DNA from: Olsenella sp. An270
GTDB lineage: Bacteria; Actinomycetota; Coriobacteriia; Coriobacteriales; Atopobiaceae
Assembly (NCBI RefSeq): GCF_002159735.1
Contig: NZ_NFJF01000004.1
Location: 1-64,000, forward strand
Length of the DNA: 64,000 bases
Direction of reading: 5' to 3'
The notes beneath the pieces were generated by a model. It was not told where the DNA came from and did no database searches. It saw only the letters and a program-made list of their open reading frames with translations. Position numbers and translations under genes: made by a program. This document shows, one piece after another, positions 1-64,000 of this stretch. Within the stretch, counting starts at the first letter, position 1; every line of letters starts with the position of its first letter.

Positions 1-285
1 TGGCGGCGGACTCCACGCTCACCGAGAGGGGCTGGCCAAACGCGGCGCTGAGCTGGGCCGCGATGTCGGCGAACTCGGCCGAGAAGGCTACGTGCGGCCC
101 GGACGGCGGGGTCTCCCCCGCCGCGACTCACGAAGTGAGCGAGGCGTCAGCCGAGCGCGGAGCGAGCGGGGGAGACCCCGCCGTCCGGGCCGCGCAGGAC
201 CTCACGCCCGAGTTCGCCGACATCGCGGCCCAGCTCAGCGCCGCGTTTGGCCAGCCCCTCTCGGTGAGCGTGGAGTCCGCCGCCA
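1..285. repeat. Fold-back inverted repeat at the window edge
   Basis: Bases 1-78 are an exact reverse complement of 208-285. A second exact 28-bp arm pair follows, 94-121 with 166-193, offset by one base. The loop near 122-165 contains a smaller palindrome around 127-141. The structure lies inside the dnaX reading frame and rewrites its upstream part. It is either a real hairpin-prone repeat or a fold-back (chimeric) artefact at a contig end. Confidence 0.85.
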
Positions 286-401
286 CGACGTCCGACGAGG
301 ACGCCGCCGAGGAGCTCTCCTACGACGACGCCCCGGAGGAGGACCCCGGCTTCATCGACGAGCCGGTCGACGACAGCGAAGACGACGACACGGACGACTA
401 G
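1..401 (+). CDS. dnaX: DNA polymerase III subunit gamma/tau, C-terminal fragment
   Basis: The reading frame (third frame, codons from base 3) is open from the window edge to the TAG at 399-401. The last 60 or so residues are plausible as the tail of DnaX: a short helical stretch ending in FGQPL followed by a very acidic end rich in Asp and Glu. DnaX is the clamp-loader ATPase subunit of the replicative polymerase; none of its ATPase or domain III-V core is visible here. The call rests mainly on position, because dnaX-ybaB-recR is a classic conserved order. Residues encoded by the first 120 or so bases are suspect because they come from the inverted copy described for 1-285. Confidence 0.6.
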   Translation, partial: AADSTLTERGWPNAALSWAAMSANSAEKATCGPDGGVSPAATHEVSEASAERGASGGDPAVRAAQDLTPEFADIAAQLSAAFGQPLSVSVESAATTSDEDAAEELSYDDAPEEDPGFIDEPVDDSEDDDTDD

Positions 402-454
402 CACGACCGCACGCACTTCTCGCCACGAGACAGCACGACGACGAAAGGAAGCAC

Positions 455-790
455 ATGTCCAAGGGATTCAACATGGGCGGCATGAACCGCGACCAGATGA
501 TGGCCCAGGCCCGCAAGATGCAGGAGCAGCTCCTGGCCGCGCAGCAGAAGGCCGCGGCCACGGAGGTCTCCGCGAGCGCCGGCGGCGGTGCCGTCAAGGT
601 CACCGCGACGGGCGACCTGCGCCTCACCTCGCTCGCGATCGACCCCGCCGCCGTGGACCCGGAGGATGTGGAGATGCTGCAGGACATGATCCTCGCGGCC
701 GTGAACGACGTCCTGGAGTCCGCCGAGCAGATGGCCAGCCAGCAGCTCGGCGCCGTGACCGGCGGCATGAGCATCCCGGGCCTCTTCTAG
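455..790 (+). CDS. ybaB: YbaB/EbfC family nucleoid-associated protein
   Basis: This 111-residue protein has the family pattern: a Met/Gln-rich helix at residues 8-32 with [12 protein letters not shown], a central Gly-rich strand region ([12 protein letters not shown]), the block [19 protein letters not shown], and a C-terminal helix ending in a Gly/Met tail. Family members are small dimeric DNA-binding proteins of the nucleoid. The ATG at 455 follows AAAGGAA at a suitable distance and gives the normal family length. It sits between dnaX and recR, the usual arrangement, and is probably cotranscribed with both. Confidence 0.93.
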
Positions 791-803
791 GCGGCCCACG
801 CGC

Positions 804-1412
804 ATGGACACGGCCATCAGCGACGGCCGCGCGCTCCAGCGGCTGCTCGACGAGCTGGGACGCCTCCCGGGCATCGGCCCCAAGTCGGCCCAGCGCATCG
901 CTTACTACCTGCTCGAGGCCGACGCCGACCAGGCGCGTCGCCTCGCGCAGGCGATCCTGGAGGTGAAGCAGCAGGTGCACTTCTGCCCGGTCTGCTTCTC
1001 CTACGCCACGCGCGACACCTGCGACGTCTGCGCTGACGCCTCGCGCGACCGCACGTCGGTCTGCGTCGTCTCGGAGCCGCGCGACGTCGCGGCGATTGAG
1101 CGCACAGGCAGCTACCATGGCCTCTACCACGTCCTCGGCGGCGTCATCAGCCCGATGGACAAGATCGGCCCGGAGCAGCTCCACGTGCGCGAGCTGCTGG
1201 CGCGCCTGGCTGACGGCGAGGTGACCGAGGTCATTCTCGCCACCAACCCGGACGTGGAGGGCGAGACCACGGCGACCTACCTCGCGCGCACGATCCGCCC
1301 GCTGGGCGTGCGCGTCTCGCGTCTGGCGAGCGGCCTGCCCGTGGGCGGCGACTTGGAGTACGCTGACGAGGTGACCCTCGGGCGCGCCATCGAGGAGCGC
1401 CGCGAGGTCTAG
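804..1412 (+). CDS. recR: Recombination mediator protein RecR
   Basis: The protein has 202 residues, the usual length. The N-terminal helix-hairpin-helix carries [17 protein letters not shown] (about residues 14-31). A C4 zinc finger, CPVC...CDVC, lies at about 58-73. A Toprim domain follows, with [12 protein letters not shown] and the acidic ATNPDVEGE motif. RecR works with RecO and RecF to load RecA onto SSB-coated gaps. The start lies 13 bases after the ybaB stop, consistent with the dnaX-ybaB-recR operon. All family hallmarks are intact. Confidence 0.97.
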
Positions 1413-1436
1413 GAGAGAGCGATCGGGGGACTTTCC

Positions 1437-2258
1437 ATGCCTTTCAAGGACGAGAAGAACACGCGCCCGGCACATCGCGCGACCCACGCCGCGAGCCACG
1501 CGCGCCCGTCGGGGCGCCGCGCCCGCCAGCAGTCGACCGCGCTCGCGAGCGACTCCGACCAGATCTCCACCATCGGCGCCGGCCAGGGCGCCCGCGTCAC
1601 CACGCGCAAGAACGCCGCCGAGGCGGCGGGGCGTGCCCGCAAGAACGCGGAGCGCCGCTACGCCGAGCGCCACCCGGAGGACCGGGCCCCGCAGTCCGGC
1701 CCCAAGAGGAGCGTGCTCAACGTCGTCCTTCTCGTGGTCGCCGCGATACTGGCCCTGGCGGTGATCTTTGCCGTGGGCACCCTCGTCACCTCGCTCGTGT
1801 TCCCGCCCGCCGAGGAGGAGACCACCCACGACCAGACGCTCCACCTCACCGAGTCCGAGATCGAGGCGCAGGAGCAGCAGCGCGAGCACGACGCCGGCCA
1901 GGAGCAGGTGGGCGTCGACGGCACGGTGAGCTACGCCGGCCAGACGTACGCCCTCTCCCAGGGGGAGGACGGGGTCTGGAGCCTGGTCTACTCCTCCGGC
2001 GAGCCGGTCTTCGAGCTGCCGGGCATGCCCGTCGCGCTCGTGCGCACGGCCGACACGCTGCTCGTCCCCGAGAACGTCGACGGCGGCTGGAACGTCGCCT
2101 GCTACGTGATCGGCGGCCACTCCAGTGGCATCACCTACGTCGTGGACGCCGAGGGCAACCCCGCGGGCGGCTCCGGGGAGATCGAGTCCGTGGAGCTCGA
2201 CGGGACCACGCTGCGCGTGACCGTTGGTGGGACCACCACCGACGTCGCACTCGCGTAG
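1437..2258 (+). CDS. Single-pass membrane protein of unknown function
   Basis: This 273-residue protein has a basic, Ala/Arg-rich N-terminal region of about 85 residues, one strong membrane helix at about 88-115 (VLLVVAAILALAVIFAVG) and a soluble C-terminal domain of about 155 residues that begins acidic. With the basic part inside, the C-terminal domain should be outside the membrane. The C-terminal domain looks mostly beta (TVSYAGQTYALSQGEDGVWSLVYSSG). I recognise no family or catalytic motif. It starts 24 bases after recR and may be cotranscribed. GGGGA precedes the ATG. Confidence 0.75.
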   Translation: MPFKDEKNTRPAHRATHAASHARPSGRRARQQSTALASDSDQISTIGAGQGARVTTRKNAAEAAGRARKNAERRYAERHPEDRAPQSGPKRSVLNVVLLVVAAILALAVIFAVGTLVTSLVFPPAEEETTHDQTLHLTESEIEAQEQQREHDAGQEQVGVDGTVSYAGQTYALSQGEDGVWSLVYSSGEPVFELPGMPVALVRTADTLLVPENVDGGWNVACYVIGGHSSGITYVVDAEGNPAGGSGEIESVELDGTTLRVTVGGTTTDVALA

Positions 2259-2352
2259 GTTTTGTGTGCGCGGCGGCGCCCGCAACTTTTTTGAGATTGG
2301 GCCTTGCCACGCTCTGGGGGGTATGAGAGAATAGCTCCCGCGCAAGGCGCAC

Positions 2353-2429
2353 GGGGTGTTAGCTCAGCTGGTTAGAGCGCCGGCCTGTCACGTCGGAGGT
2401 CGAGGGTTCGAGTCCCTTACATCCCGCCA
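2353..2429 (+). tRNA. tRNA-Asp (anticodon GTC)
   Basis: A full cloverleaf can be folded. The acceptor GGGGTGT pairs with ACATCCC, the anticodon stem CCGGC/GTCGG presents loop CTGTCAC with anticodon GTC, and the T arm carries GGTTCGAGTCC. The 3-prime CCA is encoded. An intrinsic terminator follows. A plausible promoter lies upstream, with TTGCCA near 2304. Confidence 0.97.
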
Positions 2430-2440
2430 TTGCACGTTCG

Positions 2441-2466
2441 GGGGTCCCGCGAGGGACCCCTTTTTT
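2441..2466 (+). terminator. Intrinsic terminator after tRNA-Asp
   Basis: GGGGTCCC and GGGACCCC form an 8-bp GC-rich stem with a short loop, followed directly by six T residues. This is a textbook Rho-independent terminator. Confidence 0.92.
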
Positions 2467-2596
2467 CATGCCGAGACGCCCCCCCGGGCCCCGCGCCGCA
2501 CGCCGCTCGGCGACAAGGGCCCCGCGCCGCAGTCCCGCTAATGCGTGTGTCGCGCTATCATATTGGGCGTCGGACACGAGCGAGAACGGGGCGCCC

Positions 2597-3310
2597 ATGG
2601 CAACCAGCGCTCACACACAGCCGCGACGGGTCGCGGTCTTTGACTTCGACGGAACCGCGATCGACGGCCAGTCGGGCTCGCTGTTCACGCGCTACCTCCT
2701 CGCTCAGGGCATGATGTCTCCGCTGCGCCTGCTGCGCCTCGGCTGGTGGGGCGTCCGCTACAAGCTGCACCTGCCGTTTCGCCAGGGCGAGGCCCGCGAG
2801 CTGGTCTTCGGCGCGCTCGGCGGCCGCACCTCCGAGGAGGTCGACGCCCTCATGACGCGCTTCCACGACGAGGTCCTCGCTCCGCTCTACCGTCCGCAGG
2901 CGCTCGACGAGGTCGCCTGGTGCCACGGGAAGGGCATGGTCGTCCTGCTCGTCTCGGCCACCTTCGAGCCGATCGCCGAAGTCGCCGCGAGCCGCATGGG
3001 CGTGGACGGGTTCGTCGCCACGCGCATGGAGCGCGACGAGCGGGGCCGCTACACGGGACGAGTCGACGGCCCGGTCGTGGCGGGGGCCGAGAAGTGCCGC
3101 GCGGTCGAGCGCTGGTGCGACGCGCACCTCGGCGCGGGGGCCTGGGTGCTCGAGCGCGCCTACGCGGACCACCACACCGACGCGCCCCTCCTGGACGCCG
3201 CCCGCGAGGCGCGCGCGGTCTGCCCCGGCAAGACGCTCGCGATTAGCGCCCGTCGGCGGGGCTGGCCCGTCCTGGACTGGGGCGAGGGGAAGGAACCGGG
3301 TCGGAGGTAG
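2597..3310 (+). CDS. HAD superfamily subfamily IB phosphatase
   Basis: The protein has 237 residues from the ATG at 2597. HAD motif I is VFDFDGTAIDG (residues 15-25), with the first Asp as nucleophile. Motif II is the VLLVSATFEP segment. The usual acidic GDSxxD motif IV is replaced by AYADHHTDAP, which still supplies Asp residues. The length and cap pattern resemble SerB-like or membrane-lipid-type HAD-IB phosphatases; the substrate cannot be assigned. It ends three bases before the Rrf2 regulator start, so the two are coupled. An upstream in-frame extension was rejected because it runs through the tRNA terminator. Confidence 0.8.
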   Translation: MATSAHTQPRRVAVFDFDGTAIDGQSGSLFTRYLLAQGMMSPLRLLRLGWWGVRYKLHLPFRQGEARELVFGALGGRTSEEVDALMTRFHDEVLAPLYRPQALDEVAWCHGKGMVVLLVSATFEPIAEVAASRMGVDGFVATRMERDERGRYTGRVDGPVVAGAEKCRAVERWCDAHLGAGAWVLERAYADHHTDAPLLDAAREARAVCPGKTLAISARRRGWPVLDWGEGKEPGRR

Positions 3311-3313
3311 GCC

Positions 3314-3799
3314 ATGGACGTATCGAGAAAGACCGACTACGCGCTGCGCATGATCAGCGAGCTCGTCGAGAGCCCGGACGGGATCCTCTCGGTCCGCAGC
3401 GCCGCGCAGGAGAGCGGGGTGCCCTACTCCTTTGCCCGCTCGATCCAGCGCGACCTCGCGGCCGCCGGCATCGTCACCAACACGCGCGGCGCGAGCGGCG
3501 GGATGCGACTCGCCGTGGACCCGACCAAGACGACGCTTCTGCAGGTCGTCGAGGCGGTGCAGGGCCCGGTCTCCCTCTCGTGCTGCCATTCCGCCGACCC
3601 CGCGGGCGGCGTGTGCCCCAACCGGGAGGGATGCCGCTACACCTCGGTGTGGTGCCACGCCGAGCGCCTGCTGCGAGACCTCTTCGCGAGCGTGACCCTC
3701 CACCAGCTCATCGTCGAGCGCCGCTCGCCCGTCCCGCACGCCACCTTCGAGCTCGTCCCCGAGGACGAGGCCAGGCGCGACCTCGGGGACGGGGCGTGA
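3314..3799 (+). CDS. Rrf2 family transcriptional regulator
   Basis: This 161-residue protein starts MDVSRKTDYALRMISEL, the standard Rrf2 winged-helix opening, and the recognition region (GVPYSFARSIQRDL, then TRGASGGMRL) follows. Beyond residue 90 it carries several cysteines (SCCHS, GVCPNREGCRYTSVWC), matching the cluster-ligand segment of IscR/NsrR-type sensors, so an Fe-S-based redox or NO sensor is likely. The start follows GGAGGT, which overlaps the stop of the preceding HAD gene. It overlaps the next gene by 4 bases. The nearby rubrerythrin suggests an oxidative-stress context; that link is inferred. Confidence 0.9.
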   Translation: MDVSRKTDYALRMISELVESPDGILSVRSAAQESGVPYSFARSIQRDLAAAGIVTNTRGASGGMRLAVDPTKTTLLQVVEAVQGPVSLSCCHSADPAGGVCPNREGCRYTSVWCHAERLLRDLFASVTLHQLIVERRSPVPHATFELVPEDEARRDLGDGA

Positions 3800-4683
3800 G
3801 GGCGGCCGCCGAGCCGTCGGGCGAGAGGGACCTCGCGGCCTTCCGCTCCCTCGTCCTGGGGCGCGGCAAGGAGCTCTACCGCGACCTCCCCTGGCGCCGC
3901 ACGCGCGACCCGTACCAGATCTGGATCTCCGAGGTCATGCTCCAGCAGACGCAGACCACGCGCGTGGACGGCCGCTGGCAGCGCTGGCTGGAGCGCTTCC
4001 CCACGCCCGTGGCGCTCGCGGCCGCCGAGCCCGCCGACGTCCTCGAGGAGTGGCAGGGCCTCGGCTACAACCGGCGCGCCCTCGCGCTGCACCGCGCGGC
4101 GCAGGCGGTGGCCGCGCTCGGCGGCGAGCTGCCGGCCGAGACCGCGGCCCTCGAGGCGCTGCCCGGCGTGGGTCCCGCCACGGCCGCGGGCATCCGCGCC
4201 TTCGCCTTTGACCTGCCCTCCGTTTACCTGGAGACCAACGTGCGCACGGTCCTGCTCCACGAGCTCTTCCCGGGCGAGGAGCGCGTGAGCGACCGCGCGC
4301 TGGTGCCGATCCTGCGCGCGACCTGCCCGCCCGACGCGAGCGATCCCGCGGACGACCCGCGCACCTGGTACTACGCCCTGCTCGACTACGGCGCCTACCT
4401 CAAGCGCACCGTGCCCAACCCGTCGCGCCGCTCCGCCGGCCACGCGCGCCAGTCGCGCTTCGAGGGGTCGCACCGCCAGAAGCGCGCCGAGCTGCTGCGC
4501 GTCCTTCTCGCCCACCGCGGCGAGCCGCGCGGCGTTGGCCTTAAGACCATTTGCGAGGAGCTTGCAAGCGTGGAGGAGAAAGCGGGTAGAAGGTCGATAA
4601 GCGCCTCCGAGGTCGAGGCCCTCCTGGGCGAGCTGTCCCGCGAGGGCTTCTGCCGGCCGGGCGACGGGGCGTGGCACGTCTGA
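3796..4683 (+). CDS. HhH-GPD adenine-glycosylase-like repair protein lacking the Fe-S cluster
   Basis: The protein has 295 residues from a GTG that overlaps the Rrf2 stop as GTGA. It carries the MutY N-terminal signature LPWR...PYQIWISEVMLQQTQTTRV with the catalytic Glu, and the hairpin LPGVGPATAAGIRAFAF. Where MutY has DGNVKRV, this protein has ETNVRTV, and the four-cysteine cluster loop is absent: the region after YYALLDYGAYLKRT has no cysteines. The C-terminal part looks like a small winged helix. This matches a cluster-less branch of the family I have seen annotated as adenine glycosylase. Excision of adenine opposite oxidised guanine is likely but not certain. Confidence 0.82.
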   Translation: MRAAAEPSGERDLAAFRSLVLGRGKELYRDLPWRRTRDPYQIWISEVMLQQTQTTRVDGRWQRWLERFPTPVALAAAEPADVLEEWQGLGYNRRALALHRAAQAVAALGGELPAETAALEALPGVGPATAAGIRAFAFDLPSVYLETNVRTVLLHELFPGEERVSDRALVPILRATCPPDASDPADDPRTWYYALLDYGAYLKRTVPNPSRRSAGHARQSRFEGSHRQKRAELLRVLLAHRGEPRGVGLKTICEELASVEEKAGRRSISASEVEALLGELSREGFCRPGDGAWHV

Positions 4684-4756
4684 CATCGGTTGAGCCGTCG
4701 GGCAGGGGCCCGGCGCAGGAAACGTGTCCCTCCCGGGGGACTGAGAGGAGCCTCCA

Positions 4757-5302
4757 ATGGCCGTCGACTTTGAGAACTCGCAGACGAAGAAGAACCTCGA
4801 GGCCGCCTTCGCCGGCGAGTCCCAGGCCACCAACAAGTACGCCTACTACGCGAGCAAGGCCAAGAAGGAGGGCTACGTCCAGATCTCCGACATCTTCACG
4901 GAGACCTCCGGCAACGAGCGCGAGCACGCCAAGCTCTGGTTCAAGTACCTCCACGGCGGCGAGGTGCCCGACACCCTGACCAACATCAAGGACGCCGCCG
5001 CAGGCGAGAACTACGAGTGGACAGACATGTACAAGGGCTTCGCCGAGACTGCCGAGGCCGAGGGCTTCACCGAGATCGCCGCCAAGTTCCGCATGGTCGG
5101 AGAGATCGAGAAGCACCACGAGGAGCGCTACCTCAAGCTCGCCGAGCGCGTCGAGAAGGGCGAGGTCTTCGCGCGCGAGGGCGTCAAGGTCTGGAAGTGC
5201 CTCAACTGCGGCCACCTGCACGTGGGCGCCGAGGCCCCCGAGGTCTGCCCGGTGTGCAACCACCCGCGCGCCTACTTCGAGGAGCAGAAGATCAACTACT
5301 AG
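4757..5302 (+). CDS. rbr: Rubrerythrin
   Basis: This 181-residue peroxide-scavenging di-iron protein has an N-terminal ferritin-like four-helix bundle (residues 1-135) with the paired metal-ligand motifs [13 protein letters not shown] and [12 protein letters not shown]-terminal rubredoxin domain follows, with two CxxC pairs (KCLNCGHLH and VCPVCNHP). Rubrerythrins reduce hydrogen peroxide in the cytoplasm of anaerobes. The ATG follows GAGAGGAG. The gene stands alone after the repair gene, with a weak hairpin after its stop. Confidence 0.97.
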
Positions 5303-5322
5303 GCACGACCGCATCGCACGTC

Positions 5323-5358
5323 CGGCCCGTCGGCGCCCCTCGGCCCCGGCGGGCCTTT
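5323..5358 (+). terminator. Possible terminator after rubrerythrin
   Basis: GGCCCGTCGG pairs with CCGGCGGGCC (one G-T pair) around a 13-base loop. Only three T residues follow, so function as an intrinsic terminator is uncertain. Confidence 0.5.
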
Positions 5359-5540
5359 CGTGTGCGCGCGGGACGAGACGGTCGGGCGAGAAGGACCGTC
5401 ACGTCGTGCGGGAAGGTTCCCGCCCGCGCGGCCCTGCTCGCCGCCCCGTTGCCCGCACTCACCGCCTTTTCGTGGACAGTCGGTTGACGCGAGGCCCACA
5501 ATGAGTGTTGTCCTGTGCACAGACCTTCGAGGAGCGTGAC

Positions 5541-7715
5541 ATGGAATCTCTCGACAGCACTCTCTACCTGAGCAACGATGACCTGTTCCTCTTTGCTCGC
5601 GGCGAGTGGTACAGGAGCTACGAGAAGATGGGCGCCCACCCCGCCGTCACCGACGACGGAACCCACGGCTACCACTTCGCCGTCTGGGCCCCCGACGTGA
5701 GGAGCGTCCACGTCATCGGTGACTTCAACGGCTGGGACGAGACGGCCACGCCGCTCTACCCGACCGAGACCGGTGGCATCTGGCAGGGCTTTGTTGCCGG
5801 CATCGAGGAGGGCGCGCTCTACAAGTACCTCATCGAGTGCAACGACGGGCGCAAGCTCTACAAGGCCGACCCGTACGGCTTCTACGCCGAGAAGGTCCCC
5901 GGCACCGCCTCGCGCACCTTCGACCTCGACGGCTACGCCTGGAAGGACGCCCACTACCTCGAGCAGCGCTCCCATCGGGACATGTTCGCCGAGCCGCTCA
6001 ACATCTTCGAGGTGCACCTGGGCAGCTGGCGCCGCCACGGTGACGAGCCCCAGGGCGAGCCCCGCGAGGACGGCACCTATCCCGGCCCCGGCGACCCGTT
6101 CCCCGCGCAGCGCGGCGTCGTGTACTCCTACGATGACCTCGCCGACGAGCTCGTCGAGTACGTCAAGGAGATGGGCTACTCCCACATCGAGATCATGCCC
6201 GTCAACGAGCACCCGTTCGACGGCTCCTGGGGCTACCAGCCCACCGGCTACTACGCCGCCACGTCCCGCTACGGCAACCCGCGCCAGTTCATGCACTTCA
6301 TCGATGCCTGCCACGAGGCCGGCATCGGCGTGATCTTCGACTGGGTGTGCGGCGGCTTCTGCGCCAACGCCGAGGGCCTGGCCAACTTCAACGGCGGCAT
6401 GCTCTACGAGCACAAGATCCATCCCAACTGGAACACCCACCAGTTCCACTACGGCCGCGGCGAGGTTCGCTCCTTCCTCGTGTCCAACGCCCTGTTCTGG
6501 GCGAACCTCTTCCACGCCGACGGCATCCGCATGGACGGCGTCTCCTCGATGCTCTACATGAACTTCGGCATCGACGACCCGGGCCAGAAGCGCTTCAACG
6601 AGAAGGGCACCGAGGAGGACCTCGACGCCTCCGCGTTCATCCGCCAGACCAACTCGGTCATGGGCAAGGAGCACCCCGACGTCATGATGATCGCCGAGGA
6701 GTCCACCGCGTGGCCGCTCGTGACCTACCCGCCCGAGGACGGCGGCCTGGGCTTCCACTTCAAGTGGGACATGGGCTGGATGAACGACACGCTGCACTAC
6801 ATGCAGACCGACTTCCCCTGGCGCCCGGGCAACTACCGCATGCTCACGTTCTCCTCCATGTACCAGTTCAACGAGAACTTCATCCTGCCGCTCTCCCACG
6901 ACGAGGTCGTCAACGGAAAGTGCTCGCTCATCACGCGCATGCCCGGCGACTACTGGCGTCAGTTCGCCGGCATGAGGACGCTCGCCTTCTATCAGATGAT
7001 GCACCCCGGCGGCAAGCTCAACTTCATGGGCAACGAGATCGCCCAGTTCATCGAGTGGCGCTACTACGAGGGCATCCAGTACTTCCTCTCCGAGCAGTAC
7101 GACACCCACCGTCACCAGCAGCGCTTCATCCGCCACCTCAACCGCTTCTACAACGAGCACCCCACGCTGTGGCAGCGCGCCTTCGACTCCGAGGGCTTCG
7201 AGTGGATCGACGCCGACAACGCCGACCAGTCCATCATCAGCTTCATCCGCAGGGGCGACGACCCCAAGGAGGACCTGGTCATCCTCATCAACTTCGACGT
7301 CAACGCGCGCGAGGACTTCCGCATGGGCGTGCCGGAGTGGGGCGTCTACGAGGAGGTCTTCAACACCGACAACGAGCGCTTCGGCGGCTCCGGCGTCCTC
7401 AACACCGGCAAGCTCAAGTGCCAGGACGAGCCCTGGAACGGTCGCGAGCAGTCGATCGTCGTGCGCGTCCCGCCGCTGGGCGGCATGATCCTCAAGCGCA
7501 CCGGCACCCTGCGTCGCCCGGCCAAGAAGACGGACGGCGGCGCCGCGGCCAAGAAGCCGGCCGCCAAGAAGGCGGACGAGAAGGACGTCAAGCCGGCTGC
7601 CAAGGCCACGGCCAAGAAGGCCGCCCCCAAGAAGGCGGCCGAGAAGAAGCCGGCTGCCAAGAAGGCCACCCCTGCAAAGGGAAAGTCAGAAAAGAAGCCT
7701 GCCGCGAAGAAATAG
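5541..7715 (+). CDS. glgB: 1,4-alpha-glucan branching enzyme with a histone-H1-like tail
   Basis: The protein has 724 residues from the ATG at 5541. It has an N-terminal beta-sandwich (residues 30-115, GDFNGWDETATPL), then a GH13 barrel with the nucleophile in GIRMDGV (about 332), the acid/base Glu in MIAEEST (about 386) and LSHDEVVNGK (about 451). It makes alpha-1,6 branches in glycogen. The last 65 or so residues are not part of the enzyme: they are a Lys/Ala/Pro tail with repeated AAKKPAAKK and KKAAPKKAAEKK units. It is the first gene of the glycogen locus. A TTGACG at 5484 could be a -35 element, but its -10 is poor. Confidence 0.95.
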   Translation: MESLDSTLYLSNDDLFLFARGEWYRSYEKMGAHPAVTDDGTHGYHFAVWAPDVRSVHVIGDFNGWDETATPLYPTETGGIWQGFVAGIEEGALYKYLIECNDGRKLYKADPYGFYAEKVPGTASRTFDLDGYAWKDAHYLEQRSHRDMFAEPLNIFEVHLGSWRRHGDEPQGEPREDGTYPGPGDPFPAQRGVVYSYDDLADELVEYVKEMGYSHIEIMPVNEHPFDGSWGYQPTGYYAATSRYGNPRQFMHFIDACHEAGIGVIFDWVCGGFCANAEGLANFNGGMLYEHKIHPNWNTHQFHYGRGEVRSFLVSNALFWANLFHADGIRMDGVSSMLYMNFGIDDPGQKRFNEKGTEEDLDASAFIRQTNSVMGKEHPDVMMIAEESTAWPLVTYPPEDGGLGFHFKWDMGWMNDTLHYMQTDFPWRPGNYRMLTFSSMYQFNENFILPLSHDEVVNGKCSLITRMPGDYWRQFAGMRTLAFYQMMHPGGKLNFMGNEIAQFIEWRYYEGIQYFLSEQYDTHRHQQRFIRHLNRFYNEHPTLWQRAFDSEGFEWIDADNADQSIISFIRRGDDPKEDLVILINFDVNAREDFRMGVPEWGVYEEVFNTDNERFGGSGVLNTGKLKCQDEPWNGREQSIVVRVPPLGGMILKRTGTLRRPAKKTDGGAAAKKPAAKKADEKDVKPAAKATAKKAAPKKAAEKKPAAKKATPAKGKSEKKPAAKK

Positions 7716-7738
7716 CCTTCGACGGAGTAAGCTTAAGC

Positions 7739-7760
7739 GAGGCCGCCCGCGGGCGGCCTC
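7739..7760. terminator. Hairpin between glgB and glgP
   Basis: A perfect 22-base palindrome with half-sites GAGGCCGCCCG. No T run follows, so it is more likely an RNA-stabilising or attenuating hairpin than a full terminator. Confidence 0.5.
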
Positions 7761-7842
7761 CAACCGGGAGGTCACGCGACGCCTCCCTGTGCGGACTCGT
7801 CCGCGCCCCCGAGTGTTCGTCGCCACGATGCAAGGAGTAGTT

Positions 7843-10278
<2,436 letters not shown>

Positions 10279-10340
10279 GGCTAGGACACTTCGGGGGCCC
10301 CGCGCCCCCGCGTGAGTTGGTTGTCGAAAGGAGTGGGGGT

Positions 10341-11489
10341 ATGAGCAAGAAAGAGTGCATCGCAATGCTCCTCGCCGGAGGGCAGGGAAGTCGTCTCGGT
10401 GCGCTGACGAGCAACGTGGCAAAGCCCGCCGTCTCGTTCGGTGGCAAGTTCCGCATCATCGACTTCGCCCTGTCAAACTGTGCGAACTCGGGCATCAACA
10501 CGGTCGGCGTGCTCACCCAGTACCGTCCGTACCTGCTGCACAGCTACATCGGGACCGGCGAGGCGTGGAACCTCGACGAGCGCGGGGGCGGCGTCGCCAT
10601 CCTGCCGCCGTTCGCGACGCAGACCGGCGGCGCCTGGTACGAGGGCACCGCTGACGCCGTGACGCAGAACCTCGGCTACATCGAGCAGAACGACCCCGAG
10701 TACGTGCTCATCCTCTCCGGCGACCAGCTCTATCGCATGGACTACTCCGACATGCTGGCCACGCACAAGGCCAACAACGCCGACCTCACGATCGCCGTCA
10801 TGCCGGTGCCGTGGGAGGAGGCCTCCCGCTTTGGCATCCTGACCGCCGACCCCGACGGCCGCATCACCAAGTTCTCCGAGAAGCCCAAGAAGCCCGACAG
10901 CAACCTTGCCTCCATGGGCATCTACATCTTCAACGCCGACCTTCTCGTCAACACGCTGAGGGAGGACGCCAACGACCAGAACTCCTCGCACGACTTCGGC
11001 GGCGACATCATCCCCAAGCTGCTGGCGGACGGCAAGCGCCTGTTCACCTACAAGTTCGAGGGCTTCTGGCGTGACGTCGGCACCATCTCGAGCTACCACG
11101 AGACGAGCATGGACCTGCTCGGGTCCAACCCCGCCTTCGACATCTTCAGCACCGACTTCCCGATCATGAGCAACGCCTCCACGCGCCCGCCCGCGTTCGT
11201 GGGCAAGGACGGCACCATCGACGACTGCCTCGTCGCCAACGGCTGCCAGGTCTACGGCACCGTGAAGCACTCGATTCTCTCGACCGACGCCTACGTCGGC
11301 GAGCGCGCCACCGTCATCGACTCGGTGCTGCTCCCGGGCGCCGTGGTCAAGGACGGCGCCAACGTCGTGCGCGCGATCCTCGGCGAGAACTCCGTGGTCG
11401 AGGAGAACGTCAGCGTCGGCAGCGTCGACACCACGAAGGACACCGCCGTCATCGGCAACGACGTGGTCGTCGGAAAGGGGGAGAACTAG
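10341..11489 (+). CDS. glgC: Glucose-1-phosphate adenylyltransferase, catalytic subunit
   Basis: This 382-residue protein starts with a nucleotidyltransferase P-loop, [17 protein letters not shown], and continues with [20 protein letters not shown] and the sugar-binding [13 protein letters not shown] region. The C-terminal third is a left-handed beta-helix ([25 protein letters not shown]). It makes ADP-glucose for GlgA. The ATG at 10341 follows AAAGGAGTG. It lies 2 bases before glgD, indicating paired expression of the two subunits. Confidence 0.96.
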
Positions 11490-11491
11490 TC

Positions 11492-12586
11492 ATGGAGAAG
11501 GTCATCGGCCTCATCACCTGCAACTACTCCGCCAAGGAGTCCAGCGCGCTCACCGAGAGCCGTCCCGTGGCGTCGCTGCCGTACTTCGGCCGCTATCGCC
11601 TCGTCGACTTTGCCCTGTCGAACCTCGTGAACTGCGGGATCCGCACGGTGGGCATGGTCATGCCGTACAACTACCGCTCGATCATCGACCACACCGGCTC
11701 CGGCAAGGACTGGGACCTCGACCGCAAGAACGGCGGCCTGTTCATCCTCCCCGGCTCCGCGTTCGGCACCTCGCGCACCGGCGCGCGCTTCCTGCTTCGT
11801 GACCTCATTCACAACAAGACCTACTTCAAGCGCAGCAACGCCGACGCCGTGATCTGCTCGACGGCCAACTTCGTCTACAACATCGACCTCGACGAGGTCT
11901 ACGAGGCCCACAAGGCCTCCGGCGCCGACATCACCGTCCTCACCAAGACGGCGTCCGAGAAGGACGCCGACGTGACGGCGTTCGACGTCATCGACGGCCG
12001 CGTCCAGGGCGTGCGCCAGGGCGTCAACTTTGGCGACACGATGTTCCTCGACTGCTTCGTCATCAACCGCCAGCTGCTGCTCGACATGTTCGACTGGTAC
12101 GCGCCGACGGACTACCTCGACCTCTTCGAGGCGATGACGGGCGACTTTGGCCGCGTCGACGTGCGCACCCACGACTTCGGCGGCTACGTCGCGCCGATCT
12201 TCAACAAGCGCTCCTACTTCCGCGCCAACATGGACCTGCTCGACCCGCGCATCACCGCCGAGCTCTTCCCCGCGGACCGCTCCATCAAGACCAAGACGCA
12301 CGACACGCCGCCCGCCAAGTTTGAGATCGGCTCCCGCGTGCTCAACTCCGCGGCGTCCTCGGGCGACCGCATCTACGGCAGCGTGAGCGACTCCATCCTG
12401 GGCCGCAACGTCATCGTCGAGGCGGGCGCCACGGTGCGCAACTCCATCGTGATGCAGGGCTGCGTCGTCAAGAGCGGCGCGCGCGTCGAGAACGCCATCG
12501 TGGACCGCGGCAACGTGGTCCCGGCCGGCACCGAGCTGCGCGGCACCCCCGAGGACGTCCTCATCACCGAGAAGGCCCACGAGTAG
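11492..12586 (+). CDS. glgD: GlgD, paralogous subunit of ADP-glucose pyrophosphorylase
   Basis: This 364-residue GlgC homolog opens with GLITCNYSAKESSALTESRP in place of the GGxGxRL loop, so the nucleotide-binding signature is lost, as in GlgD of Firmicutes. It keeps PVASLPYFGRYRLVDFALSN and the C-terminal beta-helix. In characterised systems GlgD is a non-catalytic or modulatory partner that activates GlgC. The gene starts 2 bases after glgC and ends 16 bases before glgA, so it is clearly in the same transcript. Confidence 0.95.
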   Translation: MEKVIGLITCNYSAKESSALTESRPVASLPYFGRYRLVDFALSNLVNCGIRTVGMVMPYNYRSIIDHTGSGKDWDLDRKNGGLFILPGSAFGTSRTGARFLLRDLIHNKTYFKRSNADAVICSTANFVYNIDLDEVYEAHKASGADITVLTKTASEKDADVTAFDVIDGRVQGVRQGVNFGDTMFLDCFVINRQLLLDMFDWYAPTDYLDLFEAMTGDFGRVDVRTHDFGGYVAPIFNKRSYFRANMDLLDPRITAELFPADRSIKTKTHDTPPAKFEIGSRVLNSAASSGDRIYGSVSDSILGRNVIVEAGATVRNSIVMQGCVVKSGARVENAIVDRGNVVPAGTELRGTPEDVLITEKAHE

Positions 12587-12602
12587 GCGAGGGGGAGTCT
12601 CA

Positions 12603-14099
12603 ATGGCAACATCAGCCAAGCGCAGGAAGCTGCGCGTGCTCTTCGCGTCCTCCGAGGCCGTGCCCTTCGCCAAGACGGGCGGCCTGGGTGACGTGGCGGG
12701 CTCGCTGCCCCGCGCTCTCAAGCACGCCGGCGCCCGCGTCGCCGTGATCCTGCCCAAGTACGCGAGCATCCCGCAGGAGTACAAGGACCAGATGAAGCAC
12801 GTAGCCGACTTCTACGTGCCGCTCGCCTGGCGCAACGAGTACTGCGGCATCGAGAAGCTCACGCTCCAGGATCTTGACTTCTACTTCGTGGACAACGAGG
12901 CCTACTTCAAGCGCGACGGCCTCTACGGCTACTTCGACGACGGCGAGCGCTTCGCGTTCTTCTCGAAGGCCATCTGCGAGGCCATCGCCAAGGTGCCCGA
13001 GCTCGAGTGCGACGTCCTGCACTGCAACGACTGGCAGACGGCCCTGTGCTGCGTGTTCCTGCGCGAGTTCTATCAGCAGGTCCCGCAGTGCGCCAACGTC
13101 AAGACCGTCTTCACGATCCACAACGTGAAGTTCCAGGGCCAGTACAGCGACAAGGTTCTCGAGGAGGTGCTGGGCCTCGCCCACATCCCCGCCGCGCGCG
13201 ACCAGCTCTACTGCGACCGCGACTCCATCAACTACATGAAGGGCGCCCTCTGCTACACGGACTTCCTCACCACGGTGAGCCCGAGCTACGCCTACGAGCT
13301 GCAGATGCCCTTCTACGGCGAGGGCCTCGACGACATCTTCCGCCGTCGCCAGAACGTGCTGCGCGGCATCCTCAACGGCATCGACCAGACCATCTGGGAC
13401 CCCGCGACCGACCCCATGATCCCGGCCAACTACACGGCCAAGGAGCTGGAGAACAAGGCGGAGTGCAAGCGCGCCCTCCAGGAGGAGCTGGGCCTGGCGC
13501 AGGACCCCACGCGCCCGCTCGTCGTCTCCATCGGCCGCCTCACGGACCAGAAGGGCCTGGGCCTGGTGCGCTACGCGATGGACCACCTCATGCAGCGCGG
13601 CGTGCAGGTTGCGATCCTGGGCACCGGCGACAAGGACCACGAGGACGCCTTCCGTTACTTCGACGCCAAGTACGGCGACCAGATGTGCGCGCGCATCGCC
13701 TTTGACAACGCGCTCTCGCACCGCATGTACGCGGGCGGTGACATGCTCCTCATGCCGTCCGAGTTCGAGCCGTGCGGCCTGTCGCAGATGATCGCCATGC
13801 GCTACGGCACCCTGCCCGTGGTGCGCGAGACCGGCGGCCTGCGCGACTCCGTCATGCCGTACAACAAGTACACCGGCGAGGGCACGGGCTTCTCGTTCGC
13901 CAACATGAACGCCGACGAGATGGCCGACACGCTCCTGGGCGCCTGCGAGATCTTCTGGACCGAGCCCGAGACCTGGCGTAAGATTCAGCTCCAGGCTATG
14001 GACGCGGACTTCAGCTGGCGTCGAGCCGCGAACGACTACATGGACATCTACCATGACCTCCACCCGGAGATCATCAGGTACAACAAGAGGAGAGACTAG
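12603..14099 (+). CDS. glgA: Glycogen synthase (ADP-glucose)
   Basis: This 498-residue GT5 enzyme has the ADP-glucose-binding KTGGLGDVAGSLPRAL (residues 21-36), the HCNDWQTAL motif (about 140), a GRLTDQKGL hinge near 305 and the EFEPCGLSQMIAMRYGT retaining-GT motif near 385. It extends alpha-1,4-glucan chains from ADP-glucose supplied by GlgC/GlgD. It is followed after 3 bases by the GH13-GH77 gene, so the block glgB to 17,366 is probably one or two transcripts. Confidence 0.96.
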   Translation: MATSAKRRKLRVLFASSEAVPFAKTGGLGDVAGSLPRALKHAGARVAVILPKYASIPQEYKDQMKHVADFYVPLAWRNEYCGIEKLTLQDLDFYFVDNEAYFKRDGLYGYFDDGERFAFFSKAICEAIAKVPELECDVLHCNDWQTALCCVFLREFYQQVPQCANVKTVFTIHNVKFQGQYSDKVLEEVLGLAHIPAARDQLYCDRDSINYMKGALCYTDFLTTVSPSYAYELQMPFYGEGLDDIFRRRQNVLRGILNGIDQTIWDPATDPMIPANYTAKELENKAECKRALQEELGLAQDPTRPLVVSIGRLTDQKGLGLVRYAMDHLMQRGVQVAILGTGDKDHEDAFRYFDAKYGDQMCARIAFDNALSHRMYAGGDMLLMPSEFEPCGLSQMIAMRYGTLPVVRETGGLRDSVMPYNKYTGEGTGFSFANMNADEMADTLLGACEIFWTEPETWRKIQLQAMDADFSWRRAANDYMDIYHDLHPEIIRYNKRRD

Positions 14100-14102
14100 C
14101 GT

Positions 14103-17100
14103 TTGAGAGCACGCCACGTAACCTCAGAGCGTGAGTACAGGTCTCCATTCGGTGCCGTCCAACTGGGCGGCACCGTTTCGCTGAGCATAGACGTGTGGGA
14201 GGACGACGTCACCTTCTGCACCCTGCGCGTGTGGACCGACGCCCACGGCGAGGAGCTCATCGAGATGCGCGGCGCCGAGCACGCCGGCGGCCTGCGCTTC
14301 ACCGCCACGTACAAGCCCGCCGAGACCGGCGTGGTCTGGTACAACTTCGACATCGAGGCGAACGACGGCGCGGTGTGGCGCTACGGCGCGCGCGAGGGGT
14401 GGACCACCGGCGAGGGCGCCTTCGCCTACGGCGACCCCCCGTCGTTCCAGATCACGGTCTTCTCGCCCCGGGCTCGCCAGCCCCTCTGGTACCGCGAGGG
14501 AATCGTCTACCAGATCTTCCCCGACCGCTTTGCGCGCGGGGAGGACTGGCGCGAGCGCGCCGCGGACACGCTGGCCGTGCGCCGCAGGGGCGGTCCCGAC
14601 CGCAAGGTGCTCGAGGACTGGGACACGCCGCCGACCTACGAGCGCCGCGAGGACGGCAGCGTGGCGTGCTGGGACTTCTACGGCGGCACGCTCGAGGGCA
14701 TCCGCGAGCGGCTGGGCTATCTGGAGGACCTGGGCGTCACGGCGCTCTACCTCAACCCCGTCTTTGAGGCGGCGAGCAACCACCGCTACGACACGGCCGA
14801 CTACCTGCGCATAGACCCGATGCTCGGCGACGAGCAGAGCTTCCGGTCCCTCTGCGTCGACGCCGAGGAGCACGGCATCTCCGTCATCCTGGACGGCGTC
14901 TTCAACCACGTGGGCGCGGACTCGCGCTACTTCAACCGCTTTGGCACCTACCCCGAGCCGGGTGCGTGGCAGGGCGAGCGCTCGCCGTACCGCGACTGGT
15001 TCACCTTCCACGAGGACGGCACCTACGCCGGCTGGTGGGGAGACCAGAACCTCCCCTCCGTGCGCGCCGACTGCGAGGACTTCCACGACCTCGTGTGCGG
15101 GCGTGCCGGCGTGATCCGCCACTGGCTGCGCCAGGGCGCGCGCGGCTGGCGCCTCGACGTCGCCGACGAGCTCACCGACGAGTTCATCGTCCAGATCAAG
15201 CGCGCCCTGCTGTCCGAGAGGCCCGACGGCGTGCTGATCGGCGAGGTCTGGGAGGACGCCTCCCACAAGATGGCCTACGGCAAGCTCCGCCAGTACTTCC
15301 AGGGCGCCGAGCTCGACGCCACGATGAACTACCCGGTGCGCACCGCCCTTCTCGCCTACATCCGGGGCGACATGGGCGCGAGCGAGCTCGCCGCACGCCT
15401 GGAGGAGCTGCGCGAGAACTACCCGCGCGACAACTTCTACTCGGCGCTCAACCTGCTGGGCAGCCACGATCGCGAGCGCCTGTTCACGGTGCTCGGCGGC
15501 GCGCCCGACCCGGACTCGGTCCCCGAGGGCGAGCGCGCCGGCTGGCGCCTCTCCGACGACCAGGTGGGCCTCGCGAAGGCGCGCCTGTGGGTCATGGCGC
15601 TGCTGCAGATGACCCTGCCCGGCGTCCCGTGCGTCTACTACGGCGACGAGCGCGGGGTCGAGGGCTTCCGCGACCCGTACAACCGCGCGAGCTTCCCGTG
15701 GGACGGCGGCAGGCGCGACTGCACCGACATCTACCGCAACGCGATCGCGGTGCGCAAGATGCTGCCGGAGCTGCTGGTGGACGGCGAGTTCGAGCCCTTC
15801 TCGTCTGGCGAGGACGTCTTTGGCTTCTGGCGTCGCGGCGAGGGCGAGCGCGTGTGCGTGCTCGTCAACGCCAGCCTCTCCGAGGCCCACACCGTCAAGG
15901 TCCCCGTGGGCGACAAGCAGGTCTCCGACGTGGTCTCGGGCAAGGTCCCGCGCGTGAGCCACGGCCAGGCCGAGGTCTTCCTCTGGCCGCTCGGCACCTC
16001 CGTGCTGCACTTCCACGACGAGCAGCGCCTCCAGGCCCCGCTCGAGCGCGGCATGGGCGTGCTCTGCCACATCACCTCCGTGCCCAACGGCGGCTGGCCC
16101 GGCACCCTCGGCGCCCCGGCGCGCCGCTTCGTGGACTGGCTCGCCGCCGGCGGTCAGAAGTACTGGCAGGTCCTGCCCGTCAACCCCACGGACCGCTTTG
16201 GGTCCCCGTACGCGGGCCTGGGCGCGTTCGCGGGCAACCTGGGCCTGCTCGAGCTGCCGGCGCCGGCCGCGCTGGCGCGCCTCGAGCGGATCGGCAACGA
16301 CCCCGAGTACCTCCGCTTCTGCGACGAGAACGACTACTGGCTCACGCCGTACGCCACCTTCCGCGCGTGCAAGGAGCTCCTGGGCGAGAAGCCCTGGCAG
16401 GAGTGGCCGGAGCCCTATCACACCTACTCGCCGCGCCTGGCGTCCGACCCCAAGCTGCGCCACGCGATCGAGGCGCACCGCCGCCTGCAGTTCGAGTTCC
16501 AGCGCGAGTGGGACGACCTGCTCGAGTACGCGCACGCGCGCGGCATCAAGATCATCGGCGACATGCCGATGTTCGTCTCGGCCGACTCCGCCGACGTGTG
16601 GAGCGAGCCCGACATCTTCGACCTGGACGAGCGCGGCTATCCGCGCCGCCAGGCCGGCGCCCCCGGTGACGCCTTCGCGCCCGACGGCCAGAACTGGGGC
16701 AATCCCACGTTCCGCTGGGACATCCTCCGCGAGCAAAACTTTGGCTGGTGGCTGCGCCGATTCAGCCGGATGCTCGCCCTCTACGACGTGGTGCGCCTCG
16801 ACCACTTCATCGGCTTCTCCTCGTACTTCGGGATCCCCGATGGCAAGACGGCGCGCGACGGCGCGTACGCCTTCGGCCCCGGTGCGGAGCTCTTCAAGGC
16901 GGCCGAGCGCCAGTTTGGGCCGCTGCCGTTCATCGCCGAGGACCTGGGCGCGATCACGCCGGCCGTCCGCGCGCTGGTGGCCGCGACGGGCTTTCTGGGC
17001 ATGGACGTGGCGCAGTTCTCCGACGACGACGTGCGCGAGGGCTACGCCCCGCGCCCCGAGACCGTGGCCTACACCGGCACGCACGACAACCAGACGCTGG

Positions 17101-17366
17101 TGGGCTTCTGCGAGCAGCGCTACGGGCTCGAGCGCGAGGAGGCGGTCGAGGTCGCGGACGGCATCATGCGCCGCGTGCTCGCGAGCGACGCGGACGTGGC
17201 GATCGTCCCGCTGCAGGACGTGCTCGGCCTCGGCGACGAGGCGCGCATGAACGTGCCCGGCGTGGCCGACGGCAACTGGAGCTGGCGTGCGTCCGACGCC
17301 GACGTCGCGGCCGCGGCGTCGCGCCTGGCCGAGCTCGCCGAGGAGAGCGGGAGGATCCTGGGCTAG
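14103..17366 (+). CDS. Fused GH13 alpha-amylase/neopullulanase and GH77 4-alpha-glucanotransferase
   Basis: A single frame of 1,087 residues from a TTG that follows AGAGGAGA. Residues 1-125 form a CBM34-like beta domain. Residues 130-640 are a GH13 barrel with the nucleophile in GWRLDVADE (about 350), the Glu in LIGEVWED (about 381) and GSHDRERL (about 454). Residues 645-1087 are a complete GH77 (MalQ-type) amylomaltase with LPVNPTDRFGSPYAG, the nucleophile in VVRLDHFIGFSS (about 898), FIAEDLGAITP (about 943) and GTHDNQTL (about 993). Hydrolysis or debranching and disproportionation of glycogen-derived maltodextrins are thus physically linked. All visible catalytic residues are intact in both halves. 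Confidence 0.93.
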   Translation: MRARHVTSEREYRSPFGAVQLGGTVSLSIDVWEDDVTFCTLRVWTDAHGEELIEMRGAEHAGGLRFTATYKPAETGVVWYNFDIEANDGAVWRYGAREGWTTGEGAFAYGDPPSFQITVFSPRARQPLWYREGIVYQIFPDRFARGEDWRERAADTLAVRRRGGPDRKVLEDWDTPPTYERREDGSVACWDFYGGTLEGIRERLGYLEDLGVTALYLNPVFEAASNHRYDTADYLRIDPMLGDEQSFRSLCVDAEEHGISVILDGVFNHVGADSRYFNRFGTYPEPGAWQGERSPYRDWFTFHEDGTYAGWWGDQNLPSVRADCEDFHDLVCGRAGVIRHWLRQGARGWRLDVADELTDEFIVQIKRALLSERPDGVLIGEVWEDASHKMAYGKLRQYFQGAELDATMNYPVRTALLAYIRGDMGASELAARLEELRENYPRDNFYSALNLLGSHDRERLFTVLGGAPDPDSVPEGERAGWRLSDDQVGLAKARLWVMALLQMTLPGVPCVYYGDERGVEGFRDPYNRASFPWDGGRRDCTDIYRNAIAVRKMLPELLVDGEFEPFSSGEDVFGFWRRGEGERVCVLVNASLSEAHTVKVPVGDKQVSDVVSGKVPRVSHGQAEVFLWPLGTSVLHFHDEQRLQAPLERGMGVLCHITSVPNGGWPGTLGAPARRFVDWLAAGGQKYWQVLPVNPTDRFGSPYAGLGAFAGNLGLLELPAPAALARLERIGNDPEYLRFCDENDYWLTPYATFRACKELLGEKPWQEWPEPYHTYSPRLASDPKLRHAIEAHRRLQFEFQREWDDLLEYAHARGIKIIGDMPMFVSADSADVWSEPDIFDLDERGYPRRQAGAPGDAFAPDGQNWGNPTFRWDILREQNFGWWLRRFSRMLALYDVVRLDHFIGFSSYFGIPDGKTARDGAYAFGPGAELFKAAERQFGPLPFIAEDLGAITPAVRALVAATGFLGMDVAQFSDDDVREGYAPRPETVAYTGTHDNQTLVGFCEQRYGLEREEAVEVADGIMRRVLASDADVAIVPLQDVLGLGDEARMNVPGVADGNWSWRASDADVAAAASRLAELAEESGRILG

Positions 17367-17394
17367 CGCGACGGGCGCACGGTTCTTCTCGCCT

Positions 17395-17541
17395 GTTCTT
17401 CTCGGCCGCTTGCCGCGTCCTGAAAATCGGACCTGCGGCACGGAAGGGCGCCCAAACGTCCTTAAAATCAAGGCTGCGGCACAAATCGGGTCCTCCGACG
17501 TGCCGCAGCCTCGTTTTTAAGGACAGCTTGCCGAGAAGAAC
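17395..17541. other. Repeat block bracketed by 11-bp inverted motif
   Basis: GTTCTTCTCGG (17395-17405) and its exact complement CCGAGAAGAAC (17531-17541) enclose repeat array A1. An extra copy, GTTCTTCTCGC, lies at 17382. This is one of several intergenic blocks delimited by the same 11-mer in inverted orientation. Confidence 0.6.
17416..17525. repeat. Repeat array A1 (41-bp period), left of gene A
   Basis: Two direct units of the form CGTCCTNAAAATC...CTGCGGCAC start at 17416 and 17457, exactly 41 bp apart. One inverted unit (GTGCCGCAG...TTTTTAAGGACA) follows at 17500-17525. Nearly the same 110 bases recur in the same orientation at 18740-18849, so the two arrays flank gene A as direct repeats. 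Confidence 0.9.
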
Positions 17542-17565
17542 GAGCGAGGCGCGACGCCCACGTCG

Positions 17566-18660
17566 TCAGCCGATGCCGTACGCTTCCACGGGGACGACGT
17601 CCCGGACCTCGGCGTCCGCCCGGTCCCGCCCTCGCCCGTGGTCGCCCCAGCGGACGCCGTCGATGCGCTCTAGCTCCAGGTAAAGGCGCAGCCTCAGCCG
17701 CCTGAGCCGCTCGCTCTCCCGGTGGGTGCGTCGCTTTGCCGGGGTGCCGAGGTCGCGCCTGATGAGGTCCACGAGACCGTCCATGTAGGCGAGGTCGCGG
17801 TACTGCCTCCTGGTGACGAGGTACTCCACGATTCCGATGGCGGTGAGCTCGTTATGCCGCTCCGCGTCTCGCGCATGCGCCTCCTCGCTGGCGTGGTCTC
17901 TGCCGTCGTACTCCACCGCCGCGCCGAGCAGCGCCCTCCCGTTGCGCATCGCGTCGGCGGGCGCGCGCAGAAGGATGTCGGGCTTGCGGATGCCGGCGCG
18001 CATCCTGTCGCGGATGCGGGTGACCTCCAGCGGCGCGTTCATCGAGAGCACGTCGAGGCCGTAGCCGCCGCGCGCAGGGTTGAGTCCCAGGCGCAGGGAG
18101 AGCTTGGTCTCTCGCGGGGATCCGGAGTTCACGCAGGCACGTCCCAGGGCGCGTCGCACCTTGGCGGCGCCGGGGAACGAGCCCAGGGCGTCGAGGTGCG
18201 CCAGGACCATGTCGCGCGTGGTGGGCGCGGACCAGCGCTGCCACATGCCGCCCTCGAGCTCCGGCGCGATGGCGTAGGTGCCCATGAGCTCGGAGAGCAG
18301 CACGATGAGCTCGAGCTCCGTGAGGCGCGGCGCCATCTGGACGGCAAGGTGCTCCGGGGAGACGCACCGGACGCCGGGCGCCACGAGAAAGGCGGAGCCG
18401 GCGGGCAGCGGGCGGGACACGGTGTGCGTCTTGACGCGCTTGGACCTCCTGCGCCCCGCCTCGTCGGCGACGAGGGCCTCTATCGGCTGCGCGAGCCGGC
18501 CGAGCAGCGGCGTCTGCGCAATCAGGCTCGCAAGCTCGGCGTCGCTTGGGCCGCGGCCGGGGACGGGCGCGTCGCAGCGCTGGCGCCACTCCAGGCTCAG
18601 GCGCAGCTCTTGTCGGCGGATCACCTCTAGGGCGGTAAGATGAGAAAGCATCAGTTCCAT
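17566..18660 (-). CDS. Orphan gene A: PD-(D/E)XK nuclease-like protein (DUF559-like C-terminus)
   Basis: This 364-residue protein has an N-terminal part of about 180 residues with VAPGVRCVSPEHLAVQMA and LLSELMGTY, reminiscent of AbiEi-like regions. The C-terminal nuclease-like core has GSPRET (Glu, about 190), KPDILL (Asp, about 236), then AVEYDGRDH and a helix with ARDAERHNELTAIG. This is the order seen in DUF559/Vsr-type folds. It is paralogous to genes B (44,354) and C (52,809): all three share the SEL/G-Y segment, a GSP-E motif, a P/C-D pair and a final E-containing strand. It is flanked by direct repeat arrays A1 and A2. Enzyme activity is inferred, not shown. The Lys of a canonical motif is not obvious. 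Confidence 0.6.
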   Translation of the reverse strand: MELMLSHLTALEVIRRQELRLSLEWRQRCDAPVPGRGPSDAELASLIAQTPLLGRLAQPIEALVADEAGRRRSKRVKTHTVSRPLPAGSAFLVAPGVRCVSPEHLAVQMAPRLTELELIVLLSELMGTYAIAPELEGGMWQRWSAPTTRDMVLAHLDALGSFPGAAKVRRALGRACVNSGSPRETKLSLRLGLNPARGGYGLDVLSMNAPLEVTRIRDRMRAGIRKPDILLRAPADAMRNGRALLGAAVEYDGRDHASEEAHARDAERHNELTAIGIVEYLVTRRQYRDLAYMDGLVDLIRRDLGTPAKRRTHRESERLRRLRLRLYLELERIDGVRWGDHGRGRDRADAEVRDVVPVEAYGIG

Positions 18661-18666
18661 GTGACG

Positions 18667-18694
18667 ATTATAAACTAATAATTTAGTAACACAA
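18667..18694 (-). promoter_or_regulatory. Promoter of gene A, apparently leaderless
   Basis: On the minus strand TTGTGT (18694-18689) and a consensus TATAAT (18672-18667) are 16 bp apart. Only six bases separate TATAAT from the ATG at 18660, and there is no ribosome-binding site. Transcription should begin at or next to the start codon. The region is strikingly AT-rich against its surroundings. Confidence 0.75.
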
Positions 18695-18739
18695 CGGATA
18701 GCCTTGCATTGAATGTTAGTCGACCATCCGCGTCACGGG

Positions 18740-18849
18740 CGTCCTGAAAAATGGGCCTGCGGCACGGAAGGGCGTCCAAACGTCCTGAAAATCAGGGCTG
18801 CGGCACAAATTTGGCCCTCCTGCGTGCCGCTGCCTCGTTTTTAAGGACA
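18740..18849. repeat. Repeat array A2 (41-bp period), right of gene A
   Basis: This is a second copy of the A1 array in the same orientation. Direct units start at 18740 and 18781 (41 bp apart), and the inverted unit GTGCCGC...TTTTTAAGGACA ends at 18849. It differs from A1 at scattered positions, so it is an old or diverging copy. It separates gene A from mfd; the rest of 18,661-18,965 holds only the gene A promoter and the mfd promoter region. Confidence 0.9.
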
Positions 18850-18887
18850 TCCGATGGGGAAGGCTCGGAACCTCGGGGCGTCATCGC

Positions 18888-18906
18888 TACAATGGGCGAG
18901 AAGAAC
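18888..18906 (+). promoter_or_regulatory. mfd -10 box followed by the GCGAGAAGAAC motif
   Basis: TACAAT at 18888-18893 is followed after two bases by GCGAGAAGAAC (18896-18906), placing the motif around the expected transcription start of mfd. I see no good -35. The same -10/motif arrangement precedes mazG (30,433) and the alcohol dehydrogenase (36,296). Confidence 0.5.
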
Positions 18907-18965
18907 CACCCGTCGCGACCGACCCCGGATGCCGGGGCCGGCGCGCCCTGCTGTAGAGGTAGCCC

Positions 18966-21900
18966 ATGCTGATCGACCGCGTTTCCCGCCAGTTGACTGC
19001 AGCCCCGGAGCTCGCGCCGCTCGTGCGCGCGCTCGACGCCGGCGAGGACGCCAGCCTGTCCGTGGCCCAGTCCGCACGCCCGCTCGTGCTCGCCGCGCTC
19101 TGGGCGAGAAGCCCGCGCCCCTGCCTGCTCGTCGTCTCCGGCGAGGAGGCCGCGGACCGCACAGCGCGTGCGCTGGCTGCCTGGCTCGGCCAGGACGTCG
19201 TGGGCCGCTACCCTGAGCGCCGCGACCGGCCCTGGGCCGACACCGCCCCCGACGACGCCGTCGTCGGTGCGCGCTGCCGCTCCGTCGCGCGCCTCGCCGC
19301 CGGCGAGAGCTGCGTGATCGTGGCGTCCGCCCACGCGCTCCTGCGACGCGTGCCGCCCGTGGGCTCGGGCTACTTCGCCTCGAGCACCTTTGCGGTGGGC
19401 GACGAGGTCCCCTTTGAGGACGTGCCGGCGCTGCTCGTGGGCATGGGCTACAACGACGCCGGCGACGTGGACGCCCCCGGCACCTTCCATGTGCACGGCG
19501 ACACGGTCGACGTCTTTCCCGCGCAGGCCACGAGCCCGGTGCGCATCGAGTTCTTTGGCGACGAGATCGACCGCGTTCGCCGCATGGTCCCCTCCACGGG
19601 CCAGACGATCGGCGAGCTGACGGAGGTCACGGTCTCGCCCTGCCGCGAGCTCGCGCTCACGGACGAGACGGTCGCCCGCGCCGAGCGCGCCCTCTTCAAG
19701 GCCGCCCAGGACAACACGAAGGTGGCCGCCGACCTGGAGCTCATTCGCCAGCGGGCCGCCGCCCCCGCGCTGGAGCGCTACCTCCCGCAGCTCTACGGCA
19801 CCACGGCGAGCCCGCTCGAGCACGTCGCGCAGAGCGCGCTCGTGGTCCTCGCCGAGCCGCGTGCCCTCTTCGACGACTGCATGCGCGCGTTCGACGAGCT
19901 CACCGCCGCCGCGAACGCCACCCGTGCGAGCCTCGACGGCCTCTACGCCTCCCCGCGCGAGATGGACTTTGGCAGTCAGCAGCGCCTGTCCTTCTCGTCC
20001 ATGCTGCGCGCCGGCGCCGGGACGTCCACGGCGGACCTCGAGGTGCGCCAGCCCGGCATCGCCGGCTCCGACGCCAAGCTCATGGGCCGCGTTCGCCAGC
20101 TCGTGGCCGACCGCTGCGCCGTGCTCTTCGCCGTGCCGGACCGCGGCGCGCGCGAGTCGCTGGAGCTGCGCCTCTCCGACGAGAACATTCCCTTCGTCGA
20201 GTCGCTGGGAACGGCGGCCGAGAACAACGCGCCGCAGGTGGAGCCCTTGGACCGCGGTTGTGTGACCTTCACCGACGCGCCCGTGCCGGCCGGCATCGTG
20301 ATCCCGGGCGCGCATCTGGCCGTGCTGTCGGTCTCCGACCTCGCGTCCCGCACGGCCAAGTCGCGCCGCCGCGCCCGCCGCGTGGACCCCACGAGCGTGA
20401 CCTTCCCGTTCAAGCCCGGCGACTACGTCGTCCACGCCACGCACGGCATCGCCCTCTTCTCCGACATCGTGCGTCAGGAGGTGGCCGGCCGCGAGCGCGA
20501 CTACTTCCTGCTGGAGTATGCCGGCGAGGACAAGCTCTTCGTGCCGCTCGAGCAGGTGGACCGCATCACGCGCTACGTGGGTCCCGACGGCAGCTCGCCG
20601 CGGCTCACGCGCCTCAACACCGCCGACTGGTCCCGCGCCACGGGGCGTGCGCGCCGCTCCGCCAAGAAGCTCGCCTTCGACCTGGTGGACCTCTACACGC
20701 GCCGCAGCTCCGTGCCCGGCTACGCCTTCTCGCAGGACACCCCCGTCCAGGAGGAGATGGAGGCGAGCTTCCCCTACGAGCTCACCGCCGACCAGCGCTC
20801 CTCGATCGCCGACATCAAGGCCGACATGGAGGCGCGCCGTCCCATGGACCGCCTGCTCTGCGGCGACGTGGGCTTTGGCAAGACGGAGGTCGCCCTGCGT
20901 GCGGCGTTCAAGTGCTGCCAGGACGCCAAGCAGGTCATGGTGCTCTGCCCCACCACGATCCTGGCGCAGCAGCACTTCGAGACGTTCTTCTCGCGCTTCT
21001 CGCCCTTTGACCTCAAGGTGGCCGTGCTCTCCCGCTTTGTGACGCCGGCCCGGCAGCGCAAGGCGCTCGAGGGCTTCGCGGACGGCTCGGTGGACGTGCT
21101 CATCGGCACGCACCGGCTGCTCTCGGCCGACGTCAACCCCTATGACCTGGGGCTCGTTATCATCGACGAGGAGCAGCGCTTTGGCGTGCAGCACAAGGAG
21201 CAGCTCAAGAACATGCGCGAGCAGGTGGACGTGCTCACGCTCTCGGCCACGCCCATCCCGCGCACCATGCAGATGGCCATGAGCGGGGTGCGCGACATGA
21301 GCCTCATCATGACGCCGCCGCCCGGCCGCCTGCCGGTCAAGGTGACGGTGGGGGAGTGGGACCCCGACGTGGTGAGCGCGGCGATCCGCGACGAGCTCGC
21401 GCGGCACGGCCAGGTCTACTACGTGTCCAACCGCGTCCACACGATCGACGACGCGGTGGGGCGCGTGCGCGAGGCGGCGCCGGAGGCCCGCATCGGCGTG
21501 GCGCACGGCAAGATGAGCGCCCGCGAGGTCGAGGACGTGATGCTGCAGTTCCAGGAGCACGAGGTCGACGTGCTGGTGGCCACCACGATCATCGAGAGCG
21601 GCATCGACAACCCGCACACCAACACGCTCATCATCGAGGACTCCCAGCGGCTGGGCCTGGCGCAGCTCTACCAGCTCAAGGGTCGCGTGGGCCGCGGGCG
21701 CATGCAGGCCTTTGCCTACTTCATGTTCCCGGCGGAGCAGCCCCTTACGCCCGAGGCCACCGACCGCCTCACGGCGATCAACGAGTACCAGGACCTGGGC
21801 AGCGGCATGAAGATCGCGATGCGCGACCTGGAGATTCGCGGCGCGGGCTCGCTCATGGGCGCCGAGCAGCACGGCAACCTCTCCAGCGTGGGCTTTGACC

Positions 21901-22406
21901 TCTTCACGCAGATGCTCGGCGAGGCCGTGGCCGAGGCGCGCGGCGAGACACGCGACGTGGAGCAGGCCGAGGTCACGATCAACCTGCCGGCTGACTTCTT
22001 CCTGGCCGAGGAGTACCTGCCCGACGTGGACAAGCGCGTGCTCGTGTACCGCCGCCTGGCGGCGGCCGCGGACCTTTCCGAGGTCGATGCGCTGCAGCAG
22101 GAGTGCGAGAAGGACTTTGGCGCGCTGCCGCTCGCCGGGCGCAACCTCTTCGACCGCGCCCGCGTGCGCATCCGCGCGCAGCGCCTGGGGTGCGCAAGCG
22201 TGAGCCTGGCCAACGGGCGCCTGGTCTACCAGGGCGTGGAGGTCTCGCGTCAGACGGCGCTTCGCCTCAAGGAGCGCGGCGGCGTGGTCTACCCCAAGAC
22301 CAAGAAGGTGGCCTATCCGTTCCACCGCACGCAGGAGGAGGTCATGCCGGCCGCGCTCGGCGTCCTCGAGGAGATCGGCGGCGACGACGAGGTCGAGGAG
22401 GAGTAG
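18966..22406 (+). CDS. mfd: Transcription-repair coupling factor
   Basis: This 1,146-residue protein has full Mfd architecture. The UvrB-like N-terminal domains include VFPAQATSPVRIEFFGDEID (about 180-200). The RNA-polymerase-interacting domain begins near 481 (KPGDYVVHATHGIALF). The RecG-like motor has Walker A GDVGFGKTEVALRA (about 634), DEEQRFGV (about 731) and LTLSATPIPRTMQ, and the C-terminal domain ends with an acidic tail. Mfd removes stalled RNA polymerase from lesions and recruits UvrA. It stands alone, preceded by array A2 and followed 12 bases after the stop by GTCCTTCTCGG and the 31-bp array E1. Confidence 0.97.
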   Translation: MLIDRVSRQLTAAPELAPLVRALDAGEDASLSVAQSARPLVLAALWARSPRPCLLVVSGEEAADRTARALAAWLGQDVVGRYPERRDRPWADTAPDDAVVGARCRSVARLAAGESCVIVASAHALLRRVPPVGSGYFASSTFAVGDEVPFEDVPALLVGMGYNDAGDVDAPGTFHVHGDTVDVFPAQATSPVRIEFFGDEIDRVRRMVPSTGQTIGELTEVTVSPCRELALTDETVARAERALFKAAQDNTKVAADLELIRQRAAAPALERYLPQLYGTTASPLEHVAQSALVVLAEPRALFDDCMRAFDELTAAANATRASLDGLYASPREMDFGSQQRLSFSSMLRAGAGTSTADLEVRQPGIAGSDAKLMGRVRQLVADRCAVLFAVPDRGARESLELRLSDENIPFVESLGTAAENNAPQVEPLDRGCVTFTDAPVPAGIVIPGAHLAVLSVSDLASRTAKSRRRARRVDPTSVTFPFKPGDYVVHATHGIALFSDIVRQEVAGRERDYFLLEYAGEDKLFVPLEQVDRITRYVGPDGSSPRLTRLNTADWSRATGRARRSAKKLAFDLVDLYTRRSSVPGYAFSQDTPVQEEMEASFPYELTADQRSSIADIKADMEARRPMDRLLCGDVGFGKTEVALRAAFKCCQDAKQVMVLCPTTILAQQHFETFFSRFSPFDLKVAVLSRFVTPARQRKALEGFADGSVDVLIGTHRLLSADVNPYDLGLVIIDEEQRFGVQHKEQLKNMREQVDVLTLSATPIPRTMQMAMSGVRDMSLIMTPPPGRLPVKVTVGEWDPDVVSAAIRDELARHGQVYYVSNRVHTIDDAVGRVREAAPEARIGVAHGKMSAREVEDVMLQFQEHEVDVLVATTIIESGIDNPHTNTLIIEDSQRLGLAQLYQLKGRVGRGRMQAFAYFMFPAEQPLTPEATDRLTAINEYQDLGSGMKIAMRDLEIRGAGSLMGAEQHGNLSSVGFDLFTQMLGEAVAEARGETRDVEQAEVTINLPADFFLAEEYLPDVDKRVLVYRRLAAAADLSEVDALQQECEKDFGALPLAGRNLFDRARVRIRAQRLGCASVSLANGRLVYQGVEVSRQTALRLKERGGVVYPKTKKVAYPFHRTQEEVMPAALGVLEEIGGDDEVEEE

Positions 22407-22424
22407 CGGCGCCGCGGGTCCTTC

Positions 22425-22740
22425 TCGGAATCGCTGCCCTTGTCGGCGGCGGCCCCAGGAATCTCCGCCCTTGTCGCCCGCCCTTCTAGGAATGTCGGCC
22501 CTTGTCCGCGCCGCGTCTAGGAATCGCCGCCCTTGTCCGCCCTGGGAGGCGCCAGGGCGTACAACCCCTCGATTTTTTAGACGTGCGGCGGACAAGGGCC
22601 GCGTTCTTTAGAAGCCTCCCGGACAAGGGCGGCGATTCCTAGAAGGGCGGGCGACAAGGGCGGCGTTTCTTAGACGCGCCCCGGACAACCCCGGCAATTC
22701 CTGGAGCCGTGGCCGACAAGGGCGGCGTTTCCTAGACGCG
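22425..22740. repeat. Repeat array E1: 31-bp-period inverted tandem array
   Basis: The left half carries CCCTTGTC in direct units whose ends fall at 22444, 22475, 22506 and 22537, exactly 31 bp apart. The right half carries the complementary GACAAGGG (or GACAACCC) starting at 22591, 22622, 22653, 22684 and 22715, again 31 bp apart. Each unit also has a CTAGGAAT or ATTCCTAG block. The centre holds a hairpin, CGCCCTGG/CCAGGGCG (22538-22559). It fills the gap between mfd and the DUF4160 gene. A homologous array lies at 30,122. Confidence 0.93.
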
Positions 22741-22783
22741 TTCGCAATAAACCATGGCAAAAGAAGCAAATTCCCCGCCAGAA

Positions 22784-22804
22784 ATCACGATACCGTGATA
22801 TACT
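22784..22804 (+). promoter_or_regulatory. Promoter and operator of the DUF4160/DUF2442 pair
   Basis: A perfect inverted repeat, ATCACG-ATAC-CGTGAT (22784-22799), overlaps the -10 box TATACT (22799-22804). The position suits a repressor-binding site for autoregulation, as expected of a toxin-antitoxin-like pair. Confidence 0.6.
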
Positions 22805-22830
22805 GCGTTTGACGAAGAAGGGAGTAGCGG

Positions 22831-23085
22831 ATGCCTGTCCTCGCGCGTTTCTATGGAATCGTTATTCGCATGTACTTTCTTGGCTCGGAGCACAACCCGC
22901 CGCACATTCATGCGATCTATGGGGACAGTACCGCCGCCTTTGACATTCGGAGCGGCTGCGTGCTCGACGGGGAGCTTCCCGCAAGGGCGGCTGCGATGGT
23001 GCGCGAATGGATTGGGCTCCATCGGGACGACCTCGTTACAATGTGGGAAACGCAGGAGTTCAAGAGGCTCGACCCGCTGGATTGA
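22831..23085 (+). CDS. DUF4160 domain protein
   Basis: The protein has 84 residues. The signature is RFYGIVIRMYF followed by HNPPHIHAIYGD, characteristic of DUF4160, with the conserved PPHIHA. DUF4160 genes are commonly paired with DUF2442 genes, as here, and the pair has been proposed as a toxin-antitoxin-like module; the activity is not established. AAGGGAG precedes the ATG. The partner starts 13 bases after the stop. Confidence 0.88.
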   Translation: MPVLARFYGIVIRMYFLGSEHNPPHIHAIYGDSTAAFDIRSGCVLDGELPARAAAMVREWIGLHRDDLVTMWETQEFKRLDPLD

Positions 23086-23098
23086 GAGGAGCGCGCCG

Positions 23099-23533
23099 AT
23101 GTTTCATAAGGTCAAGGACGTGACGCCTCTTCCGGAGCTCCGTCTGCGCGTCCAGTTTGCCAACGGAACAACCAAGCTCTATGACGCAACGCCGCTCGCA
23201 GAGCGATTCGATGCCTTTAAAGAGCTCGAGAAGGGTCAACTATTCGAAGACGTCGAGGTCGATGCTGGTGGGTACGGCGTCTCGTGGAACGACGACCTTG
23301 ACCTCTCCTGCGACGAGCTCTGGGAGCATGGCGAGCCGATAAAGACGGAGTTTGACGGCCTGATGTCCTTCGCCGACGCAAGCGCCCTCTGGGGGCTCAG
23401 CGAGTCCACGCTTCGCAAGGCCGTCTCATATGGGAAGATCGTCGCCGGCGTGGATGCCCGGAAGTTTGGCAAACAGTGGGTCGTCACGTCCGAGGCCATG
23501 TACAGGGAATACGGGGAGCCGCTGAGCGCATAG
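23099..23533 (+). CDS. DUF2442 protein with C-terminal helix-turn-helix
   Basis: The protein has 144 residues. The first 80 or so match DUF2442 (VKDVTPLPELRLRVQFANG, then GYGVSWNDDLDLSCDELW). The rest is a small DNA-binding module of excisionase/HTH style (FADASALWGLSESTLRKAV, then KFGKQWVVTSEAMYREYG). It is probably the regulatory partner of the DUF4160 protein and could bind the palindrome at 22784-22799. The ATG at 23099 follows GAGAGGAG. Codon use is less GC-biased than in the housekeeping genes, suggesting transfer. Confidence 0.82.
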   Translation: MFHKVKDVTPLPELRLRVQFANGTTKLYDATPLAERFDAFKELEKGQLFEDVEVDAGGYGVSWNDDLDLSCDELWEHGEPIKTEFDGLMSFADASALWGLSESTLRKAVSYGKIVAGVDARKFGKQWVVTSEAMYREYGEPLSA

Positions 23534-23553
23534 CCGATGGTTGGGCCGCGGCC

Positions 23554-24570
23554 CTACACCCAGCGGAAGCCGTGGCCCGTGATCTGCGACGTGTTGACGT
23601 AGGTCACGAAGGCGTCCGGGTCGATCCCCCGCAGGTACTTCTCGAGCTTGAGGGCCTCCGAGCGCGTGAGCACGGTCATCACGACCGAGAGCTCCCTGCC
23701 CGTGTACGCGCCGTAGCCCAGCCAGACCGTGGCGGTGCGCGCAAGGCGGCGCACCACGAACTCCTGGACGCGTGCGGGCCGGCGGCAGACGACGGTGCAC
23801 ACCTTGTGCTGCTTGAGGTCGTCGAGCACGCCGTTCACGATGACCGTCTCCAGCAGCAGGCCCACGATGCAGTAGACGCCCGTGCGCACCCCGTAGAGCG
23901 CCACGCCCGAGCAGGCGGTCACGGCGTTGACCACGGTGATCGCGTGGCCGGTGGGCAGGCTCGTGTGCCGGGAGAGCGCCATCACGAGGATGTCGGTCCC
24001 GCCCGTGGAGGCGCCGGCGTTGTAGGCGATGCCGGTGCCCGCGGCGACGAGCACCAGCGAGCAGACGAGGTCGATCCAGAGGTCCCCCGTCACGGACCCG
24101 CTCACGGGAACCAACGCCTGGAGCACGCTCACGTAGGCCGAGAGCAGGATCGACGCCACGACGCTCCAGGCCACGGCGCGTCGCTCGACGAAGATCAGGC
24201 CGACCACCACGAGCACCACGTTCACGGCCCAGAGCGCCACGTCGCTCGGCAGGGCGGGGACGAGCGTGGAGATGACGATGGCCATGCCCGACGCACCGCC
24301 GGTGGCGAGGTTGTTGGGGGCCTGGAACAGCACATAGGCCAGCGCGCACAGGATCGCCCCGACGTTCACCGCCACGGCGGTCCGCACCATGCTCGGGCGG
24401 TCGCGACGCAGCAGCAGGCGGTCGCTCATGCGCTCCTCCTCGGGCGTGAGCAGGCGCTCGGCCTGGATGACGGGCGCCCCCTCGTATGCGGGCGAGGCCT
24501 GCTCCGGTCTCACTCCGGCATGAGAGAGCTCCTCCTCGGCGGCGAGCCGCCCAGGGTCGTCGTGACGCAT
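23554..24570 (-). CDS. YitT family membrane protein
   Basis: This 338-residue protein has a soluble acidic N-terminus of about 60 residues, five or six membrane helices (VAVNVGAILCALAYVLFQAP onward) with the family motif AGASTGGTDILVM, and a C-terminal DUF2179 domain of about 90 residues (HKVCTVVCRRPARVQEFV to the end). The transport or regulatory role of this family is not settled. The start is fixed by GGAGG eight bases before the ATG. It lies 22 bases downstream of the GntR-type gene on the same strand and is probably cotranscribed with it. Confidence 0.88.
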   Translation of the reverse strand: MRHDDPGRLAAEEELSHAGVRPEQASPAYEGAPVIQAERLLTPEEERMSDRLLLRRDRPSMVRTAVAVNVGAILCALAYVLFQAPNNLATGGASGMAIVISTLVPALPSDVALWAVNVVLVVVGLIFVERRAVAWSVVASILLSAYVSVLQALVPVSGSVTGDLWIDLVCSLVLVAAGTGIAYNAGASTGGTDILVMALSRHTSLPTGHAITVVNAVTACSGVALYGVRTGVYCIVGLLLETVIVNGVLDDLKQHKVCTVVCRRPARVQEFVVRRLARTATVWLGYGAYTGRELSVVMTVLTRSEALKLEKYLRGIDPDAFVTYVNTSQITGHGFRWV

Positions 24571-24592
24571 GCGTTCCTCCGTTGTTGAAGAC

Positions 24593-25306
24593 CTACGTGG
24601 TGTGGCGGTAGGTGTAGACGCTCCCGTTGTAGTAGGTGTTGATGTACTCGAACGGCACCGAGACACCGTCGATCGTGGTGTAGGTCACGTGCGACGAGCA
24701 GAGCAGGGCAATGTCGTCGGCCTCGAGCAGGCGCTTTTGCTCCTCGGTGGGCAGCAGCGCACGAAGCTCCTGGTCGACGTGCGAGGTGCTGATGCCGAGC
24801 GAGTGGACGTAGTCGTAGAGCGAGCCGTTCAGGCACTCCACGCTGATCGCGGGGATCACGGAGGCGGAGATGTAGGTGTCGCTGATGGCTATGGGCATGT
24901 CGTCGCCGGTGCGAAGGCGCACGAAGTGGTGAATGAGGTCGGTGCCCGAGAGCCCGAGCTTCTCGGCGGCCACCGGCGCGTCGGCCGCGCTGACGACCTC
25001 GTAGGAGATGAGGCGCGCGCCGGCCTTCAGGCCGATGGCGGCCATGTCCTCGGTGAAGCTCGCCCCGCCGGCGAGGCTCTTGTTCACGTGGCGGCGGGTC
25101 ACGAAGCTGCCGCGCCCGGGGACGCGCTCGATGTAGCCGTCGGCGGAGAGGTTGTTGAGGGCCTTGCTCACGGTCATGCGCGAGAAGCCAAACTGCTCGC
25201 AGAGCTCCTCCTCGGTGGGGACCTGGTCTCCCACCTTGAGCGTCCCGTCCTCGATCATCTCGTGGACGGTCTTCTCGACCAACCGGTACTTGGGCTCTCG
25301 CGCCAT
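24593..25306 (-). CDS. GntR family regulator, HutC/UTRA type
   Basis: This 237-residue protein has an N-terminal winged helix at residues 5-75 (DQVPTEEELCEQFGFSRMTVSKALNNL, then PGRGSFV) and a UTRA ligand-binding domain to the end. UTRA regulators usually bind sugar phosphates, for example NagR/DasR. It is divergent from the SIS-PTS operon at 25,581, its likely target. The TGTCTAGACA palindrome at 25355 in the shared gap resembles NagR-type operator cores. The start is chosen at 25306 because GGAGG lies just upstream. Confidence 0.92.
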   Translation of the reverse strand: MAREPKYRLVEKTVHEMIEDGTLKVGDQVPTEEELCEQFGFSRMTVSKALNNLSADGYIERVPGRGSFVTRRHVNKSLAGGASFTEDMAAIGLKAGARLISYEVVSAADAPVAAEKLGLSGTDLIHHFVRLRTGDDMPIAISDTYISASVIPAISVECLNGSLYDYVHSLGISTSHVDQELRALLPTEEQKRLLEADDIALLCSSHVTYTTIDGVSVPFEYINTYYNGSVYTYRHTT

Positions 25307-25354
25307 GACGCCTCCTCCCGTCTCTACCAAGGAGGGTAACAAACTGTTTGTAAT

Positions 25355-25364
25355 TGTCTAGACA
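25355..25364. promoter_or_regulatory. Candidate operator of the HutC-type regulator
   Basis: TGTCTAGACA is a perfect palindrome with the GTCTAGAC core known from NagR/DasR-type sites. A degenerate second copy, TGTCTGTACA, lies at 25449-25458. The 25,307-25,580 gap is AT-rich and must hold both divergent promoters; I cannot place the -35/-10 pairs confidently. Confidence 0.65.
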
Positions 25365-25580
25365 TGAATTATTCCAACGGTCGAAACACGTCGGGTTCCG
25401 GCGGCTCCCGCCAGCGACGTCGCCTCCGGGAGCTGCTGTTTTCAGGTTTGTCTGTACATATGTTCACCTCGCCATCAGCCAGTTACCGACGGATAGATAC
25501 CATTCGGCCCACAATGTCATTACAAAGAGACAATATGTATATACAAAGTTGCTAGGGACAAGCCGACCGAAGGAGCGGAC

Positions 25581-26687
25581 ATGATCACCAAGCTCGAAGA
25601 CCCCAGCATGTACGGCTACATTAAGGACACCGGCCACGCGCTGCGCAACGCCTTCGCGGAGCGCGCGGTGTTCTGCGACCCGTTCGTCGAGCTCATGACG
25701 ACGCACGACTTCAAGCGCGTCTACTTCGTGGGCTCGGGCACGAGCTACAACGCATCGATCTACATCTCCACGCTCATGCAGCGCTACGCGCGCGTCGAGG
25801 CCAGCGCCGGCTTCCCCACGCGCTTCGACGAGAACGACATCGCCACGAGCGGCGCCTACCGTCCCGACCAGGTGCTCGTCGTGGGCGTCTCGCAGTCCGG
25901 CACGAGCGTCTCCACCATCGACGTCATGCGCCGCGCGCACGAGGCCGGCTTCTACGCGCTCGCGCTCACCGACGTCATGGACAGCCCCGTCACCGAGAGC
26001 GTCGACTCCGCCATCCGCCTGCTCACGGGCAAGGAGGAGGTCCACGTGGAGACGCGCGGCTACCAGGTCTCGCTCTTCGAGGGCTACCTGCTCGCCATCG
26101 CGGCCGGCCACGCCCTGGGCACCCTCGACGCCGCCGCCTACGCGCAGAAGCTCGCCGACGCCGAGCGCCTCGCGAACGACTATGACAGCTTCGTCGCTCA
26201 GGCCGACGCCTGGTACGACGCGAACGTCTTCGAGCTCATGGCCATCACGCGCGGCTACGTCTGCACCTACGGCATCAACGCCTGCACCGCCGAGGAGGCC
26301 GAGCTCAAGCTCAACGAGACCTACCACAAGCCGGTGCGCGGCTACGAGCTCGAGGAGATGATCCACGGCCCGCACTACGCGCTCGACGAGAACAACTACT
26401 CCTTCTTCGTCGCGCCGGACGGCCCCGGCATCGAGCGCGTCCCGAGCTTCCTCAAGTGGTACGAGGACAACAAGGTCACCGACCACGTCTTCGTCATCAC
26501 CAACGGCGACCACGCCGGGGAGTTTGGCGAGAAGTCCATCTGCTTCGAGCAGGAGGTCCCCGACGAGCTCACCCCGCTGGTCATGGTGATCCCCCTGCAG
26601 ATCATGGCCTGCCGCAACTGCATCAACGCCAAGATCGACACGCGCTACCGCCCGGCCAACCGCACCTCGTTCGCCCACCTCAACTAG
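25581..26687 (+). CDS. SIS domain sugar-phosphate isomerase/deglycase
   Basis: This 368-residue protein has two SIS domains. The first has VYFVGSGTSYNASIY and GVSQSGTSVSTID (phosphosugar-binding Ser/Thr). The second has CTAEEAELKLNETYHKPVRGYELEE with catalytic-type Glu and His residues. It resembles the isomerase half of GlmS and the FrlB/GfrE/GfrF deglycases, which cleave phosphorylated fructoselysine or glucoselysine. As the first gene of a mannose-type PTS operon it should act on the incoming phosphosugar. Both an Amadori compound and an amino sugar fit. Confidence 0.82.
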   Translation: MITKLEDPSMYGYIKDTGHALRNAFAERAVFCDPFVELMTTHDFKRVYFVGSGTSYNASIYISTLMQRYARVEASAGFPTRFDENDIATSGAYRPDQVLVVGVSQSGTSVSTIDVMRRAHEAGFYALALTDVMDSPVTESVDSAIRLLTGKEEVHVETRGYQVSLFEGYLLAIAAGHALGTLDAAAYAQKLADAERLANDYDSFVAQADAWYDANVFELMAITRGYVCTYGINACTAEEAELKLNETYHKPVRGYELEEMIHGPHYALDENNYSFFVAPDGPGIERVPSFLKWYEDNKVTDHVFVITNGDHAGEFGEKSICFEQEVPDELTPLVMVIPLQIMACRNCINAKIDTRYRPANRTSFAHLN

Positions 26688-26696
26688 GAGCGCGCC

Positions 26697-27134
26697 ATGA
26701 GCCAGGTTCTTATCGCCACGCACTCCACGCTCGCCGAGGGCTTTGCCAGCGCGATCCGCTTCTTCAAGGCGGACGCCGACAACGTCCACTTCCTCAACGG
26801 CTACGTGGCGACGACCGAGTTCGAGCGCGAGCTGCGAGAGGCGCTCGAGGCGCTGCCCGCGGGCGGCCCCGTCGTCGTGTGCACCGACATCCCCGGCGGC
26901 TCCGTCAACCAGGTGGCGATGAGGCTGGCGGGCGAGTACGGATTCCTGCTGGTGAGCGGCATCAACATGCCGCTGCTCCTCGAGCTCGCGTTCGAGGATG
27001 ACCCCACGTACGAGACGCTCGCGCAGACGGTGGCGAGCGCACGCGCCCAGCTCATGCTCCCCCTCGCGGACATCCCCGCTCCCGAGGAGCCGAGCGCCGA
27101 GGAGGAGGGAGACGAGGACGAGGAGGAGCTCTAG
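26697..27134 (+). CDS. PTS system mannose/sorbose-family EIIA component
   Basis: The protein has 145 residues. The phosphorylated His is His9 in VLIATHSTLAEG. CTDIPGGSVNQVAMRL (about 61-76) is the conserved dimer-interface segment. The last 20 residues are an unusual acidic tail of Glu and Asp that is not part of the EIIA fold. It accepts phosphate from HPr and passes it to the EIIB encoded next. It starts 9 bases after the SIS gene. Confidence 0.93.
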   Translation: MSQVLIATHSTLAEGFASAIRFFKADADNVHFLNGYVATTEFERELREALEALPAGGPVVVCTDIPGGSVNQVAMRLAGEYGFLLVSGINMPLLLELAFEDDPTYETLAQTVASARAQLMLPLADIPAPEEPSAEEEGDEDEEEL

Positions 27135-27187
27135 CCAAGAGGCTCGCCGCGGGCGAGCAGCCGAGAAGAACAGGGAAGGGAGTAGAC

Positions 27188-27691
27188 ATGATCGTGCTCA
27201 CCAGGGCAGACGACCGCCTCATCCACGGACTCGTAGCCGTTGCCTGGACGTCGCACCTCGCGCCGGAGACCATTCTGGTGGCCAATGACGCCGCGGCGGC
27301 CGACGAGTTCAAGAAGAACTCGCTCAAGCTGGCCAAGCCCGCCGGTGTGAAGCTGTTCGTGAAGTCCGTCGAGAAGGCGGCGGCCGCGCTCAACAACCCC
27401 GTCAACGACAACAAGAAGATCTTCCTGGTCACGCAGACGGTGGAGGACGCCAAGCGGGTCTATGACCTGCTGGACGACGCGCACAAGTTCACGCGCCTCA
27501 ACATCGGCACCGCCGGCGTGAACAAGAAGCCCGGCGAGACCTACGTGGCCATCATCCCGCAGGTCTACACCACCGCCGAGGAGCTCGAGGCTGCGCGCGC
27601 CCTGAACGCCGCCGGCGTCACGGTCTTCGGCCAGGCCAACCCCACGCTCGAGAGCGCCGACTTCGCGGCCATCGAGCGGGCCTTCAAGTAG
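27188..27691 (+). CDS. PTS system mannose/sorbose-family EIIB component
   Basis: The protein has 167 residues. ADDRLIHGLVAVAW near the N-terminus contains the phosphorylated His13, and the fold continues with ILVANDAAAADEFKK and NIGTAGVNKK. It transfers phosphate from EIIA to the sugar in the EIIC/EIID channel. The gap before it (27,135-27,187) contains CCGAGAAGAAC at 27161, the recurrent pre-start motif. The start follows GGGAAGGGAG. Confidence 0.94.
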   Translation: MIVLTRADDRLIHGLVAVAWTSHLAPETILVANDAAAADEFKKNSLKLAKPAGVKLFVKSVEKAAAALNNPVNDNKKIFLVTQTVEDAKRVYDLLDDAHKFTRLNIGTAGVNKKPGETYVAIIPQVYTTAEELEAARALNAAGVTVFGQANPTLESADFAAIERAFK

Positions 27692-27751
27692 GAACGGAGC
27701 GGGCGCGTCGTCCGGCGCGCCCGCCGCAAGTCAGCAAGAGAGAGGAACGAC

Positions 27752-28546
27752 ATGCTGCAAGGATTCTTGGTCGCCCTCGTGGCGTCGCTGATCTACCTCG
27801 AGTCCCGTCTCGGTGGTCAGCACATGCTCGACCGCCCGATCATCATCGGCCCGATCGTGGGCCTCATCATGGGCGACCCGATGAAGGGCCTCGTGATCGG
27901 CGGCGAGCTCGAGCTCGTGTGGATGGGCCTCAACGGCATCGGCACCACCACCCCGCCCAACGTCGTCGTGGGCTCCGCGCTCGCGACCGCGCTCGCCATC
28001 AGCACCGGCGCGTCCTACGAGACCACGCTCGCCCTCGCGGTGCCCATCGCCGTCGTCGCCCAGATCTGCGACATCGCGGCGCCGATCGTGAACACCTTCT
28101 TCGCCCACCAGGCCGACCGCCTCGCCGACAAGGAGAAGTACGACCTCATCGACTGGTGCGTCTGGGGCGGCGGCATCGTGTACTTCCTGTTCAAGTTCGT
28201 GCCCATCTTCCTGGGCTTCGTTCTTGGCTCCGGCGTCATCACCGCCTTCGTGGACCAGATCCCCGACGTCATCCAGAACGGCCTCAACCAGTCCGGCAAC
28301 ATCCTGCCCGCCCTCGGCGTGGCCATGCTGATCCAGCTCACCTGGGACAAGAAGTTCGGCGTGTTCCTGTTCCTCGGCTTCGCGCTCGCCGCGTTCCTCG
28401 GCGTGAGCACCCTCGGCGCCGCATTCTTCGGAGCCATCGCGGCCGTCGTCTACTACATGCTGAGCGGCAACAAGGCCTCCGGGTCCGTCCTTGCCGCCAC
28501 GTCCGGTGAGACCGTCGTCGACGATGACGACAGTGAGGAGCTCTAA
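27752..28546 (+). CDS. PTS system mannose/sorbose-family EIIC component
   Basis: This 264-residue polytopic membrane protein has the family motifs HMLDRPIIIGPIVGLIMGD and GGELELVWMGLNGIGTTTPP near the N-terminus and several further helices. It forms the sugar channel with EIID. The soluble C-terminal end is short and acidic. The stop is 2 bases from the EIID start, indicating tight coupling. AGAGAGGAA precedes the ATG. Confidence 0.95.
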   Translation: MLQGFLVALVASLIYLESRLGGQHMLDRPIIIGPIVGLIMGDPMKGLVIGGELELVWMGLNGIGTTTPPNVVVGSALATALAISTGASYETTLALAVPIAVVAQICDIAAPIVNTFFAHQADRLADKEKYDLIDWCVWGGGIVYFLFKFVPIFLGFVLGSGVITAFVDQIPDVIQNGLNQSGNILPALGVAMLIQLTWDKKFGVFLFLGFALAAFLGVSTLGAAFFGAIAAVVYYMLSGNKASGSVLAATSGETVVDDDDSEEL

Positions 28547-28548
28547 TC

Positions 28549-29364
28549 ATGGCAGAAGAGAAGAAGATCAGCGCCAAGACCCTCCGCCGCGTCTTCTGGC
28601 GTCACTACCAGCTGCTCGGCTGCTTCAACTACGAGCGGCAGATGTCCACGGGCTACGGCTACACGATGATGCCCGCCCTGAAGGAGCTCTACAAGGACGA
28701 CCCGAAGGCCATGCAGGAGGCCGTGAAGCGTCACCTCGAGTTCTTCAACTGCGCGACGTCCACCTCCCCGTTCATCATCGGCCTGACCTGCGCGATGGAG
28801 GAGCAGAACGCCTCCGAGCCCGGAAGCTACGACACCAGCTCCATCACCTCGGTCAAGGCGGCGCTCATGGGCCCGCTCGCCGGCATCGGCGACTCGTTCT
28901 TCTGGGGCACCTTCCGCGTCATCGGCGCCGGCATCGGCGCGCCGCTCGCCGTGGCGGGCAACGTCCTCGGCCCGATCATCTACGCGATCCTCAACGTGAT
29001 CCCGTCCGAGATCGTGCGTCGCTGGGGCTTCAAGATCGGCTACAGCGGCGGCTCCAAGTTCCTCGAGCGCATCTCGAGCGACGGCACGCTCCAGAAGGTC
29101 ACCGAGGCCGCGCGCATCATGGGCCTCATGGTCATCGGCGCCATGATTCCCTCGATGGTCCTGCTCACGCTCAACGCCACGGTCGACATCAACGGAGCCA
29201 CGGTCGTGCTCCAGGAGGTCCTCGACCAGATCTGCCCGTACATCCTCCCGCTCGGCCTCGTCGGCGGCTGCTACAAGCTGCTCAAGAGCGGACGCTCGGG
29301 CACGATGGTCATGTTCGGCCTGCTCATCCTGGGCATCGTCCTCGCCGCCCTCGGGCTCGTGTAG
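28549..29364 (+). CDS. PTS system mannose/sorbose-family EIID component
   Basis: This 271-residue protein has a soluble N-terminal half with TLRRVFWRHYQLLGCFNYERQMSTGY and HLEFFNCATSTSPFIIG, then ALMGPLAGIGDSFFWGTFR before the membrane helices. It completes the EIIC/EIID permease. The length and motifs are typical. A GC hairpin without a T run (29389-29425) separates it from the HAD gene. Confidence 0.95.
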   Translation: MAEEKKISAKTLRRVFWRHYQLLGCFNYERQMSTGYGYTMMPALKELYKDDPKAMQEAVKRHLEFFNCATSTSPFIIGLTCAMEEQNASEPGSYDTSSITSVKAALMGPLAGIGDSFFWGTFRVIGAGIGAPLAVAGNVLGPIIYAILNVIPSEIVRRWGFKIGYSGGSKFLERISSDGTLQKVTEAARIMGLMVIGAMIPSMVLLTLNATVDINGATVVLQEVLDQICPYILPLGLVGGCYKLLKSGRSGTMVMFGLLILGIVLAALGLV

Positions 29365-29388
29365 GACCCTGCGCAACGTCCCTCTCTC

Positions 29389-29425
29389 GCGCCGCCGCGC
29401 CCGCCCCCCGCGGCCGCGGCGGCGC
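29389..29425 (+). terminator. Hairpin between EIID and the HAD gene
   Basis: GCGCCGCCGCG (29389-29399) pairs exactly with CGCGGCGGCGC (29415-29425). No T tract follows. It may attenuate transcription or protect the upstream PTS mRNA. Confidence 0.55.
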
Positions 29426-29448
29426 GTCGTCTCACGGAAGGAGTGGAA

Positions 29449-30102
29449 GTGGTCAAGGCGGCGCTGTTCGACATGGACGGGGTGCTTGCGTTCACCGAGC
29501 GCTACTACAACCGGCGTCGCGTCGAGTACCTGCGCGGCCAGGGGTTCGAGCTGGGCGACGTCGACGACTGGACCGGCGTCCACGACGACGAGTCCTGGGA
29601 GCGCTGCGTCCCCGGCGACGCCGCGCTGCGGGAGCGCCTGCGCGCCGGGTACAACCGCTTCGCCGACGAGCACCCTACGCCCTGGGGCGAGCTGGGCAAC
29701 AGGCGTGCGCACGCCACGTTCGTCGCCCTGCGCGGCCGGGGCGTGAGGATCGCCATCTGCTCGTCGTCGCCGCGCTTCCTCATCGAGGAGTGCATGGAGG
29801 CGCTCGACCTCGGCGACCTCACGGACTACGTGATCAGCGGCGACGAGTGCGTCGCCCACAAGCCCGACCCAGAGATCTACCTGCGCGCCATGCGACACCT
29901 GCGCGTGTCTCCCGAGGAGTCCGTCGTGGTCGAGGACTCGCCGACCGGCATCCGCGCCGGCAAGGCGGCGGGCGCGCTCGTGTGCGCGCTGCGCCAGCCG
30001 GACGGGGTTCTTCTCGACCAGCGCGAGGCGGACCTCGTGATGGACGACCTCTTCGAGCTGGTCGACCTGGTCGGAGAGCGGCGAGTCGCCTCGCTGGCGT
30101 AG
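29449..30102 (+). CDS. HAD hydrolase, beta-phosphoglucomutase-like
   Basis: This 217-residue protein begins VVKAALFDMDGVLAFTE (motif I, nucleophile Asp). Motif II is IAICSSSPRFLIEE, and motifs III/IV are HKPDPEIYLRAM and VVVEDSPTGIRAGKAAG. It fits the cap-containing phosphatase/phosphoglucomutase group. Being last in the PTS operon, it probably dephosphorylates or rearranges a sugar phosphate made there. GTG at 29443 is also in frame, but GGAAGGAG is better spaced for the GTG at 29449. Confidence 0.85.
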   Translation: MVKAALFDMDGVLAFTERYYNRRRVEYLRGQGFELGDVDDWTGVHDDESWERCVPGDAALRERLRAGYNRFADEHPTPWGELGNRRAHATFVALRGRGVRIAICSSSPRFLIEECMEALDLGDLTDYVISGDECVAHKPDPEIYLRAMRHLRVSPEESVVVEDSPTGIRAGKAAGALVCALRQPDGVLLDQREADLVMDDLFELVDLVGERRVASLA

Positions 30103-30121
30103 ATGCGGCGGCGCGTCCTTC

Positions 30122-30407
30122 TCGGAATCGCCGCCCTTGTCGTCTGCGGCCCCAGGAATCGCCGCCCTTGTCGCCTGCCCCTCTAGGAAAGCCGGCCCTT
30201 GTCCGCGCTGCGTCTAGGAATGCGAGGGGTTGTACGGCTTCGCAGCCTCCGTGGCGGACAAGGGCCGCATTCTCTAGAAGCCTCCCGGACAAGGGCGGCG
30301 TTTTTTAGACTCGCCCCGGACAAGGGCGGCGATTTCTAGATGCGGCCAGGACAAGGGCCGCAAATCCTAGACGCGCTCCGGACAACCCCGTCGATTCCGG
30401 GACGGGG
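30122..30407. repeat. Repeat array E2: 31-bp-period inverted tandem array
   Basis: This array has the same family and layout as the one at 22,425. Left-half units end at 30141, 30172, 30203 and, degenerate, 30234. Right-half GACAAGGG or GACAACCC units start at 30257, 30288, 30319, 30350 and 30381. All steps are exactly 31 bp. Sequence between matching blocks varies more than the blocks themselves. It fills the gap between the PTS operon and mazG; no gene is visible inside. Confidence 0.93.
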
Positions 30408-30432
30408 AGGCGCCCGCGAACCGTCCGAGCGG

Positions 30433-30454
30433 TAGAATCGCAGGCGAGAAGAAC
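30433..30454 (+). promoter_or_regulatory. mazG -10 box followed by GCGAGAAGAAC
   Basis: TAGAAT at 30433-30438 is followed five bases later by GCGAGAAGAAC at 30444, near the expected transcription start. No clear -35 is visible. Confidence 0.45.
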
Positions 30455-30474
30455 GCCTCGCCAAAGGAGCCGCC

Positions 30475-31326
30475 ATGTCGCAAGCAGCCGATCGCGTGGA
30501 CGCCGAGACCGCCGCCCGTCCCGGCGCGCCGACCACGCACCCGGAGTTCGACCGCCTCGTGCGCACAATGTGGCGCCTGCGCCAGCCGGACGGCTGCCCC
30601 TGGGACCGCGAGCAGACGCACCGCTCGATCACCAAGCACATGGTCGAGGAGGCCTACGAGGCCGTGGAGGCCATCGAGGCGGATGACCGCGCCCACCTCG
30701 TGGAGGAGCTCGGCGACGTCCTGGAGCAGGTGGTCCTGCACGCGCAGATCGCCGCCGACGAGGGCGCCTTCACGATCGACGACGTGGTCCGCGGCCTGAA
30801 CGAGAAGCTCGTGCGCCGCCACCCGCACGTCTTTGGCGCGCACGCGGCCGCCGGGGACGGCGGCGAGGTCCAGGACATCTGGGATGACGTCAAGGCCGCG
30901 GAGCGCGCCGCCTCGGGCGAGAAGGACGCGCCGCAGGGCCTCCTCGACTCCGTCCCGCGCAGCCTGCCCGCCCTCATGCAGGCGCAGAAGATCTCCAAGC
31001 GCGCCGCCAAGGCAGGCTTCGAGTGGGAGACCGTCGCCGACGTCTGGGACAAGGTCGCCGAGGAGCGCGCCGAGTTCGAGCGCGAGGCACCCGGCTCCGA
31101 CGCCCGCGTCCTCGAGTTTGGCGACCTGCTCTTCGCGCTGGTCAACGTCGCGCGGCGCGAGGGGATCGACGCCGAGGAGGCGCTCGCCGCCTCCAACCGC
31201 AAGTTCAGGACCCGCTGGTCCCGGATGGAGGACCTGGCTCGGGCCGAGGGCGAGCCGCTCGACGAGCTGGACACCGTCCGGCTGAACGAGCTCTGGGACC
31301 GTGCGAAGGCGGAGGAGAATCGCTGA
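30475..31326 (+). CDS. mazG: Nucleoside triphosphate pyrophosphohydrolase MazG
   Basis: This 283-residue protein has two MazG helical domains. The first (about 30-125) has LRQPDGCPWDREQTHRSI, then EEAYEAVEAIE and EELGDVLEQVVLHA, the EExxE...ExxD metal-binding set. The second (about 165-265) repeats the fold with EFGDLLFALVNVAR. It hydrolyses NTPs to NMP plus pyrophosphate as housecleaning. AAAGGAG precedes the ATG. The length is slightly above the 260-270 residues typical of full-length MazG because of N-terminal residues. Confidence 0.95.
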   Translation: MSQAADRVDAETAARPGAPTTHPEFDRLVRTMWRLRQPDGCPWDREQTHRSITKHMVEEAYEAVEAIEADDRAHLVEELGDVLEQVVLHAQIAADEGAFTIDDVVRGLNEKLVRRHPHVFGAHAAAGDGGEVQDIWDDVKAAERAASGEKDAPQGLLDSVPRSLPALMQAQKISKRAAKAGFEWETVADVWDKVAEERAEFEREAPGSDARVLEFGDLLFALVNVARREGIDAEEALAASNRKFRTRWSRMEDLARAEGEPLDELDTVRLNELWDRAKAEENR

Positions 31327-31416
31327 AGCCCCGCTCGGCGGTCCGCGCCTCTGCTATAAAGGGATGAGGCGCCCCGCGCGCCGGCCCTGCCACACCAGTC
31401 CGAAACGAAGCACGGC

Positions 31417-32055
31417 ATGAGCGAACAGAACCCCAAGCCCAAGAGCCGCGACGCCGCGCGCCCCACGAGGCGCGCCAAGGCCAAGTCGGCGACAAGGCCC
31501 AAGGCCGCAGCCAAGACCAAGCCTGCGGCCAAGCCCAAGCCCAAGGCCGCGGCGAAGGCGCCCGCCGCCCGCCGCGGAGCCCCGTCCCGCGCGGATGCGC
31601 CCGCGCGCTCGAGCGCCCTCGACAGCGTTCGCGGGAAGCTCGGTGCGGCCGGGGAGGCCGTGCGCGACCCGCGCGCCCTCGTGGCCGGCCACCGCGTCGC
31701 GGCCATCGCGATCGCGGCCGCCCTCGTCCTCTTTGTGGCGCTCTACGGTCCCGCCTGCGGCCTCTACCAGGCATGGCGCGAGAACGGCGTGCTCCTCGCG
31801 GAGCAGGAGCGCGCGAGCGCCGAGAGCGAGGAGCTGGAGGGCGACATCTCCACCCTCATGACCGAGGACGGCATCAAGGACGAGGCCCGCCGCCGCGGCT
31901 ACGTGGAGGAGGGCGAGACCCGCATCGTCGTGGAGGGCGCCGAGTCCGAGGACGACGCCTCGGCGGACGAGAACGAGACCGAGGAGACGCCCTGGTACCT
32001 GAGCGTGGGCGACTTCCTGTTCCAGTACCACCCAAGCGAGGAGGGGGAGAAGTGA
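31417..32055 (+). CDS. FtsB/DivIC-type septum protein with a Lys/Ala/Pro-rich N-terminus
   Basis: The protein has 212 residues. Residues 1-75 are a basic low-complexity region (KPKAAAKTKPAAKPKPKAA). A membrane helix lies at about 97-117 (AAIAIAAALVLFVALYG). A coiled coil follows (EQERASAESEELEGDISTL), then GIKDEARRRGYVEEGE, the FtsB/DivIC family core. Such proteins bridge FtsL and FtsQ in the divisome. TATAAA at 31355-31360 is a likely -10 box. The stop overlaps the ppx start by 4 bases. Confidence 0.85.
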   Translation: MSEQNPKPKSRDAARPTRRAKAKSATRPKAAAKTKPAAKPKPKAAAKAPAARRGAPSRADAPARSSALDSVRGKLGAAGEAVRDPRALVAGHRVAAIAIAAALVLFVALYGPACGLYQAWRENGVLLAEQERASAESEELEGDISTLMTEDGIKDEARRRGYVEEGETRIVVEGAESEDDASADENETEETPWYLSVGDFLFQYHPSEEGEK

Positions 32056-33065
32056 CGCGCCTTGCCTGCATCGACATCGGGACCGTGACCGCGCGCCTGG
32101 CGGTCGCGGACGTCGAGGGGGGCCGTGTGGTCCGTCTCGCCAAGCACTCCGAGATCTGCAACCTCGGCCAGGACGTGGACGCCACGGGCCGCCTGAACGA
32201 CGAGGCCATGGGCCGCGTGCTCGCCTGCGTGCGCAGCTACGTGGAGTCCGCGCGCGAGGCGGGCGCCGTCGCGGCCTGCTGCACCCTCACGAGCGCGGCG
32301 CGCGACGCCGAGAACGCTCCCGTGCTGGGCGCGGAGCTCGACGCCCTGGGCCTGGACCCGCTCATCATCCCCGGCCAGGTGGAGGGCGCGCTCACCTTCC
32401 TCGGCGTGACGCACGACTTCCCCGGCCAGAACGTCCTCGTCGCCGACAACGGCGGCGGCTCGACCGAGCTCGCCTGCGGTCGCACTCGCGAGGACGGTAG
32501 CCTTGACCTGCGCTTCGTTCGCTCCGTCGACGTGGGATGCCGTCGCGTGACCGAGAAGTTCCTCTCTGCGGACGGCCCCGACGACGAGTCCGCCGTCGCC
32601 CGCGCCCACGAGTTCGCCGCCGCCGCGTTTGGCCCGGCGGTGCGCGAGGGCGGCCTCCTCGCGGCCGGGACCGAGGGCGCCGCCGCGGACGCGCCCGCCA
32701 CGCTCGTGGTGACGGGCGGCACGGTGACGAGCCTCGTCGCGGTGAAGAAGGAGCTCGAGCCCTACGATCCGGCGCAGGTCCACCTGGCCACGCTCTCCCG
32801 GGAGGACCTCGAGGAGCTCGAGCGACGCCTCGCCTCCCTCACGGTGGACGAGCGCGCCGCGCTGCCGGGCCTGGCCCCCAAGCGCGCGCCCGTGATCCTG
32901 GGCGGCGTCGCCGCCGTGCTCGAGCTCATGCGACAGACCGGCTTCACCCAGCTCACCGTCAGCGAGTCCGACCTGCTCTTCGGTCTCGCCGTCGCCGCCG
33001 AGACCACCCTCGCCGGGAAGGAGTCGCCGGTCGGCTGGGGCCCCACGATGCGCATGCTGCGCTAG
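32052..33065 (+). CDS. Ppx/GppA family exopolyphosphatase/pppGpp phosphatase
   Basis: This 337-residue protein starts at a GTG overlapping the previous stop (GTGA). Actin-like ATPase phosphate-1 motif ACIDIGTVTARL is at residues 5-16. LVADNGGGSTELACG (about 133-147) is the phosphate-2 motif. VVTGGTVTSLVAV lies near 220. It lacks the C-terminal HD-like extension of long Ppx proteins. It hydrolyses polyphosphate or the pppGpp 5-prime phosphate; the sequence does not separate the two. The gene order FtsB-ppx, upstream of eno or mazG, is common in Gram-positives. Confidence 0.92.
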   Translation: MTRLACIDIGTVTARLAVADVEGGRVVRLAKHSEICNLGQDVDATGRLNDEAMGRVLACVRSYVESAREAGAVAACCTLTSAARDAENAPVLGAELDALGLDPLIIPGQVEGALTFLGVTHDFPGQNVLVADNGGGSTELACGRTREDGSLDLRFVRSVDVGCRRVTEKFLSADGPDDESAVARAHEFAAAAFGPAVREGGLLAAGTEGAAADAPATLVVTGGTVTSLVAVKKELEPYDPAQVHLATLSREDLEELERRLASLTVDERAALPGLAPKRAPVILGGVAAVLELMRQTGFTQLTVSESDLLFGLAVAAETTLAGKESPVGWGPTMRMLR

Positions 33066-33094
33066 GATAGACACGCGCCGCCGGGCGGCGTGCC

Positions 33095-33179
33095 GGGGGC
33101 GTGGCGGAACTGGCATACGCAGGAGACTTAAAATCTCTCGCCGCAAGGATTGTGGGTTCGAGTCCCACCGCCCTCACCA
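33095..33179 (+). tRNA. tRNA-Leu (anticodon TAA)
   Basis: A class II tRNA of 85 bases. The acceptor GGGGGCG pairs with CGCCCTC, the anticodon loop CTTAAAA carries TAA, and a short variable arm and GGTTCGAGTCC follow. CCA is encoded. It reads UUA, a very rare codon in so GC-rich a genome. Confidence 0.96.
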
Positions 33180-33189
33180 GCAACAAGAC

Positions 33190-33220
33190 GAGGCCGCGAG
33201 TCCAAGGGACCCGCGGCCTC
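33190..33220. terminator. Hairpin between tRNA-Leu and the convergent zinc-ribbon gene
   Basis: GAGGCCGCG and CGCGGCCTC form a 9-bp stem around a 13-base loop. It is placed between two convergent units and may serve both; T tracts are weak on either side. Confidence 0.6.
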
Positions 33221-33239
33221 GATGTTCTTGTCGGCCCCG

Positions 33240-33914
33240 CTAGTTGGTGAACATGAACGCGCGCTTGTCGAAGTAAATCTTGTTCACGAAGATCATCACG
33301 ATGCTCGTGACGGTCTGGCCCATGGAGGACAGGCCCATCGCCTCAAGGAGGCTCACCTGCGTGACCACGGAGAAAGCGACCGCGTACAGGATCGAGGCCG
33401 CGATGACCGTGCCGAGAAGGACGAGGTACTGCGTCGGCGCGCCCTTCTTGAACCCGGCGAGGTTCATGCGCACGACCACGCAGCAGACCGCCAGCGCGAC
33501 ATAGATGACGGCAAAGATGACGTCGACGGCCTGCAGCCCGCCGTAGACCAGGTAGACGAGGTCCTTGGCGCTGCCGTAGTCGGTCATGTAGTGCCCGCCC
33601 GTGAACAGCGTGTAGGCCGTGAACGCGAGCACTGCCGCGGAGAGGAAGAGCTGCACCCAGATGATGAACTTGAACCAGTTCATCGGCGGGACGGCCTGGG
33701 CGGCGTCCGCGGGGACGGGGTGGTTGTCGACCGGCTCGGCGCCGGGGGCGGGCGGCGTCCAGGGCTCGGGCTCGGACGCGGGCTCGGACGCGGGCGTCGG
33801 CTCGGGCTCGGAGGCGCCGGCCCCCTCCGGTCCGGACGTGCTGACCGAGGCTCCGCAGTTGGGGCAGAACCTCGCCTCCTCGGGTATCTCGGTGCCGCAG
33901 TTGGGGCAGAACAT
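33240..33914 (-). CDS. Zinc-ribbon membrane protein of unknown function
   Basis: This 224-residue protein begins with a zinc ribbon, MFCPNCGTEIPEEARFCPNCG. A Pro/Glu/Ser-rich linker (about 26-75) follows, then four hydrophobic segments (WVQLFLSAAVLAFTAYTLF; VIFAVIYVALAVCCVVV; YLVLLGTVIAASILYAVAF; VTSIVMIFVNKIYF). The last residues are a conserved-looking IYFDKRAFMF. This zinc-ribbon plus integral-membrane layout is common in Actinobacteria and Firmicutes but has no defined role. The start was chosen for GGGAGGA upstream. Confidence 0.8.
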   Translation of the reverse strand: MFCPNCGTEIPEEARFCPNCGASVSTSGPEGAGASEPEPTPASEPASEPEPWTPPAPGAEPVDNHPVPADAAQAVPPMNWFKFIIWVQLFLSAAVLAFTAYTLFTGGHYMTDYGSAKDLVYLVYGGLQAVDVIFAVIYVALAVCCVVVRMNLAGFKKGAPTQYLVLLGTVIAASILYAVAFSVVTQVSLLEAMGLSSMGQTVTSIVMIFVNKIYFDKRAFMFTN

Positions 33915-34027
33915 GGGTCCTCCCGTCGTCAGGGGCTGTCTCGGCGCGACGCGCCGACGCAATTGTACGGCAAGGGGCCAGCGCCCGCCCCGGCGCGGCG
34001 ACGGCCCTTTGGTATACTTAGCCGCGC

Positions 34028-34103
34028 GTCCCCATCGTCTAGTGGCCTAGGACATCGCCCTTTCAAGGCGACGACACGGGTTCGACTCCCGTTGGGGGCA
34101 CCA
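34028..34103 (+). tRNA. tRNA-Glu (anticodon TTC)
   Basis: The acceptor GTCCCCA pairs with TGGGGGC. The anticodon loop CTTTCAA presents TTC. The D arm (GTCTAGTGGCCTAGGAC) and the T arm are standard and CCA is encoded. TATACT at 34013-34018 is the likely -10 box. Confidence 0.97.
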
Positions 34104-34113
34104 CGTACCTGCG

Positions 34114-34150
34114 GCGGGCTCGTCCGACATCCGGACGGGCCCGCTTCTTT
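34114..34150 (+). terminator. Intrinsic terminator after tRNA-Glu
   Basis: GCGGGC-CGTCCG and CGGACGGGCCCGC form a long GC stem with a 4-6 base loop, followed by TTCTTT. It also lies at the end of the convergent gene at 34,174. Confidence 0.85.
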
Positions 34151-34173
34151 GGCGAGAAGAACCCGCCCCGTCG

Positions 34174-35133
34174 CTACCAGTCCAGGTCGCTCTTCTCGGC
34201 GAACGCGCGGGCGGACGCCTCCAGCCAGTCGTGCCCCTGGCACCAGGCGATGAACTCGGGCACGTCGGTGATGATGGGCTCCGCCTCGCGCACGGCCATC
34301 ATGGCCTCCTCGAAGCCGCAGGCCGGGACGTCCGGCCGGTCGGGCAGGTAGGGCTCCACCATGACGGGGCGCAGCAGCGCGTAGGCGCCGCCGGAGACGA
34401 GCTGGTCGTACCCGCGCAGCGCGCGCCGCGCGGCGGTGAGGCGCCCCAGCTTGTAGAGGAGCAGCACGCGCGCGAGGTGCGACCAGGCGCTCTCCCTGCC
34501 CGACCAGCGCGCCTCGAGCGCGCCGAGCGCCGCCTCGTCCTCGAGCCGGGCGCACGCGAGCATGTGCGTGTGCCGCGCGCCGAGCGGGTCGTCGAGGGTC
34601 GCGTCGACGACCGAGGCGGCGGCCGACGCCGCCATGCGGAAGCGCGCCCCGTCGAGGCAGGCCCGGGCCACGGCCGCGCGCAGGCGCAGGCGGGGGCGGC
34701 AGAGGACGTCGTCCCAGGCGTCGCCCTCGGGGAGCTCCCTGAGGGACCCGTCGCGCTCGAGCTCGAGCAGGGCATCGAGCAGCGGGTCGGGGTCGAGCTC
34801 GGAGGCGAGAAGGGTGGTGAGCCGCGCGTCCAGGCACCCGGGGTCGACGGCGGCCGCGCGCTCGCACTCTGCGCGCAGGGCCGCGAGCCGGCGGGAGCGC
34901 TCGGCCTCGAACGCCTCGTCGTCGAGGAGGTCGTCGTGCCCGAGGCTCGCCCGGTAGGCGTCGAGGGCGCGGGCGAGCAGGAGCAGCGCCTGCTCGGGCG
35001 CGGCGTCGACAAAGTCGACGGGGTTCTGGCGCACGGCGAGCACCAGCTCGGCGTAGGCCTCGTCGGAGAGCGGGCCGATCTTCTCGTTCCTGCGGCGGGC
35101 GCAGCGCGCCACCAGCTCGTCCCAGGCGTTCAT
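34174..35133 (-). CDS. TPR-like helical-repeat protein (second of a tandem pair)
   Basis: This 319-residue protein is almost entirely helical and rich in Ala, Leu, Arg, Asp and Glu. It has repeated A-x-A...L patterns and residues typical of tetratricopeptide-like arrays (LLLLARALDAYRASLG; HMLACARLEDEAALGALEARW). No signal peptide or membrane helix is seen, so it is cytosolic. It is paralogous to the upstream gene (35,130-36,191), with which it overlaps by 4 bases (ATGA). Function unknown; probably a scaffold or partner-binding protein. Confidence 0.75.
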   Translation of the reverse strand: MNAWDELVARCARRRNEKIGPLSDEAYAELVLAVRQNPVDFVDAAPEQALLLLARALDAYRASLGHDDLLDDEAFEAERSRRLAALRAECERAAAVDPGCLDARLTTLLASELDPDPLLDALLELERDGSLRELPEGDAWDDVLCRPRLRLRAAVARACLDGARFRMAASAAASVVDATLDDPLGARHTHMLACARLEDEAALGALEARWSGRESAWSHLARVLLLYKLGRLTAARRALRGYDQLVSGGAYALLRPVMVEPYLPDRPDVPACGFEEAMMAVREAEPIITDVPEFIAWCQGHDWLEASARAFAEKSDLDW

Positions 35134-36191
35134 CGTCCGATCGCCCCCTCGGCGCCGCCGTCCTTCTCGCCCGTCGTCGCGGCGACCGCCCGGGCCGCCT
35201 CGGGGTCCAGCTCGGAGACCGTGCGGGCGAGCCACGCGCCGAACACCCCCTTGCCGGTGCGCTCCATGCCCTCCTGGAGCAGCACGACACCCTCGCTCAC
35301 CGCCACGATCAGCTCGTCCTCGCCGTAGGCGGGCACGCGGATGCGGGCAAAGCGCCCGTCGGCGATCTCCATCTGGCGGATCAGGACGGCCGCGCAGCCG
35401 GGGTAGGAGGCGAGCAGGCGCTCGACCAGGCGGCGCGCGTCGGCGAGGCGGTAGGCCTTGTGCGCGAGCGCGATGCGCGCGAGCAGGATCCAGGCGTCGT
35501 CATCGGCGCGCGGCGCGGCGAGCGCGGGATAGCGCGCGGAGAGCCGCTCGAGCGCGGGCTCGTCCTCGAGCTTGGCGAGCGCGTAGGCGAGCGTGAAGCG
35601 GGCGTCGGAAAGGTCGTGCTGGTCGGAGGCGAGCAGGCGCTCGGCGGCGTCGACCGCCTCGTGGTTTCGCCCGCAGATGAGCGCGCACTCGGCCTGGTCG
35701 GCGAGCCAGCGCCACCAGGGCCGCATCGCCACGTTCGCCCCGAGCGGGCGGCGCGCCTCGTCCAGGGTCTCGCAGAGGCGGTCGCGCTCCGCCTCGCAGG
35801 CGCCGCGGACGGCGTCGGCGCGCTCCGCGAGGAAGCGGCCGCGCTCCTCGGGGGAGGCCGTGCCCAGCGAGAAGCGCATGCGGGCGGCGTCGTGGCAGCC
35901 GGGGTCGAGCGAGAGGGCCTCGTCGAGCAGGGACCGCCCGCGCGCAACCAGCGTCTCGGCGAGGGCGTCGCCGGCGAACGGCAGCCGGTAGTCGACGAGC
36001 TCGGTTGCGAGCGAGACCAGGTGGAAGGCGCGGTCAGCGTCGGACTGCGGCAGCGAGTCGCGGTCGCGCGCCAGCCGCCGGCCAAAGGACGCGAACTCGC
36101 GCGCCGCCTCCGCCGGGTCGCCGCCGTCGAGGGAGAGCGCAAAGCGCAGGCTCATGCGCAGGTAGTCCTCGCGTCTCGAATCGTGTGCCAT
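35130..36191 (-). CDS. TPR-like helical-repeat protein (first of a tandem pair)
   Basis: This 353-residue helical-repeat protein is similar in composition and layout to the next gene. Examples are LLDEALSLDPGCHDAARMRF, DARFTLAYALAKLEDEPALERLSARYPAL and ARIALAHKAYRLADARRLVERLL. Both genes end with a related domain that may be a common binding surface (GEDELIVAVSEGVVLLQEG here, CGFEEAMMAVREAEPII there). The ATG follows GGGGAGGCGTG. The -10 region is not clear. GCGAGAAGGAC on the minus strand lies 45 bases upstream of the start, and another copy overlaps its own 3-prime end just before the downstream gene. Confidence 0.75.
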   Translation of the reverse strand: MAHDSRREDYLRMSLRFALSLDGGDPAEAAREFASFGRRLARDRDSLPQSDADRAFHLVSLATELVDYRLPFAGDALAETLVARGRSLLDEALSLDPGCHDAARMRFSLGTASPEERGRFLAERADAVRGACEAERDRLCETLDEARRPLGANVAMRPWWRWLADQAECALICGRNHEAVDAAERLLASDQHDLSDARFTLAYALAKLEDEPALERLSARYPALAAPRADDDAWILLARIALAHKAYRLADARRLVERLLASYPGCAAVLIRQMEIADGRFARIRVPAYGEDELIVAVSEGVVLLQEGMERTGKGVFGAWLARTVSELDPEAARAVAATTGEKDGGAEGAIGR

Positions 36192-36383
36192 CACGCCTCC
36201 CCTCCGCCTAATCGTAGCCGAGATGCGCGTCGCCCGTCCTTCTCGCCCGCTCGCGGAGCGGCCCGAAAACACGAAGTGTTGCCACATGGTTTCGCTATAC
36301 TGAGACGCGGCCGAGAAGGACGTCTTCCCGACCGTCAAAACATTCCGTCGCGGTGGCGGCGGCATAGGAATTGGAGGAGTGTT

Positions 36384-37598
36384 ATGGGACGTTTCACCAA
36401 TCCGCGTGACCTGTACTTCGGCGAGGGCGCGCGCCACGAGGTCAAGAACCTCAAGGGCGAGCGCGCGGTCATCGTCACCGGCGGCGGCTCCATGCGTCGC
36501 GGCGGCTTCCTGCAGGACGTCGAGAACGACCTCAAGGAGGCCGGCTTCGAGGTCAAGCTGATCGAGGGCGTCGAGTCCGACCCCTCCGTCGAGACCGTCA
36601 TGAACGGCGCCGCGGTCATGGCCGAGTTCCAGCCCGACTGGATCGTCGCCCTCGGCGGCGGCTCGCCGATCGACGCGGCCAAGGCCATGTGGATCAAGTA
36701 CGAGTACCCCGAGACCACCTTCGAGGACATGTGCAAGGTCTTCGGCTTGCCCGAGCTGCGCACCAAGGCTCACTTCTGCGCCATCTCCTCCACCTCCGGC
36801 ACCGCCACCGAGGTCACGGCCTTCTCGATCATCACGGACTACTCCAAGGGCATCAAGTTCCCGATCGCCGACTTCCAGATCACGCCTGACGTGGCCATCG
36901 TTGACCCCGAGCTCACCTACACCATGCCCGCCAAGCTCTGCGCTCACACCGGCATGGACGCCCTGACCCACTCCATCGAGGCCTACGTCTCCACCGCCGG
37001 CTCCGCCTACACCGACGCCAACGCCCTCTACGCCATGCGCGAGATCGTCGAGTGGCTGCCCAAGAGCTACGCGGGCGACAAGGAGGCCCGTCAGCACATG
37101 CACGACGCCCAGTGCATCGCCGGCATCGCCTTCTCCTCGGGCCTGCTCGGCATCGTGCACTCCATGGCGCACAAGACCGGCGCCGCCTTCACCGGCGACC
37201 ACATCATCCACGGTTGCGCCAACGCCATGTACCTCGGCAAGGTCATCCAGTTCAACGCCAAGGACGCCCGCGCCAAGAGCCGCTACGCCTACATCGCCTC
37301 TGAGGTCTTCCACCTCGCCGGCGAGACCGAGGACGAGCTCGTCGCCGCGCTGGTCCAGATGATCCGCGACCTCAACGACAAGATCGACATCCCGCAGGGC
37401 ATCAAGAACTACGGCAAGGGCGGCGTCAAGGCCGACGAGTCCATCATCGACTACGCCGAGTTCGAGGAGAAGAAGTCCCGCATCGCCGTCGACGCCATCG
37501 GCGACGCCTGCACCGGCTCCAACCCGCGCCAGCCCACGCCCGAGGAGATGGAGAAGCTCCTCGAGTGCGTCTACAACGACGTGGACGTGGACTTCTAA
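36384..37598 (+). CDS. Iron-containing alcohol dehydrogenase
   Basis: The protein has 404 residues. NAD(P) binding is by ALGGGSPIDAAKAM (about 93-106) and SSTSGTATEVTAFS (about 137-150). The metal site residues lie in AHTGMDALTHSIEAY, GIVHSMAHKTG and FTGDHIIHGCANA, supplying Asp/His ligands. It belongs to the butanol/lactaldehyde dehydrogenase group and probably reoxidises NADH by reducing an aldehyde or ketone during fermentation. TATACT at 36296-36301 is a likely -10 box and TTGGAGGAG precedes the ATG. A strong terminator follows, and codon bias suggests high expression. Confidence 0.94.
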   Translation: MGRFTNPRDLYFGEGARHEVKNLKGERAVIVTGGGSMRRGGFLQDVENDLKEAGFEVKLIEGVESDPSVETVMNGAAVMAEFQPDWIVALGGGSPIDAAKAMWIKYEYPETTFEDMCKVFGLPELRTKAHFCAISSTSGTATEVTAFSIITDYSKGIKFPIADFQITPDVAIVDPELTYTMPAKLCAHTGMDALTHSIEAYVSTAGSAYTDANALYAMREIVEWLPKSYAGDKEARQHMHDAQCIAGIAFSSGLLGIVHSMAHKTGAAFTGDHIIHGCANAMYLGKVIQFNAKDARAKSRYAYIASEVFHLAGETEDELVAALVQMIRDLNDKIDIPQGIKNYGKGGVKADESIIDYAEFEEKKSRIAVDAIGDACTGSNPRQPTPEEMEKLLECVYNDVDVDF

Positions 37599-37624
37599 GC
37601 CATCCGGCTCGAAGCCTCACCTGC

Positions 37625-37655
37625 GGCCGGGGTCCTTTGGGCCCCGGCCTCTTTT
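37625..37655 (+). terminator. Intrinsic terminator after the alcohol dehydrogenase
   Basis: GGCCGGGG and CCCCGGCC pair around a 9-base loop and are followed by TCTTTTGT. Confidence 0.9.
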
Positions 37656-37661
37656 GTCTCG

Positions 37662-38516
37662 CTAGCCCAGGCGGGCGTGCGCGCGGACCGCGGCCTGGAA
37701 GGCGTCCTCGAGCGCCTCTGACGAGTCGCCGAGAAGGACGAGCATGGAGCGCTCGCCGCCGGGAGCCCCATAGGCGCGCGCGACGGCGTCGGGCACCGCG
37801 CCGGCGCCGCGGACGACCTCGAGTCGCAGGCTCCCGTACTCCTCCCTCGCGGCGGCGACGAGGCGCTCGGCGTCACGGCGCGCGCGGCTCTCCTCCACGA
37901 GCGCGAACACGCGGTGGTCGGGCGAGAAGAGCAGGTCGCCGTGGCCGGGGACCCGGGCGTGCAGCAGCCCCGACGCGATCTGCGCGACGTCGATGCCCAG
38001 CAGCGCGGACGTCGCCACGACCCCGAGCGCGGGCCCGAGGTTGAAGAGGCCCGTCACGGGGAGCGCGAGGCACGCCTCCCATTCGGGCGTGTGCGCCTGG
38101 AACTGCACGTAGCCGTAATGGGACTCCATGTGGCTGGCGCCCACGTCGGCGATCGCGCCGCGTGCGGAGAAGCTCAGGCCGCGCCCTCCCGCCCGCGCGG
38201 TCCCGGCACCGCCGGTGCCGATCGTGCAGAGGACGTCCAGCCGGTTGGTCCCGCGCTCGGCGGCCTCGTCCAGCTCGACCACGAGGAAGGGGAGTCCGGC
38301 GTCGGCGGCGTTTCGGACGTGCGAGTCAATGCGCTCCAGCTCATGGGCTAGGTTTGGGCGGCGTTTCCACTCCGCTCCGTCGTGGAGCTCGCGAGCCCCA
38401 ACGATTCCGGCGCGCCCGTAGGGCTCGTCCGCGTCGAGCACCGTCCGGAGCAGCGCCGAGGCGACCTCACGGTCGCGTCGGCCGCCCGCGACGCCTATGA
38501 CGACGGGCGCGCCCAT
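37662..38516 (-). CDS. Degenerate MurE paralog lacking the ATP-binding loop
   Basis: This 284-residue protein aligns by eye with MurE residues from about 115 on. It has VIGVAGGRRDREVASALLRTVLDADEPYG where the neighbouring MurE has GITGTKGKSTVSYMLRAVLDGDEPG. It then has AHTPEWEACLALPVTGLFNL matching AHTPSWEGPVALAMPGLFNV, and LLHARVPGHGDLL matching LARATVPGRMELL. The GKGKST phosphate-binding loop and the N-terminal substrate domain are gone, so ligase activity is very unlikely. It starts 9 bases after murE stops and must be cotranscribed. The frame is intact over its length, suggesting a retained non-enzymatic role. Confidence 0.8.
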   Translation of the reverse strand: MGAPVVIGVAGGRRDREVASALLRTVLDADEPYGRAGIVGARELHDGAEWKRRPNLAHELERIDSHVRNAADAGLPFLVVELDEAAERGTNRLDVLCTIGTGGAGTARAGGRGLSFSARGAIADVGASHMESHYGYVQFQAHTPEWEACLALPVTGLFNLGPALGVVATSALLGIDVAQIASGLLHARVPGHGDLLFSPDHRVFALVEESRARRDAERLVAAAREEYGSLRLEVVRGAGAVPDAVARAYGAPGGERSMLVLLGDSSEALEDAFQAAVRAHARLG

Positions 38517-38525
38517 CGCCGTGGG

Positions 38526-40067
38526 TCACGATTCCGCGCGGGCTGCGACGGCCTCGAGGAAGATCTCCCCGTCGGGTCGGCAGGGGACAAACTCGTCTCC
38601 CACGTGCTGGCGGGTCTCGTCGCCCTTGGCGAGCAGGCACACGATGGCCGGGCCCTCGCCCTCGTAGGCGAGCTCGACGCTGCGGCGCACGGCCTCCTCG
38701 CGGTCGCAGATCACCTCGTAGGGAACGCCCTCGGGAGTGGCGTCGGCCATCTGGGCGCAGATCTCCTCCACGGGGTCGTGCGCGGGGTCCTCCTCGGTGT
38801 AGATGAGGTAGTCGGACCACTTGGCGGCCTCCTGCGGCAGCTCGGTGCGCCGCTCGTAGGCCTTGCCGCCGGGCGCGCCAAACAGCGCGATGATCCTATA
38901 GCCCGGGAACTCCTTCTTGACGGACGGGAAGAAGCGCTGGTAGGAAAGCTTGTTGTGTGCGTAGTCGACGAGTGCCACCACGCGCGAGCCCGGCTCGCCG
39001 AGCAGCTCCATGCGCCCGGGGACCGTTGCGCGGGCAAGCGCGGGTACGATCCTCTCGGCGCCCACGCCCAAAAGCTCGCAGATGGCGATCGTCGCCAGAG
39101 CGTTGTCAACGTTGAAGAGGCCGGGCATGGCCAGCGCGACCGGCCCCTCCCAGCTCGGCGTGTGCGCGACGAAGCTCACACGGCCTAGCTCGGAGCGGAC
39201 GTCACTCGCCCAGACGTCGGCGCCGTCACGACCCTCGGCGGAGAACCGCAGGACGCGGCCGTCGCCCAGGGCGGCCTCGGCGCGTGCGAGCGCGACGTCG
39301 GCCTGGTCGCCGTCGAGGTTCACCACGGCGCTTCTCGCCTGGTCGAAGATGCGCAGCTTGCTCTCGAAGTAGTCCTCGAAGCTGGGGTGCTCGACCGGCG
39401 AGATGTGATCGCGGCCGATGTTGAGGAAGCAGGCGACGTCCAGCGTGAGACCGAGGACGCGGTCGTACTTGAGTCCCTGGCTCGAGACCTCCATGTCAAG
39501 GTAGGGGAGGCCCGCCTCGCGCGCGTTGGCGACATGGCGCCAGAGGTCGGGGGACTCGGGGGTGGTGTTGTGGCTCTCGAAGTTCTCGATGCCGTCGTAG
39601 GTGTCGATCGAGCCGATGACGCCCGTTCCCGAGCCCGGCTCGTCGCCGTCGAGCACGGCGCGCAGCATGTAGGAGACCGTGGACTTGCCCTTGGTCCCGG
39701 TGATTCCCACGACGCGCACGTCGCGGTCGGGATGGCCGTATGCCTCGGCCGAGACGAGGGCCATCGCGCGGCGCAGGTTGCTCGCCACGAGGGCGGGGGT
39801 CCCGGGCGCGACCTCGGCGAGCTCGGCGGCGTGGGCCTCGTCGCAGAGGTAGGCGACCGCGCCAGCCTCGAGCGCGCTCGTGAGGTAGGCGGGCTTGAAC
39901 GCCGCACCCTTGCACACAAAGACGTGCCCCGCGCGGGCAACGCGGGAGTCGCAGTCGGCGCCGGTGACGGGCGTGGCGCCCGCGTCGGCCGTGAGGTTGG
40001 TGGTGCCTGCGAGCAGGCCCTGCTCCTCGAGGAGCAGGGCGAGCGAGGCAAGAGTCGTCGTATCCAT
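38526..40067 (-). CDS. murE: UDP-N-acetylmuramyl-tripeptide synthetase
   Basis: This 513-residue Mur ligase has the N-terminal substrate domain (GADCDSRVARAGHVFVCKGAA), the P-loop GITGTKGKSTVSYM (about 119), FESHNTTPESPDLW, MEVSSQGLKYDRV and the C-terminal domain with VDYAHNKLSYQRFF. It adds residue 3 of the peptidoglycan stem peptide in the cytoplasm. The DNPR motif of meso-diaminopimelate enzymes is absent; the corresponding segment reads TEEDPAHDP, so L-lysine, ornithine or another diamino acid is more likely. It is upstream of its degenerate paralog. Confidence 0.93.
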   Translation of the reverse strand: MDTTTLASLALLLEEQGLLAGTTNLTADAGATPVTGADCDSRVARAGHVFVCKGAAFKPAYLTSALEAGAVAYLCDEAHAAELAEVAPGTPALVASNLRRAMALVSAEAYGHPDRDVRVVGITGTKGKSTVSYMLRAVLDGDEPGSGTGVIGSIDTYDGIENFESHNTTPESPDLWRHVANAREAGLPYLDMEVSSQGLKYDRVLGLTLDVACFLNIGRDHISPVEHPSFEDYFESKLRIFDQARSAVVNLDGDQADVALARAEAALGDGRVLRFSAEGRDGADVWASDVRSELGRVSFVAHTPSWEGPVALAMPGLFNVDNALATIAICELLGVGAERIVPALARATVPGRMELLGEPGSRVVALVDYAHNKLSYQRFFPSVKKEFPGYRIIALFGAPGGKAYERRTELPQEAAKWSDYLIYTEEDPAHDPVEEICAQMADATPEGVPYEVICDREEAVRRSVELAYEGEGPAIVCLLAKGDETRQHVGDEFVPCRPDGEIFLEAVAARAES

Positions 40068-40120
40068 GCGTCCAGTATAGGGCAGGGCACCGGGCGCCGT
40101 ATGCTAGACTGCAAGCAATC

Positions 40121-40193
40121 GGGCGATTGGCGCAGCGGCTAGCGCAGGTGCCTTACACGCACAAGGTCGGCGGTTCGAACCCGTCATCGCCCA
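40121..40193 (+). tRNA. tRNA-Val (anticodon TAC)
   Basis: The acceptor GGGCGAT pairs with ATCGCCC, loop CTTACAC carries TAC, and the T arm reads CGGTTCGAACC. The genome continues ACCC after the acceptor stem, so CCA is not encoded, unlike the other tRNAs in this window. TATGCT near 40100 is a possible -10 box. Confidence 0.95.
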
Positions 40194-40205
40194 CCCGCTC
40201 ACATG

Positions 40206-40240
40206 GGCCCTCGCCCGCTTTTGCGGCGGGGGCCTCTTTC
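40206..40240 (+). terminator. Intrinsic terminator after tRNA-Val
   Basis: GGCCCTCGCC pairs with GGCGGGGGCC-type sequence (40225-40234) through about ten bases with G-T pairs, then TCTTTC. It lies just before rph. Confidence 0.7.
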
Positions 40241-40250
40241 AGGAGGACGC

Positions 40251-40991
40251 ATGACAGACCCCACCCTCGCCCGCGCCAACGGCCGCCCCTTCAACGAGAT
40301 GCGCCCCGTCACGCTCACCCCGGGCGTCATGAAGAACGCCGCCGGCTCGTGCCTTGCGGAGTTTGGTGACACGCGCGTGCTCTGCACCGCCTCGGTCGAG
40401 GAGGGGGTTCCGGGCTGGCGCAAGTCGGCGCACGCCGGCTGGGTCACCGCCGAGTACGCGATGCTGCCCGCCGCGGGCAACCGCCGCACGCCGCGCGAGT
40501 ACCGCGGTCGCAAGGGACGAAGCATGGAGATCGAGCGCCTCATCGGGCGCAGCCTGCGTGCCGTCACGCGGCTCGACCGCCTGGGAGAGGTCACGATCAC
40601 GCTGGACTGCGACGTCATCCAGGCCGACGGCGGCACGCGGACGGCGTCGATCACGGGCGCCTGGGTGGCGCTGCACCAGGCGCTCATGGGCCTCGTGGAC
40701 GCCGGCAGGCTCCCGCGTCTCCCGCTCACTGACCAGGTCGCTGCGGTGTCGGCGGGCATTGTGGACGGGGGCGTGCTGCTCGACCTGGATTACCCCGAGG
40801 ACTCGCGGGCCGAGGTCGACCTCAACCTCGTGGGCACCGGCGACGGTCGCATCGTGGAGGTCCAGGGTACCGGCGAACGAACCACGCTCGACCGTGCGCA
40901 GCTGGACGCGCTCCTCGACCTCTGTCAGGGCGCCGTCGCCCACCTGACGGAGCTGCAGGCGGACGTCACGGGCTTCCGCCCGGCCCGGTAG
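40251..40991 (+). CDS. rph: Ribonuclease PH
   Basis: The protein has 246 residues, the family norm. It begins LARANGRPFNEMRPV and contains CTASVEEGVPGW, TAEYAMLPAAGNRR, then GRSLRAVTRLDRLGEVTITLDCDVIQADGGTRTASITGA with the phosphate-binding Arg and catalytic Asp residues. It trims tRNA 3-prime ends phosphorolytically, fitting its position next to a tRNA without encoded CCA. An upstream in-frame ATG was rejected: AGGAGG is well spaced from the ATG at 40251 and the extension would cross the terminator. Confidence 0.97.
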   Translation: MTDPTLARANGRPFNEMRPVTLTPGVMKNAAGSCLAEFGDTRVLCTASVEEGVPGWRKSAHAGWVTAEYAMLPAAGNRRTPREYRGRKGRSMEIERLIGRSLRAVTRLDRLGEVTITLDCDVIQADGGTRTASITGAWVALHQALMGLVDAGRLPRLPLTDQVAAVSAGIVDGGVLLDLDYPEDSRAEVDLNLVGTGDGRIVEVQGTGERTTLDRAQLDALLDLCQGAVAHLTELQADVTGFRPAR

Positions 40992-41010
40992 GGCGTCGCC
41001 GCCGGCCCTT

Positions 41011-41245
41011 TTGCATAAAGCTCGCCTTCGTGTAGCAAGGAGGGCGCTTCCGCGCATAAAACCGTCGCTCGTGCAGCGTCCTTTTCTCGTCTGGGAGATG
41101 GTTAAATTTCTGCGAACTGCGGTTTCTTTGGCCAGGGCGCGATTCGGTTCCTCAGAATCGTCTCTAGGGTCCATACTTACGTCGCACGAGCGACGGTTTT
41201 ATGTTCGGGGATGCCCCCAATGCCGCACGAGCGCGCATTTTGAAC
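41011..41245. repeat. Repeat array D: two direct and two inverted units, 41-bp step
   Basis: Left units carry GCATAAA at 41013 and 41054, a 41-bp step, the second reading GCATAAAACCGTCGCTCGTGC. Right units carry the inverse GCACGAG at 41184 and 41225, again 41 bp apart, the first reading GCACGAGCGACGGTTTTATG. About 100 bp of AT-richer unique DNA separates the halves. No coding frame spans it convincingly. It fills the gap between rph and rdgB and has the same architecture as arrays A1/A2. Confidence 0.9.
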
Positions 41246-41262
41246 ACCCAGGGAGGTCCTTC

Positions 41263-41886
41263 ATGGAAAACGTCAACGTTAACGTGCTCGATCCCGAGCG
41301 CACCGTGGTCGTGGCCACGGGCAACGCCCACAAGGTCACCGAGATAGAGGCGATCCTCGCGCCGGTCATGCCGGGCGTCCGCTTCGTGGCCCTCGGCGAG
41401 CTGGGGGACTTCCCCGACCCCGTGGAGGACGGGGAGACGTTCTTCGACAACGCGCTGATCAAGGCCCGCGCCGCCCAGTCCGAGACCGGCCTGCCCATGG
41501 CGGTCGCCGACGACTCGGGTCTCTGCGTGGACGCCCTCGACGGGGCGCCCGGCATCTTCTCCGCGCGCTGGGCCGGCGAGCACGGCAACGACGCGGCCAA
41601 CAACGACAAGCTCATGGCGCAGATGGCCGACGTCCCCGACGAGGCTCGCACCGCCCGCTTCCACTCCAGCGTGGTGCTGGTCCGCGGCGACGAGGTCCTG
41701 CGCGGCGACGGCGACTGCGAGGGTCGCGTGGGCCACGTCCCCCGCGGCGACGGCGGCTTTGGCTACGACCCCCTCTTCCTTCCCGACGACACCCCGGGCA
41801 AGACCATGGCCGAGCTCACGCCGGCGGAGAAGAATGCGATCTCACACCGCTTCCACGCGCTCGAGGACCTGTCGGCCAAGCTGTAG
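41263..41886 (+). CDS. rdgB: XTP/dITP diphosphatase
   Basis: This 207-residue RdgB/HAM1 protein has VVVATGNAHKVTEIEAIL (residues 15-32, substrate loop), GETFFDNALIKARAA with the catalytic Glu/Asp/Lys, VADDSGLCVDALDGAPGIFSARWAG and the C-terminal GFGYDPLFLPDD and EKNAISHRFHAL motifs. It removes deaminated purine NTPs. GGGAGGT is spaced correctly before the ATG at 41263; the longer in-frame extension runs through the repeat array and is rejected. Confidence 0.96.
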   Translation: MENVNVNVLDPERTVVVATGNAHKVTEIEAILAPVMPGVRFVALGELGDFPDPVEDGETFFDNALIKARAAQSETGLPMAVADDSGLCVDALDGAPGIFSARWAGEHGNDAANNDKLMAQMADVPDEARTARFHSSVVLVRGDEVLRGDGDCEGRVGHVPRGDGGFGYDPLFLPDDTPGKTMAELTPAEKNAISHRFHALEDLSAKL

Positions 41887-42005
41887 GCCCCGACGCTCTT
41901 GTACGCAATTTCGCCGTCTGCCTAACGCTCGGCGCGGCGCGGGACGCCTTGGTGCATGATGGGGTTGTCCTAACGAGTCGTTCGTCCCGAGGGAAGGGAA
42001 CCACC

Positions 42006-42740
42006 ATGAAAATTCTGCGCGCCAAGGACTACGCCGACATGAGCCGCAAGGCCGCCAACATAATCTCGGCGCAGGTGATCCTCAAGCCCGACAGCGTGCT
42101 CGGCCTGGCCACCGGCTCCACCCCCATCGGGACCTACCAGCAGCTCGCCAAGTGGTGCGACAAGGGTGACTGCGACTTCTCGCAGGTCTCGACCTACAAC
42201 CTTGACGAGTACCGCGGCCTCAGCCACGACGACCCGCAGAGCTACCACTACTTCATGCGCGAGAACTTCTTCAACCACGTGAACATCGACATCAACAACA
42301 CCCACGTGCCCGACGGCGCCAACCCCGACGCCGAGGCCGCCTGCGCCGAGTACGACCGCATCGTCGCCGCCGCCGGCTACCCCGACCTGCAGCTCCTAGG
42401 CATCGGCAACAACGGTCACATCGGCTTCAACGAGCCCGCCGACTGCTTCTCCAAGGGCACCCACTGCATCGACCTCACCGAGTCCACGATCAAGGCCAAC
42501 AGCCGCCTGTTCGAGCGCGAGGAGGACGTCCCGCGCCAGGCCTACACCATGGGCGTGCAGACCATCATGTACGCGCGCATGATCCTCGTCGTGGCCAACG
42601 GTGCGGCCAAGGCCCAGGCCGTGCACGACATGTGCTACGGCCCGGTCACCCCGAGCTGCCCGGCGTCCATCCTGCAGCTCCACACCAACTGCGTGGTCGT
42701 CGCCGACGAGGAGGCGCTCGCGCTCTGCCCGGAGGTCTAG
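42006..42740 (+). CDS. nagB: Glucosamine-6-phosphate deaminase
   Basis: This 244-residue protein has GLATGSTPIGTYQQL (phosphosugar binding), TYNLDEYRGLSHDDPQSYHYFM with the general base Asp, and GIGNNGHIGFNEPADCF with the catalytic Asp-His-Glu set. It converts glucosamine-6-phosphate to fructose-6-phosphate plus ammonia. It stands alone with a strong terminator. The HutC-type regulator at 24,593 could in principle also act here, but I see no TGTCTAGACA site upstream. Confidence 0.96.
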   Translation: MKILRAKDYADMSRKAANIISAQVILKPDSVLGLATGSTPIGTYQQLAKWCDKGDCDFSQVSTYNLDEYRGLSHDDPQSYHYFMRENFFNHVNIDINNTHVPDGANPDAEAACAEYDRIVAAAGYPDLQLLGIGNNGHIGFNEPADCFSKGTHCIDLTESTIKANSRLFEREEDVPRQAYTMGVQTIMYARMILVVANGAAKAQAVHDMCYGPVTPSCPASILQLHTNCVVVADEEALALCPEV

Positions 42741-42761
42741 GCAGCCCGCAACGGCGTGCCG

Positions 42762-42794
42762 GGGGCGAGAAGCGCGGTCTTCTCGCCCCTTTTT
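42762..42794 (+). terminator. Strong terminator of nagB built from the GCGAGAAG motif
   Basis: GGGGCGAGAAG (42762-42772) pairs perfectly with CTTCTCGCCCC (42779-42789) around a 6-base loop and is followed by five T residues. The stem is the recurrent intergenic GCGAGAAG motif in both orientations. Confidence 0.95.
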
Positions 42795-42812
42795 GCGCCT
42801 CGGGTTGAGGGT

Positions 42813-42841
42813 TTGCGCTTGCGCAGCGAGCGCCGTATGAT
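42813..42841 (+). promoter_or_regulatory. Promoter of veg
   Basis: TTGCGC (42813-42818) and TATGAT (42836-42841) are separated by 17 bp, the best sigma-70-type match in this part of the window. It drives veg and probably ispE. Confidence 0.75.
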
Positions 42842-42889
42842 AGAAGTTCCTGTATTTTGGGCTTTCGCCTCTGTCATACGGAGGATCGC

Positions 42890-43186
42890 ATGGAGAACGA
42901 CATCCCTCCCGTGAACCGGGTCGACGAGATCCGCGACGAGCTGTCCGCCCTCGAGGGCAAGCGCCTCAAGGTCAAGGCCAACATGGGCCGCTCCCGCATC
43001 GTCGAGCGCACCGGCACGCTCGTGCACGCCCACCCCTCGCTCTTCGTCGTGGAGGTCGAGGAGCGCCGCGGGCGCACCGCGCGCCAGTCCTACCAGTACG
43101 TTGACGTCCTCACCGGCACCGTCGAGCTCTACGACGTGGAGTCCGGCGAGCGCCTCTTCGACTTCGCCGAGACCATCGTGGAGTAG
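42890..43186 (+). CDS. veg: Veg family protein
   Basis: The protein has 98 residues. It matches the small Veg family of Gram-positives: NRVDEIRDELSALEGKRLKVKANMGRSR followed by an SH3-like beta core (GTLVHAHPSLFVVEVEE, then QSYQYVDVLTGTVEL). Veg influences biofilm formation in Bacillus subtilis; its biochemical role is unknown. Conserved linkage of veg to ispE, seen here with a 6-base gap, also occurs in Firmicutes. CGGAGGA precedes the ATG. Confidence 0.93.
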   Translation: MENDIPPVNRVDEIRDELSALEGKRLKVKANMGRSRIVERTGTLVHAHPSLFVVEVEERRGRTARQSYQYVDVLTGTVELYDVESGERLFDFAETIVE

Positions 43187-43192
43187 CGCCCG

Positions 43193-44071
43193 ATGGCCGC
43201 CCCCACGGTCGTCGAGACCCCCTGCAAGGTCAACCTGCACCTCGGCGTTCACGCCCAGAAGGACGAGCGCGGCTATCACCGCGTCGACTCCCTCATGGCG
43301 CCCATCGCTCTGTTCGACACCATCGTCGTGGAGGACGCACCCGAGCTTCGCGTGCGCTTCTCGCCCGCGCTGTCCGTGCCGGTCGAGAAGAGCGGCGTCT
43401 GGCGCGCGGCGGCGCGTCTCGCCGAGGCGCTGGGCGAGCAGCCCCGCGTGTGCGTGAGCGTGACGCGGCGCGTCCCCGGCAGCGCCGGCCTGGGCAGCTC
43501 GTCGACCGACGCCGGCGCTACGCTGCGGGCACTCGCGATCCGTTGGGGTGTGAGCCCGCTCGACCCGCGCGTCGTGGAGGTGGCCCGCGGCATCGGCGCC
43601 GACGTGCCCTTCTTCCTCGACCCGCGCGCGGCGCTCTACGGCGGCGCCGGGGACGTGCTCGAGCGCACGCTGCCGTGCCCGGAGATCCCCGCCGTCCTGG
43701 TGATGCCGCTCGCGGAGGGCGGCTCCACCCCTGAGGCCTACGCCGAGTTCGACCGCGCCCCCGCGGCGCCGGATGACCCCGCGCAGATGGTGGGCGCGCT
43801 GCTCGCCGGCGACGTTCGCGGAGTGGAGACGAGCCTGGCCAACAACCTCGCCCCCGCCGCCCGCGCCCTCTGCCCGGAGGCCGGCGAGGTCGAAGCGTGG
43901 CTGCGGTCGCAGCCGGGCGTGCTCGCCGCGCAGGTCACGGGCTCGGGCACCTGCTCGTTCGCGCTCTGCGAGAGCGTCGCCGCAGCCGACGCGATCGCCG
44001 CGGCCGCCGTCTCCCGCGGATGGCGAAGCTGGTCGACAAAAGTCCTTGGTTCCTCGACGGAAGTCTGCTAA
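43193..44071 (+). CDS. ispE: 4-diphosphocytidyl-2-C-methyl-D-erythritol kinase
   Basis: This 292-residue GHMP kinase of the MEP isoprenoid pathway has CKVNLHLGVHAQKDERGYHRVDS (substrate site), the ATP loop PGSAGLGSSSTDAGATLRAL (about 97-116) and, near the C-terminus, AAQVTGSGTCSFAL. It phosphorylates CDP-methylerythritol. The preceding and following pathway steps, ispD and ispF, lie at 57,916 and 58,805. The coding end runs into the promoter of the tRNA-Pro gene (TAAAAT just before 44,075). Confidence 0.95.
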   Translation: MAAPTVVETPCKVNLHLGVHAQKDERGYHRVDSLMAPIALFDTIVVEDAPELRVRFSPALSVPVEKSGVWRAAARLAEALGEQPRVCVSVTRRVPGSAGLGSSSTDAGATLRALAIRWGVSPLDPRVVEVARGIGADVPFFLDPRAALYGGAGDVLERTLPCPEIPAVLVMPLAEGGSTPEAYAEFDRAPAAPDDPAQMVGALLAGDVRGVETSLANNLAPAARALCPEAGEVEAWLRSQPGVLAAQVTGSGTCSFALCESVAAADAIAAAAVSRGWRSWSTKVLGSSTEVC

Positions 44072-44086
44072 AATATCCCCTCGCTA

Positions 44087-44163
<77 letters not shown>

Positions 44164-44172
44164 CGTACGATC

Positions 44173-44206
44173 GGGGGCCGTCGGCATCGCGCCGTCGGTC
44201 CCTTTT
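44173..44206 (+). terminator. Terminator after tRNA-Pro
   Basis: GGGGCC pairs with GGTCCC and an inner CGGC pairs with GCCG across a two-base mismatch. TTTTGTG follows. Confidence 0.65.
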
Positions 44207-44239
44207 GTGTTCCGGTGACCTCCCTTTCTTATCCGCCTC

Positions 44240-44323
44240 ACTTTTGAGGCCGCAAAAGTCACGCGAGTTTTTTGCTCAACTGGGCAAACGTCAAAGTTCA
44301 GCATGGATTTGAGGCCGCAAAAG
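44240..44323. repeat. Repeat set B, left flank of gene B
   Basis: Two units of TTTGAGGCCGCAAAAG lie at 44240-44259 and 44307-44323 in the same orientation. The first is itself a hairpin, ACTTTTG-AGGCCG-CAAAAGT. Related units occur on the other side of gene B (45,614-45,725) and nowhere else that I can see. A near-match of the recurrent 11-mer, GCGATAAGGAC, lies at 44332. Confidence 0.85.
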
Positions 44324-44353
44324 CTGCGCGGGCGATAAGGACCGCGCCGCCTC

Positions 44354-45532
44354 TCACGCGAGCGGCAGCGTCGCCCAGTCGGCAAAGAGCTCCTCGCGCA
44401 GGCGCATCGCGGCATCCGTCTCGCTCGATGTCCGCCTGCGATAGGGAACGCCCAGCTTCTCGGCTATCAGCTGCGAGAGCGCATCAAAGCGCGCGAGGGA
44501 CGTCAGCTGGCCGTAGGTGACGTTCACCACGTCAACGCCCACGAGGTCGAGCGCCGTCGCGCGGTCCGCGTCGGATAGGGCGGCATCATCGAAGGCGTGC
44601 GCCAATCGGCTCTGGCACTCCACGTCGAGGGCGCGCCGCCCCTCGACGGCGTCCCAGTAGATGTCGCAGACGAGAAACGCGCGCCGCGCGAGGCTTCTCG
44701 CCCCTTGCGTGAGGGGGACGCGCTGGTTGTGTCGGAAGGCGCCGTAGCCCTCCCCGCCGAGCCGGCGTGAGAGCCCCAGGAGCATGCCGGCCCTCACCTC
44801 AAACGGCGACGCCGCACCGGCGACGACGAGCTCGGCCGCGCGCAGCAGCCGGGTCCGTCCGCGCGCCGTCAACGAGCAACGCGCGAACTCCTCGAGCTGC
44901 TCGGGTGTCGAGAGCGGCGGCCGTGACCAGAGCTCCGTGAGATGTCCATCGCGGTCAAGGGTGGGTGACCAGCCCGAGATGCGGGGAAGACGCCCCTCGT
45001 CTATGAGCCGCTGGAGCAGGGCGCGCACGGGCTCGGGCGCGACGTAGACCGAGAAGGACCCGCAGAGCTCGGAGGCCAGCATCACGACGCGGGGCAGCGA
45101 TGCCCGCGCCGCGATCTGCTGGAGCGAGAAGAGCGGCGAGACGGCTGTGACGCCCGGCGCGACGCTGCGCCAGCCTCCCGGCTCGGCCGGCGTCGAGCAG
45201 AGGCGTGGCCGTACGAGTGCGGACGCGCTCCGCTCGGATGGGTGACAGACCAGAAGGTCGACGGGCGGCTCGAGGGCGACCGAGAGCGCCCTCGCAGAGG
45301 CCGCGACCGCGCCAGCTCTTATGCCGGGATGTGCGCGGCCGCCGTCGGCCCGACTCGCGAGGACGCAGAGCGGCGAGGATGCGGCGAGCTCTTGCCGGAA
45401 CGCGCGGACCTCGGAGGGGGAGAGAAGCTCGCGCAGGAGCGGGCTGTCCTCGGGCTTGGACGCGAGCAGGCGGACGAGGGGCGGCGTCCTCCAGTAGAGG
45501 AACGCGGACGTGTCGCAGATGGTGGCTTCCAT
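44354..45532 (-). CDS. Orphan gene B: paralog of genes A and C, nuclease-like fold
   Basis: This 392-residue protein shares with gene A the segments SVAPGVTAVSPLFSLQQIAA (A: LVAPGVRCVSPEHLAVQMA), MLASELCGSFSVY (A: LLSELMGTYAI) and GAASPFEVRAGMLLGL (A: SGSPRETKLSLRLGL). It also shares GEGYGAFRHNQRVPLTQ and LVCDIYWD (A: KPDILL), then LDVECQSRLAH (A: AVEYDGRDH). The putative catalytic Glu, Asp and Glu are kept, although the DG after the last Glu is not. The N-terminal 90 residues are unrelated to A. It is flanked by repeat set B on both sides. Function unknown; activity may be lost or altered relative to A and C. Confidence 0.6.
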   Translation of the reverse strand: MEATICDTSAFLYWRTPPLVRLLASKPEDSPLLRELLSPSEVRAFRQELAASSPLCVLASRADGGRAHPGIRAGAVAASARALSVALEPPVDLLVCHPSERSASALVRPRLCSTPAEPGGWRSVAPGVTAVSPLFSLQQIAARASLPRVVMLASELCGSFSVYVAPEPVRALLQRLIDEGRLPRISGWSPTLDRDGHLTELWSRPPLSTPEQLEEFARCSLTARGRTRLLRAAELVVAGAASPFEVRAGMLLGLSRRLGGEGYGAFRHNQRVPLTQGARSLARRAFLVCDIYWDAVEGRRALDVECQSRLAHAFDDAALSDADRATALDLVGVDVVNVTYGQLTSLARFDALSQLIAEKLGVPYRRRTSSETDAAMRLREELFADWATLPLA

Positions 45533-45613
45533 GTCCGGAGGCTAGCATGTGCGGGACGTCCCCGGACGTGACTCTGCGAGCGCGCTGTGACACCGGCATG
45601 CTTTCTCGCGCGA

Positions 45614-45725
45614 GATTTGAGGCCCCAAATCGCACAGTTCTTCTCGTCTAACTCTATTTTCGCAGGTTGAGGCGCCGCGATTTTTTGTCAATCAAGAAGT
45701 TCTGTCATTTGAGGCCACAAAAGTC
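45614..45725. repeat. Repeat set B, right flank of gene B
   Basis: Units GATTTGAGGCCCCAAATC (45614-45631, a perfect-arm hairpin) and ATTTGAGGCCACAAAAGTC (45707-45725) have a degenerate unit near 45666-45690 between them. All have the same orientation as the left-flank units. The rest of 45,533-45,780 holds no gene; GTTCTTCTCGT lies at 45637. Confidence 0.8.
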
Positions 45726-45780
45726 GGAGTCATCAGGCATTTTGGAAACGATGGGCAGACAACCGAAAGTCATGTGCGAG

Positions 45781-46932
45781 CTACTGGCGTTTTCCCAGCT
45801 CGCAGCCAAGGGCGATGAGCGAGAAGAGACGCTCGGCGGCGAGGGCGTAGAGCTCCTCGGCCCGTGCGAGCGCCTCGTCGAGCGGCATCGCGTCGATCGC
45901 CGTGGGCACCATGGCGCAGAGGCCGGGCGCGGCACCGGCGTCGGCGCTCATTCCGCCCACGACCGCCACGCAGGGCACGCCTGCCCGCTCGCACGCCGCG
46001 GCGACTCCGGAGACCACCTTGCCGCGCGCGGTCTGCGCGTCGGCGTGGCCCTCGCCCGTGACGCAGAGGTCGGCGCCGGCGAGAAGCTCGTCAAAGCCCA
46101 CAAGATCCAGCACGCGCCTCACGCCGGAGACCGACTCGGCGCCCAGGAACGCGAGGCACGCCGCGCCGAGGCCGCCCGCCGCACCGGCGCCGGGCACGTC
46201 GAAGTCGCGGCCGAACGTCTCCCGCAGCACGCACGCCCAGTTCCCCATGCCGTCGTCGAGCCTGCGAACGACCTCGGGGGAGGCGCCCTTCTGGGGGCCA
46301 AAGACGAAGCTCGCGCCCTCGGGCCCCACGAGCGGGTTGTCCACGTCGCACATCATGGTGAACGACGCCCCCGCGACGAGCGGGCTCACGCCGGAGAGGT
46401 CCACGCGCGCGACGCGCTCGAGGTCGGCGCCGCATCCAGCGAGCTCGCGGCCGTCCGCGTCGAGCAGGCGCGCCCCGAGCGCGCGGGCGAGGCCCATGCC
46501 GCCGTCGTTGGTGGCGCTGCCGCCCAGGGCGACGGTCACGTCGCGCGCCCCGCGCGCGAGCGCGTCCATGACCAGCTGCCCGGTGCCGTAGGTGCTCGTC
46601 GCGAGCGGGTCGCGCTCGTCGGGCGCGAGCAGGGGCAGGCCCGACGCCGCGGCCATCTCGATGACCGCGCGACCGCCCGGGAGCAGCGCGTAGGCAGCCT
46701 CGACCGGTCGTCCCAGCGGGTCGGAGGCGGCGGCGAGGACCCGCTCGCCCCCGCATGCGGCGAGAAGGGCGTCCACCGTGCCCTCGCCACCGTCGGCCAT
46801 GGGGACGGCAGCCCACGAGCAGCCGGGGAAGTGACGCTCGGCGGCGGCTCCCAACAGGCGCGCCGCGTCCGCGGACGACAGCGTGCCCTTGAGCGAGTCG
46901 GACGCGAAGACGAACCTCGGCGCGCTCCTCAT
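45781..46932 (-). CDS. Glycerate kinase (GlxK type)
   Basis: This 383-residue protein has FVFASDSLKGTLSSADAARLL at the N-terminus, then VPMADGGEGTVDAL, the central VALGGSATNDGGMGLARALGARL and CDVDNPLVGPEGASFVFGPQKGA, and CVTGEGHADAQTARGKVVSGVA near the C-terminus. It phosphorylates D-glycerate for entry into lower glycolysis. The start is set at the ATG at 46932 because it aligns with the family N-terminus. It is divergent from the Cof-type phosphatase gene. Confidence 0.93.
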   Translation of the reverse strand: MRSAPRFVFASDSLKGTLSSADAARLLGAAAERHFPGCSWAAVPMADGGEGTVDALLAACGGERVLAAASDPLGRPVEAAYALLPGGRAVIEMAAASGLPLLAPDERDPLATSTYGTGQLVMDALARGARDVTVALGGSATNDGGMGLARALGARLLDADGRELAGCGADLERVARVDLSGVSPLVAGASFTMMCDVDNPLVGPEGASFVFGPQKGASPEVVRRLDDGMGNWACVLRETFGRDFDVPGAGAAGGLGAACLAFLGAESVSGVRRVLDLVGFDELLAGADLCVTGEGHADAQTARGKVVSGVAAACERAGVPCVAVVGGMSADAGAAPGLCAMVPTAIDAMPLDEALARAEELYALAAERLFSLIALGCELGKRQ

Positions 46933-47025
46933 GCGGCCCCCTCTCTGGACGAGTTCACCCCCATTGTACGTGCTCGCACGCCCTATACTGTCGCCGTGAG
47001 ACAGACGAGAGGAACGGACGGACCC

Positions 47026-47874
47026 TTGATCAAGCTCTTTGCGAGCGACCTCGACGGTACGCTCTTCAACATGCTCCACGAGACCGACGGCGGCATTCTC
47101 CGACGACTGCGGCGCGCGATCGAGGCGGGGCGCCACGTGGCGCTGGCCTCCGGTCGCTGCGTCCGACGCCCCGCAGACCTGGGCTTTGCGGACCTGCCGA
47201 TCGAGTCCGTCGGCGCCAACGGCGCGCACATAGTGGGAAGCGGCGGCGAGGTGCTTCGGCACGTGACGATTGACCCCGCCGTCATAGAGGAGCTGCTCAC
47301 GGGCTTTCCCGAGGTCTGTGTGAGCTGCGTGGGACGTGACCACACCTACGTGCGCGGCACGCGCGAGGCCCACGCGGCGGGCTACCTCATGCCGCGCGGC
47401 CTCAAGGGCATTGTCCTGCGCTACCGCATGAGCCGCTCCGCCCCCACGGACGAGGAGCGCTTCGACTGCACGGACGCCGACGTGCTCGCGCAGGACGTCT
47501 GCAAGCTGAACTTCCGCGTGAGCGACCCCGGCGAGCGCCGGGAGCTGGAGGCGTTTGTCGCCGAGCATGCGGACGCGGTGGTCAACGCCTCGTTTGACGG
47601 CGATCTCTTCGAGCTCACGGACGCGCGCGTCGACAAGGGCGAGGCCGTGGCGTGGCTCGCGCGCGAGCTCGGGCTGGGGGAGGACGAAGTCGCGGTCTAC
47701 GGCGACGGCGGCAACGACCTGGCCATGCTCGAGCGCTTTGACCACGCCTACGCCACGAGCAACGGGAGCGACGCCGCCAAGTGCGCCGCCGGAAACGTCA
47801 TAGGCAGCTGCGCCCTGCACGCGGTGCCGCGTCACATGCTGGCGACCGTCCGCCGCGAGGGTCCGCTGCGCTGA
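47026..47874 (+). CDS. Cof-type HAD phosphatase
   Basis: The protein has 282 residues from the TTG at 47026, giving LIKLFASDLDGTLFNMLHE (motif I). ALASGRC is motif II, DKGEAVAWLARELGL is motif III, and AVYGDGGNDLAMLERFDHAYATSNG is motif IV. The C2 cap lies between about 85 and 200. Such enzymes dephosphorylate sugar phosphates, flavin or PLP; the substrate is unknown. An alternative GTG at 46996 lies six bases after TATACT and would make a leaderless mRNA. GTTCTTCTCGG begins one base after the TGA. Confidence 0.88.
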   Translation: MIKLFASDLDGTLFNMLHETDGGILRRLRRAIEAGRHVALASGRCVRRPADLGFADLPIESVGANGAHIVGSGGEVLRHVTIDPAVIEELLTGFPEVCVSCVGRDHTYVRGTREAHAAGYLMPRGLKGIVLRYRMSRSAPTDEERFDCTDADVLAQDVCKLNFRVSDPGERRELEAFVAEHADAVVNASFDGDLFELTDARVDKGEAVAWLARELGLGEDEVAVYGDGGNDLAMLERFDHAYATSNGSDAAKCAAGNVIGSCALHAVPRHMLATVRREGPLR

Positions 47875-47875
47875 G

Positions 47876-48289
47876 GTTCTTCTCGGCCGGCGCCGGCCCG
47901 ACGCTGGCGGAGCGCCCGCCGAACGCCGGTCATGCCCCAGCCGAACGCGCACAAAACCGTGGTTTTGCAAAAACGGCCACCCCGTGTCTGCGGGGTGGCC
48001 GAATCTCAGGCGTTTTCTTCGGTTTTGGGGCGAACGTTTTATATTTGCGACTCCAAGATCCGCGCTTTTCCACGTTCTACGGGGTTGTGGATAAAGAGTT
48101 GATACAAAACCTCTCGTTTCCTGCCCCCCGCATCAATCCTTTGCCCCAAAACAGCAGTGGTGAGGGGCAGGGGGGGTGAGGGGCCCACAGGTCGGCGGCG
48201 GAGGGCCAAAACAGCAGCGGTGAGTGAGGGGCGAGTGAGGCAGGGGCAGGGCGGCGCGGAGCAAGAAGGGCGGGGCAGCCGAGAAGAAC
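47876..48289. other. Non-coding block bracketed by 11-bp inverted motif
   Basis: GTTCTTCTCGG (47876-47886) and its exact complement CCGAGAAGAAC (48279-48289) enclose 414 bp without a convincing gene. Inside are a terminator-like hairpin (47975-48000), AAAACCG/CGGTTTT-type inverted pieces, and a direct repeat CCAAAACAGCAG at 48146 and 48206 (60 bp apart) followed by purine-rich GTGAGGGG tracts. Confidence 0.6.
47967..48000 (-). terminator. Minus-strand intrinsic terminator
   Basis: GGCCACCCC and GGGGTGGCC (47975-47983/47992-48000) form a 9-bp stem. Read on the minus strand the stem is followed by GTTTTTGC. It is about 300 bases downstream of the minus-strand gene at 48,300. Confidence 0.7.
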
Positions 48290-48299
48290 CTCGCGCCCG

Positions 48300-49148
48300 C
48301 TACCGTACGACGCGCGCGCCGCGGGGCATGACGCCCCTGGCGCTCGTCGCGACCAGCACGTTGTTGCCGGGCTTGCCGGGCTCCTCGGGCCACTCGGGCA
48401 CGTAGCCCACGTGGTCGAACTCGTGCCCAAAGGCGTCCGCGACGTCGTCCAGCACGCGCGCCCGGCGCCCCTCACAGGCGCAGCGCACGTTGGCCAGATA
48501 GACGCCGTCCGCGGCGAGGTGCCCGCGGACCGTGCGCGCCCCCTCGTCGCTCGTGAGCGGCCCGAGCGGGCGGTTGCCCGAGAAGGCGTCGTTCACGATC
48601 ACGTCGTAGGGCTCCTCCGCGGAGCGCACGAAGTCCCAGGCGTCGCCCGTCACCAGGCGCAGGCGCCCGTCCTTCTCGGCCCCCGTCCTCTCCAGGCACT
48701 CGTCGAGGAAGAAGAACTCGCGCGCCAGCGCGGTCATCGCCGGGTCGATCTCAACCACGTCGACGTGGGCCTCGGGCACGTACGCGGCGAGGTACTTGGG
48801 CAGCGAGTAGCCGCCCCCGCCCATCACCAGCACGCTCAGCGGCTCGTCGGGGGTGCGCCCGCGCCTGGCGACCAGGTCCTCGATCACGCGCGCCATCTCG
48901 CGGTGGTACTCGCACGCCAGCTGGAAGCGCAGGTCCTCGGGCACGTAGCAGCCGCTCTGGAAGGTGCCGTTGACGTTGATCAGGCGCACGGGGGTGCCGT
49001 CGGCGTTCTCCGCGTCAAAGACCAGCGTCATGCCAAACTTGGTCCGGCGCATCTCCACGTTGCGCTTGCGCAGCAGCCACGGCATCGCGGCGAGAAACGC
49101 CGTGCACACGACCGTCAGCACGGCCAGGGCGATGAGGATCTCTCTCAA
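48300..49148 (-). CDS. Spermidine-synthase-like SAM-dependent enzyme with an N-terminal membrane anchor
   Basis: This 282-residue protein begins with a membrane helix (ILIALAVLTVVCTAFLAAM). A Rossmann-type aminopropyl/methyltransferase domain follows, with VLVMGGGGYSLPKYLAAYVPEAHVDVVEIDPAMTALA (glycine loop and acidic ribose ligand), LVTGDAWDFVRSAEEPYDVIVNDAFSG and LAADGVYLANVRC. The core resembles polyamine aminopropyltransferases, but the conserved GGGDG is changed to GGGGYS, so a true spermidine synthase role is doubtful. The substrate is unknown. It is flanked downstream by the bracketed block 47,876-48,289. Confidence 0.78.
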   Translation of the reverse strand: MREILIALAVLTVVCTAFLAAMPWLLRKRNVEMRRTKFGMTLVFDAENADGTPVRLINVNGTFQSGCYVPEDLRFQLACEYHREMARVIEDLVARRGRTPDEPLSVLVMGGGGYSLPKYLAAYVPEAHVDVVEIDPAMTALAREFFFLDECLERTGAEKDGRLRLVTGDAWDFVRSAEEPYDVIVNDAFSGNRPLGPLTSDEGARTVRGHLAADGVYLANVRCACEGRRARVLDDVADAFGHEFDHVGYVPEWPEEPGKPGNNVLVATSARGVMPRGARVVR

Positions 49149-49204
49149 GGGGCCTCCCAGGGGGCGAGAAGGGCGGGCGCCGCCGCATTTCTCGCGTTTA
49201 GAGA

Positions 49205-49234
49205 TTGTGAGTAGCGCGTAACCTCGGTTATACT
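49205..49234 (+). promoter_or_regulatory. Promoter of the TatA-like gene
   Basis: TTGTGA (49205-49210) and TATACT (49229-49234) have an 18-bp spacer, about 60 bases before the start codon. Confidence 0.65.
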
Positions 49235-49294
49235 AGCTGATGCTGTATTGGGCCTAGGGCCCGCTCGCACGTCTACACACTGGAAGGACATCAT

Positions 49295-49618
49295 ATGATT
49301 TTCGGCATGGGTCCCCTTGAGCTCGTTCTTATCGTCGTCGTCGTGCTCGTCATCTTTGGGCCCAAGAACCTGCCCAAGATCGGCTCCGCGCTCGGCAAGA
49401 CCGTGAAGAACGTCCGCGAGGGCATGGAGGAGGGCTCCGAGGACAAGTCCGACGACAACGCCTCCCCGATCGAGTCCCACGACGTCGAGGTCGTCGAGGA
49501 CGAGGATGACGCCGACGCCCCCGAGGTCGCCGACGAGACCGTCTTCTGCAGCCAGTGCGGCGCCAAGAACGCCGCCGGCGCGGCCTTCTGCTCCAAGTGC
49601 GGCGCCAAGCTCAACTAG
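49295..49618 (+). CDS. tatA: TatA-like twin-arginine translocase protein with C-terminal zinc ribbon
   Basis: The protein has 107 residues. The first 50 are TatA/TatE: GMGPLELVLIVVVVLVIFGP (membrane helix ending in the FGP hinge) and KNLPKIGSALGKTVKNVREG (amphipathic helix). An acidic linker follows (residues 55-80), and the end is a zinc ribbon, FCSQCGAKNAAGAAFCSKCGAKL. TatA oligomers form the pore for folded proteins. The zinc ribbon is not part of the standard family. No tatC is present in the window. It lies 30 bases before greA. Confidence 0.88.
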   Translation: MIFGMGPLELVLIVVVVLVIFGPKNLPKIGSALGKTVKNVREGMEEGSEDKSDDNASPIESHDVEVVEDEDDADAPEVADETVFCSQCGAKNAAGAAFCSKCGAKLN

Positions 49619-49648
49619 CGGCAAGCGGCAGGTAGAAGGAGCGCGCAC

Positions 49649-50125
49649 ATGGACAACGCCAAGAAGATCGAGCTCACCGCCGAGGGCCGTCAGAAGCTCG
49701 TCGACGAGCTCGCGTATCGCGAGGGCGAGAAGCACGACGAGATCGTCGAGCGCATCAAGGAGGCCCGCGGCTTTGGCGACCTCTCGGAGAACTCCGAGTA
49801 CGACGCCGCCAAGGAGGAGCAGTCCAAGAACGAGTCCCGCATCAACGAGATTCGCCAGATCCTCTCTGTGGCCACGGTCGTCGAGGACAGCGGTCACGCG
49901 CTGACCGTCTCCATCGGCACCACCGTGGAGCTCAAGGACGAGAAGGGCAAGAAGTCCACGTTCAGCATCGTGGGCACCACCGAGACCAACTCGCTCGAGC
50001 ACCGCATCTCCGTCGAGTCCCCCGTGGGCAAGGCCCTCGTGGGCCATAAGAAGGGCGACAAGATCGAGGTCGTCGCGCCGTCCGGCAAGACGCGGAAGTA
50101 CACCATCACGGGGATCTCCCGCTAG
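49649..50125 (+). CDS. greA: Transcription elongation factor GreA
   Basis: The protein has 158 residues. The N-terminal coiled-coil domain has LTAEGRQKLVDELAYREGEKHDEIVERIKEARGFGDLSENSEYDAAKEEQ, with the acidic tip residues (GDLSEN) that enter the polymerase secondary channel. The C-terminal FKBP-like domain ends SPVGKALVGHKKGDKIEV. It stimulates transcript cleavage by backtracked RNA polymerase. The greA-lysS order is common in Actinobacteria and Firmicutes. Confidence 0.97.
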   Translation: MDNAKKIELTAEGRQKLVDELAYREGEKHDEIVERIKEARGFGDLSENSEYDAAKEEQSKNESRINEIRQILSVATVVEDSGHALTVSIGTTVELKDEKGKKSTFSIVGTTETNSLEHRISVESPVGKALVGHKKGDKIEVVAPSGKTRKYTITGISR

Positions 50126-50150
50126 GCTACTTCCTCACCCAAGCAAGCGT

Positions 50151-50190
50151 GGCGCCCCGTGTCTGCAAAAGCAGGTGCGGGGCGCCTTAT
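50151..50190 (+). terminator. Hairpin between greA and lysS
   Basis: GGCGCCCCG pairs exactly with CGGGGCGCC, with an inner CTGC-AAAA-GCAG stem, then TTAT. The short T run suggests partial termination and some read-through into lysS. Confidence 0.6.
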
Positions 50191-50204
50191 CTGAAAGGAC
50201 CCCC

Positions 50205-52412
50205 ATGGCCGAGAACGCCACCACCACCGACGAGCGGAGCATGCGCCGCGCCCGCCGCCAGGCCCTGATCGACGCGGGCGTGAACCCGTACCCCATCGCC
50301 TCCGAGGTCACGGCGCACGCCGCCGAACTCGAGGCAAAGTACGCCGAGCTCGCCGACGGCACCGACACCGAGGACGTGGTGAGCGTCGCCGGCCGCATCC
50401 GCGCGCTGCGCAAGCAGGGCAAGGCCGCCTTCATCGTGCTCGAGGACGTGACGGGCTCCATTCAGCTCTTCTGCCGCCACGACGTGCTCGGCGACGAGGG
50501 CTGGGCGCTTCTCGCCAACCTCGACCTGGGCGACATCCTCGGCGCCACGGGCGCGGTGCTGCGCACGAGGCGCGGCCAGCTCTCCGTCTCGCCGACCTCG
50601 CTCACGGTGCTCTCCAAGTCCCTCCGCCCCTTGCCCGAGAAGTTCCACGGCCTCACCGACCGCGAGGTCCGCTACCGCCAGCGCTACGTCGACCTCATCA
50701 TGAACCCCGAGGTCCGCGACGTCTTCCGCAAGCGCAGCCAGATCGTGAGCCTCATCCGTCGCTACATGGAGGCCGACGGCTACATGGAGGTCGAGACGCC
50801 GATGATGCACGCCATCCTCGGCGGCGCCAACGCCAAGCCGTTCGTGACGCACTTCAACGCGCTCGACCGCGACTTCTACCTGCGCATTGCCACCGAGCTA
50901 CCGCTCAAGCGCCTCATCGTGGGCGGCCTCGAGCGCGTCTTCGAGATCGGTCGCAACTTCCGCAACGAGGGCATGGACCTCACGCACAACCCCGAGTTCA
51001 CCTCGATGGAGGCCTACTGCGCCTACTCCGACCTCGAGGGCATGAAGCGTCTCTCCGAGGGCCTCTTCAAGATGATCGCGCGCGAGGTCTGCGGCTGCGC
51101 GGAGGGCCACGAGGTCATCACCTACCAGGGCCAGGAGATCGACATGTCCGGCACCTGGGCGAGCCGCCCGCTGTCCGAGATCGCCTCCGAGTGCGTGGGC
51201 GAGGAGCTCACGATGGACACGCCCGTCGAGCACCTGCGCGAGCTCTGCGAGAAGAACGGCATCGAGGTCCAGCCCAGCTGGGGTGCCGGCAAGCTCCTCT
51301 TTGAGCTCTACGACGAGCTGGGCGAGAAGACCATCGTGAATCCCACCTTCGTGTGCGACTATCCCGAGGAGGTCTCCCCGCTCTCCAAGCGCAAGGCCGA
51401 GGACCCGCGCCTCACCGACCGCTTTGAGCTGGTCATCGCCGGCCACGAGTACGCCAACGCCTTCTCCGAGCTCAACGATCCCGTCGACCAGGCCGGCCGC
51501 TTCGCCGAGCAGGTGGCGGCCAAGGGGCTGGGCGACGACGAGGCCATGGGCTACGACTACGACTACGTGCGCGCCCTCGAGTACGGCATGCCGCCGGCGG
51601 GCGGCATCGGCTACGGCATCGACCGCATGGTCATGCTGTTCTGCGACCAGCCCGCGATCCGCGACGTGCTGCTCTTCCCGGCCATGAAGCCGGAGACCAT
51701 CACCAAGGCCGACATCGAGGCGCAGGTCGCGGGCGTGGTGACCGACAACACGGCCGCCTCCGTGGACGCGATCGCCGAGGACTCCGAGAAGGTCACGGCT
51801 GCGGCGGCGGAAGCTCCGGCGGCGCTTGTCGCCGGCATCGACCGCGACGCCGCGCTCGCACTTCTCGCTGAGCACAACCACGAGGAGTTCCACATCGAGC
51901 ACGGCGAGACCGTGGGCGGCGTGATGCGTGTCTTCGCCGAGGAGATGGACCCTGACAACGCCGACTTCTGGGAGGTCGTGGGCATCCTGCACGACCTCGA
52001 CTGGGAGGAGCACGCCGACGATCCGGCGAACCACACGGTCTACGCCGCGGAGCTTCTCGAGGCCGCGGGCGGCAGCGCCGAGCTCGTGCGCGCCATCCAG
52101 TCGCACAACTCCGACAACAACCCCGAGCTGCCCGCGCCCGAGCTCCCCATGGAAAAGGTCCTCTTCGCCGTGGACGAGCTCACGGGCCTCATCGGTGCGG
52201 CCGTGATCATGCGCCCGAGCAAGTCCGTCATGGACTTCGAGGTGAAGTCGCTCAAGAAGAAGTTCAAGGACAAGCGCTTCGCCGCCGGCTGCAACCGCGA
52301 CATCATCCGCAAGGGCGCTGAGCTCTGCGGGTGGGAGCTCGACGAGCTCTTCTCGCGCACGATCGACGCGATGAAGGCCATCGCGCCCGACCGCGACACG
52401 TTTGGGAAGTAG
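50205..52412 (+). CDS. lysS: Class II lysyl-tRNA synthetase fused to a C-terminal HD domain
   Basis: The protein has 735 residues; ordinary LysRS has about 500. Residues 1-515 are complete LysRS: OB-fold (VVSVAGRIRALRKQGKAAFIVLED), motif 1 around VETPMMHAILGGANAKPF, motif 2 ERVFEIGRNFRNEGMDLTHNPEF, and motif 3 GGIGYGIDRMVMLF. After a low-complexity linker (about 525-555) comes an HD-type phosphohydrolase domain with HNHEEFHIEHGETVGG and GILHDLDWEEHADDP and a helical remainder to 735. LysRS charges tRNA-Lys; the HD domain may act on a nucleotide or be regulatory. Both parts look intact, and codon use is uniform across the join. Confidence 0.94.
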   Translation: MAENATTTDERSMRRARRQALIDAGVNPYPIASEVTAHAAELEAKYAELADGTDTEDVVSVAGRIRALRKQGKAAFIVLEDVTGSIQLFCRHDVLGDEGWALLANLDLGDILGATGAVLRTRRGQLSVSPTSLTVLSKSLRPLPEKFHGLTDREVRYRQRYVDLIMNPEVRDVFRKRSQIVSLIRRYMEADGYMEVETPMMHAILGGANAKPFVTHFNALDRDFYLRIATELPLKRLIVGGLERVFEIGRNFRNEGMDLTHNPEFTSMEAYCAYSDLEGMKRLSEGLFKMIAREVCGCAEGHEVITYQGQEIDMSGTWASRPLSEIASECVGEELTMDTPVEHLRELCEKNGIEVQPSWGAGKLLFELYDELGEKTIVNPTFVCDYPEEVSPLSKRKAEDPRLTDRFELVIAGHEYANAFSELNDPVDQAGRFAEQVAAKGLGDDEAMGYDYDYVRALEYGMPPAGGIGYGIDRMVMLFCDQPAIRDVLLFPAMKPETITKADIEAQVAGVVTDNTAASVDAIAEDSEKVTAAAAEAPAALVAGIDRDAALALLAEHNHEEFHIEHGETVGGVMRVFAEEMDPDNADFWEVVGILHDLDWEEHADDPANHTVYAAELLEAAGGSAELVRAIQSHNSDNNPELPAPELPMEKVLFAVDELTGLIGAAVIMRPSKSVMDFEVKSLKKKFKDKRFAAGCNRDIIRKGAELCGWELDELFSRTIDAMKAIAPDRDTFGK

Positions 52413-52460
52413 CCTCTCGACCGAGGTCCTTCTCGCTCGACAATTCCCGTCTCTCCGTGG

Positions 52461-52599
52461 CGGCCGGCACTCATGAGTGCCGGCCGTCGACCTGTCTTGA
52501 GCCGACACTTACGCGCAAAACGCGAGAGGCTGCCCGCACTCCTTCCCATAATCCGTCAACCAAGCCGACACTCCGCGCGGGCACTCATATGTGTCGGCA
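52461..52599. repeat. Repeat set C, left flank of gene C
   Basis: It starts with a perfect 26-base palindrome (52461-52486) whose half-site is CGGCCGGCACTCA. Units of the form GCCGACACTC or GCCCGCACTC follow at about 52502, 52532 and 52564, 31-32 bp apart, ending with CTCATATGTGTCGGC. Most of this is an imperfect inverted copy of 53,958-54,080. The remainder of 52,413-52,808 is unique and non-coding. Confidence 0.88.
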
Positions 52600-52808
52600 T
52601 AGTACGACCGTGAAGAATTTGTGCCGTCGGCACGTCCCGCCCCTTGGGACCTTCGTGCGTGGCGCGCGACGGCGCGGCGTCTGAGCAGGCGGCTCGCCCC
52701 TCGGAGACCGAATGAGCCCGCCGGGTGACAGCTTGCTGCGCGCCAGCGGAAGTTTTGGTGAAAGCGTCCCTGCCTAGCCTCTGGTTACACCACGTCGAAA
52801 GGGGTGCT

Positions 52809-53921
52809 ATGGGACAGGACGTCTTCCTCGCCGGACAGCACTCGCTCCGGCTCACCCGCGCCGCTCGCCGCGATCCGGGCCTGCTGCTCGTTCCCGCCCC
52901 CGACGAGCATCTGCGAACAGGCCAGACCGCGATTGACCTGCCGTCGCTGCGGTCGTCGCTGCCCGACATCCTCCTTCCGATCGCCCCGGGCGCGCCGCTC
53001 GAGATGACGTTCTTCTCGCGCGAGGCGAGAAGCGAGTCTGCGCTCGTGCGGTCGCGCTGCCTGCTCTCGAGGCTGCCGAGCGCGTCGTTTCTCGAGGTGG
53101 TCCACGCGGACGGCAACCCGTGGGACTACGCGGGGGAGGGCGCGCTGCGCCTGTTCGTGGAGTCTCCCGCGCTGAGCCTGATCAGAATGTGCCAGCAGCT
53201 TGACGCGCTGGTCAGCCGCAGTGCGCTCTCCCCCAATGCCGCGTTCTTCCGGCTGCTCACCTTCCCCATGGAGGCGTGCGGCTCCTACGCGCGCGACCCG
53301 AGCGACCCGGCGTTCGGGAGCTGCGCCTTCGAGCTTCCGGCGCTCTGTCGCGCCGACGACCTGAGCGCGTTTCTTGGCGAGGCGACGGGAATCAGGGGGC
53401 TCCGCCAGGCCCGTCGCGTGGCGACGCTCGTCCAGGACGGGGCGGGCTCTCCGGAGGAGACGCTCCTCTCGTTCGCCTTCAAGCTCCCGCCCGAGCTCGG
53501 CGGCATAGAGGCGCCGCCCTTCTCGGAGAACGAGCCAATCGAGTGGCCGAGCGACGTGCTCCACCTCATAGAGCACCGTCGGATGCGCCCCGACTTTCAC
53601 TGGGCGCGTCACCGGACCGCGTCGGAGTACAACGGCAAGGAACACGTCAGCGAGGAGGCGTTCGAGGAGGACCAGCGGCGCGTCCGGGACTACCAGACCT
53701 GCGGGATCTCGGTCTTTCCGGCGAGCTACAAGAACGTGAGCACCCTGTCGGCGCTGAACGCCTACCTTGCGCGCGTCGCGCATGCGCTGGCGCAGACCGA
53801 GGGCGCGGAGTTCGAGGCTCGGGTGCGTCGGACGCTTGCGGACGAGGGCGCGAGCTTCATGCGGCGCGTTCTTCTCAGCCAGATGCTGCCCGCCGTTCCA
53901 AGCGAGAAGCCCGACTGGTAG
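52809..53921 (+). CDS. Orphan gene C: paralog of genes A and B, PD-(D/E)XK nuclease-like
   Basis: This 370-residue protein has in its N-terminal half SARSESALVRSR-type and LTFPMEACGSYAR segments that parallel genes A and B. The C-terminal half has the nuclease-like set: DGAGSPEETLLSFAFKLP (Glu), RRMRPDFHW (Asp), then SEYNGKEHVSEEAFEEDQRRVRDYQTCGISVF, where EYNGKEH gives an acidic-x-x-x-Lys pattern. This is the most canonical of the three paralogs. CGAAAGGGG precedes the ATG at 52809. It is flanked by repeat set C in inverted orientation. Nothing in the sequence shows a substrate; restriction, repair or repeat-directed cleavage are all possible. Confidence 0.62.
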   Translation: MGQDVFLAGQHSLRLTRAARRDPGLLLVPAPDEHLRTGQTAIDLPSLRSSLPDILLPIAPGAPLEMTFFSREARSESALVRSRCLLSRLPSASFLEVVHADGNPWDYAGEGALRLFVESPALSLIRMCQQLDALVSRSALSPNAAFFRLLTFPMEACGSYARDPSDPAFGSCAFELPALCRADDLSAFLGEATGIRGLRQARRVATLVQDGAGSPEETLLSFAFKLPPELGGIEAPPFSENEPIEWPSDVLHLIEHRRMRPDFHWARHRTASEYNGKEHVSEEAFEEDQRRVRDYQTCGISVFPASYKNVSTLSALNAYLARVAHALAQTEGAEFEARVRRTLADEGASFMRRVLLSQMLPAVPSEKPDW

Positions 53922-53957
53922 GGTGAGTCTCAGGCGGTCGTTCTCCTCGTCCCTCCC

Positions 53958-54080
53958 TGCCGCACATATGAGTGTCGGCTTAGTTGACGCCTTATCCGAG
54001 GGAGTGTCGGCATGCTCTCGCGCTTTTGCGCGGAGTGCGGGCGCTGTTACGCTCAATAGCCGGCACCCATGAGTGCGGGC
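53958..54080. repeat. Repeat set C, right flank of gene C
   Basis: Units with GAGTGTCGGC or GAGTGCGGGC have GTG at 53972, 54004, 54035 and 54073, spaced 32, 31 and 38 bp. CGCGCTTTTGCGCG-type and TAGTTGACG segments match the left flank in inverse. It ends inside the GCGAGAAGAAC at 54079 and lies 110 bases before clpC, so it may contain part of the clpC promoter. Confidence 0.88.
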
Positions 54081-54145
54081 GAGAAGAACGCGCGGCCCGC
54101 GAGAGACGCGACGTCGCTTAGCGCGTTTGCGCGCGCGGCGCCGTG

Positions 54146-54161
54146 GGTACAAACTAGTACC
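54146..54161. promoter_or_regulatory. Palindrome upstream of clpC
   Basis: GGTAC-AAACTA-GTACC lies 30 bases before the clpC start. It does not match CtsR, HspR or CIRCE sites that I know. It could be a repressor site or part of the -10 region. Confidence 0.35.
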
Positions 54162-54190
54162 GTGAATCCACCGTGCGGAAGGACGCACCC

Positions 54191-56773
<2,583 letters not shown>

Positions 56774-56839
56774 GGGGGCCGAGCGCCGCGCGGACGGCGC
56801 TATACTCGTATTCGACCGACACCGAGGAGAGGGGCGCCC

Positions 56840-57916
56840 GTGGAAGCCACCCAGCTCGACCCCACGACCGCGCGCGAGCAGCGCTTCGAGGACGCGATCA
56901 GGAAGACCGCGCCCGGCACGCCGCTGCGCACCGCGCTCGACATGATCCTCGCCGGGCACCTCGGCGCCCTCATCTGCGTCGGCGACACCGAGAACGTCCT
57001 CGCCGCCGGCGACGACGGGTTCAAGCTGGAGGTCTCGTTCACGGCCAACCGCCTCTTCGAGCTCTGCAAGATGGACGGCGCCGTGGTGATCGACCGCGAC
57101 CTCACCAAGATCCTGCGCGCCAACTACCACCTCAACCCCGACCCGTCGCTGCCTACCTCCGAGACCGGCACGCGCCACCGCACGGCGGCGCGGATGAGCC
57201 TGCTCACCAAGGCGATGGTCATCTCCGTCTCTGCGCGGCGCTCCGTGGTCAACGTCTACGTGGACGGCCGGGGCTACGAGCTCAAGAGCGTGAGCGACCT
57301 GCTCTCCACCGTGAACCAGCTCACCGTCGCCATGCAGAACACGCGCAACCAGCTCGACCGGAGCCTGCTGCGCCTCACGAGCCTCGAGCTGGACAACTGC
57401 GTCACGCTCGGGGACCTCACGAGCATCTTCTATCTCTTCGAGGTGCTGCAGTCGGCCGGCGAGGAGCTTGACGCCTGCATCGCCCAGCTCGGCCGCGAGG
57501 GCAAGATCGCCCAGATGCAGCGCGAGGAGTACCTGGCGGGCACCGACGAGGCCTACACGCTCATGATCCGCGACTACGCCGCCGACTCCTCCGAGGAGAC
57601 CGCCCGCGGCATCCGCAGCCGTCTGCACGACACCGTGAACACGCAGCTGCGCTCTGCCAAGCTCGTCGCCAGGATCCTTGGCTACACAGACGACCGCGGC
57701 GAGGACTCCATCATGACCCCGCTCGGCCTCCGCACGCTCTCGCGCGTGCCCGTCGTGCGCGACGGCATGGCCGACAAGATCGTCGACGAGTACGGCTCGC
57801 TCCAGGAGGTCCTCGAGGCCGTGGACGACGACCCGTCGCGTCTCGGCGAGATCGGCGTCAAGAACCCGGGCGTGCTCGCCAACAGCCTCCATCGCATGTG
57901 GGACAAGGGGGAGTGA
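56840..57916 (+). CDS. disA: DNA integrity scanning diadenylate cyclase DisA
   Basis: The protein has 358 residues from a GTG after GAGGAGAGGGG. The N-terminal DAC domain has GALICVGDTENVLAAGDDGF, KMDGAVVIDRD (the DGA motif) and TGTRHRTAARMS (the RHR motif). A helical linker and a C-terminal HhH DNA-binding domain (EIGVKNPGVLANSL) complete the octamer-forming architecture. It makes c-di-AMP and pauses at branched DNA. TATACT at 56801-56806 is a likely -10 box. The stop overlaps the ispD start (TGATG). The disA-ispD-ispF-cysS order is conserved in Gram-positives. Confidence 0.96.
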   Translation: MEATQLDPTTAREQRFEDAIRKTAPGTPLRTALDMILAGHLGALICVGDTENVLAAGDDGFKLEVSFTANRLFELCKMDGAVVIDRDLTKILRANYHLNPDPSLPTSETGTRHRTAARMSLLTKAMVISVSARRSVVNVYVDGRGYELKSVSDLLSTVNQLTVAMQNTRNQLDRSLLRLTSLELDNCVTLGDLTSIFYLFEVLQSAGEELDACIAQLGREGKIAQMQREEYLAGTDEAYTLMIRDYAADSSEETARGIRSRLHDTVNTQLRSAKLVARILGYTDDRGEDSIMTPLGLRTLSRVPVVRDGMADKIVDEYGSLQEVLEAVDDDPSRLGEIGVKNPGVLANSLHRMWDKGE

Positions 57917-58674
57917 TGGGCACCCCCGCCCCGGCGCCCTGCGCCGCGCGACCGGGCGTGGCCGCGTCCGGCGCCGACACCTGCGCGGTCATCGTCGCCG
58001 GTGGGTCCGGCGAGCGCTTTGGCGACCCGCGCGGGAAGCAGTTCGTGGACCTGTGCGGCCTTCCGCTCATGAGCTGGTCGATCATGGCCTTCGACCGCGC
58101 CCCCTCCGTGGCGCGGATCGTGGTGGTGTGCGCGCCGGACCACGCCGCCCAGGTCGAGAAGGACGTGCTCTCGCGGCTCTCCCTGGCAAAGCCGGTCGAG
58201 CTCGCCCCCTCGGGCGAGACCCGGCAGGCGTCGGTCCGCTCGGGCCTGGACGCCAGCCCCCGCGACCTCCCGCTCGTTGCGATCCACGACGCGGCTCGTC
58301 CGCTCATCGAGGTCGAGCAGATCGAGGCGGCCGTGGCGGCGGTGCGCGCCGACGAGGCGCTGGCTGGCGCCATCCTCGCCATCCGCTCGGTCGACACGCT
58401 CAAGCTCGTCGAGGGCGCCACGATCGTGGCCACGCCGGACCGCTCGTTCTACTGGGCCGCGCAGACCCCGCAGGTCTTCCGCCGCCGCTCCCTGCTCGCC
58501 GCCCACAAGGCCGCCGAGCGCGAGGGCTACCAGGGCACCGACGACGCCTCGCTGGTCGAGCGGCTGGGCGGTCGCGTCCGCGTGGTCGAGTCCACGCGCG
58601 ACAACATCAAGATCACGCTGCCCGAGGACCTCGCCCTCGCCGAGGCCACCCTCGAGCGGCGCCTGCTTACCTGA
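57916..58674 (+). CDS. ispD: 2-C-methyl-D-erythritol 4-phosphate cytidylyltransferase
   Basis: This 252-residue protein has about 28 extra N-terminal residues of low complexity, then CAVIVAGGSGERFGDPRGKQFVDLCGLPL (CTP-binding loop with Arg and Lys), VAIHDAARPLIE, TLKLVEGATIVATPDRSFYWAAQTPQVF and GTDDASLVERLGGRVRVVE. It makes CDP-methylerythritol, the substrate of IspE. The start at 57916 overlaps the disA stop; if translation instead begins further in, the extension is not made, but no alternative start has a better ribosome-binding site. Confidence 0.94.
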   Translation: MGTPAPAPCAARPGVAASGADTCAVIVAGGSGERFGDPRGKQFVDLCGLPLMSWSIMAFDRAPSVARIVVVCAPDHAAQVEKDVLSRLSLAKPVELAPSGETRQASVRSGLDASPRDLPLVAIHDAARPLIEVEQIEAAVAAVRADEALAGAILAIRSVDTLKLVEGATIVATPDRSFYWAAQTPQVFRRRSLLAAHKAAEREGYQGTDDASLVERLGGRVRVVESTRDNIKITLPEDLALAEATLERRLLT

Positions 58675-58680
58675 CCGGCC

Positions 58681-58769
58681 GGGGCGGCGGCCAAGGCCCG
58701 GCGCTCGGACAGTCCTCGCCGCGTAGGGCGCGGCTGCGGAACTCGCGGCGGGCCTTGGCCGCCGCCCCA
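58681..58769. repeat. Twenty-bp inverted repeat between ispD and ispF
   Basis: Bases 58681-58700 are the exact reverse complement of 58749-58768 (GGGGCGGCGGCCAAGGCCCG on the left arm), separated by 48 bp that can fold further (CGCCGCG...CGCGGC). There is no T tract. It is probably a strong mRNA hairpin between ispD and ispF. Confidence 0.85.
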
Positions 58770-58804
58770 GCCCGCCCCACCCGCTCGCGACAGGAGGTCC
58801 CGAC

Positions 58805-59284
58805 ATGCTTCGCATCGGACACGGGTTTGACGTGCACGCGTTCGCCGACGGCAGGCGCCTGATACTGGGCGGCGTGGACGTGCCGTGCGAGCGCGGGCTG
58901 GCCGGCCACTCCGACGCGGACGTGCTCGCGCACGCCCTCATGGACGCCGTGCTCGGCGCGCTGCGCGCCGGCGACATCGGCAAGCTCTTCCCGGACACCG
59001 ACCCCGCCTACGAGGGCGCGGACTCGCTGGTCCTGATGCGCCACGTGGCCGAGCTTACCCGCGAGCTCGGCTGGCGCGTCGTCGACGTCGACTGCACCAT
59101 CGCCGCGCAGGCCCCCAAGCTCGCGCCCTACCGCGACGAGATGCGCGCCAACATGGCCGCTGCGCTCGGCGTGCCCACGGACGCCGTGGGCGTGAAGGCA
59201 ACCACGACCGAGCGCCTCGGCTTCGTGGGCCGCGAGGAGGGCATCGCCGCCTGGGCCGTCGCCCTGCTCGAGCGCATCGAATAG
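58805..59284 (+). CDS. ispF: 2-C-methyl-D-erythritol 2,4-cyclodiphosphate synthase
   Basis: The protein has 159 residues, the family norm. RIGHGFDVHAFADGRRLILGGVDVP supplies the Asp and His zinc ligands. HSDADVLAHALMDAVLGALRAGDIGKLFPDTDP is the second metal/substrate block. VGVKATTTERLGFVGREEGIAAWAV is the C-terminal signature. It follows ispD by 130 bp containing a strong hairpin. GGAGGT precedes the ATG. Together with ispE at 43,193 it completes three successive MEP-pathway steps in the window. Confidence 0.97.
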   Translation: MLRIGHGFDVHAFADGRRLILGGVDVPCERGLAGHSDADVLAHALMDAVLGALRAGDIGKLFPDTDPAYEGADSLVLMRHVAELTRELGWRVVDVDCTIAAQAPKLAPYRDEMRANMAAALGVPTDAVGVKATTTERLGFVGREEGIAAWAVALLERIE

Positions 59285-59350
59285 CGGCCCTTCTCGTCCG
59301 CCGGCGCTATACTGGTCCAACGCAAGAACACCAACCACCAAGGAGCGACC

Positions 59351-60829
59351 ATGCTCGTCTACAACAGCCAGACGCACAAGAAAGAGGAGCTCGTCCCCAT
59401 CGAGCCCGGCAAGATTCGCATGTACGTCTGCGGCCCCACCGTCTACGACCAGATCCACATCGGCAACGCGCGGACCTTCCTCGCGTTCGACGTGATTCGT
59501 CGCTACCTCATGTACAAGGGCTACCAAGTCACCTTTGCCCAGAACCTCACCGACGTGGACGACAAGATCATCAACCGCGCCAACGAGACCGGGCGCACCG
59601 CCGCCGAGGTCGCCGAGGAGTGCTCAGCCGCCTTTATTGAGCAGATGCATCGATTTGGCGTGCTCGACCCGGACATCCGCCCGCGCGCCACGCACGAGAT
59701 CGAGGCCATGCAGGAGATGATCTCCCTGCTCATCGAGCGCGGCGTGGCCTACCCCGTGCCTTCCGGCGACGTCTACTTCTCCGTCCGCGCCGACCACAAC
59801 TACGGCATCCTCTCCGGGCGCAGCCTGGATCAGATGCGCGCCGGCGAGCGCGTGGAGGTCAACGACGAGAAGCGCGACCCCTTCGACTTTGCCCTCTGGA
59901 AGGCCGCCAAGCCCGGCGAGCCCAGCTGGCCCTCCCCGTGGGGCGACGGCCGTCCCGGCTGGCACACCGAGTGCTGCGCGATGATCCACCGCTACCTGGG
60001 CACTCCGATCGACATCCACGGCGGCGGCGCCGACCTGATCTTCCCGCACCATGAGAACGAGACCGCCCAGGCCATGTGCGCCTGGGACTCCGCGCTCGCC
60101 AACACGTGGATGCACACCGGCATGCTCCGCGTCGACGGCGAGAAGATGTCCAAGAGCCTCGGCAACTTCTACACGCTCAAGGAGGTGCTCGACAAGTACC
60201 CCGCCGACGCCGTGCGCCTGCTCATGCTGCAGACCCACTACCGCGCGCCGCTCGACTTCTCCTTCGAGCGCCTCGAGGGCGTGGCTGGCACGCTCGAGCG
60301 CCTGCAGACCTGCGTGCGCAACCTGCGCTGGGCCGCCGAGCGCTCCCCGCAGGACGGCGAGCTCAACGACGCCGACCGCACCCTCGGCGCGCAGATCGAC
60401 GCCGCGCGCGAGGAGTTCTGCCGCCAGATGGACGACGACTTCAATACCGCCGGTGGCCTCGCCGCGATCTTCTCGCTCGTGACCGCGGCCAACACCTACC
60501 TGGCGGAGGCTGCCGACGACACCTCCACGGCCGTCTGCCTGCGCGCTGCCGACATGCTCTCCGAGCTGGCCGACGTCATGGGCATCAGCCTCTCGCGCTC
60601 CGCCGGCGACGACGACCTGCCCTCCGGCCTCGTGGATCTTGCGCGCGAGCAGGCCGGCTACGAGGGCGACTCCGCCGCGGAGGCGGCCGAGGCCCTTCTT
60701 GCCGCCCGCCAGGCCGCGCGTGCCGAGAAGAACTGGGGCGTCGCGGACGCCATCCGTGACGGCATCGGCGCGCTCGGCCTCGTGGTCGAGGACACCGCCG
60801 CCGGCGCCCGCCTGCACCGCAAGGAGTAG
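59351..60829 (+). CDS. cysS: Cysteinyl-tRNA synthetase
   Basis: This 492-residue class I synthetase starts [16 protein letters not shown]. It has zinc ligand Cys in [19 protein letters not shown] (HIGH-type HIGN at about 36), [26 protein letters not shown] with further zinc ligands, and [13 protein letters not shown] (KMSKS, about 265). A C-terminal helical anticodon-binding domain completes it. TATACT at 59308-59313 is a likely -10 box, giving a very short leader, so no T-box riboswitch is possible here. Confidence 0.97.
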
Positions 60830-60918
60830 ATTGCAAGTACTTCTCAAGAGGGACGTGTCGGCATGCGGGAGCTTTCCAGATAACAGCTGATTAACAGCAA
60901 TACAGTTGAAAGACTTAC

Positions 60919-60942
60919 CAACCCCCACTATAGTGGGGGTTG
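60919..60942 (+). terminator. Perfect 24-base hairpin downstream of cysS
   Basis: CAACCCCCACTA/TAGTGGGGGTTG is an exact inverted repeat followed by TCTTCC. A second exact hairpin, GTTGTCTTCC and GGAAGACAAC (60939-60966), shares its last four bases, so the two can form only as alternatives. They mark the start of the low-GC island. Confidence 0.65.
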
Positions 60943-60995
60943 TCTTCCATTTACAGGGAAGACAACTGCTTTCTCCTAGATCAAGGGAGCTCAGC

Positions 60996-61940
60996 ATGGG
61001 TCTCGTCTACCACTACACCTCTCCTGAGGCAGTGCTGAGTATCTTGCGGAACAAAGCGCTCTGGTTCTCCGACTGCGAGTTTATGAATGATCCCGAGGAG
61101 ATTGCGTACTGTCACCGTCTCTACGATGAGGCGTGGGCGGAGGTGTGCCTTGAGGCGGGCATTCCGGAAGAGCAGGTTAATCGAAAAATAACGAGTCAGG
61201 CGAACCCCTATGAGTGCGAGTCTCCAATTAGCGAGGAGCTCACCTTTAGTGTGCCCGCCCGGTATTACTCGTTCAGCACTTGTGCTGAAGCGGATAACCT
61301 AGCCATGTGGTCTTGCTATGCGTGCAGAAACGGCGAGACGGGCTATGCGCTGGGCTTTGACGCGGAGTTACTTACTCAGGAGCTCCAGGACCTAGCCTCA
61401 TCTTTCTTGGAATCAGAGGTCTATTTCGACAGCCGTTCGGGTTGGGTTTGTTATGCCGAGAATGATCAAGGTGAGCAAATCAAGCGCCTTATTTTGAATC
61501 ATCTTGTAGAGCGTAGCGTCATTTGCGAGCGTCGTTCAAGCTTGCTCGATCGCGTAATTGCGGGAGAGGTCGCGCGGGGTGACCACTGGGAACAAATCAG
61601 CGCGTTGGCCCCGTTTATCAAGCGTCCCGAGTTCTCATATGAGCGGGAGTATCGCTTCGTGATTCGTCTTTGCCAGCTCCCCATAGATGGCCTGGAAGGT
61701 TGTGGGGATGACTCGAAGGCAGAAGTAAGGCAAGGCTGGCGGCTGAGTTCGTCCGGAACACTCGTCCCGTACTACGAGCTTTCGCTCGGGCGGGCTTTCT
61801 CGGATGTGCTGAAAGAGGTCCAAGTAATGCACTTGGGAGAGTCGGGCATCGCAGTAAGCGGTATGAGGAGGTTGCTTGACAGTTTTGGCTACCAGCACGT
61901 TTTGGTCAGGGAGGCGGACGTTCGGCTAAGAAAGTCTTAG
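60996..61940 (+). CDS. DUF2971 domain protein
   Basis: This 314-residue protein begins GLVYHYTSPEAVLSILRNKALWFSDCEFMNDPEE, the DUF2971 signature (YHYT...LW.S....MNDP). It continues with YYSFSTCAEADNLAMWSCYACRNGETGYALGF, the central family block, and KRPEFSYEREYRFVIRL, also typical. DUF2971 proteins are usually found in defence or mobile regions; the biochemical role is not known. Codon use is clearly less GC-rich than upstream genes, which supports recent transfer. GGGAGC precedes the ATG. Confidence 0.85.
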   Translation: MGLVYHYTSPEAVLSILRNKALWFSDCEFMNDPEEIAYCHRLYDEAWAEVCLEAGIPEEQVNRKITSQANPYECESPISEELTFSVPARYYSFSTCAEADNLAMWSCYACRNGETGYALGFDAELLTQELQDLASSFLESEVYFDSRSGWVCYAENDQGEQIKRLILNHLVERSVICERRSSLLDRVIAGEVARGDHWEQISALAPFIKRPEFSYEREYRFVIRLCQLPIDGLEGCGDDSKAEVRQGWRLSSSGTLVPYYELSLGRAFSDVLKEVQVMHLGESGIAVSGMRRLLDSFGYQHVLVREADVRLRKS

Positions 61941-61962
61941 CGCAGGATTGATGGGAGTGAGT

Positions 61963-63318
61963 ATGGGCTGGTTCTGGGGATTAGGTCAAAGGGCGGCGAA
62001 ACCGATGCCAAAGAAGGCGACCTCTGACAGCAGGCCGGAGCTTCGGCTGACGGTCCGTTTTGAGGAGGGCGATGAGGGTGAGTTTTTGATTCCAGCTTGT
62101 GGGGGCAGCTGTGGTGGCGTCCCTTTTCGATGGAATATCGACTGGGGCGATGGAGCCAGAGGATGTGCATCGGGAGTTTCGTCGGCCTGGGGAGGAGACG
62201 TCTCCTCAGGTGACCTTGTTCATAGCTATGCTGTTCCAGGAACTTATGAAATTGCTCTTTCCCCTATCGAACAGGTCGGCGAGACTGCTGGAGATGCTCC
62301 GGGCTGGCTGCAGGCGTTTGGGTATCCCGACGGAGGGTTGCTTCGGGTGGGGGAAATGGGGCTTCGTCCTCCGCAGGGAGTAGATAAGCTCATTGAGGTC
62401 GACGGTATTCTGGATGATCGCGCGATTAATATTGAGCTTGAGGGTGCTTGCGCCAGCATGTTTACTAACTGCAAGAATATTACGATGGGGCCGAGCTTTA
62501 CCATTTCAAGCCACAAAGAGCGGGCGGGAGACTTCTTCTGCTTCAAAATGTTCGCATGGGATAACGGTCCAACGTTCGCTATGGGAGAATCGTTTCAGCT
62601 TCCTCGGAACCTTCGTACTGTCGGAAAAGCGTTTTGTTGCAAGATGTTTATGTGCTGCAACGCCCCTTCGTTTTCTATGAACGATGTGTTCACCATTCCT
62701 CAAAACATTACTTCCGCAGGGAGCTCCTTTTGCCAGGAAATGTTTGAAGAGCATGGTCTAGGTTTAACCATGGGCAAAGCGTTCAACCTTCCACAAGGTT
62801 TGGTAACAGTGGAGGACAACTTTTGCGCGGACATGTTTTTGACTTCCGGTGGAGATGGGTATCGCTTCGAAATGAACGAAATTTTTAATCTCCCACAACA
62901 CATCTCCGGTTATGTCGGAAACGGCTTCTGTAGCGGAATGTTTTCGTGGAATCGAGGCCCAAATTTCTCAATGAATAATAAATTCAATATTCCGACTGGA
63001 ATTACAAGTGCAGGAGATGAGTTTTGTTGCAAGATGTTTGCGGGCTGCTCAGGTGCTCGCTTCTCTATGAACGATATCTTCAATTTGCCAGAGAACTTTA
63101 CGTGGGCAGGAGAAAGCTGCTGTGCCTGGATGTTTAAACAATGCAACGGGAAGAGGTTCAAGTTAAACGAGAAGTTTGATTATCCCGTCGGGCTCACCGG
63201 CTCTAGACTTCTTGCATACGAGATGTTCAGCGAGTGCCGTTGGGATGCCTTGAACTTGAACATACAGGATATCGTAAGCCGTAATCCTCACCTTCAAATA
63301 TGGCGACAGCCCATTTGA
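61963..63318 (+). CDS. Cys-rich repeat protein with an N-terminal PKD-like domain
   Basis: The protein has 451 residues. Residues 15-110 contain RWNIDWGDGARG and LVHSYAVPGTYEIAL, a PKD/immunoglobulin-like pattern. From about 150 to 425 there are seven or so repeats of about 35-40 residues with the pattern FCxxMF...CxGPxFSMNxxFNLPxNITSAGxx (examples FCCKMFAGCSGARFSMN and FCSGMFSWNRGPNFSMN). The MF-C-x and F-P-x rhythm recalls BspA/DUF285-type surface repeats but with added cysteines. No signal peptide is visible, so surface display is doubtful. GGGAG precedes the ATG at 61963; the ATG at 61951 and the TTG at 61948 are alternatives. Confidence 0.7.
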   Translation: MGWFWGLGQRAAKPMPKKATSDSRPELRLTVRFEEGDEGEFLIPACGGSCGGVPFRWNIDWGDGARGCASGVSSAWGGDVSSGDLVHSYAVPGTYEIALSPIEQVGETAGDAPGWLQAFGYPDGGLLRVGEMGLRPPQGVDKLIEVDGILDDRAINIELEGACASMFTNCKNITMGPSFTISSHKERAGDFFCFKMFAWDNGPTFAMGESFQLPRNLRTVGKAFCCKMFMCCNAPSFSMNDVFTIPQNITSAGSSFCQEMFEEHGLGLTMGKAFNLPQGLVTVEDNFCADMFLTSGGDGYRFEMNEIFNLPQHISGYVGNGFCSGMFSWNRGPNFSMNNKFNIPTGITSAGDEFCCKMFAGCSGARFSMNDIFNLPENFTWAGESCCAWMFKQCNGKRFKLNEKFDYPVGLTGSRLLAYEMFSECRWDALNLNIQDIVSRNPHLQIWRQPI

Positions 63319-63377
63319 TTGATTCACTTGCTTGTAAGGATGCCCCTTCGGATTACGACAACAGGAAGGACGGCAAG

Positions 63378-64000
63378 ATGAATGAGCCATCTAAGGTTTT
63401 GTTGGGCAGCGCGTATAAGATGGAGCCGGGCTACGATGAGTGCGCGAGGTATCTCCTAAGGCCATTATGTGGGGGAATCGGCGTGTTGTCAGGAATGGCA
63501 GAGTTCTATGACTATCACGCAGGGGACTATCCATCGCCTCAGAACGCTTTCTGTGAGTCGCCTTCCAGCGCGGTGTATGGTCCGTTCCTGGGAGATTTCC
63601 TTGCCATGATGGACTACGTGGACGAGGACGTTCGCTTTTTCTGCATGACCGACCGATCCAGGATGCGGGAGTATGTCAACAGCTACCTTGAGGACCTTCT
63701 GCGGGGTGTCTACGTTGACGAGATCTGGCAGATGATAGGTGCCCACTTGGCGCGGCACACCTGCTCGGAGTCGGGATATAGGCAGAATATCGTGGTCGGA
63801 ACGCCGTACTTCAACGATTTGTTCTACTCGACAAGCTGGAAAGCGGCCCAGGCGCTGTTCTCTCCGGACGCTATTTCCAGCCTGCAATCATCGTTCAAGT
63901 TCATTCGTGGTTACAATCCAGTGGTCCCGGCTCACAAGGCCTTCGTGTTTTACTTCGACGGCGGTCAGAATCTACGGTTCTTCTTTGATGCCCGAGACGG
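63378..64000 (+). CDS. Unknown protein, truncated by the window end
   Basis: An open frame runs from the ATG at 63378 to the end of the window with no stop (207 codons). GGAAGGA lies 8-14 bases upstream. The protein starts MNEPSKVLLGSAYKMEPG and is rich in aromatic residues (AEFYDYHAGDYPSP; FFCMTDRSRMREYVNSYLED; FYSTSWKAAQALFSPDA). No membrane helix or known motif is recognised. It follows the repeat protein by 59 bases in the same low-GC island and is probably cotranscribed with it. Confidence 0.65.
   Translation, partial: MNEPSKVLLGSAYKMEPGYDECARYLLRPLCGGIGVLSGMAEFYDYHAGDYPSPQNAFCESPSSAVYGPFLGDFLAMMDYVDEDVRFFCMTDRSRMREYVNSYLEDLLRGVYVDEIWQMIGAHLARHTCSESGYRQNIVVGTPYFNDLFYSTSWKAAQALFSPDAISSLQSSFKFIRGYNPVVPAHKAFVFYFDGGQNLRFFFDARD

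Follow-up and report, generated by a model that had tools for sequence, protein, structure and literature searches.

Inverted arrays of 31-bp units at gene 3′ ends in the genome of Olsenella sp. An270

Introduction

Directly behind mfd in the genome of Olsenella sp. An270 lies a gene-free stretch of short units that repeat at a fixed step and reverse direction around a common centre, raising the question of what these units are, what holds their period constant and whether the locus stands alone. We addressed this question in the window (the whole stretch of DNA that was analysed, 64,000 nucleotides, positions 1–64,000 of contig NZ_NFJF01000004.1), across the genome and in its relatives.

Results

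Two arrays of one design

The first array, E1, comprises ten units at 31-bp steps, four on the left and six on the right, inverted around a 22-bp centre and totalling 332 bp (22414–22745). A preliminary description of the window had the step right and counted nine units (4 + 5), having missed the weak innermost right unit (22560, TACAACCCC...; 18.8 bits with the unit matrix, which was trained on E1, E2 and the remaining arrays of the genome). E2 is a twin of E1 with 4 + 5 units at 31-bp steps (30111–30411) and an identical centre length (22 bp), and the gene caller placed no gene inside either array; the shared design and the lack of an internal gene had both been recognised in that description. 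The arrays and their neighbours are as follows.

18966–22406, plus strand: mfd (transcription-repair coupling factor; Pfam TRCF, CarD_TRCF_RID and UvrB_inter), with 8 bp from its stop codon to the start of E1
22414–22537, minus strand: E1 left arm, reading outward; unit starts 22414, 22445, 22476 and 22507; unit matrix 29–38 bits each
22538–22559, no strand: E1 centre, 22 bp separating the innermost units; a hairpin fold is possible in E1
22560–22745, plus strand: E1 right arm; unit starts 22560, 22591, 22622, 22653, 22684 and 22715; unit matrix 19–40 bits
22832–23533, plus strand: two small genes 3′ of E1, the first without a Pfam match (we take it to resemble DUF4160), the second (23099–23533) with DUF2442 and HTH by Pfam
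29449–30102, plus strand: HAD-family hydrolase (Pfam Hydrolase/HAD_2 on 29443–30102), with 9 bp from its stop codon to the start of E2
30111–30234, minus strand: E2 left arm; unit starts 30111, 30142, 30173 and 30204; innermost unit weak (unit matrix)
30235–30256, no strand: E2 centre, 22 bp
30257–30411, plus strand: E2 right arm; unit starts 30257, 30288, 30319, 30350 and 30381; outermost unit weak (unit matrix)
30475–31326, plus strand: MazG-type pyrophosphohydrolase downstream of E2 (start from the ORF list; gene caller start 30496)

Scanning the window with the unit matrix returned 19 units above 11 bits, all within E1 and E2, whereas each of 20 first-order Markov sequences of window length contained none or one. 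The motif GACAAGGGCGGCG, with at most two mismatches, occurs 37 times in the window against 6.34 expected.

A second, shorter motif, GCGAGAAGRAC / GTYCTTCTCGC, is found 15 times in the window (0.12 expected), with 8 of the 15 sites between genes. Its sequence is similar to the inner half of the array unit, and inspection by eye also shows it in many junction stretches from other species.

5386, 17382, 18896, 30444, 34152, 36236, 52426 and 54079: GCGAGAAGRAC / GTYCTTCTCGC sites in the window, which recur at many other loci

The window further encodes three members of a nuclease-like paralog family, and the preliminary description had proposed looking for another copy beside an array. One such copy does lie between two arrays (L033), as does its orthologue in a second species (L139), but none of the three copies in the window adjoins an array. 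The family has no NCBIfam match and, in two paralogs, only sub-cutoff Pfam matches; one paralog has a weak REase_MTES_1575 match, and a possible nuclease motif can be seen by eye.

17566–18624, 44354–45082 and 52809–53921: nuclease-like paralogs in the window
L033 2513–3601, minus strand: nuclease-like paralog between two arrays
L139 516–1553, plus strand: its orthologue

A genome-wide family with a fixed step

The 2.01-Mb genome contains approximately 44 arrays with 335 units (unit matrix; 43 arrays before two further stretches were added), and BLAST with E1 as query gave 110 matches in it. An exact-unit scan of named genomes matched two, both Olsenella (6 stretches). The unit consensus (333 units) is GACAAGGGCGGCGATTCCTAGA (~22 bp, two turns) together with nine nearly free bases. 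Two units at exactly 31 bp were matched 188 times as a pattern in this genome, with no match for the reversed control. Pairs of GACAAGGGC with any distance of 19–49 bp allowed, a check proposed in the preliminary description, fell at 31 bp in 67 of the 70 cases listed (two at 30 bp, one at 25 bp; reversed control 0), and a recount on fetched stretches gave 78 at 31 bp, 2 at 30 bp and 1 at 28 bp; the genome-wide preference for 31 bp passed this check.

Of 248 steps within arms in this genome, 240 equal 31 bp, the other eight being 29, 30, 32, 41, 61, 61, 62 and 63 bp; in four relatives the count is 186 of 189 (exceptions 61, 62 and 62 bp). Linkers of adjacent units have a likeness of 0.378 (n = 219) against 0.332 for independent draws; since the step is constant although neighbouring linkers are barely more alike than chance, it is the length of the linker that is kept, while its sequence is nearly random. 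The centre, measured start to start, is 53 bp for 31 of the 43 arrays of this genome and for 16 of the 33 found in relatives, and 84 bp, corresponding to one weak unit more, in eight arrays here and eight in relatives. Values 1 bp from these were confined to relatives (52 bp, two arrays; 83 and 85 bp, three arrays), and rarer centres measured 114 and 115 bp (one each), 42, 43 and 74 bp here, and 64, 103 and 105 bp in relatives.

Eight offsets, which take in centres as well as one 41-bp and one 29-bp step, miss the 31-bp register by more than 1 bp (−11, −10, −2, 10, 11, 21, 50 and 52). Six of them lie within 1 bp of whole helical turns and 50 lies 2 bp off, while −2 says little. With seven of eight off-register spacings on or near whole turns, and spacings of 41 or 52 bp in sister species, the earlier suggestion that a bound protein would sit on one helix face is supported. 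A Rayleigh test on 20 deviations at 10.33 bp gave p ~4e-7, a value inflated by the 12 deviations within 1 bp of register, which count trivially. Where arrays abut, their outermost units are 38, 39, 39, 59, 59 and 6 bp apart, representing more than one phase.

Units also differ by place within the array. Among innermost units (n = 73), 48% have a T as base 1, against 2% of middle units (n = 146), and about half of the innermost inverted units are extended to TTGTACGGC-N14-GCCGTACAA; the outer bases of the 22-bp centre (C1 89%, G22 89%) likewise extend the inverted innermost sites. In outermost compared with middle units, C19 rises to 37% from 14% and G20 to 55% from 25% (CCGG for CTAG).

Gene distances, arm covariation, centre composition and array similarity were computed on a set of 38 arrays, leaving out L040, L047 and L055 (two-armed, with odd centres) and the one-sided arrays, all of which were counted in the spacing census; arms in this set end early at off-register steps in L034, L042, the second array of L052, L062 and L064.

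Arrays follow stop codons

With genes called by a purpose-built codon-usage caller (the right neighbour of E1 being set by hand), 27 of 46 stop codons lie within 25 bp of an array, as against none of 28 start codons, the nearest of which is 55 bp away. Gaps with arrays are convergent in 10 cases, tandem in 25, divergent in 1 and at contig ends in 2, compared with 5 convergent, 23 tandem and 14 divergent among array-free gaps of at least 150 bp, so that divergent gene pairs account for 1 of 36 arrays versus 14 of 42 array-free gaps. Of the gene ends next to arrays, 0 of 26 showed a terminator-like hairpin (a hairpin with a T run behind it), as did 6 of 74 other gene ends; these numbers are too small for a comparison, and the simple detector used yields few hits anywhere.

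Six contig ends fall at fixed places in the array unit, three breaking at TTYCT then GATATGAGAGAG and three at TCTAGA then CGATATGAGGGG. These breaks are probably due to insertion sequences, present in several copies, for which the unit serves as a target; REP sequences are described as an insertion target for IS elements (PMC1525189). The small contigs in which such elements might reside read as N.

L038 98, L046 2667, L054 2469; L108 2921, L111 2900, L112 92: contig ends inside array units

Distribution among relatives

The 31-bp type occurs in five of the 31 genus genomes, this genome being followed in tandem matches by G107 (134), G113 (116), G086 (73) and G091 (7). The 109 other genomes of the family gave two single matches, close to the level of the reversed pattern (three single matches in 140 genomes). 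Of 18 array regions retrieved from relatives, 12 border a gene end whose orthologous counterpart in this genome also borders an array (G107 6/8, G113 3/6, G086 3/4; the tally counts immediate array neighbours only). Some of these arrays have linkers in common (L039 and L124, 7.5 of 9), and others, such as L044 and L132, do not.

At single junctions the type is patchy. The mfd 3′ end carries it in 2 of 17 relatives (G107 and G091), and the murG/murC and plsX junctions carry 31-bp units in 3 of 40 stretches, all from G086, G113 or G107, the murG/murC junction of G107 showing no more than an apparently decayed remnant; G087 and G098 have no unit at the mfd, murG/murC or plsX junction. As arrays are missing from close relatives, their function cannot be essential. 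A tree of 17 relatives and this genome built from the mfd 3′ end has good support for only 5 of its 15 inner branches; on it, the 4 array-bearing rows require four changes, no fewer than under shuffled labels (3.7).

G091 has two arrays only, and these flank a PTS segment (L122 10384–17187) that is 97% identical to window positions 23544–30377, whereas its matches neighbouring the segment are 73–85% identical. This difference points to transfer of the PTS segment with its array DNA, that is, to a recent transfer or exchange with the congener G091 of the PTS operon segment at the mfd–mazG junction.

Re-spelled arrays in sister species

Arrays in sister species keep an outward core, GCGATYYYTAR, with a different inner half and a spacing of 41 bp, sometimes 52 bp; the polarity, with TAR outward, is common to the four sister species listed below. 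Two copies of this core 25–55 bp apart were found in 8 of 140 family genomes, and among 51 matches listed (five more belong to G099) 15 pairs were at 31 bp, 35 at 41 bp and 1 at 32 bp. Compared with the core-to-core centre of 53 bp in this genome (core-to-core distances were derived by hand from unit positions), the sister species show the following.

G099: unit CCGGANGGGNCGCGATCNTTAAGC; 47 of the 50 steps measure 41 bp; six of the seven arrays have a core-to-core centre of 64 bp, the seventh one of 53 bp
G090: 41 bp in 21 of 26 steps, the others 52, 52, 40, 42 and 17 bp; core-to-core centre 43 bp in 6 of 6
G106: 41 bp in 6 of 6 steps; core-to-core centre 63 bp (one array)
G085: 41 bp in 3 of 4 steps; core-to-core centre 74 bp (one array)

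Within the family, spacings therefore shift mostly by whole helical turns, with exceptions. In other families of the class, the core recurs at 32, 33 or 34 bp in three of the genomes searched, and G367, outside the family, has steps of 30 and 32 bp and a centre of 36 bp, so the whole-turn rule is not universal.

Several other species have different inverted arrays at matching junctions, where Tandem Repeats Finder reported periods of 21, 61 and 62 bp, as well as 14, 26, 27 and 35 bp and short two-copy repeats. The mfd/mazG junction holds different repeat elements in other species (L146, L147, L158, L160, L155, L159, L150 and L149), among them REPIN-like-looking palindromes, a 41-bp palindromic ACTCATTTCCGGAAATGAGT array and an element with CTGACTTTTGCACGAGCGC-like ends, and the murG/murC junction of five species (L169, L173, L180, L187 and L177) holds 61- to 62-bp tandem arrays, near six helical turns. 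The palindromic or 61-bp repeat types may bind other proteins.

Discussion

Readings of the arrays

The arrays are real, recur throughout the genome under strong constraint and do not fit any of the named families that we tested. E1 is probably one of some 44 operator arrays at 3′ gene boundaries for a putative cooperative, sequence-specific DNA-binding protein bound on one helix face; we infer the protein, its cooperativity and the order of its binding.

The main rival is a selfish, multi-site transposase-driven origin, in which a transposase recognising multiple phased sites at each end would spread a REP/MITE-like, non-autonomous extragenic element with no gain to the host. Dozens of copies with a patchy distribution among close species would be expected of such an element, as would a location 3′ of stop codons, where insertions of neutral or selfish DNA are tolerated, and the presence of other repeat types at matching junctions of other species; phased multi-site ends are, moreover, typical of some transposases. 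Against this, recent copies are missing among the 38 arrays, the best pair being 82% identical over 182 bp (median best 76%), and no target duplication was seen, the longest direct match between flanks averaging 4.92 against 5.07 ± 0.15 for mixed flanks. One of 38 arrays has flanks sharing a direct match of 8 or more; array edges are blurred, and a short duplication could escape. The set thus lacks the near-identical recent copies of a MITE or mini-transposon, and its target-site duplication was not seen. Y1_Tnp, the RAYT domain, has 0 matches in this genome while 28 of 31 genus genomes are positive, which does not fit a RAYT association, and Mu-transpos_C matched 0 of 31 genomes in a search that had no positive control. 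Arrays are also retained at orthologous gene ends, some with matching linkers. The absence of recent copies, target duplications and RAYT weakens this origin, and we consider it distinctly unlikely, though a serious contender.

A phage or plasmid origin was dropped: plasmids and phages had no array match, and viral contigs gave 0 matches to the degenerate unit and 15 single matches to a looser two-unit pattern, with no unit of at least 14 bits there.

Transcribed arrays could instead act as RNA elements, with an extended, imperfect hairpin serving in transcription termination or in the protection or processing of mRNA 3′ ends. Arrays do lie directly 3′ of stop codons, and E1 and E2 fold far beyond their shuffles (z −13.3 and −6.1), but inverted arms fold trivially, as inverted arrays must. 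Left and right units of the same index reach a likeness of 0.566 (n = 124), which does not exceed that of other left–right pairs of the array (0.568, n = 404) or of other arrays (0.567). Mutual information in 219 tandem pairs peaks at neighbouring bases (GGG/CCC at 6–8, TA/CG at 19–20), and the 30 strongest pairs are at most 13 bases apart except 15–39 and 48–61, in which pairing bases show no clear excess (0.81 vs 0.78 and 0.42 vs 0.37). As covariation between arm units and the units they would pair with is lacking, the hairpin is not the conserved feature, and the covariation test led us to reject it as the conserved function. The central hairpin of the preliminary description is present in E1 and fails as a family feature, the 22-bp centres of the 38 arrays being no more self-complementary than centres mixed between arrays (4.61 vs 4.40 ± 0.23 pairs of 11). 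Linkers would become 9-nt loops with no reason for a fixed length, helical-turn spacing has no obvious meaning in RNA, and Rfam at its gathering threshold found five tRNAs in the window and nothing at the arrays, all of which makes an RNA element highly improbable.

Neutral tandem duplication, with slippage or unequal exchange multiplying units whose period is merely inherited, can be recognised locally (left units 2 and 4 of L036, 62-bp blocks of L045); as a general account it is barely credible against linkers that are nearly randomised in sequence and seldom altered in length, core positions that remain constrained, centres mostly fixed in length and not in sequence, and larger deviations that fall mostly on whole turns.

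That the arrays encode guide RNAs in the manner of CRISPR or TIGR, the 9-bp linkers acting as spacers, has a probability close to nil: TIGR arrays, as passages in PMC12045711 describe them, likewise carry 9-nt variable spacers between short repeats, but their two alternating repeats and Nop protein contrast with a single repeat, arms inverted around a centre, ~44 arrays in one genome and no match to the Nop domain (PF01798) here, where 4 of 14 control genomes were positive, and TIGR-Tas was rejected on the single repeat, the inverted arms and the lack of a Nop match. CRISPR arrays, with one-way direct repeats, unique spacers and cas genes, differ from the inverted arms and 9-bp gaps seen here, and no cas-type domain was present in 19 translated frames around E1 and E2 (some overlapping or spurious), in agreement with the earlier statement that E1 is not a CRISPR.

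A putative protein filament at gene ends

Under the operator-array reading, the putative protein would contact two adjacent turns per ~22-bp site, the next 9 bp counting almost solely by their length. It may first occupy the two innermost inverted units as a central seed, from which growth would proceed outward, a protomer or a dimer being added for every 31 bp, equal to three helical turns, such that copies share one helix face and touch their neighbours. Free linker sequence, fixed linker length and changes of 10–11 bp would all follow from such an outward, same-face filament. Lying directly 3′ of a stop codon, the filament might form a boundary at the gene 3′ end, by blocking RNA polymerase, by blocking the passage of supercoils or by anchoring the nucleoid; this boundary function is suggested by the place of the arrays directly after stop codons and is, taken on its own, a guess that is rather unlikely to be right.

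More broadly, and tentatively, since we would sooner doubt this wider picture than rely on it, the arrays could belong to a fast-evolving boundary system, in which a protein family of the Olsenella group recognises a two-part site (GCGATYYYTAR being kept and the other half re-spelled per species), filaments are one-sided, spacings of 31, 41 and 52 bp and centres of 43, 53, 64 and 74 bp change essentially by whole turns, and arrays are lost or re-typed at shared junctions. If true, the group would offer a natural experiment on how DNA-bound protein chains alter their spacing, which has shifted among three, four and five helical turns and has rarely taken intermediate values, and would be a bacterial group that marks gene ends by protein arrays with a fast-turnover recognition code. 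E1, at 332 bp, is a ready bait toward the putative binding protein.

Comparison with known systems

A search of the open-access literature found no description of such arrays. Of the known systems, REP/BIME sequences, as described in PMC2817692 and PMC1525189, have many extragenic copies, species-specific versions, composite arrays in two orientations and a proposed role as protein-binding sites; extragenic location, copy number, species-specific versions and the use of both orientations are common to the arrays studied here. Our arrays differ in occurring in a genome without a Y1_Tnp match and in a unit, GACAAGGGCGGCGATTCCTAGA, that is not self-complementary, whereas the REP unit is a palindrome of 20–40 bp, and they have two arms with a 31-bp period in place of alternation.

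The ends of Tn7/Mu/IS21-type transposons carry phased protein sites of ~22 bp at both ends, mutually inverted, and thus share phased ~22-bp sites in inverted sets; the arrays have no element body, no target duplication was found and their sites read outward from a centre. Iterons and phased operator arrays, as at plasmid origins and ParB/ParR-type centromeres, consist of tandem ~20-bp sites with whole-turn spacing and cooperative binding. The tandem sites and their spacing are as in E1, and the differences are that a Pfam scan of neighbouring frames showed no initiator or partition gene beside E1 or E2, and that ~44 copies are spread over the chromosome, at the 3′ ends of genes, with arms inverted about a fixed centre. 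Pneumococcal BOX elements are extragenic, modular and variable in how many inner units they contain, as are the arrays described here, which are set apart from BOX by inverted arms, helical-turn spacing and a shared core with halves re-spelled between species.
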